Below are positions 1 to 25,445 of a stretch of 25,445 nucleotides of DNA, in pieces. This DNA is from a virus: positions 1 through 25,445 of the IMG/VR virus record IMGVR_UViG_3300033997_000507; one strand, 5' to 3'. A program made the position numbers and the translations under genes. Position 1 is the stretch's first letter. Each line of letters starts with the position of its first letter. The notes below the pieces were generated by a model. The model worked only from the letters and a program-made list of their open reading frames with translations. It had not been told where the DNA came from and ran no database searches.

Positions 1-650
1 CCAGCGCGTCATCCAGCAACTTCGTCCGGGCCGCCAGCACCTGCGCCGTCCGGGCCGCCGGGTTCAGTTCTGCGTCCAACTGGTCAACTGCTGCCGTCAG
101 CCGCGCAGCCCCTTCCTGCGCCGCCCGTGTCTGGGCTTGCGCCAGCTGTGTCGTCAGCGTCGCATGGCGAGCGGCCGTGATTGAACCCGCCGCCAGCGCG
201 TCATCCAGCAGCTTCGTCCGCGCCGCCAGCATCTGCGCCGACCGTGCCGCCGGGTTCAGTTCCGCGTCCAGCTGATCAACCGCCGCCATCAGCCGCGCAG
301 CCCCTTCCGCCGCCGCCCGCGCCTGGGCTTGCGCCACCTGCGTCATCAGCGTGGCATGGCGCGAAGCGTCGATGGCCCCAACCCCCAACGCCTGGTTCAA
401 CAGTTCAGTTCTGGCTGTCAGCGTCTGCGCTGCCCGCGCCGCCGGATTCATTTCGGCATCCAGGCTATTCACCGCCGCAGCCAGCCGCGCAGCCCCTTCC
501 TGCGCTGCCCGCGCCTGTGCTTGGGCAAGCTGCCCCGTCAATGCAGCATGGCGGGTAGCATCAATGGCCCCGGCGGCCAGGGCCCGGCTCAACAATTCGG
601 TTCTAGCTGTCAATACCTGCGCCGCACGGGCCGCAGGGTCCAACTCGCCT
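1..650 (-). repeat. 192-bp tandem repeat inside the tape measure gene
   Basis: Equivalent stretches start at 1, 193, 385 and 577, an exact 192-bp period (64 codons). The two outer units (1 and 193) are nearly identical at the DNA level (ccagcgcgtcatccagca is shared), while the units at 385 and 577 are more diverged. The array continues beyond the left edge. The period keeps the reading frame, so unit gain or loss would change protein length without breaking it. Confidence 0.9.
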
Positions 651-898
651 TCCAACTGCAGCACCGCCGCCGCCAAGCGGGCGGTATGCGCACTGCTGCG
701 GTCGGCGGATTGACCCAAACGATCAATCCGCCCGCCCGCATTGGCCGCAGCATCGGCAGATGCCTGGACATCCTGTCCCGCCCGCCGGGCCGCCTCCGCC
801 ATTTCAGCCAAGGATGTTTTGACGCGATTGGCCCCGCGCGTGATATCCGCGACATCCGCCAAAAGCTTCAGGCTGACAGTATGCTGGGTATCCGACAT
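1..898 (-). CDS. Tail tape measure protein, N-terminal part (runs off the window)
   Basis: The frame is open from an ATG at 898 to the window edge without a stop, so about 299 residues are visible and the C-terminus is missing. The start overlaps the upstream stop by one base (TGATG), which suggests translational coupling. The N-terminus begins MSDTQHTVSLKLLADVADI and is followed by an Ala/Gln/Arg-rich, strongly helical region made of 64-residue repeats (motif ARTxLLxxAL..G.I...RH..L). Tape measure proteins fill the tail tube and set its length, and the gene normally lies right after the two tail chaperone frames, as here. Position, helical repeats and open length support the call. I cannot see the hydrophobic or lytic domains that would lie further downstream. 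Confidence 0.85.
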   Translation of the reverse strand, partial: MSDTQHTVSLKLLADVADITRGANRVKTSLAEMAEAARRAGQDVQASADAAANAGGRIDRLGQSADRSSAHTARLAAAVLQLEGELDPAARAAQVLTARTELLSRALAAGAIDATRHAALTGQLAQAQARAAQEGAARLAAAVNSLDAEMNPAARAAQTLTARTELLNQALGVGAIDASRHATLMTQVAQAQARAAAEGAARLMAAVDQLDAELNPAARSAQMLAARTKLLDDALAAGSITAARHATLTTQLAQAQTRAAQEGAARLTAAVDQLDAELNPAARTAQVLAARTKLLDDAL

Positions 899-1158
899 CA
901 GCGGTTCCAAACATCAAGGGCTGCCTGTTCCGCCGCCCGCAGGCGCCCCCACGCCATTGCGTCCAGGGTCACGCTATAAGCAGGGGCCAGCAGCGGCACG
1001 GCGCTGTAATCAAGGCCCACGCGCTGGATAATGCCGGGGGCCAAACCACCGCCGACCGCCAGCCACCGCCATTGCGTGGCCAACGCCGTGAACAGGCGGA
1101 AAAATGGCACATTCTCAGGCCATAGCAGCAAGCGCTGGGGCTGGTCTGCCGCCGGCAT
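898..1158 (-). CDS. DUF1799-like tail chaperone frame (probable -1 frameshift extension)
   Basis: This 86-residue stretch (MPAADQPQRLLLWPENV...) resembles the DUF1799 phage family, which sits between the tail chaperone and the tape measure in siphophages. An ATG exists at 1158, but the same frame is open upstream to 1272 and covers the slippery heptamer at 1245-1251. I therefore think the main product is a gpG-GT-like fusion: 125 codons from the ATG at 1619, a -1 slip, then 115 codons ending at 898, about 240 residues in all. Its role would be to bind the tape measure and recruit tail tube subunits. Independent initiation at 1158 cannot be ruled out. Confidence 0.75.
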   Translation of the reverse strand: MPAADQPQRLLLWPENVPFFRLFTALATQWRWLAVGGGLAPGIIQRVGLDYSAVPLLAPAYSVTLDAMAWGRLRAAEQAALDVWNR

Positions 1159-1229
1159 GGCGATGTTGAAGAAGGCAGCATCCGCTGCCAGCTCCTTCCC
1201 ACCGCCAATGCCACCGCCAGCCCAGGCGC

Positions 1230-1619
1230 TTACTGCGCTGGCGAGTTTCCCTCCGCGCGCTCCAGCACCGCCTCACCGGTAATGGACTGGCGATAGCCCT
1301 CATTCAGGCCGGCCAGCAGGAAGGCATTGTTCATCGCGGCTTCCAGATTGGCCGGATTGTGCGGCTCACGCAGGTTCCAGCCGGTCAACACGCGCCGCAA
1401 CAGCGATTTATCCAGATCCATGGCCGTGGCGCGATGCCCGTCCTCGCGCGCTTTATCCGCTTTTCCCACCATATCGCGGGCCTCATCCGTAGGCAGCGCC
1501 CGGAACTCAGCCTGGAACCGGTGGAGTTGGAAGCGACCGGGGCGGGCCGGATCGGGGATTTTTACCTCGATCGGCCAAGTATAAGAGGTATCGTAACCAA
1601 TATTGATGGACAAAGACAT
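1230..1619 (-). CDS. Tail assembly chaperone (gpG-like)
   Basis: The protein has 129 residues and starts MSLSINIGYDTSYTWPIEVK. The ATG at 1619 was chosen because GGAG lies just upstream and the longer upstream frame reads like non-coding sequence. The position between tail tube and tape measure, the acidic helical character and the overlapping second frame match the lambda gpG type, a cytoplasmic chaperone for tape measure and tail tube assembly that is absent from the mature tail. The last codons GGA AAC TCG CCA GCG CAG TAA contain the slippery site, so a minority of ribosomes should shift to the DUF1799-like frame. Family assignment rests on context more than on motifs. Confidence 0.75.
   Translation of the reverse strand: MSLSINIGYDTSYTWPIEVKIPDPARPGRFQLHRFQAEFRALPTDEARDMVGKADKAREDGHRATAMDLDKSLLRRVLTGWNLREPHNPANLEAAMNNAFLLAGLNEGYRQSITGEAVLERAEGNSPAQ
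1245..1251 (-). other. -1 ribosomal frameshift slippery heptamer G GGA AAC
   Basis: On the minus strand the sequence is GGGAAAC, phased as G-GGA-AAC in the chaperone frame (X-XXY-YYZ). A -1 slip re-pairs GGG AAA and enters the frame that runs through 1158 to the stop at 898. The site lies four sense codons before the zero-frame stop at 1230. Lambda G/GT uses the near-identical GGGAAAG. Confidence 0.85.
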
Positions 1620-2298
1620 GAACGGGCTCCATGGGATACGCTCCCCGCACGAACGGGGAGGAACGATCACCAATGTAGCCGGCCGCACCGGGTGCAGAGA
1701 GGTGCGGCGGCCATGTCCCTAATGGACAGGAGAATTCAGCCCAACCCTCAACACTCAAGGTCAAAATTCTTGCGCGTTGCGCTGTGATTGTTTTTTTTTG
1801 CGCCTCAGCATTTGCCTTAAATGACCCAGGCGGTAAGTACCGAAGCGAGCCGTTATTGTGGTAGAAATGCGGATACTGCATCACGATCTCAACAGTGGGG
1901 CGCTCCCATATCCATTGGGTGGCGGGCACGGAAAAACCTCCCTCAAGTGCCGCCTTCACCTGGTACGAAGTCGGGGGACCATACTTAAGGGTCACGGCTT
2001 CCCTGGCGAGCTCGAAATTCTCATTACGAAAATCTGCATCGATATCCTGAATTTTCCCGTTCTCAAAATTATAACTAACTGAATATGCTAATATATTTCC
2101 AATCCTTGGGAATCTCTCCATGCAATGATCTGAATAATCAGGCTTTGGGCACTCCACTTTAAGAACTTTCTTCAGTTCAGCCTTTGTCATGCCGAATTTG
2201 GCACCTCGAAAACTGAACTCCTCTTCGGCTGCATAAGCCTGGCCGGCAACCCCGAAAACGCACAGGCCGATCACGGCAAGGCTGCATCGCTTGAACAT
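1507..2298 (-). CDS. Secreted/periplasmic protein of unknown function (moron)
   Basis: The start ATG at 2298 follows GGGGAGAG. The first 23 residues form a signal peptide: Lys/Arg, a hydrophobic core (LAVIGLCVFGVAG), then AYA before AEEEF. The mature part (FRGAKFGMTKAELKKVL, two Cys at about residues 50-60, several aromatics) looks like a small periplasmic or outer-membrane-associated domain; I do not recognise a named family. The gene is clearly more AT-rich than its neighbours and sits between tail tube and tail chaperone, so it is probably horizontally acquired cargo acting on the lysogen. After a run of nine A (1791-1799) the frame continues to 1507, overlapping the chaperone by 113 nt, but that last part reads like non-coding sequence. 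A one-base change in the run would stop it at about 1761 or 1748. Confidence 0.65.
   Translation of the reverse strand: MFKRCSLAVIGLCVFGVAGQAYAAEEEFSFRGAKFGMTKAELKKVLKVECPKPDYSDHCMERFPRIGNILAYSVSYNFENGKIQDIDADFRNENFELAREAVTLKYGPPTSYQVKAALEGGFSVPATQWIWERPTVEIVMQYPHFYHNNGSLRYLPPGSFKANAEAQKKTITAQRARILTLSVEGWAEFSCPLGTWPPHLSAPGAAGYIGDRSSPFVRGAYPMEPVHVFVHQYWLRYLLYLADRGKNPRSGPPRSLPTPPVPG
1641..1708 (-). other. Two hairpins and a late-promoter-like dyad upstream of the tail chaperone gene
   Basis: Positions 1641-1660 form CTCCCCG-6-CGGGGAG. Positions 1682-1708 form GCCGCACC-11-GGTGCGGC. Within the second, 1683-1697 reads CCGCAC-CGG-GTGCAG, one mismatch from the dyad found near the lysis genes. A weak -10-like TACATT lies at 1677-1672 on the minus strand. 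No U-run follows either hairpin, so a simple intrinsic terminator is unlikely. Confidence 0.5.
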
Positions 2299-2337
2299 AA
2301 TCTCTCCCCATGGCTCTCTAACCGGGGGAGAGATTAT
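2297..2337 (-). promoter_or_regulatory. Perfect 13-bp hairpin covering the moron start region
   Basis: On the minus strand ATAATCTCTCCCC (2337-2325) pairs with GGGGAGAGATTAT (2309-2297) across a 15-nt loop. The 3' arm holds the Shine-Dalgarno GGGGAGAG and the first two bases of the start codon. In transcripts reading through from the tail tube gene the site should be masked. A transcript starting inside the 5' arm or loop would escape; a TAATCT that could serve as a -10 lies in the 5' arm, but no good -35 is visible. Confidence 0.75.
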
Positions 2338-2364
2338 CAATCTTAATACGAGAAGAACAGGCTG

Positions 2365-3300
2365 CTATTTTACCGTCAACGTCACCGGCCCGGCGGTATC
2401 AGCGGTGTAACGCGTTGCCATGGTGAGGTGCCGATAACCATCAACATCGGCATAGTTCACCTTCGGCCCCAATTGTACCTTGGCGCCGGTCAGATCAACG
2501 ATGTTGCCGGCCACCGTCCCATGGGTCAGCGTCACCGCCACCAGGGTAGGGGGTTTGGACATGGCCAGCGCAAAGAAATCCTTCACCGCCACGCCGGGGT
2601 CTTCGAAATTCAGATTACCCACGGGCACCGGGTCCCGGCTTTGGATGCTTTCCTCGCCAACCAGGAAGCGCCCCACCACTTCGTTGCCGGAATCGAAGGT
2701 CAGTTCCTGCAACTTGCCAACAAAGCCATCGACACTGAAATCGCTGTTGGCATCATTGACCAGCAATTCATTGGCCGCCGCATAGGTTGCAGCCGGCAGG
2801 GTGGCGGCGGCCGTGGTCACCGGCACAAACAGGCCCTTGCCGTCGAAACTGGCCAGCAGCCACTTCCCGGCACTGGCATTCAGCGTGATTTTGCCACGCA
2901 CGCCCACCAGCTTGTGCAGCGCCCCCTTCATCTGGAAATACAGGGTGGCCGATCCGTGCAGTGAATTGATCGGCTTGTATTTCACATCTGTGCTGGCCGT
3001 GACCGTCTGCGACCAGCCCGAACACAGCATCACCGCCCCCCAACTGGGGGCAGTACCCGCCGTGCCGCTGCCGCACAGGGCAAAATCGAATTTCACGCTG
3101 ACATGGGTGCCAGACAATTGCTGCACCGGGGCGCCCAGCGTGGGATTATCCACATCCAGGGTTTCTTCGTTCCCTTCGACCGGCGTGATGGACCCGTTCA
3201 GGGTCTTGATGGCATTGGCGGTACCGCTTGGCGCTGCATCGGTGCCATAGGTGGTTTCCGCCTTCAACAAGATCAGTTTTTCTTTCCAGGTGAAAGCCAT
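2365..3300 (-). CDS. Major tail tube protein
   Basis: The protein has 311 residues, starting MAFTWKEKLILLKAETTYGT, with GGAGGGG just upstream and the preceding stop abutting the start (TAAATG). The opening (lysine/leucine-rich strand, then ETTYGT and a Ser/Thr/Gly-rich beta pattern) and the C-terminal Ig-like TVAGNIVDLTGAKVQLG strand pattern are typical of siphovirus tail tube proteins, which polymerise into the hexameric tube around the tape measure. Genes for tail completion precede it and the chaperone frames follow, interrupted only by the moron. A contractile-tail sheath gene is not seen in the window. Confidence 0.8.
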   Translation of the reverse strand: MAFTWKEKLILLKAETTYGTDAAPSGTANAIKTLNGSITPVEGNEETLDVDNPTLGAPVQQLSGTHVSVKFDFALCGSGTAGTAPSWGAVMLCSGWSQTVTASTDVKYKPINSLHGSATLYFQMKGALHKLVGVRGKITLNASAGKWLLASFDGKGLFVPVTTAAATLPAATYAAANELLVNDANSDFSVDGFVGKLQELTFDSGNEVVGRFLVGEESIQSRDPVPVGNLNFEDPGVAVKDFFALAMSKPPTLVAVTLTHGTVAGNIVDLTGAKVQLGPKVNYADVDGYRHLTMATRYTADTAGPVTLTVK

Positions 3301-3531
3301 TTACCCCTCCTTGCCGGCATCGGCCGGCTGCACATTGCCGCCCGCACGGGCGCGCCGCTGATCCTTGGGCCGATCTTCAACCGGATTGGCCGGTTCAACC
3401 GCGCCGGCCTCATCCAGCCGGTTCAGCCGCGCGCCATCCGCATCCCGCGCCCGATTGCCCAGCGGGTGATCGTCGGTCCCTTCGACGCGCCGCAGCATAC
3501 CGCCTTCGTTGATATATGTGCCGCCTTGCAT
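3301..3531 (-). CDS. Small hypothetical protein of the tail module
   Basis: The protein has 76 residues from the ATG at 3531 (MQGGTYINEGGMLRRVEG). GGGAG, overlapping the previous gene's TAG stop, makes this start better than the upstream ATG at 3585, which would overlap the previous gene by 52 nt. It is rich in Arg, Asp and Ala with no membrane segment or cysteine, and the C-terminal half looks disordered. No family is recognised. Its place directly before the tail tube gene suggests a small virion or assembly factor. Confidence 0.6.
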   Translation of the reverse strand: MQGGTYINEGGMLRRVEGTDDHPLGNRARDADGARLNRLDEAGAVEPANPVEDRPKDQRRARAGGNVQPADAGKEG

Positions 3532-3533
3532 GG

Positions 3534-4010
3534 CTACTCCCGATGCCGTGTGTAGAAAGACAGGCTGGCCGAATGGCACAGCCATTGATTGGCCAGCATC
3601 GCCGGCCCCGTTTCATCCAGGTTGACACCGCCGCTGAAATCGCCGGCGCCAAGCGCGGGGATGAACCCATCGACCAGCCCGCCCAGGCTGGTATCCGCCT
3701 CCAGGGCCAGACGTACCGCCTCGCACAGGCTGTCCATGACCAGTTCGGACGCCGTGGTATCCTGGATGCCCAGCAAGCCCCGGATGGTCCATTTCGTATC
3801 CACGATGCGGCGGGCCAGCGCACTGGATATGGACCGCCACTGCGCGCGCCTCACAAACCACCCGCGTATCTCAGCACCCCCCGGCCCGGTCCACAGGTAT
3901 AATTCGCGCATGGGGTTCTGCTGTGCCGCGTAGCGTTCCCGATCATGCACCCGGCCGATCTCCGGCACGGCCGTGATGGCCGTGATAATGGCGGCACGGA
4001 TTGCAATCAT
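3534..4010 (-). CDS. Tail terminator / tail completion-like protein
   Basis: The protein has 158 residues from the ATG at 4010, which overlaps the upstream stop by 4 nt (ATGA). It begins MIAIRAAIITAITAVPEIG, an amphipathic helix typical of minor tail protein U-like terminators, followed by an alpha/beta domain with LVMDSLCEAVRLALEAD. Tail terminators cap the tube at the head-proximal end and end polymerisation. Placement after a gp10-like protein and before the tube gene fits. The family call is from length, N-terminal helix and order, not from a catalytic motif. Confidence 0.55.
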   Translation of the reverse strand: MIAIRAAIITAITAVPEIGRVHDRERYAAQQNPMRELYLWTGPGGAEIRGWFVRRAQWRSISSALARRIVDTKWTIRGLLGIQDTTASELVMDSLCEAVRLALEADTSLGGLVDGFIPALGAGDFSGGVNLDETGPAMLANQWLCHSASLSFYTRHRE

Positions 4011-4492
4011 GCCGCCCCCCCGATCCCGGCCCATGTGCGCGCTGCTGCCGCCTCCACCGCCGCCACGATCTGGGACTGCACCGCAGCCTGACCGGACGCA
4101 AACATATGGGCCGCCTGTGTGCCTTCCGTTTTGATCTTCCAGGCGATAGCCCAGGCAATGGCGTTGGCCTTGTCATCCGGCATCGCCCCCAGCCGCCGCC
4201 GCACCCAATCGACCAGCGGTTCGACCGGCGGCATATGCGGCCGCGCCCCTGATTCCACGGGTGCCGCATAGGCCAATGATGTCCCCACGATGGCGGTTAC
4301 GCTGGTGGCCGTGATTTCCAGCGGCATCAGGCCGATGGAATTGCGCAGGGTACCCGCCCCGCTGGTCGGCGTTCGGTCAACGATTTCCCGCTGCGCCAGT
4401 AGCCCCCCCATCGTCAACGCCTGGGTCAGATGCCTGATCAGGTCTTCCGGCGCGCGCGCCCATGCATCCGCCAATCCTTGGGCATCAATCAT
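4007..4492 (-). CDS. HK97 gp10-like / minor tail Z-like tail completion protein
   Basis: The protein has 161 residues, starting MIDAQGLADAWARAPEDLIR. The pattern of an N-terminal helix, then REIVDRTPTSGAGTLRNSI, a strand region with TAIVGTSLAYAAPVESG and the tail-end helix is characteristic of the HK97 gp10-like group (VxxxTPxxxGxLRxSI ... YAxxxExG). These proteins act at the head-tail junction. The gene overlaps its neighbours by 4 nt on both sides, indicating a coupled operon. Confidence 0.75.
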   Translation of the reverse strand: MIDAQGLADAWARAPEDLIRHLTQALTMGGLLAQREIVDRTPTSGAGTLRNSIGLMPLEITATSVTAIVGTSLAYAAPVESGARPHMPPVEPLVDWVRRRLGAMPDDKANAIAWAIAWKIKTEGTQAAHMFASGQAAVQSQIVAAVEAAAARTWAGIGGAA

Positions 4493-5163
4493 GACCGCCC
4501 CCGCCGGAACAGCTTCGTCCCTCCCCAGGCGCCGGTTTTGCCCACCGGTACCGTGGCGCTGGCTCCGGCTAGGCGCTTCGGATCAATGCCCAGCAGGTTG
4601 TAATACTGCCCGCGCAGGTCCCGTGCGCGCTTGGCATAGGCATCTGATTTGCCGGCATGGTTGACTGCATCGACCTGGATCGTGCTGTCGCTGTCCCCGG
4701 CCGTGGCACCGGCCCGGCCGATCAGGATCAGATGCGCAGCATATGATGCGATAGCTTCCCGGTCTTCCGGCGGCACGGTGTCGGTGTCCGCATCCACCTC
4801 ATGCGCGGCCGGATAGGTCAGGCGCAGCTTGTGGCCGGCGGGGATGCCGCCATAGACCATGATCCAGATGCCCGCCGGCGCATAATAGACGCGCCAGACG
4901 CTGGACGGCAGCAGGGCCGGCGGGTCCTGGTCCAGCGGATATTCGATGGTAAGGCCCGGTACCCCCGGCAGCCAGTCCGCCGGGGGCGACACCTTTGTTG
5001 TCCCGTCCCCGGTGACATCGGCCACAACCAGGCGCGGCCGGTCCCGGCCATATTGGCGCAGGGCCGCCTGGATGGCCACGTCGCGCGCGGCGGCGCCGGC
5101 GGCTGTCACAGCCTCCGAACCCGCCAGCGTCACTACCAGTGCCACCAGATCAGCCAGCGCCAT
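4489..5163 (-). CDS. Head-tail connector/adaptor-like protein
   Basis: The protein has 224 residues, starting MALADLVALVVTLAG. The middle carries YGRDRPRLVVADVTGDG, then LPGVPGLTIEYPLDQDPPALL, and a C-terminal domain with PPEDREAIASYAAHLIL, which fits phage head-tail adaptor proteins found just after the capsid gene. The SYAAHLIL helix and the following region resemble gp6-like connectors. It would bind under the portal after packaging. The C-terminus is Gly/Arg-rich. The call comes from pattern and position; no enzymatic function is indicated. Confidence 0.55.
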   Translation of the reverse strand: MALADLVALVVTLAGSEAVTAAGAAARDVAIQAALRQYGRDRPRLVVADVTGDGTTKVSPPADWLPGVPGLTIEYPLDQDPPALLPSSVWRVYYAPAGIWIMVYGGIPAGHKLRLTYPAAHEVDADTDTVPPEDREAIASYAAHLILIGRAGATAGDSDSTIQVDAVNHAGKSDAYAKRARDLRGQYYNLLGIDPKRLAGASATVPVGKTGAWGGTKLFRRGRS

Positions 5164-5167
5164 GATG

Positions 5168-5539
5168 TCAGACCCGAACCAGCGTGATCAGGATGTCGAT
5201 ATCGGTGAAGGTCGGGCTGCTCGTACCGCCGATATCCAGGTCTATGGTCAGTTCAGCCTCATCCGCCAGCTTGGCGGTGGCAATCGCCGCCTCGGTGAAA
5301 CTGTCCGCCACGACGGCCACCGGGGCCGACAGCACCGTGGTGCCCCCGACCTTCACATTGGCGGCCAGGGTGGGGGTGGTACCGGTGCTGACCCGCGCAG
5401 TGGTGCTGATCCCGGCCAGATAGGCAGGGAACGGCAGGCGGAAGGCGGCAGCGCGGGTCACATCGGCATTGCAGGACGGGATGCGCACGGGCAGCAGGAC
5501 GACGGGGGCGCCGCCAATGGACGGCAGTTTCGTGGCCAT
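5168..5539 (-). CDS. Putative capsid decoration or head fibre protein
   Basis: The protein has 123 residues (MATKLPSIGGAPVVLLPVRI...), with AAAGG upstream of the ATG. It is rich in Thr, Ala, Val and Asp with alternating hydrophobic residues, so probably all-beta. It follows directly after the capsid gene, where decoration proteins are common. There is one Cys and no signal peptide or transmembrane helix. The family is not recognised; the role is inferred from position and composition. Confidence 0.45.
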   Translation of the reverse strand: MATKLPSIGGAPVVLLPVRIPSCNADVTRAAAFRLPFPAYLAGISTTARVSTGTTPTLAANVKVGGTTVLSAPVAVVADSFTEAAIATAKLADEAELTIDLDIGGTSSPTFTDIDILITLVRV

Positions 5540-5614
5540 GGGGGAACCTTTCAGGAGAAGGGTAAAAGGAAAAGGAGGGAGCCTGCGCGGCAGCGTGGGA
5601 GGGCAGGCAGCCGA

Positions 5615-7594
5615 TTAAGGCACTACTGCCTTGTAGAAAGGCCGCCAGTCGCAGACGGCACCGCCATAGATGTGCCGCAGCTTCCAGGTCAGGGTGTCGT
5701 TGAAGAACATCGACCCGCTGTTCGGCGCGTCCTGGACGAACAGTTCCGGTTCCTCCTGACCGTCCAGGAAGCCGATCTCAATGCCGGGCACATCCAGCGG
5801 GTCGGCCACGGCCACCCAGTCGTTCTGGTCCGTCCAGTACCAGACTTCCACGACCACCGGGCGGGTCCGCTGCACGAAATCGGCGTCCAGATTGGTCGCG
5901 CGGACGAACAGGTCTTCGGCCACCCGGGTCTGATAGGGCGACACCAGCAGGAATTTCGGCCCGACACCGACCGTGTCATCCTCACCCGCCTTGGTGCGCG
6001 TGATCAGGCCGACGCGGGCCGCGTCCCAGCTATCCTTGCTGATGGCGGCGGTACCCAGATTGCCGCGACTGGCATGGAACAGCGCCGTGTTGTCGTAAAT
6101 CGTCGGATTGTCGCGGAAGAAATCGAAGACGAACTTGGCCAGGGTCCGATTGGCGGCGCGTGACAGCTTGGTGGGGATTTGCCGCACGGTACCAACATCG
6201 TCGTTGCGGATCATCTCCAGCGACACGCTTTCCAGGCCGCCGCGCTTTTCGACGACATATTCAGCGCTCTCATCGCCGGGGCTGGGCAGTTCCAGATAGG
6301 GCTGGCGCTCACCAACCTTCGGGATGGCACCATACCCACCCACGCGCACGCGCGTCTGCTTGCGGAAATCGCCCACCCGCGTGACATTCACCAGCGGTCG
6401 CCATCCCGCCAGGGCCGTCTGCTGCTTGTAATCGGCCAACATGCGGCGATTGATCGTGTCGCCCAGGGCATCCGGGAAGCTTTCGGTTCCCAGCGCCTCG
6501 CGCAGCCGCGCCTCGTCACAGTTCTTCAGGCGGCCGCTGAAGCGCCGGTCGCCGGTGATATCCAGATAGATGTCCCGGATACTGCCGGCATGGCGATGAT
6601 CCTGATGGTTCGGATCAAAGAAGGCTTCCAGCATCGTGGCGACCTTCTCCCGCCGGCTTTCGCCGCCCTCAATGCGGGCGGACGGCCCCAGGTCCAGCAC
6701 CTGGCCGCCGCCCAGCCCCAGCCCGGTCAGATAGGACTGTTCAGCCTTGATGGCCTCCTCGATCTGCGCCTCCGTAAGCGTGCCCACGTCGTCGCGCGCC
6801 AGCAGGGCGGCGGCCACCTTGGCCCGCGCCTGTGCTGGCAGCCCGCAGCGGCCCACCCGGTCACGGACGGACTGGCGGGCTTCGATCAGGGCCACCACGG
6901 CGGCGTTATCGGCAGCCGCCGGCAGGGGCGCCGCTTCCGTCAGCACTTGGTCCAGCAGCGCTTCCAACTGCGCTTCGGTCAGGGTGGCCTCATCCACACC
7001 GGCCAGCAATGCCGGTCGGTGGGCCTTGATTTTGGCGAGCAATTGGGCGCGCGTCATATCATCCTCATGTTCGGGAGCGGCGGCTTCGGCAAGGTCGAGG
7101 ACAGCGCCGCCGGCGCCGGCATCGACGATCAGATCGACCGATTTGATTTTCAGAAGCTGCTGGGCTTCCGTGATGGTGACGCCACCCACTTTCCGGCGCG
7201 CGACCTTGGCGCTGGCGTCAATGGACAGGCCGAAAAGGCCCGCCATGCCGCCAGCCACCGCTTCCCGTATCGTCACAGCGATATCAGCCGCCGGATTGAT
7301 CAGCGTCATGACGGCCTGAATTTCGCCGCTATCGGGGCCAGGGCCGGGGGCAAAGGCCGCTTCGGTCAACTGGCCGATCAGGTTGCGCACATCCTTGCCG
7401 CCCGATTTCAAATGGTCGGCATCCGATTTGGCGAACACGCGGGCGCCGTTGAACAGCGGCACCGCTTCGCGCAGCACGGCATCGGGATAGAAGTTATTGT
7501 TGAGAGACATCCCGGCGCGGATGACGCGCACCTTGTAGCGCCGTACCGGTTTATCACCATCCCCAAGCGCTTCCAGAATTACCAAGGCGCTCAT
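5615..7594 (-). CDS. Prohead protease / major capsid protein fusion
   Basis: The protein has 659 residues in three parts. Residues 1-170 are a prohead protease of the HK97/S78 type: the DADHLKSGG region carries the likely catalytic His61 and GLSIDAS carries the likely Ser124. Residues 175-310 are charged and helical, with LTEAQ repeats, like a scaffold or delta domain. Residues 310-659 are an HK97-fold Mu-like major capsid protein (WRPLVNVTRVGDFR, FHASRGNLGTAAIS, LLVSPYQTRVAEDLFV, GAVCDWRPFYKAVVP at the end). The protease should cut itself and the scaffold away during maturation. The gene overlaps the upstream gene by 4 nt. An in-frame ATG at 7057 has a good GAGGAT ribosome binding site and could give a protease-free product. 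Confidence 0.9.
   Translation of the reverse strand: MSALVILEALGDGDKPVRRYKVRVIRAGMSLNNNFYPDAVLREAVPLFNGARVFAKSDADHLKSGGKDVRNLIGQLTEAAFAPGPGPDSGEIQAVMTLINPAADIAVTIREAVAGGMAGLFGLSIDASAKVARRKVGGVTITEAQQLLKIKSVDLIVDAGAGGAVLDLAEAAAPEHEDDMTRAQLLAKIKAHRPALLAGVDEATLTEAQLEALLDQVLTEAAPLPAAADNAAVVALIEARQSVRDRVGRCGLPAQARAKVAAALLARDDVGTLTEAQIEEAIKAEQSYLTGLGLGGGQVLDLGPSARIEGGESRREKVATMLEAFFDPNHQDHRHAGSIRDIYLDITGDRRFSGRLKNCDEARLREALGTESFPDALGDTINRRMLADYKQQTALAGWRPLVNVTRVGDFRKQTRVRVGGYGAIPKVGERQPYLELPSPGDESAEYVVEKRGGLESVSLEMIRNDDVGTVRQIPTKLSRAANRTLAKFVFDFFRDNPTIYDNTALFHASRGNLGTAAISKDSWDAARVGLITRTKAGEDDTVGVGPKFLLVSPYQTRVAEDLFVRATNLDADFVQRTRPVVVEVWYWTDQNDWVAVADPLDVPGIEIGFLDGQEEPELFVQDAPNSGSMFFNDTLTWKLRHIYGGAVCDWRPFYKAVVP
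7054..7066 (-). promoter_or_regulatory. Possible internal translation start in the protease/capsid gene
   Basis: On the minus strand GAGGATGAT directly precedes an ATG at 7057 (codon 180, MTRAQLLAKIK), in frame and exactly at the protease/scaffold border. Mu makes its scaffold Z from an internal start in gene I, so an equivalent here would yield excess scaffold-capsid over protease. Confidence 0.45.
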
Positions 7595-8010
7595 GCCGGT
7601 GTCCTCAGCTTTTGGCCCGCGACGGTCACGACAGTGAAATCTTCACCATCGTCCGACACCCGCCAGGACAGGACCTCAGCCGGGGAGATGCCGACCGACC
7701 GTGCCGCCTCCCGAAGGGTCACCGTTCCGGCGCCCAAGGGTGCCTCCCGCCTGGCGCTGTTGGCGGCATTAAGCGCCGCATCCAGTTCCCGGCCCACACG
7801 CGACAGTTCAGCCTGATTGGCATCAAGGACAGCTTTGCTAACGGCTTCACGCTCTTCCGCCACCGAAAGCGCCGCTTTCGTGGCATCCAGCTCGCCCTGC
7901 ATCTGGGCAATCCGCCCCTGCTGCGCTTCAAGCGCAATCAGCGCCGCTTCCAGCGATTCCGGCTGGTGCGTGGCAGGCGGGGCATTCTCTTTCGAGGTTT
8001 TGGCGGCCAT
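7591..8010 (-). CDS. Coiled-coil hypothetical protein of the head module
   Basis: The protein has 139 residues from the ATG at 8010 (MAAKTSKENAPPATHQPESL); GGAGT lies six nt upstream. Residues 20-85 are a long coiled coil (EAALIALEAQQGRIAQMQGE onward). The C-terminal 45 residues (VTLREAARSVGISPAEVLSW) look like a small helical, HTH-like domain. The stop overlaps the protease/capsid start by 4 nt. It may help prohead assembly, but no family is recognised. It is the first gene after a 200-nt untranslated stretch and probably the first gene of a late transcript. Confidence 0.6.
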   Translation of the reverse strand: MAAKTSKENAPPATHQPESLEAALIALEAQQGRIAQMQGELDATKAALSVAEEREAVSKAVLDANQAELSRVGRELDAALNAANSARREAPLGAGTVTLREAARSVGISPAEVLSWRVSDDGEDFTVVTVAGQKLRTPA

Positions 8011-8210
8011 CGGGTTACTCCGGTGATATCTGCCACCAGAATAGGTCCGCACCCATTGCGGACTAAGGTTGCCCCGCCTCTACCCAAGCGGGGCCGCTTA
8101 CATCGTCAGTAACGCACCAGTAACGGGGGCAGGATGCGGCGGGCCGGATCGCCCCTTGCCTGACAGCGGCCAAGCCGCCCGCCGCATCCAGCGCCCGTCT
8201 TTTGGGGTAA
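8011..8210. promoter_or_regulatory. Non-coding stretch with late-promoter-like dyad and hairpins
   Basis: No credible gene is seen in these 200 nt. Positions 8047-8061 read CCGCAC-CCA-TTGCGG, one mismatch from the dyad near the lysis genes, inside a larger GTCCGCA/TGCGGAC inverted repeat. A TATTCT at 8043-8038 (minus strand) could be a -10. Positions 8072-8095 hold GCCCCGC/GCGGGGC. Positions 8133-8144 and 8177-8188 form a 12-bp perfect inverted repeat (GATGCGGCGGGC), possibly ending the upstream transcript, although no U-run follows. This is where Mu has its PI late promoter. Confidence 0.55.
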
Positions 8211-9122
8211 TCAAAAACCCCCATCCGCCGCCGGGGCCAGCAGCCGCGCCACAGGGCTGTTGCGCAGTTCTTCCTCGCTATAGGGCCGGCGGCCAGGTGT
8301 GATCATCTCCCAGCTATCCATGTAGGGTAGCTGGCTGCACCCGCAGTTGATGCGTTCGCCGATGGGAGCCTTGGGGTCGCGCGGGTGCATAAGGGTGATA
8401 CCCCGCGCCAGGATGAAGGGTTGATCCACCGGCTGGACCTGCCCATCAATCGCGTCATGGGACAGGCGCGGGTGCAGTTTACCAGATCGCCGCCATTGCT
8501 TTTTCAATCCCGGCAGCATGGGGGCGGCTTGTTCCATCCGGGCCTGTGTTGCCATTGTATAGGCCGTGCCCAGCTCCGTGCGCACGATACTGGCGGCGCG
8601 CTCACCGCTGCCGCCGATAATCGCCTCTACCTTCTGCGCCGCTTCAAACGGCGTCTGGGTACCGATGGCGGCAAAGGCGATTTCGGCATTTACCTTGTTG
8701 ATGGCCGTGGTGCTGATATCGCGGATGCGGTCGGTGGTAAAGGATCGCATCGCCATCAGTACCCCCGTATCCAGGGCCGCTAGATGGGGGACGATATCGA
8801 CGCCAGCGGCAGCCAAAGGCGCATCCAGCAGGGCTTGCCCCTCTACCCAGGACTGGTCCAGCCCGCCGGCCAGACTATCGCTCATCTGCCCCTCAATGGC
8901 GCCGATGGCCCGCCGCACTTCCGCCTGCAATTGGGGTAGACGCCATGCCTCAAAATCCGATGGCACCCCCGCCAATGTGGCCTTGATATCCAGCGCTGCC
9001 AGTTGCAGCAGCCGCAAGATTTCTTCTCGCGTGGCCACCTGAATGGCCACCCCGGCACGGATACGGCGCGCTCGCTCAGAAACAAAGCGCCTGCGGCGTT
9101 CAGCATTGTTCATGGCCGTCAT
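8211..9122 (-). CDS. Head morphogenesis protein (Mu gpF / SPP1 gp7-like)
   Basis: The protein has 303 residues, starting MTAMNNAERRRRFVSERARR, and overlaps the mom stop by 4 nt. The N-terminal two thirds are helical. The C-terminal domain has the family signature: SIVRTELGTAYTMATQARME, then HPRLSHDAIDGQVQPVD, and PIGERINCGCSQLPY. These minor head proteins bind the portal and travel with the DNA in several phages. Length is slightly below typical Mu F. Its usual direct partner, the portal gene, is separated from it here by the com/mom pair. Confidence 0.9.
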   Translation of the reverse strand: MTAMNNAERRRRFVSERARRIRAGVAIQVATREEILRLLQLAALDIKATLAGVPSDFEAWRLPQLQAEVRRAIGAIEGQMSDSLAGGLDQSWVEGQALLDAPLAAAGVDIVPHLAALDTGVLMAMRSFTTDRIRDISTTAINKVNAEIAFAAIGTQTPFEAAQKVEAIIGGSGERAASIVRTELGTAYTMATQARMEQAAPMLPGLKKQWRRSGKLHPRLSHDAIDGQVQPVDQPFILARGITLMHPRDPKAPIGERINCGCSQLPYMDSWEMITPGRRPYSEEELRNSPVARLLAPAADGGF

Positions 9123-9703
9123 GGGTGCCCCGGCTTCGGATAGGGGCAGATGGCCAGCGTCAGGTCCTTCAGCTTTCGCCGGTCGATGAAGTACAGGTAG
9201 CGGAATTGGCGGAAGCTGTGTGCTACGGCCCGGCTTACATTGGTCTGTAAGTACAGCGTCCGCCCGCCGCCGCCCGCCCGCCGGTTCAGCATCATCTCAT
9301 GGTACCATTCCCCATCCAGGTGGAAAAATCGGGTCCGATGGCAGCCGCAATAGATGAAGTTGGCGGCCTGGTACACGATGCCAGCCCCGCCACAGCGTTC
9401 GTCAGCAAACGACTGTATCCAGCCGACCATGGGGAAGGCCCGCTTGATATAACGGATGGCGTAGGACAGCGCCGTGCTTTCCCCGTTTCCGGGCACGGCG
9501 TCATCAATCCACATTCGGTTCAGTTCCAGATATTCACGGTTCTCAGTCCCTGTCACGATCCGCCGGCCGGAATTGGGGTTCATCGCATAGCCAAACTGAA
9601 GGGCACCCATCAGGCGGCCCTCCATAAACACCCCAAGGTGGATATAGCTGTTGTTGACGATCCGACCGGAATAATGGTGACGGCGGATGATATCCGCCGC
9701 CAT
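9119..9703 (-). CDS. mom: Mom-like DNA adenine modification protein
   Basis: The protein has 194 residues from the ATG at 9703. Family hallmarks are HHYSGRIVNNSYIHLGVF, LELNRMWIDDAVPGNGEST, SFADERCGGAGIVYQAANF and FHLDGEWYHEMM, all characteristic of the Mom GNAT-fold family. Mu Mom converts adenine to a methylcarbamoyl-adenine and so protects phage DNA from restriction. Conserved-looking sequence (HFHIRTIPRAMAADII) continues upstream of this ATG in an open frame to 9808, but that stretch has no ATG, GTG or TTG, so either the protein is N-terminally short or a rare start (CTG 9799, ATT 9772) is used. Com precedes it with the frames overlapping, as in Mu. Late expression and translational control by Com are expected from Mu. 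Confidence 0.85.
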   Translation of the reverse strand: MAADIIRRHHYSGRIVNNSYIHLGVFMEGRLMGALQFGYAMNPNSGRRIVTGTENREYLELNRMWIDDAVPGNGESTALSYAIRYIKRAFPMVGWIQSFADERCGGAGIVYQAANFIYCGCHRTRFFHLDGEWYHEMMLNRRAGGGGRTLYLQTNVSRAVAHSFRQFRYLYFIDRRKLKDLTLAICPYPKPGHP

Positions 9704-9776
9704 GGCGCGTGGGATGGTGCGGATATGGAAATGGTCCGTGCCATACCCAACGATCTGGCCTGCCTCAAAAATATGG

Positions 9777-9980
9777 TTACGGTGGCCGATGGTGGCCAGC
9801 CGAGTCGCCTACTGCATCTGCATCCAAAGAGTTGGACGCTCGCAGGCGCTCGGGTTCGGGGCGCGTGGCCCTCGTGCTGAAGTGGGACAAGGTGCCGCAG
9901 CGGGGGCATTTGATGGCAAGCGTTTCCACGTTTCCCCGCGCCAGCAGTTTGCGGCAGATGCCGCAACGGTATTCCTCCAA
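9777..9980 (-). CDS. com: Com-like zinc finger translational regulator
   Basis: A 67-residue protein results if the TTG at 9980 is used: MEEYRCGICRKLL, then LAIKCPRCGTLSHF and PEPERLRAS. Four cysteines (6, 9, 25, 28) form a C4 zinc finger with the spacing of Mu Com, which binds the mom leader RNA and opens its start site. The alternative ATG at 10055 adds 25 residues that look non-coding. Only a weak GAG lies upstream of the TTG; a strong GGAGGA lies just after it, out of frame for a good start. The stop at 9777 lies inside the open mom frame, matching the Mu com-mom overlap. Confidence 0.75.
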   Translation of the reverse strand: MEEYRCGICRKLLARGNVETLAIKCPRCGTLSHFSTRATRPEPERLRASNSLDADAVGDSAGHHRPP

Positions 9981-10139
9981 AGTTGAACTCGCTAAGCATA
10001 ACCCCGCCCGGTGCACGGGTGACGGGATGGCCGAGGGTCGGCCGACTAAAGCCATGTGGGATCGTTCCCCACGGTTCGGGGCGTTGGCGCGCCCCGGCCC
10101 CCGTCGGCCCCTTGGCCGGGGGGAATATCGCGGCCCTGT
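9981..10139. promoter_or_regulatory. Leader region between portal and com
   Basis: These 159 nt hold no supported gene. An inverted repeat CCCCGGCC/GGCCGGGG lies around 10093-10122, next to the portal stop, and GTGGG/CCCAC with a GATC in its loop lies around 10056-10073. In Mu the mom promoter has its own control region with Dam sites; only one GATC is seen here and no late-type dyad within one mismatch. A com/mom promoter here is possible but not shown. Confidence 0.35.
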
Positions 10140-11645
10140 TCATTCCGGCTCGCCCCGTTGGGGGGCATCAGGGGCATCGGCAGGCGGCAGGTCCTGGTCA
10201 ATATCCGGCGGCAGGGTGAAGCCGTCGCGGCTCTGCTGTTTGGCCTCGCGTTCCCCGGCCTGTTTCTTGGCCTTTTCCAGCTCGGCCGGCGGATCAATCT
10301 TGGCGCCCAGCATACCGGCGATCAGGGCGATGATCCCCAGGGCCGTTTCTTCGGTCAGAAGGCCCTGCTGGATCAGGCTGATGCAGGATGCAGAGACGGC
10401 CGACAGGGCAGCCGCCACCCGCGACGCGTCCTTGGTGCTCAATTCCGGCATCACCGCCCGCACCTGGAAGGCCGGCTCCCGCATTCGTTGGGCGATGTCG
10501 GCGCGGCCCAGTTGCGCCATGCGGCGTCGGATAACAAGCGTGCCCACGGCAACCAGCATGGCCTTGATGATGTTCTGCCGCATGGTCAGGACGGTCAGGG
10601 TGGGGTCTGCCATTTCGGCAGCCGACGCCCGGTTGACATCCGATCCGTCGCCATACCAATGGCCGGGGATGGTGGCACCGCCCAGGATGTTGGTCAGAAC
10701 AGTACGGGTCAGATTGGTGACGTCATGGCTGTTCAGCGCCGGGGCCTGCGCCTTCCATATCTCGGACTCATTATGCACGCGGGTGGTGGGGCCGCGCGGC
10801 CCCTGGATTTCGCGGGCCTTGGCGTCCAGTTGCTCTTGTGTCGCACCCTTGATCTCCACGTCCCACAGCACCGCGCGCATCAGTTCGGCGCGCTCCAGCT
10901 CCCCATACAGCAGCTCCTCATAGGCGTCGCACCAGTCGATGGCAGACAGCAGGTCCGACCGGCCGCGCGCGCCGCCCGTCAGGGCATTGATGCGCCAGAA
11001 GAAGCACTCGCCATCCTGGAAGCCTTCACGCAGCTTCTGCGCGCCCTCACCGAATATGGTCTCCGGCCCGTTGACGATGACACGCAGCAGCCGGCGCCGG
11101 CCGCCCGGCCGCCGGATGACAACACCGACGGGCTGGCGCTTATTGTCCGGGTCCATGATGACGCGGTCGATATCGGCAGGGTCTTCAAAGCCCAGTCGCA
11201 CGGCGCCATCGATCTCGTTTTCATGCACCACCCAGACCTGTTCGCCGAACAGGGATAGTTCCCGCACCAGATCAGGCAGGTTCTCATCCATGCGGTTGAT
11301 GGGGTCTGTCCAAAACTCCGAAAGCCAGGCCGCCGCCTCTTCATCGTCGCATTCCAGGCGCACCCCACCGGCCATCAGATAGGCCACCGGCAGTTCAACC
11401 AGGCGATTGGCCAGACGCAGGCGCTCCCAGCCATAGACGGCCAGTTCCTGCATTCGTGCTTGCGTGACAGGGGCCAGATCGCGGCGGCCATCGGTGCTAA
11501 GGGGCCGCCAGCCCGCTTCATCCCCGTCAATGGTGACACCCGAGGCTTCAACCAGATTGCCCATGGTCGCGGCAACCGCTGCCACCGGAGGCAAGGCAGG
11601 GGCGGGTGCGGCGGCATTCAACAGGCGGGATAGCCAGGACATCAA
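10140..11645 (-). CDS. Portal protein
   Basis: The protein has 501 residues, starting MMSWLSRLLNAAAP, and overlaps the terminase stop by 4 nt. Portal features include WERLRLANRLVELPVAYLM near the N-terminus (clip/wing start), DPADIDRVIMDPDNKRQPVGV, a crown region with NILGGATIPGHWYGDGSDVN and a helical C-terminal barrel (MRQNIIKAMLVAVGTLVIRR). The end is Pro/Asp-rich (PPDIDQDLPPADAPDAPQ). It would form the dodecameric channel at one capsid vertex through which terminase packs DNA. It does not look like the Mu DUF935 portal; it is closer to general siphophage portals. Confidence 0.85.
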   Translation of the reverse strand: MMSWLSRLLNAAAPAPALPPVAAVAATMGNLVEASGVTIDGDEAGWRPLSTDGRRDLAPVTQARMQELAVYGWERLRLANRLVELPVAYLMAGGVRLECDDEEAAAWLSEFWTDPINRMDENLPDLVRELSLFGEQVWVVHENEIDGAVRLGFEDPADIDRVIMDPDNKRQPVGVVIRRPGGRRRLLRVIVNGPETIFGEGAQKLREGFQDGECFFWRINALTGGARGRSDLLSAIDWCDAYEELLYGELERAELMRAVLWDVEIKGATQEQLDAKAREIQGPRGPTTRVHNESEIWKAQAPALNSHDVTNLTRTVLTNILGGATIPGHWYGDGSDVNRASAAEMADPTLTVLTMRQNIIKAMLVAVGTLVIRRRMAQLGRADIAQRMREPAFQVRAVMPELSTKDASRVAAALSAVSASCISLIQQGLLTEETALGIIALIAGMLGAKIDPPAELEKAKKQAGEREAKQQSRDGFTLPPDIDQDLPPADAPDAPQRGEPE

Positions 11646-13033
11646 CGCGACCTCTTGGTGGCGAAAAGCGACTTCAGCGCAGTTCGGGAGAACATGCGGG
11701 GGTGAATTTGGCCGTGGCGTTCCATGCCGGCCGGCGCGGGCGGGGGCGGCACGGTGACGCCTGCCGCCGGGGTTACGGCCATGTCTGCCCCGCCCAGCGC
11801 CAGGGCCAGCGCCCAGAACCGGTCGGCATGGTCCTTTTCATCTTCCGGGGTGACCATGCGCGGGGCGCCGGTGGCCCCGGTGATTTTCTTGATCTTGTGC
11901 AGGTCCGCCCGCAGCACTTGGTTGCCCATGGGGATACGAACGGTGCGGTCTTCGAACTTGTCCTTGACGATGGTAGCCAGATTAAAGGGCCGGGCACCGT
12001 TCAACAGCACCCCCTCAACCCGCAAGTCGCCATAGCGGGTCTTGGCGTCTTCCACAGGCTTCTCACCCATGCCGGTCTGATCCATGGCGATCCGGCCGAT
12101 ATTGGCCAGGCCATAGCGCGCGACGATCTCATCCAGCGTATCGTCCTGCTCCCGGAAAGTGATGTTCCGCCGTTCCACGATCTCGCGTGTCACAAACACA
12201 TCCCCCACCAGTTCCAGCACCCACACCACCCACAGATGCCGGCGCCGGGCGATATCGTTGCCAATGAAGATGGTCCCGCCGCCATAGGCTTCGGGGAAGC
12301 CGGCCGTCTCATCCTCGCAGGTGGAAATCAGCTCGTAGGGCAGCCAGGCGCTGGCATCATCCAGCCAATCCAGCTCGTATTCCTGGCTCCACAGATCCTC
12401 GTCATTCAGACCCGCCTTCAACTCCTCGATGTCGCGGGGCAGCCCATCCGCCACGGCCCGGTAAATGTCCACATGGTGGCGCGACCAGGTGCTGTCCTTG
12501 GCCGTCATCAGCTCATAGAACTTGTTATTCTTGCCGTTGGGGGTGGATGTAACGCGCAGCTTGTGCCCGGCCGAAATCACCGGGAAAAGCGCCCCCCATA
12601 TAGCCTTGCTGTTGGCATGGAAGGCGAATTCGTCCAGGAACACATTGGCACTGAAACCGCGCGCGGTGTCGGGATTCGCCGGCAGCGCCGTTATCCGGCT
12701 GCCGCCCGGTAACGTCACCTCCAGCGCCTTGTAGCTGGCCCCGCTGCCGCCCTTCCATTCCACTTCCTGTTCATCAACGCCGATTTCGTAGGCCTTGGCG
12801 TGGCGCTTGACACCTTCATCCATGGCTTCTTTTGCTTGGCGTTCACCGCGCGACAGGATGACCCAACGCGCCCGCCGGCCTTCCGCGATGGCCGCAAAGC
12901 AATCGTCCACCACTTCCAGGGCCGTGGTGAAGGTCTTGCCCGTCTGCCGGGCGAACATGCCGATCTTGAACCGGCTTTCATCCAGCATCCATTGCCGCTG
13001 GTAGCGGTGCAGGGGGACGGCAGCGCTGCTCAT
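11642..13033 (-). CDS. Terminase large subunit
   Basis: The protein has 463 residues. The ATPase domain carries a Walker A variant FARQTGKT (27-34), Walker B VFLDEFAF (131-138) with Glu135, and the coupling motif VTSTPNGKNNKFYE (about 160-173). The nuclease half begins near TIFIGNDIARRRHLWVVW with the first acidic metal ligand, and has RIAMDQTGMGEKPVED. The protein translocates DNA into the prohead and cuts it. In Mu-like phages headful packaging starts near the phage left end and includes flanking host DNA. The 4-nt overlaps with the small subunit and portal genes indicate one operon. Confidence 0.93.
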   Translation of the reverse strand: MSSAAVPLHRYQRQWMLDESRFKIGMFARQTGKTFTTALEVVDDCFAAIAEGRRARWVILSRGERQAKEAMDEGVKRHAKAYEIGVDEQEVEWKGGSGASYKALEVTLPGGSRITALPANPDTARGFSANVFLDEFAFHANSKAIWGALFPVISAGHKLRVTSTPNGKNNKFYELMTAKDSTWSRHHVDIYRAVADGLPRDIEELKAGLNDEDLWSQEYELDWLDDASAWLPYELISTCEDETAGFPEAYGGGTIFIGNDIARRRHLWVVWVLELVGDVFVTREIVERRNITFREQDDTLDEIVARYGLANIGRIAMDQTGMGEKPVEDAKTRYGDLRVEGVLLNGARPFNLATIVKDKFEDRTVRIPMGNQVLRADLHKIKKITGATGAPRMVTPEDEKDHADRFWALALALGGADMAVTPAAGVTVPPPPAPAGMERHGQIHPRMFSRTALKSLFATKRSR

Positions 13034-13851
13034 TCAAACAGCCCATAGACATCCTGGCGGATGCGGCGCAGCGCCTCGGCCATAGACGGCGCAGCGGCAC
13101 TGGTGCCACCGGCGGCTTCCGCCTCGGCTTTCTTCAAGGCGGCATCCACCTTGACCTGCAGTTCCTTCCGGACACGCAGTTCCAGTTCCGCCGACATCTT
13201 TTCGGCACTGGCCACGTCCTTGATGGTGCGGGACAGCAAGGCTAGGTCTTTCGGGTCCAACCCCGCAACAGCCCCTTCCTCACCCTCTTCGTCGGGCATC
13301 ATGCTGTCCAGGGTCTGGAATGCGGCGGTCTTCAGCATTTCCTGCACCAGGCGGCCGACATCACCCTTGGGGTTCTCGCCCAGCTTGGCCACCCAAACGC
13401 CGGCGACTTCCTGCGCCTCCCGGTAACGCTTAAGCTGCCTTTCGGCCTTCTGTTTGTAACGGCCCACGGCGCTGCGGGACACAGGCGCCCCCATGGCGCG
13501 CAGATGCGCCACGATGCTGTCGATGGTGGCCCCATCACGCACCAGGCGGTCCATTTCCTCCCGGATGGCGGCGGGCAGTTCAGCCAGGCGCTTGGGATCG
13601 CCGCTGGCCCCCAGGGCGCGCAGATGCGACAGGATCGCCGATGCCGTGTGCCGGCCGCTGGACAGCAGCCGCACCACCTCCGGCCAGATCAACCGCCCAT
13701 CCGGGTCTGTCGGCGCGGGCTTGGACGATGCCAGCCCTTCCAGCATCCGGGCAACGCCATCAATGCCAAAACCGGCGCGCAGCAACCCATTGGCCGCCCC
13801 CCAGATGCGTTCCTTCAGATCATTCAGGCCGCTGACCGCATCCGTCATCAT
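13030..13851 (-). CDS. DUF3486-type terminase small subunit
   Basis: The protein has 273 residues from the ATG at 13851, which overlaps the preceding stop by one base (TGATG); an upstream start at 13941 would invade that gene. The DUF3486 core is visible: LAELPAAIREEMDRLVRDGATIDSI, SRSAVGRYKQKAER, and a long acidic/coiled C-terminal region. The N-terminal HTH region would bind the packaging site. About 90 extra N-terminal residues include RLLSSGRHTASAILSHLRALGA, which looks like a diverged copy of the RLVRDGATIDSIVAHLRAMGA segment. It pairs with the large terminase that follows. Confidence 0.85.
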   Translation of the reverse strand: MMTDAVSGLNDLKERIWGAANGLLRAGFGIDGVARMLEGLASSKPAPTDPDGRLIWPEVVRLLSSGRHTASAILSHLRALGASGDPKRLAELPAAIREEMDRLVRDGATIDSIVAHLRAMGAPVSRSAVGRYKQKAERQLKRYREAQEVAGVWVAKLGENPKGDVGRLVQEMLKTAAFQTLDSMMPDEEGEEGAVAGLDPKDLALLSRTIKDVASAEKMSAELELRVRKELQVKVDAALKKAEAEAAGGTSAAAPSMAEALRRIRQDVYGLFE

Positions 13852-14156
13852 CAGCTCGTGCGGCTGGGGCGGGCAATGCCGGGGACCGTGATACGACCGC
13901 GCGCCACGTCCTCCGCATGGGGTTCCAGATAGGCCATGCACAATTCCGGTGACGGCTGTTCAAGCCGCAGATATCCCTGGCGTTCCAGCCAATCCAACTG
14001 CGTGCGGATCATGTCGCGGGAGCACGATGGCACGAACTGCGGCACGATGCGGTACAGCAGGGCATCGGAACATTGATGCCCTTCATCTTCGATCAGCACG
14101 CGCAGGATCGACAGACGCGTGTTCTCAATTTTGTGTTCAGCGTAGCTCTTGGTCAT
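13851..14156 (-). CDS. Winged-helix phage protein (VpaChn25_0724-like)
   Basis: The protein has 101 residues (MTKSYAEHKIENTRLSILRV...). A winged-helix layout is clear: RLSILRVLIEDEGHQCSDALL, then SRDMIRTQLDWLERQGYLRL, and the family's closing ARGRITVPGIARPS motif. Small proteins of this kind stand between DUF2730 and DUF3486 in many Mu-like phages. The function is unknown, possibly DNA binding during packaging or late regulation. The stop/start overlap is 4 nt with the upstream gene and 1 nt with the downstream gene. Confidence 0.8.
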   Translation of the reverse strand: MTKSYAEHKIENTRLSILRVLIEDEGHQCSDALLYRIVPQFVPSCSRDMIRTQLDWLERQGYLRLEQPSPELCMAYLEPHAEDVARGRITVPGIARPSRTS

Positions 14157-14584
14157 GCTGTCTTCACCCGTCGCAGAAAATCGTCCATCACCGTGACCTG
14201 CTGTTGCAGCCGGTCAACCAGCTTGTCGGCACCCTCCAGCTTGGCACCGAATACCTTCATTTCGGCGCGCAGCTCGCGCATCCCCGCGACCGTTTCGATC
14301 CATTGTTCCTGGTCCGGCAGGTGCTCTATGGCCGCCTCAATGCGGGTTTGCCGTTGTTCCAGGCCGCTGATGGACGTGATGGCCGGCTGCATCGCCTTGA
14401 CGGCCGCTTCGATACCGGTCAACCGGTGATCAACGGCCTCAATGGCCGCCGACACGGGGGCAACCGTTTCCTCGGCCTTGTCTTTGGCAATCTTCTTGAT
14501 CGACCAGACAACCCAGGCAACGAAGATCGTATTCACGGCGCTGACGGCGGCCAGAATGGCGATGATCCAGCTCGGAATATTCAT
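14153..14584 (-). CDS. DUF2730-family membrane-anchored coiled-coil protein
   Basis: The protein has 143 residues, starting MNIPSWIIAILAAVSAVN. One N-terminal transmembrane helix (about 5-28) is followed by KKIAKDKAEETVAP and a long coiled coil (about 35-140). The layout matches the DUF2730 family found at this place in Mu-like phages, which some authors suspect to be an inner-membrane spanin or lysis accessory. That role is not shown here. It overlaps its neighbours by 4 nt. Confidence 0.75.
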   Translation of the reverse strand: MNIPSWIIAILAAVSAVNTIFVAWVVWSIKKIAKDKAEETVAPVSAAIEAVDHRLTGIEAAVKAMQPAITSISGLEQRQTRIEAAIEHLPDQEQWIETVAGMRELRAEMKVFGAKLEGADKLVDRLQQQVTVMDDFLRRVKTA

Positions 14585-14793
14585 CGACGCAAGCGCTCCT
14601 CAATCTGGCCCTGGCAGTAAAGGCATCGTTGCGCGTGCGGCTGCACCACCAGCCGGGCCGGCTCAATGGGCTCGCCGCAATCCTGGCAATCTGTACGGCA
14701 GGGCAACGCGCTGCCCTGCCGTGCGCGCACCAACAGGGAATCCTGTTCTGCCAGTTGGGCCGCCTGCGCCGTATCAACGATATCAGCCGGCAT
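14581..14793 (-). CDS. DksA/TraR-family C4 zinc finger protein
   Basis: The protein has 70 residues. The C-terminal half has CQDCGEPIEPARL and QRCLYCQGQIEERLRR, with Cys36, 39, 57 and 60 as the zinc site. TraR-type short DksA proteins act in the secondary channel of RNA polymerase without ppGpp and are common in Mu-like late or lysis operons. The N-terminal helix (AQAAQLAEQDSLLVRAR) fits the short TraR coil. It overlaps the holin-like gene by 11 nt. Confidence 0.85.
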   Translation of the reverse strand: MPADIVDTAQAAQLAEQDSLLVRARQGSALPCRTDCQDCGEPIEPARLVVQPHAQRCLYCQGQIEERLRR

Positions 14794-15355
14794 CGCTCAC
14801 CCGGCCAAACACAGCGGGTTGATCCGGGTGCGGTGCCCATTCGCCCAGCCTTGCTTCCAGCCGCTGGCGCAGGCCATTTTCACTGACGCCAAACCGCTTC
14901 AAGGCGTCCGGCACCGCCTCTGCCGCATAACCTGCGGCTTCGGCCACCAACCGGGACCGGACTTCCACCCGTGCCAGATCGTCACCCTTGCGCACGGCAC
15001 TTTCCACCGCCCATGCCAGGGCACGGTGCAAAGCATCGTCCAGATAGCTCCGGATCAGGCCATCCTCTTTCAAGCGCAGAAAGCGTGTCAGGCTGCGGAC
15101 ACCGAAACCGCCCAGGGCAGTCAACGCCCCGCCGATGATTTCCACGCCATAACCCCAGATCGGGCGCAAATCAGCGGTCACCGTCTCGGCTGCCACGGCC
15201 TGCCCGGTGAACAGCAGGAAGGCACCACAGAACAGGCCAAGGGCGGCGATACCCGCCCCGGCCAGCCGCACCCCGGCATGTTCGGCGAAGCCGGGGGTGA
15301 TGGAATGGACGATGGCGCGGATGGCCAGCGCCAGCAAAATGATGGCGGTGAACAT
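14783..15355 (-). CDS. Holin-like membrane protein
   Basis: The protein has 190 residues. The start follows the previous stop directly (TAAATG). Three hydrophobic segments (about 2-20, 29-55 and 66-87) precede a soluble half with RSLTRFLRLKEDGLIRSYLD and VPDALKRFGVSENGLRQRLE. The C-terminal region resembles soluble tails of phage holins of the LL-H type. It would form the inner-membrane pore that releases the muralytic enzyme encoded directly upstream. The call is from topology and position. Confidence 0.6.
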   Translation of the reverse strand: MFTAIILLALAIRAIVHSITPGFAEHAGVRLAGAGIAALGLFCGAFLLFTGQAVAAETVTADLRPIWGYGVEIIGGALTALGGFGVRSLTRFLRLKEDGLIRSYLDDALHRALAWAVESAVRKGDDLARVEVRSRLVAEAAGYAAEAVPDALKRFGVSENGLRQRLEARLGEWAPHPDQPAVFGRVSDAG

Positions 15356-15862
15356 TTACAGATTTTCCTTGATGCTGGGGGCGATCAGGCCAGACCAAGC
15401 GGCCATGAACTTGGCCGGGCTGCCTTTACCGCGCGCGGTGTTGTAGTGATCTTTCCAGTAATCTGCATAACCGGCCACATCGCCCTGTCGGGGCAGCGGT
15501 TTCGGCGCGCGCAGATAGATCAGCCGGCACATGATGGCGGCATAGGCCAGATTGCTGGCCAACTGCCGATCAGGCGATCCGATATGCAGGAAGCGGGTGA
15601 CCGCATCATCCAGGCCGCCCCGGAAGCGCAGGTAATTGTCCCGCACATCCCCCGCCGTGGCGGGTTCAATCTGCCAATATCCCAGCGCTGGCCCGCCCCC
15701 GATCTGGTGAATAGCGGAAAATCCGCTTTCAACGGCGGCGGTCCCCATCACCAGATCAATAGCAGCAGGCGCAGCGAACTGTGGCAGCCGGGCGGCATCG
15801 GCAATCTCGGCCAATGTCGGTTCGACAATGGCGCGGCGCAGATAGGCAATGGAGCGGATCAT
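15356..15862 (-). CDS. Lysozyme/transglycosylase-like endolysin
   Basis: The protein has 168 residues from the ATG at 15862. GTAAVESGFSAIHQIGGGPALGYWQIEP carries the likely catalytic Glu45 and the GGGPALG(Y)WQ(I)EP signature of phage lysozyme-like proteins. No signal peptide or SAR helix is evident, so release through the downstream holin-like protein is expected. The ribosome binding site is weak. It is the first gene of the late leftward operon, about 100-150 nt downstream of two dyads that may be activator sites. Confidence 0.7.
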   Translation of the reverse strand: MIRSIAYLRRAIVEPTLAEIADAARLPQFAAPAAIDLVMGTAAVESGFSAIHQIGGGPALGYWQIEPATAGDVRDNYLRFRGGLDDAVTRFLHIGSPDRQLASNLAYAAIMCRLIYLRAPKPLPRQGDVAGYADYWKDHYNTARGKGSPAKFMAAWSGLIAPSIKENL

Positions 15863-15962
15863 GGGACCACACAGGCAGGAAAGGTGATCCCCAACCCTAT
15901 CCTGATCGATACGCCGATATGAGGTGGCCCGGCCGCACCCCCTTCCCATGGAAAAGGGGGAA

Positions 15963-16015
15963 GAAATCCGCACATTGTGCGAATTTAGGTCTTGCGAAAT
16001 CCGCACGACGTGCGG
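15963..16015. promoter_or_regulatory. Paired dyad operators, 33 bp apart
   Basis: Copy one is CCGCAC-ATT-GTGCGA (15968-15982). Copy two is CCGCAC-GAC-GTGCGG (16001-16015), a perfect dyad. Both are preceded by GAAAT, so GAAATCCGCAC is an 11-bp direct repeat (15963-15973 and 15996-16006) on about three helical turns. Copy two fills the spacer of the plus-strand promoter. Candidate ligands are the Mor/C protein (16452-17000) or the XRE protein (16250-16462). Confidence 0.75.
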
Positions 16016-16021
16016 TATAAA
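15992..16021 (+). promoter_or_regulatory. Sigma-70-like promoter for the plus-strand island
   Basis: TTGCGA (15992-15997), an 18-bp spacer and TATAAA (16016-16021) point rightward. The spacer contains the perfect dyad, so a bound regulator should block or reshape initiation. The predicted start near 16028 gives a leader of about 47 nt before the TTG at 16075. Confidence 0.65.
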
Positions 16022-16074
16022 ATAGGTGTGAACGGCGCTGGTGCCGGGCACAAACCAGAAAGGAGGTGACGTAA

Positions 16075-16167
16075 TTGCAGCGGTTCCTGGGGTGGCTGAA
16101 GTCCCTTGGTGCCGAATTTGAGCTCAGCTTCGCGGTCAGGCTCAAAATCGGTGGTAAGAAGGACTAA
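16075..16167 (+). CDS. 30-residue basic small protein
   Basis: It starts with TTG, 8 nt after GGAGG, and ends TAA at 16167: MQRFLGWLKSLGAEFELSFA followed by VRLKIGGKKD. It has an amphipathic start (FLGWLKSLG), an alternating beta-like middle and a Lys-rich end, with no cysteine. The strong Shine-Dalgarno, own promoter and clean frame make translation likely, but I recognise no family. It could be a regulator, a membrane-active peptide or a leader controlling the XRE gene 83 nt downstream. The complementary arm at 16220-16233 could shut off its translation. Confidence 0.55.
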   Translation: MQRFLGWLKSLGAEFELSFAVRLKIGGKKD

Positions 16168-16177
16168 GTAAGGCCAC

Positions 16178-16203
16178 GGCGGGGATGGGAAACCATCCCC
16201 GCC
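16178..16203 (+). other. 11-bp perfect hairpin with GAAA tetraloop
   Basis: GGCGGGGATGG-GAAA-CCATCCCCGCC. The GNRA loop and GC-rich stem make it very stable. There is no U-run after it, so it is probably not an ordinary terminator; it may be an attenuator, an RNA stability element or a protein site between the small ORF and the XRE gene. Confidence 0.75.
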
Positions 16204-16230
16204 ACCCCGGAAACGACTGTTACGTCACCT

Positions 16231-16240
16231 CCTGGCCAGG
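16231..16240. promoter_or_regulatory. CCTGGCCAGG palindrome at the XRE ribosome binding site
   Basis: Positions 16231-16240 form a 10-bp palindrome whose right side begins the Shine-Dalgarno CCAGGGAG; its first base is 19 nt before the ATG at 16250. The same sequence occurs at 17011-17020, 20 nt before the mor ATG. Confidence 0.55.
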
Positions 16241-16249
16241 GAGATTATC

Positions 16250-16462
16250 ATGCGGGCTGCGGATTTCAAGGCATGGCGCAAAACCATGGGCTATACGCAA
16301 AAACAGGCAGCGGAAGCCTTGGGCTTGGGTACCTCCACCATTGAGCAATATGATCGCGGGGTGCGCAAGGATGATGGCACAACCGTCACCATCCCGCTGA
16401 CTGTCGCCCTGGCTTGTGCCGCCCTGGCCGCCGGCCTGCGCCCCTGGCAAGCTACCGCTTGA
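16250..16462 (+). CDS. Small XRE-type HTH regulator
   Basis: The protein has 70 residues, starting MRAADFKAWRKTMGYTQKQA, with GGGAG nine nt upstream. The HTH spans TQKQAAEALGLGTSTIEQYD (about 16-35), with the YDRGVR turn usual in XRE proteins. It is single-domain and has no dimerisation or protease-sensitive extension, like Cro. It runs against the general transcription direction, behind its own regulated promoter, and its last 11 nt overlap the end of the convergent mor gene. It could control the 15968-16015 dyads and, by read-through antisense RNA, mor. Confidence 0.85.
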   Translation: MRAADFKAWRKTMGYTQKQAAEALGLGTSTIEQYDRGVRKDDGTTVTIPLTVALACAALAAGLRPWQATA

Positions 16463-17000
16463 TGGGGCGTGGTGCCGGCGGCGCTGCCACTCCAACCCGC
16501 TCCATCAATGGCAGGGGTGGCGCACTGCCCGCCGGCATCCGCCGTCCGGCAGGCCGGATGCCAGTGGTAGCCACCCCAGGCTCTACCCCTTCGCAGTAAC
16601 GCTGCACCATGCTGGTGGTGATGCGCAACGCGTTGGCAATCTCCCGATAAGACCGGCCCCGCTGCCGCAGGGCACGCGCATCCAGCATCGCCAGATACCC
16701 CCGGGCTAGGGGCACCTCAATCTTGTCAGTGCCGAACACCCGGTCACGCAACAGCGCGTAACGCCGCTCGCCCAACAGCGCCAGCAGTTCGTTGCCAGCG
16801 CGCGGATGGGCGCTGAACCGTACCCGCTCGCCCCCGAATTTTCGCGCCAACAGCACCGCCCAGCGGGTGCCCACGATGGCGGCGGCCTGGGCAAGCGTTT
16901 CGGGCAGGATGGGCAAGCTATCCCGCCGCCGAATCCGTTCCTGTTCTTCCTTGGTTAGTTCGGCGATTTCTTGTTGGCGGCGGGTATCAGGAGCGTTCAT
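16452..17000 (-). CDS. mor: Mor/C-family middle/late transcription activator
   Basis: The protein has 182 residues. The Mor fold is evident: LPILPETLAQAAAIVG, LARKFGGERVRF, FGTDKIEVPLAR and a C-terminal HTH GRSYREIANALRITTSMVQR (115-134). The C-terminal 45 residues are Pro/Ala/Arg-rich and look added. In Mu, Mor turns on the middle promoter and the related C turns on the late promoters; only one such gene is seen in this window, so it may do both jobs. It probably binds short dyads near -40 of leftward promoters. GGGGG lies before the ATG within the CCTGGCCAGGG palindrome. Confidence 0.9.
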   Translation of the reverse strand: MNAPDTRRQQEIAELTKEEQERIRRRDSLPILPETLAQAAAIVGTRWAVLLARKFGGERVRFSAHPRAGNELLALLGERRYALLRDRVFGTDKIEVPLARGYLAMLDARALRQRGRSYREIANALRITTSMVQRYCEGVEPGVATTGIRPAGRRMPAGSAPPLPLMERVGVAAPPAPRPIKR

Positions 17001-17204
17001 GGCTGCACCCCCTGGCCAGGGCCGGCGGATGCACCAGCCAGGGCACGGGCCGGATCTTCATGCGTTGTCAAATTCGGTGTCAAATCGGATGCGAAATTCA
17101 GTGCGTTGCGGTTGTTCAGTTGATATGGTTGATACTTATAAATTCGGCGCAATGTAGATTTTGCGCTATCAAAGCGTTGGTCATTTTCTGGTTGGGAGCT
17201 TGAT
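17001..17204. promoter_or_regulatory. AT-rich divergent control region of mor and the plus-strand membrane gene
   Basis: The stretch has no gene and is more AT-rich than the rest. CCCTGGCCAGGG lies at 17010-17021. TGTCAAATTCGG and TGTCAAATCGG follow each other at 17066-17088, and AAATTCGG recurs at 17141-17146 with neighbours. GCGCAA/TTGCGC form a hairpin at about 17147-17164. TATAAA at 17137-17142 may be a rightward -10; no convincing -35 is seen. The mor promoter must lie here. Confidence 0.45.
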
Positions 17205-17420
17205 ATGTATATATTTCTTAAGTTTCTGGCGGTACTGCTCTTCCTGGCCGGATTTCTGGCCCTGGTATTAGGCTCTCTTGCCATCGGCGGATCATTGATC
17301 AGCATCGCGGGCAGCATCATGATCGCAGCAATATTGTTTGAATCATTGGCCAAGCATCTGCGCCTACAAGAAGAACAGGTAAAGCTGCTGAAGATCATTA
17401 GCCAGCAGTTGGGTGCGTAA
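17205..17420 (+). CDS. Small two-helix membrane protein (possible moron)
   Basis: The protein has 71 residues, starting MYIFLKFLAVLLFLAGFLAL, with GGGAG before the ATG. Two transmembrane helices (about 3-24 and 27-46) joined by a Gly-rich turn are followed by a charged cytosolic helix (AKHLRLQEEQVKLLKIISQQ). It lies in an AT-rich patch on the strand opposite to the phage operons, so it may be expressed from the prophage. Candidate roles are superinfection exclusion or a membrane regulator. No family is recognised. Confidence 0.65.
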   Translation: MYIFLKFLAVLLFLAGFLALVLGSLAIGGSLISIAGSIMIAAILFESLAKHLRLQEEQVKLLKIISQQLGA

Positions 17421-17445
17421 TATTTCATGGACTGAATGGACTTGT

Positions 17446-17754
17446 TCATACCGCGCCCCCAAACAAATCCATCTGCGCAAGGCGCGCCTCTTCTGCCCGG
17501 CGGCGGGCGGCGATTTCTGCCCGCGCCTCTTCCAGATCGGCGGCGTCCTCCTCCGTCAGGGGGATGAAGGGCGCAAAACAGCAATCCGTGGTGCAGGCGA
17601 TCAAGCCCATCAGCGCCGCCCGCAGGGCAGCCTCACCAACTGGCGGATGGGCGGACAGCCAGGCTGCAAAGGCAGCAATCTCCGGCACCGGGCCGCCCAA
17701 CAGCAGCCGGCCCGCCGGATCAAGCAAGCTATGCCCATCCGCCCGGTAATTCAT
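17446..17754 (-). CDS. Hypothetical early protein downstream of gemA
   Basis: The protein has 102 residues from the ATG at 17754 (MNYRADGHSLLDPAGRLLLG), overlapping the gemA stop by 4 nt (ATGA). An N-terminal part with LLDPAGRLLLGG, a middle with TTDCCFAPF and a charged helix (EEDAADLEEARAEIAARRRA) are visible. The family is not recognised. It is the last gene of the early leftward operon before the AT-rich region. Confidence 0.55.
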   Translation of the reverse strand: MNYRADGHSLLDPAGRLLLGGPVPEIAAFAAWLSAHPPVGEAALRAALMGLIACTTDCCFAPFIPLTEEDAADLEEARAEIAARRRAEEARLAQMDLFGGAV

Positions 17755-18197
17755 GATGGCAGCCCCAGCCGGGCGCACCAGCCGATTAGGGCCTGGATCA
17801 GCGCGCGTTTATCGCCGGGTGCCAGCCAGCCGATATTATCAACCCGCACGCCCAACTGCCGCCCGCACCATGCCGCCAAGGCGCTTTCTGTGCCTTTTTC
17901 CACGGCCTTTGCTTGGTGCAGTTTGATCCACAGCGCCCGCATCTTGCGCGCCTGGGGATCACTGGCCAGCTTCCAGCGCCCAGGCCCTTTTCTGGCCCCG
18001 CGCTTGATCAGCGTTTCCAGCACCCGGTCATGGTCGCGCGCATCCATCGCCCTCAAACTGTTCTTGCCGGTGGTGGCCGCCAGAAAATCCCGCCAGCTCT
18101 CTTCATCCAGCAAATCCGGCACCTGCCGACGGCGGGTTTGAATGGCCTTGATGGCGGCCTTGGCCGGGTCTTTTACACTCTGTGTCATAGCGGTCAT
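17751..18197 (-). CDS. gemA: GemA (gp16/DUF1018)-like regulatory protein
   Basis: The protein has 148 residues from the ATG at 18197 (GGAGGG upstream). Family features include HQAKAVEKGTESALAAWCG..QLGV and the basic RRRQVPDLLDEESWRDFLA. In Mu, GemA modulates host gene expression and DNA supercoiling during lytic growth. The position just before the middle region matches Mu-like phages. It overlaps its neighbours by 4 nt at each end. Confidence 0.8.
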   Translation of the reverse strand: MTAMTQSVKDPAKAAIKAIQTRRRQVPDLLDEESWRDFLAATTGKNSLRAMDARDHDRVLETLIKRGARKGPGRWKLASDPQARKMRALWIKLHQAKAVEKGTESALAAWCGRQLGVRVDNIGWLAPGDKRALIQALIGWCARLGLPS

Positions 18198-18475
18198 TTG
18201 CGGTCCCTCCGACGCCCCGCCCGGTCCAGGCAGGCGCTTTCATCGTCCAATACGTCCCGAATATCCGCCTCGCCCCACCCATGCCCCGCCAGATCAGCCG
18301 CCGCCGCCAGCAGGGCGGCCCGCGCCTGGTCAACCGTCATCGCAGCCGGGCCGGCGGGTGCCCGCACATGTCGCGCAATGATCCCCCGGCACTCTTCCCG
18401 CTCCCGCGCCGAAAGCGGACGGGACAGCAGGGTCAGCACGCGGGCAAGGTTCAGATCGGTGGGGCGGGCCGGCAT
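18194..18475 (-). CDS. Hypothetical early protein
   Basis: The protein has 93 residues (MPARPTDLNLARVLTLLSRP...), starting three bases after the preceding stop and overlapping gemA by 4 nt. It is predicted helical with LSAREREECRGIIARHVRAP and ends in basic DRAGRRRDRK. One Cys pair is present but no zinc pattern. No family is recognised; membership in the early operon suggests a replication or host-takeover accessory. Confidence 0.5.
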   Translation of the reverse strand: MPARPTDLNLARVLTLLSRPLSAREREECRGIIARHVRAPAGPAAMTVDQARAALLAAAADLAGHGWGEADIRDVLDDESACLDRAGRRRDRK

Positions 18476-18478
18476 CAG

Positions 18479-18832
18479 TCAGCCCTCCAAAGCAGTCAGT
18501 TGGGCGCGAAGCCGCTTCCAACGCTTATGCACGCGGTCTGACTTTGCAGCCGCAGCTTCCCAGGCCTCATAGGCTGCTTTACAGGCCCGATTGGCCTTAC
18601 TTGCCGCCACACTGCCCGGCTTGCTGGCTTTGAGTTGCTCGCAGGCGCTTTGATACCGGTTGATGGCTTCAACCGCCGCATCGCCGGCAGCCAAATCAGC
18701 GCGTTGGGCAACGCTCGCCTGAACTTTCAGCAGCAGCGCGTGCTCTATGTTTGGCCAGGCAATGCTGACCAAATGCAGCAACTCATCCCGGCTCAAATCC
18801 TGGATTGTGGGCAGCTTGGCGGGTTTAGCCAT
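18479..18832 (-). CDS. Hypothetical helical early protein
   Basis: The protein has 117 residues, starting MAKPAKLPTIQDLSRDELLH. It is nearly all-helical and rich in Ala and Lys, with KANRACKAAYEAWEAAAAKS suggesting a coiled coil. It begins three nt after the Rieske-like gene ends and is read with it. No family is recognised. Confidence 0.5.
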   Translation of the reverse strand: MAKPAKLPTIQDLSRDELLHLVSIAWPNIEHALLLKVQASVAQRADLAAGDAAVEAINRYQSACEQLKASKPGSVAASKANRACKAAYEAWEAAAAKSDRVHKRWKRLRAQLTALEG

Positions 18833-18835
18833 GGC

Positions 18836-19438
18836 TCAGCCCTCCTCGGCATGTGTTGTGTTTTCGACCACCGGCACAATGCGACCGGTGGTGAGGTTCC
18901 AACGCAGGCCATGCAAGGGGCATACGACATTGCCGTCACAGTCGGGCGGCACGCTTCCAAGCGGCGCGTGCTTGTGCGGACAAACAAAGCCCTTCGGCCC
19001 TAATATCAGCTTGGCGTCCTGATATGCGGCTTCCAATGCCGGCATCAGCGCGCGATGGCCCCTGACAAATTCATAGAATTCACGCGGCGTGGGCGCAGCC
19101 GCCCGCCGACATAGGCGGCGACGCCATATAGGGTCAGGGTGCGGCACGGTTATATCCCGCCGGCCATCTGGGTTGCGGCACAGCGGCGTAAGGGTCAGGC
19201 CCACCACGCCCGCCCGCAAATGCGTGCTAAGCCGGATGGCCAGATCATGGGGGATGAACCGCAGATCGACATGATAATGCGGCCAGGGAAAATTCAGCAC
19301 CTCCGCATCGGTGTGCTTTGGCCCCATAATGGGCCAGTCCCCGTCCAGCTTATGCCACGTGTACCGTACTGTCGGCACAAGGTAGAACGTGCCGGGGACG
19401 GGCGGGGCTGACAGTTCGGTGATGCGTTGCATGATCAC
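18836..19438 (-). CDS. Rieske-type [2Fe-2S] domain protein
   Basis: The protein has 200 residues. The last 50 residues hold FVCPHKHAPLG and VVCPLHGLRWNLTTGRIV, a canonical C-x-H-x17-C-x2-H cluster site (Cys153, His155, Cys173, His176). The first 150 residues (YTWHKLDGDWPIMGPKH, PHYHVDLRFIPHDLA) are rich in His and Trp and match no oxygenase catalytic domain that I know. Known Rieske proteins pass electrons to oxygenases or respiratory complexes; what a phage early protein would do with one is unclear. It overlaps the preceding gene by 4 nt, so it belongs to the early operon. Confidence 0.75.
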   Translation of the reverse strand: MIMQRITELSAPPVPGTFYLVPTVRYTWHKLDGDWPIMGPKHTDAEVLNFPWPHYHVDLRFIPHDLAIRLSTHLRAGVVGLTLTPLCRNPDGRRDITVPHPDPIWRRRLCRRAAAPTPREFYEFVRGHRALMPALEAAYQDAKLILGPKGFVCPHKHAPLGSVPPDCDGNVVCPLHGLRWNLTTGRIVPVVENTTHAEEG

Positions 19439-19704
19439 ACCTCAAACCGGGTTACAGATTGGCTTCGGCACCGCCCGCACATGCGGTTGTGCGGGCCTTC
19501 GGATCGGAAATTGGTTTTGCAGGTCATGCAGGGCCGTTCCCGCTTCCGGGTGGGGCCGGTGGGCCGGGCGTAGTCCCGCTTTGCCCTGACAGCTTCTGGG
19601 GAGCGTCCCAGGGCAGCGGCGATCTTCTCCACCGGCTGGCGCCGCGCCACCATCTGCAACAGCGTGTTGACCTCTTCGTCAGTCCAGCGGGTGCACATCG
19701 CCAC
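19435..19704 (-). CDS. HTH plus C4 zinc finger small protein
   Basis: The protein has 89 residues. An N-terminal Myb/SANT-like HTH (TRWTDEEVNTLLQMVARRQP, then KIAAALGRSPEAVRAKRDY) is followed by CMTCKTNFRSEGPHNRMCGRC, with Cys59, 62, 76 and 79 forming a zinc finger. Such proteins are frequent in alphaproteobacterial phages and are probably DNA-binding. It overlaps the upstream gene by 26 nt and the Rieske-like gene by 4 nt. Confidence 0.75.
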   Translation of the reverse strand: MAMCTRWTDEEVNTLLQMVARRQPVEKIAAALGRSPEAVRAKRDYARPTGPTRKRERPCMTCKTNFRSEGPHNRMCGRCRSQSVTRFEV

Positions 19705-19990
19705 CCCCAGCGGCCAGAAAGGTCAGCACGGCACCCCGGCCCCGCAGGCGCAGGGCAGCGGCCAGATGGAGCAATTCAGACCAGCCCTCGAAATGCAGGC
19801 AGGGCTGGCCATCGGCGGCGGTGGAAAGCCAGCAGGCAACGGCAGTGCCATGGTCGCACCGGATCAGCACCCGGCAATCGTTGGCGGGCTGGTGGGGCAG
19901 TGGGTCATGCCACGTCCCGGCCCGCGTCCCGGCTGCATAGACCGGGATATCGATGGGCGGGGCGGCGGGGAGCGACAGCGCGCTTTCCAT
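19679..19990 (-). CDS. Hypothetical early protein
   Basis: The protein has 103 residues from the ATG at 19990 (MESALSLPAAPPIDIPVYAA), with GGGAGGG upstream and the ACP stop one nt before the start. The middle (CRVLIRCDHGTAVACWLSTA) suggests a small beta domain. No family is recognised. Placement directly after the ACP gene could mean they work together, but nothing in the sequence proves it. Confidence 0.5.
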   Translation of the reverse strand: MESALSLPAAPPIDIPVYAAGTRAGTWHDPLPHQPANDCRVLIRCDHGTAVACWLSTAADGQPCLHFEGWSELLHLAAALRLRGRGAVLTFLAAGGGDVHPLD

Positions 19991-19991
19991 G

Positions 19992-20264
19992 TCATGCCCT
20001 CCCACTCAGCTTGGTGGCGATCAAATCAACCACGTCGCTGACCCGGCGGTCAGGGCCGGCTTCCCATTCGCTGTCGGGGATGGTGACGCCAAATTCCGCC
20101 TCAATATCCATCACCAGTTCGATGCTATCCAAACTGTCCAGGCCCAAGTCGGACTGGATCAGATCGTCTGGCTTCAGGGCGATTTCGCCCTTCCGGCGGC
20201 GGGTATACGTGAGCAAAATCACGCATAGACGGTTGCGGATGGCGTCTTTATCAGGCGTCTGCAT
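19992..20264 (-). CDS. Acyl carrier protein
   Basis: The protein has 90 residues. The ACP hallmark DLGLDSLDSIELVMDIE carries the phosphopantetheine attachment Ser44 within DSLD, followed by EFGVTIPDSEWE, the usual helix II-III sequence. Helix I contains an atypical YTRRRKGEI insert. Host ACP shuttles acyl chains in fatty-acid synthesis after modification by holo-ACP synthase. Here the gene is in a phage early operon, overlapping the XRE gene by 14 nt, with no fatty-acid gene nearby, so it may serve a dedicated phage acylation or take over host ACP partners. Confidence 0.85.
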   Translation of the reverse strand: MQTPDKDAIRNRLCVILLTYTRRRKGEIALKPDDLIQSDLGLDSLDSIELVMDIEAEFGVTIPDSEWEAGPDRRVSDVVDLIATKLSGRA

Positions 20265-20703
20265 CGCATCCCCCCGCCGCTACAGCCTTGGCCAGGTCGA
20301 AGATGCGCTTGCGCACCAAGGGGTCGCTGATCCGGTAATAGGCCCGCACCAGTTCCAGGGTTTCCCGCTTGTGCATCGGGTCGGGTTCGCCTGCTTCCGG
20401 CATCGGGGCCGGTGTGGGAGCGGCCTCCTGTCCGTCCATCCCGTCAAAGAAGAACGACACCGGCACATCCAGCACCTGGGACAGCTCAAACAGCCGGCTG
20501 GCACAGACGCGGTTGGCACCGTTCTCGTATTTCTGCACCTGCTGGAACGTCAGGCCGATGCCCGCCCCCAGCTTCTGCTGGTTCATGCCCAGCAGGGTAC
20601 GGCGTAGGCGGATGCGGCTGCCGACATGCACATCAACGGGGTGGGCTTTTCCTGTGGCCTTGGTGCTGGGGCGTCCGCGCCCCTTGGTTAATTTGTTGTT
20701 CAT
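20251..20703 (-). CDS. XRE-family regulator of the alphaproteobacterial VDVHVGSRIR type
   Basis: The protein has 150 residues. VDVHVGSRIRLRRTLLGMNQ is followed by LGAGIGLTFQQVQKYENGAN and SRLFELSQVLDVPVSFFFDG: the long form of XRE regulator common on alphaproteobacterial chromosomes (PraR-like). The C-terminal 60 residues carry an alpha-helical tail (ELVRAYYRISDPLVRKRIFD). Being in the middle of the early operon and not divergent from it, it is unlikely to be the lysogeny repressor, which should lie to the right of this window. It may mimic or compete with a host regulator. Confidence 0.85.
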   Translation of the reverse strand: MNNKLTKGRGRPSTKATGKAHPVDVHVGSRIRLRRTLLGMNQQKLGAGIGLTFQQVQKYENGANRVCASRLFELSQVLDVPVSFFFDGMDGQEAAPTPAPMPEAGEPDPMHKRETLELVRAYYRISDPLVRKRIFDLAKAVAAGGCDADA

Positions 20704-20724
20704 TTTGGGGTTTCCTTTGATCAG

Positions 20725-20883
20725 TTAGGAAAATGCCTTGTCGCGCAGGGCTTGAAAGACGCCCTCGGGGTCGTCGATATCCGCTTCACGCATCGCGGCT
20801 TCGATACACCCCCACGCGCCGCTCAAATCGACGGCAACCAAAAGGGCGCGGAGCGTATCGGCTTCTTCTGAGGTCAAATTCAT
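20725..20883 (-). CDS. Small acidic hypothetical protein
   Basis: The protein has 52 residues from the ATG at 20883, with AGGAG upstream; the longer frame to 21012 overlaps DUF3164 and was not used. MNLTSEEADTLRALLVAVDL and MREADIDDPEGVFQALRDKA make two acidic amphipathic helices. No family is recognised. Confidence 0.55.
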   Translation of the reverse strand: MNLTSEEADTLRALLVAVDLSGAWGCIEAAMREADIDDPEGVFQALRDKAFS

Positions 20884-20900
20884 GGCGGGTTCTCCTGGGG

Positions 20901-21767
20901 TCATGCGGCCGTGGCGGGGGTGGGACGCGGTGCAAACCGCTCCTGCCAAGCCTTCATTTCCGCGTCGCTGATCCCCTCGCCACCCAAGGCGCGCAGGGCT
21001 TCGTCCAGGCAACGCAGGGCGCTGATGGGCGCACCGTCCAGCAGGTAGGTTGCGGCCAGCTCAGCCGCCGCCCGCCCTTCTTCGACCGATCGGCGCAGGC
21101 TGCGGCGGTCCAGCGCTTCAGGCGTGGGTTGCACGGCTGACAGTGCCAACGGCACCAGGGCGGGCTTCTGTTTACGGGCGGGCCGGCGGTAGAAGCGCAG
21201 ATATTCCTTGCTGCCAATCACCCGGATACTGTCGCTGATGGCCTGCACCACCTCCGGCCAGCGGGGATGATCCAGCTTGTGTCGCCGCAGGGACAGGATG
21301 GCCGCGAAATCAACCTTGCCTTCCTTGTCCACCGCGAAGGCTTCATTGACCAGGCTGACCAGCACCTTGGATGCACCGGCCGAACTTTCCCGGATGATTT
21401 CATCCAGGATGGTTTTGGCGACCTGCAAAGTGGGGCCGAAAACAATGCGGTCGGCTTGGCGCAGTTCCACCGACAGCAACCCGTCATAGGTACGGAAGGT
21501 GCGGTTGCCGCGCCCGCCCTCAGGGGGGACAACATTGTATTCCTGGTGCAGCAGCGCGTCGAAATCGCCGATATCGGCATAGGAATGCAGCAGGAAGCGG
21601 GCCAAATCCCCCGACAGCTCTTCGGCATAACCGACCAGCTTCTTGACCAGCTCATCTTCCAGCAGTTCGGCCGGCGGGATATCGTCAATCGGCGTCAGCT
21701 TGCCTTTGGCATCGGGCAGGTAATAGGCGTCATTGACAGCAATGGCACCGGGGTGGTGGTAACTCAT
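20901..21767 (-). CDS. DUF3164-family protein
   Basis: The protein has 288 residues from the ATG at 21767, with AAAGGA upstream. DUF3164 features are LVKKLVGYAEELSGDLARFL, GGRGNRTFRTYDGLLSVEL and ADRIVFGPTLQVAKTILDEI. The region after about residue 190 (RKQKPALVPLALSAVQPTPE and beyond) is an extra Ala/Arg-rich helical tail. The family is conserved in Mu-like early regions after MuB and is of unknown biochemical role, possibly in replication. Confidence 0.88.
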   Translation of the reverse strand: MSYHHPGAIAVNDAYYLPDAKGKLTPIDDIPPAELLEDELVKKLVGYAEELSGDLARFLLHSYADIGDFDALLHQEYNVVPPEGGRGNRTFRTYDGLLSVELRQADRIVFGPTLQVAKTILDEIIRESSAGASKVLVSLVNEAFAVDKEGKVDFAAILSLRRHKLDHPRWPEVVQAISDSIRVIGSKEYLRFYRRPARKQKPALVPLALSAVQPTPEALDRRSLRRSVEEGRAAAELAATYLLDGAPISALRCLDEALRALGGEGISDAEMKAWQERFAPRPTPATAA

Positions 21768-21820
21768 GGGTGATCCTTTCGATAAAGGGTGATGGTGATG
21801 GTTCGGGGCGGGCGGGCGGC

Positions 21821-22036
21821 TCAAACGTGCCGCCGCGCCTCCCGGTTCTGGGCGGCCCGCGCATCCGGGCCGGGGCTGTAGAGCGTCACCAGCGCGTCGG
21901 TGCCGGCCTCGCGTACCGTCAGCGTGTAGACACCCTCAGCCGATGGCCCCCGCCACGTCAGCAAGCGGCCTGCATGGGTGCCTTTTTGCGAAAGCCAGCC
22001 GATGGACTGGTCAGCGCGAAACAGGGTGCTGGTCAT
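21821..22036 (-). CDS. Small hypothetical protein
   Basis: The protein has 71 residues (MTSTLFRADQSIGWLSQKGT...), overlapping the upstream gene by 4 nt. A beta-rich pattern (RLLTWRGPSAEGVYTLTVRE) ends in a basic tail. The family is not recognised. It lies directly before DUF3164 in the early operon. Confidence 0.5.
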   Translation of the reverse strand: MTSTLFRADQSIGWLSQKGTHAGRLLTWRGPSAEGVYTLTVREAGTDALVTLYSPGPDARAAQNREARRHV

Positions 22037-22353
22037 GGCTTCTCACCTCTCGGGCAGGCACGGCAGGCGCGATACATTGCGACGTTGACGTGGTTGCTGG
22101 CGTCGAAGGGCCGGGACCGCCAGCCCTGGCATGTGGCGGTGTCAATCACTTGGTTCAGGCCAGGGCATTGGATGGGATGGAGCAGCAGGCGCTCCACGGC
22201 ATCGCGCACCTTTGCCGTGTTGCTGTAGCTCCCGTGCAGCACCCGGCTGATTGCAGGCCGGGAATAGTCCAGCAGCCGCGCCACCGGTGCCACGCCGCCC
22301 ATACGCTCGACCGCCGCCCGCAGGGCCTGCATCCATTCCGGTTCGGTCGTCAT
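22033..22353 (-). CDS. LacI/HTH-like small DNA-binding protein
   Basis: The protein has 106 residues from the ATG at 22353, chosen because it overlaps the upstream stop by 4 nt. An HTH is clear (MGGVAPVARLLDYSRPAISR, then VLHGSYSN), and CPGLNQVIDTATCQG and ACRACPRG follow. Small HTH proteins of this form are common in Mu-like early operons next to the MuB and wHTH genes. A role in regulating early transcription is plausible. Confidence 0.7.
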   Translation of the reverse strand: MTTEPEWMQALRAAVERMGGVAPVARLLDYSRPAISRVLHGSYSNTAKVRDAVERLLLHPIQCPGLNQVIDTATCQGWRSRPFDASNHVNVAMYRACRACPRGEKP

Positions 22354-22928
22354 TCGGCCCCCTCCGGCCAGACTTGGCGGCCAAGGTTCAGGTCGAAGAT
22401 GCTCTTGTCGCGGCGCACGGCGGGCGGCTTGCCGCCGGTGTTGCGCCATGATGGCAGGTGATACCGGGACAGCCGGCCCTGTCCATCCGCCACTACTTCC
22501 AGATAACCGGCCCTTTTCAGGTCCAGCACATAGCTCTTGGTGTGGGACAGGGTGGCCTGCGCCATGGCCGCCAGTTCCGCCGCGTTGAAACTGGGCAGCA
22601 CCTTCATGGCCTGCCACAGCCTTTCCCGCGCCGTGGGCTCCGTGACCAGAGCGCCATCACCATCAAAGCGGGGCGTATCCACACCCCAATCCCGCACCAG
22701 CCGATACAGTACGGCATGGCCCGGCACCTTCTGCGCAGACAGGAACCCGCCATCCACCAGCTGCGGCAGGTAGTCCCGCACCAGGTGTTCACTGACCTTG
22801 CCGCGCCGCATCACATCGGTCAGCGTGAACGGGGCATCATCCTGCCCCAGGGCGCGGATGGCAGCCCAGGCCGCATCACGCCCGTTCAGCCAGCCTTGCG
22901 GGTTCAAGGGGGGCTTGCGCCGCGCCAT
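22350..22928 (-). CDS. Winged-helix early protein downstream of muB
   Basis: The protein has 192 residues from the ATG at 22928, two nt after the muB stop. Two winged-helix repeats are visible: DAPFTLTDVMRRGKVSEHLV..YLPQLVDGGFL and LPSFNAAELAAMAQATLSHT..YVLDLKRAGYLEV. The second is followed by a basic linker and QVWPEGAE. DNA-binding wHTH proteins occur in this slot in Mu-like phages, with unknown function. Confidence 0.65.
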   Translation of the reverse strand: MARRKPPLNPQGWLNGRDAAWAAIRALGQDDAPFTLTDVMRRGKVSEHLVRDYLPQLVDGGFLSAQKVPGHAVLYRLVRDWGVDTPRFDGDGALVTEPTARERLWQAMKVLPSFNAAELAAMAQATLSHTKSYVLDLKRAGYLEVVADGQGRLSRYHLPSWRNTGGKPPAVRRDKSIFDLNLGRQVWPEGAE

Positions 22929-22930
22929 GA

Positions 22931-23710
22931 TCAGCGCCCCCGCACGCGCGGCGGGGCACCCGTATCCAGTTCGCGCCCGCCCCAATCAGCCAGCGCGACA
23001 TGGCGCAGGCCAGCCCCCGCCGCCCATTCAATGATGGCATCCAGATTGATGCAGACCCGGCGCGTGATGCCCCGCGTTTCATGCACCACATGTTCCAGCA
23101 GATCGGTACCGAGCGTTACCGAACGGCTGTAAAGCTGTGCCAGTAACGCCGCCTCTTCCACATTGCACGGTTCCGCCTGCGCCCATTTCAGGATGCGGTT
23201 ATGGAACATCTCGAAGGCTTCCAGCTTGTGCGGAAGCTTCTCTTCGCCGATCAGCACGATGGTGGCCCGGCTGCCTTCATAGATGGACCGCACCAACTGC
23301 ACCAGATTGCGGTCCACCACATAATCCATCTCGTCGATGATCAGCGGGCGGCCAGACTTGGCCAGTTGCATGGCCACCGCTTCCCGCATGTCATCCACGG
23401 TCCAGCCGCCGGGCGTGGCCACACCCATCTGTTTCAGGATGGCGGCCAGCATGGATTTCTTGGTCCAGGTGTCCCGCGCCTCCACATAATAGGCCCGGAA
23501 ATTGGCGGCCACGAAGGCGGCGGCATAGCTCTTGCCATAGCCGCTATAGCCGGAGAAACAGACCATCCCCGGCAGGTCGGACTTGCGGTTCAAGGACCGC
23601 TCGACGAGTTGGGACAGCAGGGTCAGGTTCCGCAACGGCGCGCGGGCAGGGGCCACGGCAGCGGTGAACAAAGGTCCGGGTGCATTGACGTTCATATGGA
23701 TATCCGGCAT
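22931..23710 (-). CDS. MuB-like AAA+ ATPase, target selector
   Basis: The protein has 259 residues from the ATG at 23710 (GAGGAA upstream). Walker A is GYSGYGKS (54-61), Walker B is PLIIDEMD (122-129) and a sensor region follows at IVLIGEEKLP (151-160). MuB proteins bind target DNA as ATP filaments, activate the transposase and give target immunity. This one is shorter than Mu MuB (312 residues) and lacks the N-terminal HTH, like many B3/D3112-type relatives. It follows muA by 71 nt in the same direction. Confidence 0.92.
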   Translation of the reverse strand: MPDIHMNVNAPGPLFTAAVAPARAPLRNLTLLSQLVERSLNRKSDLPGMVCFSGYSGYGKSYAAAFVAANFRAYYVEARDTWTKKSMLAAILKQMGVATPGGWTVDDMREAVAMQLAKSGRPLIIDEMDYVVDRNLVQLVRSIYEGSRATIVLIGEEKLPHKLEAFEMFHNRILKWAQAEPCNVEEAALLAQLYSRSVTLGTDLLEHVVHETRGITRRVCINLDAIIEWAAGAGLRHVALADWGGRELDTGAPPRVRGR

Positions 23711-23781
23711 GGTTTGTTCCTCAAAGATTGTATGTCTGGGCGGAGTTCGGGCTTTGACGGGCCACCGGCTCCGCCCTTTTT

Positions 23782-25445
23782 TCAGCCGCGTTCCTGGTGG
23801 AACGCGCGCAGCATTTCCTCTTGCTGGCGGAGCGGGCGGTACCAGAAGGCCCGGTGCGCATGGGCCAGCCATTCCGCATCCGTGTCGCTGATGGGCCGCC
23901 CGGCCTCAATCTCCGCATCCAGGGCACGGGCGCGGGCATAGAAACGATCTTCGTCCGACTGCACGGGGGCCGGCTTCGGCTCACGCAGCAGCTTCACCAC
24001 CTTTTCATGCTGGGCCTGTTCGGCCTGGGTCAGCGGGCGGCTGGGCATGATGCCCCGCGCCGCATCGGCGGCATCCTGGCTGGCACGCAAGGCGGGGGTG
24101 GAATGGATTTCCACCTTCTGCGGCACCGGCAGCGGCACCACATTGCCGTTCCGCTTGCGCTTGGCGGCGATGATATCCTGGCTGATCGTGGCGATGTTGA
24201 CGCCCTTCTGGGCCGCCTTCACCTCTGCCATCTTCTCCTTCAGGACGCGGCGATGTTCCGCCTTCACCTTGCCGGCCATCTCGGCCCGGCTCATGCCAAC
24301 GCGCGACGGATCAACGGCCACACACAAAAAATCCCCGTCTTCCTGGTCAAACACATAGATCTTGCCCAGGTCATCGGGGTCCAGCCGCACATGCACGCGC
24401 CGGCCCGGCATCAAGACCGGGTGCTGATAGAAGATGCTGTTGACCTGGATGCCTTTCTTACCCACCACCCGATCCGGCCCACCATCGGCAGGCGGCATCA
24501 GCATATATTCCACCGCACCTTCACCGCTGACCTTTGCCAGCGTGCCGCGATAGCCATCCGCCATCTGCTGCGGCGTCTTGCCATTCAGCCCGTCATGCGG
24601 GCGGTGGTTCCATTCCACCTCGATCCATTCATCCAGGCGGCGCTGCAGTTCGTCTGCCGACAGGCTGACGCAGAATATCTTTTCGTCGCTTTCCCCCAGC
24701 CGGGCGGCAAAGCTGCGCCGTGCCTCAATGCCCTTCCGGTCGGTCACATCATGGCCGATATATCCCGGCTGCTGTTCCATGAACATGTGCTGGACCGACC
24801 CGATATGCCGTTCCACGCACGCCTTCTGCCAAGGGCTGTAGGCGTCGCACATTTCCGGCACGATGCCGGCTTTCACCAGCACATCCTGGAACTCCCGTGC
24901 CTTGAAATCGCTCCCCTGGTCATGCCCCAGCGTCTGCGGCATTCCCCAGGCCAGGATGGATGTCCGCATCAACAGAACGGCGGCCCGCGCCTTGGGCGTG
25001 CGCGTGATCCGCACCTTGATCCGGCAGGTATAGACATCCACCACCAGATACATGCTGTACCGGCCATCCACGCACATCACATCATTGGGACTGGCGTCGA
25101 TTTCCCAGCGCTGGTTCGGGTGCCGGATATTCTCGTACAGCGCCCCCGGTGCCGGCATATAGCTGTTGCGGTACTGATCGGGGTTGGTCAACCGCGCCCA
25201 CAGGGCCTTGTTCTCGGCCTTCCAGTCGTTCAGCCACCGCCCAATGGCTGTGGTGGATGGCAACTCACGGCTGACGATTTCACCCGTGGTGGGCATCATG
25301 ATATCAATCCTTTCGCCCAGTGTGGCGACAGCAGCATCCCGGAGGAACTTCATGGATGCATGGGGATGCTGCGTGACCAGCCCGATGATGAAATCGCGCA
25401 AGCCCGGTGCCCGGTCGATGATGCAGGGGTTGGGGCGGAACCGGC
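23782..25445 (-). CDS. MuA-like DDE transposase (N-terminus outside window)
   Basis: The frame is open to the right edge; about 553 residues are visible. The TTG at 25401 is not a real start because the frame reads on through RFRPNPCIIDRAPG. Catalytic residues, numbered from that TTG, are Asp102 (RWEIDASPND), Asp161 (HDQGSDF) and Glu197 (ACVERHIG); 35 residues separate the last two, the DD35E spacing. A beta-barrel region (about 310-370) and a basic helical C-terminus (KEKMAEVKAAQKG) follow, as in MuA, which cuts and joins phage ends during integration and replicative transposition. The end-binding Ibeta/gamma domains and the phage left end are beyond the window. Confidence 0.95.
   Translation of the reverse strand, partial: RFRPNPCIIDRAPGLRDFIIGLVTQHPHASMKFLRDAAVATLGERIDIMMPTTGEIVSRELPSTTAIGRWLNDWKAENKALWARLTNPDQYRNSYMPAPGALYENIRHPNQRWEIDASPNDVMCVDGRYSMYLVVDVYTCRIKVRITRTPKARAAVLLMRTSILAWGMPQTLGHDQGSDFKAREFQDVLVKAGIVPEMCDAYSPWQKACVERHIGSVQHMFMEQQPGYIGHDVTDRKGIEARRSFAARLGESDEKIFCVSLSADELQRRLDEWIEVEWNHRPHDGLNGKTPQQMADGYRGTLAKVSGEGAVEYMLMPPADGGPDRVVGKKGIQVNSIFYQHPVLMPGRRVHVRLDPDDLGKIYVFDQEDGDFLCVAVDPSRVGMSRAEMAGKVKAEHRRVLKEKMAEVKAAQKGVNIATISQDIIAAKRKRNGNVVPLPVPQKVEIHSTPALRASQDAADAARGIMPSRPLTQAEQAQHEKVVKLLREPKPAPVQSDEDRFYARARALDAEIEAGRPISDTDAEWLAHAHRAFWYRPLRQQEEMLRAFHQERG

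Follow-up and report, generated by a model that had tools for sequence, protein, structure and literature searches.

The stretch of DNA analyzed here (hereafter the window) is a virus record of 25.4 kb (25,445 nucleotides) from a Mu-like transposable phage in which nearly all genes run leftward. Transposase and B-like ATPase genes lie at its right end, and further genes encode a terminase, a portal, a Mom-like protein, a protease-capsid fusion and tail proteins; intergenic DNA makes up 5.5% of the window. The late genes that bear on this analysis, and the gene of their predicted activator, are the following:

1230–1619, minus strand: tail assembly chaperone gene (TAC_4), the first gene beyond the tail site
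5615–7594, minus strand: protease-capsid fusion
7591–8010, minus strand: coiled-coil gene, gene 1 of the head operon
15356–15862, minus strand: first late gene after the Mor/C gene, occupying the place of the relatives' endolysin gene (phrog_3108)
16452–17000, minus strand: Mor/C-family late activator (phrog_836) of 182 amino acids, assigned by sequence relation

Elsewhere in the window, an open frame after the tail-tube gene (1734–2299) resembles a secreted-protein insert and was missed by a composition-based gene caller, and an early-region protein (18836–19438) has a weak match, above the Pfam cutoff, to a Rieske [2Fe-2S] domain.

The 16452–17000 protein matched phrog_836 (E = 6.9e-13) and was aligned with 15 relatives; a profile that includes it finds Mu Mor (1rr7) at 4.4e-5. 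The Pfam family PF08765 is matched by 13 of the 16 members of this alignment, the window protein not among them. Its predicted structure had a pLDDT of 85.5, and a Foldseek search with this model gave no match at E <= 0.001, Mor 1RR7 being absent among the 50 matches listed.

The first-pass annotation had drawn attention to an inverted repeat, CCGCAC-N3-GTGCGG, at four positions of the window. Our scan confirmed all of them, one exact and three with a single mismatch each:

1683–1697, no strand assigned: dyad CCGCACCGGGTGCAG, one mismatch, between the predicted activator box and the -10 of the tail promoter
8047–8061, no strand assigned: dyad CCGCACCCATTGCGG, one mismatch, between the predicted activator box and the -10 of the head promoter
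15968–15982, no strand assigned: dyad CCGCACATTGTGCGA (extended, AAATnCGCACnnnGTGCGnATTT), one mismatch, just upstream of the -35 of a rightward xre promoter
16001–16015, no strand assigned: exact dyad CCGCACGACGTGCGG, inside the rightward xre promoter, where it occupies the spacer and abuts the -10

All four dyads are intergenic and fall in three separate blocks; coding sequence has no copy even when one mismatch is allowed. The window contains 29 CCGCAC words in all; the next-best dyads need two mismatches, and all five of them lie within genes. The half-site GTGCGG, which faces the late direction, is perfect in all four copies. The two dyads near lysis form a 19-nt direct repeat (GAAATCCGCACnnnGTGCG, 33 bp apart), and the dyad at 8047–8061 extends to a 7-bp stem, GTCCGCA-N5-TGCGGAC. 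There is no site in the early region as far as it is present in the window and, in agreement with the first-pass annotation, none before the mom/com region. When all 6-nt dyad words with gaps of 0–10 were compared, CCGCAC was the best in the window and no other word reached three blocks. The raw count was rejected as evidence, four copies being within chance (other dyad words reach three to six in simulated windows); three intergenic blocks sharing one dyad word were obtained in 0 of 200 simulations. It is the placement, and not the count, that is exceptional, and the dyad observation stands.

Searches with the MorC, TerL, MCP and XRE proteins, with the nucleotide sequence and by genome sampling found no close relative of the window phage, so we compared about 80 relatives found through the terminase, together with loci found through the capsid protein. 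The CCGCAC word was not conserved among them (nine scattered hits in 1.18 Mb), and a search of viral contigs for paired CGCAC-N3-GTGCG dyads returned 35 loci, none matching the window's phage proteins. An unbiased search for dyads in their intergenic DNA showed that many relatives carry a dyad of their own, quite different in sequence, at two places: immediately behind the Mor gene, ahead of lysis, and again ahead of the head genes. Such a shared motif was found before the lysis and head genes in 19 of the 32 Mor-bearing relatives whose loci were long enough to test. In L035, L052 and L069, whose records were searched whole, there was also a third copy; it precedes the tail sheath operon in the first two, and in L069 it lies in a downstream region whose promoter layout is the same. 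This pattern bears out, for this phage group, the notion of a single motif at the lysis, head and tail promoters. In 40 of the relatives' 44 sites the dyad centre is followed by a -10 hexamer, nAnnnT, that starts 31–34 nt downstream, most often at 33, as against about 2.7 of 44 at other offsets. This places the activator box at about -44, in agreement with Mor at Mu Pm (centred at -43.5; PMC4390567) and with the Mu C sites, which lie upstream of -35 (PMC4461284). Across diverse Mu-like phages, Mor/C late promoters thus described have a phage-specific box, a frequent TTA at +10 to +12 and a -10 at about +33; our literature search found no paper describing them in these terms across the group.

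Several further observations were made in the relatives. A late-promoter motif of its own is repeated in each of the Mor-bearing L005, L008, L009, L013, L015, L019, L021, L035, L036, L043, L052, L058, L065, L066, L069, L081, L082 and L151. A third TGACA dyad in L021 was discarded, as it lies at a gene edge without a -10. The third (tail) site of some relatives also follows an insert at the position equivalent to window 1734–2299. The Mor gene of an Azospirillum plasmid prophage (L151, 23978–24418) appears frameshifted within the recognition helix. In eight Mu-like relatives (L037, L039, L041, L046, L051, L056, L072 and L080) a Mor/C gene was not detected; these phages carry TTAAAC-N2-GATTAA at their lysis and head promoters and, except for L056 (two copies found), at the tail promoter as well, with the -10 two bases closer (+31). 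Their late genes may be driven by a different activator, perhaps an XRE or CII-like protein.

When the -10 spacing was required, one motif was common to the three late blocks of the window, with centres at 15931, 8075 and 1709:

15920–15941, minus strand: predicted Mor/C box of the lysis promoter, GGGGTGCGGCCGGGCCACCTCA, rank 1 with the relatives' matrix on the leftward strand
15894–15899, minus strand: -10 of the lysis promoter, TAGGGT
8064–8085, minus strand: predicted Mor/C box of the head promoter, GGGTAGAGGCGGGGCAACCTTA, rank 2 with the relatives' matrix
8038–8043, minus strand: -10 of the head promoter, TATTCT
1698–1719, minus strand: predicted Mor/C box of the tail promoter, GGGACATGGCCGCCGCACCTCT, the weakest of the three, rank 71 overall and best of its block
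1672–1677, minus strand: -10 of the tail promoter, TACATT

The layouts are GGGGTGCGGCCGGGCCACCTCA-N20-TAGGGT (lysis), GGGTAGAGGCGGGGCAACCTTA-N20-TATTCT (head) and GGGACATGGCCGCCGCACCTCT-N20-TACATT (tail); the last two hexamers had already been picked out as -10-like and are indeed present. The box pattern occurs three times in the window, always leftward, with nothing else within two mismatches; as the pattern was derived from these three sites, the meaningful point is this gap to the remaining sequence. The three-block statistic for the boxes was 14, compared with a maximum of 13 in 2000 simulations (p<1/2000). With a matrix made from the relatives only, the boxes ranked 1, 2 and 71 on the late (leftward) strand and the dyads 118, 809, 829 and 1616. 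Neither the lysis box nor the head box has an extreme score, given the length of the sequence; what is unlikely is that the two top hits fall in the two expected blocks. The distance from box centre to first gene (about 66–91 nt) matches that of the relatives. Conserved -10 spacing, presence at three late operons and gene distance are common to all three boxes, of which the tail box is the weakest. Taken together, these comparisons make it very likely that a Mor/C late regulon is present in this phage, at boxes other than the dyads.

The dyads share with the boxes their location upstream of the lysis, head and tail operons. A late-direction -10 at 31–34 nt was found for the dyad centred at 16008 only (offset 31, leftward); those centred at 15975, 8054 and 1690 are without it, giving one of four dyads compared with the 40 of 44 sites in the relatives. 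At the head promoter, the dyad at 8047–8061 lies between the box (8064–8085) and the -10 (8038–8043), and at the tail promoter the dyad at 1683–1697 lies between the box (1698–1719) and the -10 (1672–1677); both fit the gap of roughly 20 nt without overlap. A large imperfect inverted repeat (8123–8198, 34-nt arms, 79%) was also observed upstream of the head promoter. The spacer of the lysis promoter is without a dyad: the two dyads of this region lie upstream of the lysis box, with centres about 44 and 77 bp from the box centre, on a rightward promoter that leads into a small xre gene. As our automatic promoter scan requires T as the sixth -10 base, this promoter was not listed by it. The features of this rightward unit are:

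15992–16021, plus strand: candidate xre promoter TTGCGA-18-TATAAA, recognized by sequence, leading into 16250–16462
16055–16240, plus strand: strongly structured xre leader, with a basal stem (AGGAGGTGACGTAA/TTACGTCACCTCCT) hiding the ribosome site, a three-way junction and a GAAA-capped hairpin
16075–16167, plus strand: tiny putative open frame inside the leader, 30 amino acids, TTG start
16250–16462, plus strand: small XRE/HTH_3 protein of 70 amino acids, the favoured candidate for the dyad binder

The XRE protein reaches the gathering score of HTH_3 (PF01381; 25.8 bits, cutoff 23). Its leader folds far better than expected by chance (z -7.9; -7.2 for the reverse strand). Homologous XRE genes (46–57% identity) were found in phage ctOK67, which by annotation is integrase-type and not Mu-like, and in two viral contigs; their leaders, with z values of -7.7, -6.5 and -8.4, share the layout of the window leader. 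In this layout the ribosome site is hidden by a long basal stem, one arm contains a tiny TTG or GTG frame, and there is a second capped hairpin. These three leaders lie at L135 19805–19966, L157 3814–3978 and L159 3811–3983, which makes four phages with this topology before a homologous small XRE gene. No comparable leader was present in most bacterial XRE homologues, and Rfam returned nothing above the gathering score for the window leader, which is possibly an undescribed RNA element. With a covariance model built on the L157 and L159 leaders, L135 gave a weak match (E 0.05) and the window leader gave none, so the RNA homology of the window leader is one of topology and position only. The ctOK67 xre gene has a dyad of a different word, CATACTGAGTATG, abutting a TA-rich -10-like stretch; it is unique in the 40 kb searched, and no wider regulon was seen there. 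In L157 and L159 no dyad was seen in the xre promoter spacer. Among the Mu-like relatives the xre gene was not found, and neither was the dyad family, scattered single hits aside; their joint absence fits a common arrival of the two. This comparison supports a transferable XRE-leader unit and weakly favours XRE as the protein that would bind the dyads.

Repressor operators are usually located in the spacer beside the -10. The position of the dyads there, and beside xre, suggests that they are operators and that a second regulator exists, for which the neighbouring XRE is the simplest candidate. On these grounds the dyads are probably a second operator layer and not the late activator's own sites, with XRE the most likely binding protein. 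The reading that we favour, at about an even chance of being right, is that this second regulator, most likely XRE 16250–16462, would brake the head and tail operons and not lysis. From the boxes with centres at 15931 (lysis), 8075 (head) and 1709 (tail), the Mor/C protein would switch on the three late operons, and an XRE dimer on a dyad would block RNA polymerase. XRE would thereby repress its own promoter through the dyad in the rightward spacer and hold back the Mor/C-driven head and tail operons; the lysis promoter, having no spacer dyad, would stay under Mor/C alone.

The first-pass annotation had instead read the dyads as marking the late regulon of the single Mor/C-like protein. This interpretation was partly supported: the phage is Mu-like and has one such protein (phrog_836), and the relatives' lysis, head and tail promoters share a motif in the same control regions as the dyads. 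The part that did not hold up is the assignment of the dyads as Mor/C sites. It may be that the geometry used by Mor/C differs in this phage and that the dyads are its sites at an unusual spacing; we regard this as rather unlikely. The dyads do occupy the same three control regions as the relatives' Mor-type motifs, with the late-facing half-site perfect throughout, and their 5-bp inverted repeat with a 5-bp gap resembles the Mor site at Mu Pm as published, in which 5-bp inverted repeats with a 6-bp spacer are centred at -43.5 (PMC4390567). However, the relatives' -10 spacing is seen in a single dyad, the boxes at 15931, 8075 and 1709 fit far better, and at the head the start codon would lie roughly where transcription begins. 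In three cases a Mor protein that has V-Q in its recognition helix is paired with CGCA half-sites; we dropped this correlation as support for a Mor/C-dyad link because the dyads failed the -10 test.

It is also conceivable, and in our view improbable, that the dyads serve as an additional lock on the late promoters through a different repressor, of the phage or of the host, such as a presumed lysogeny repressor encoded past the window's right end or the HTH protein 20251–20703. The latter is an HTH_3 protein, the spacer position would suit any repressor, and the window stops short of the place expected for the repressor gene of a Mu-like phage; against this, two of the four dyads lie at the xre promoter, and the early region present in the window is without a site. 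That the dyads are chance palindromes, or stem-loops formed in leader RNA, as the 7-bp stem at 8047–8061 and the unremarkable raw count might suggest, is very unlikely, given that none of the 200 simulations shared a word among three blocks and that in the predicted promoters the dyads lie upstream of the start point, and would thus not be transcribed from them.

An extension of the favoured reading, in which XRE brakes the head and tail promoters, is that a transferable XRE-plus-structured-RNA unit inserted between mor and lysis and brought operators of its own into the head and tail promoters, a brake sparing lysis, and that the same protein may also bind the leader RNA. We consider this doubtful. 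Aca2, an Aca-type HTH regulator of anti-CRISPR operons, is reported to bind both DNA and RNA. The window system resembles Aca-type regulators in general features, namely its small HTH protein, inverted repeats in promoters and structured leader RNA; unlike theirs, its targets would be late operons. It likewise resembles XRE/Cro-type autorepressors in having an HTH_3 protein and a double dyad, one copy of which lies in the gene's own promoter spacer, features known here from sequence, but differs from them in that the same dyad also lies inside two late structural promoters several kb away.

As in the Mu Mor/C promoters (Pm; Plys, PI, PP and Pmom), a single Mor/C-family activator is encoded, here just before lysis. 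At the lysis, head and tail promoters there is a shared predicted activator box whose centre lies about 33 nt from a weak -10, a geometry near the -43.5 published for Mor (PMC4390567) and in keeping with C sites described as lying upstream of -35 (PMC4461284). Unlike Mu as described in these two papers, the window has a second dyad family, placed at head and tail in the gap that separates activator box and -10. If the favoured reading is true, a Mu-like phage would have given its structural late promoters a second DNA-binding control, precisely in the interval from activator box to -10, and the timing of head and tail would be separated from that of lysis. The comparison of relatives provides a working description of the Mor/C late promoter across a diverse set of Mu-like phages, with which the divergence of Mor/C specificity becomes testable by sequence; a code for this specificity could be derived by pairing the late-promoter motif of each Mor-bearing phage with the recognition helix of its Mor protein.
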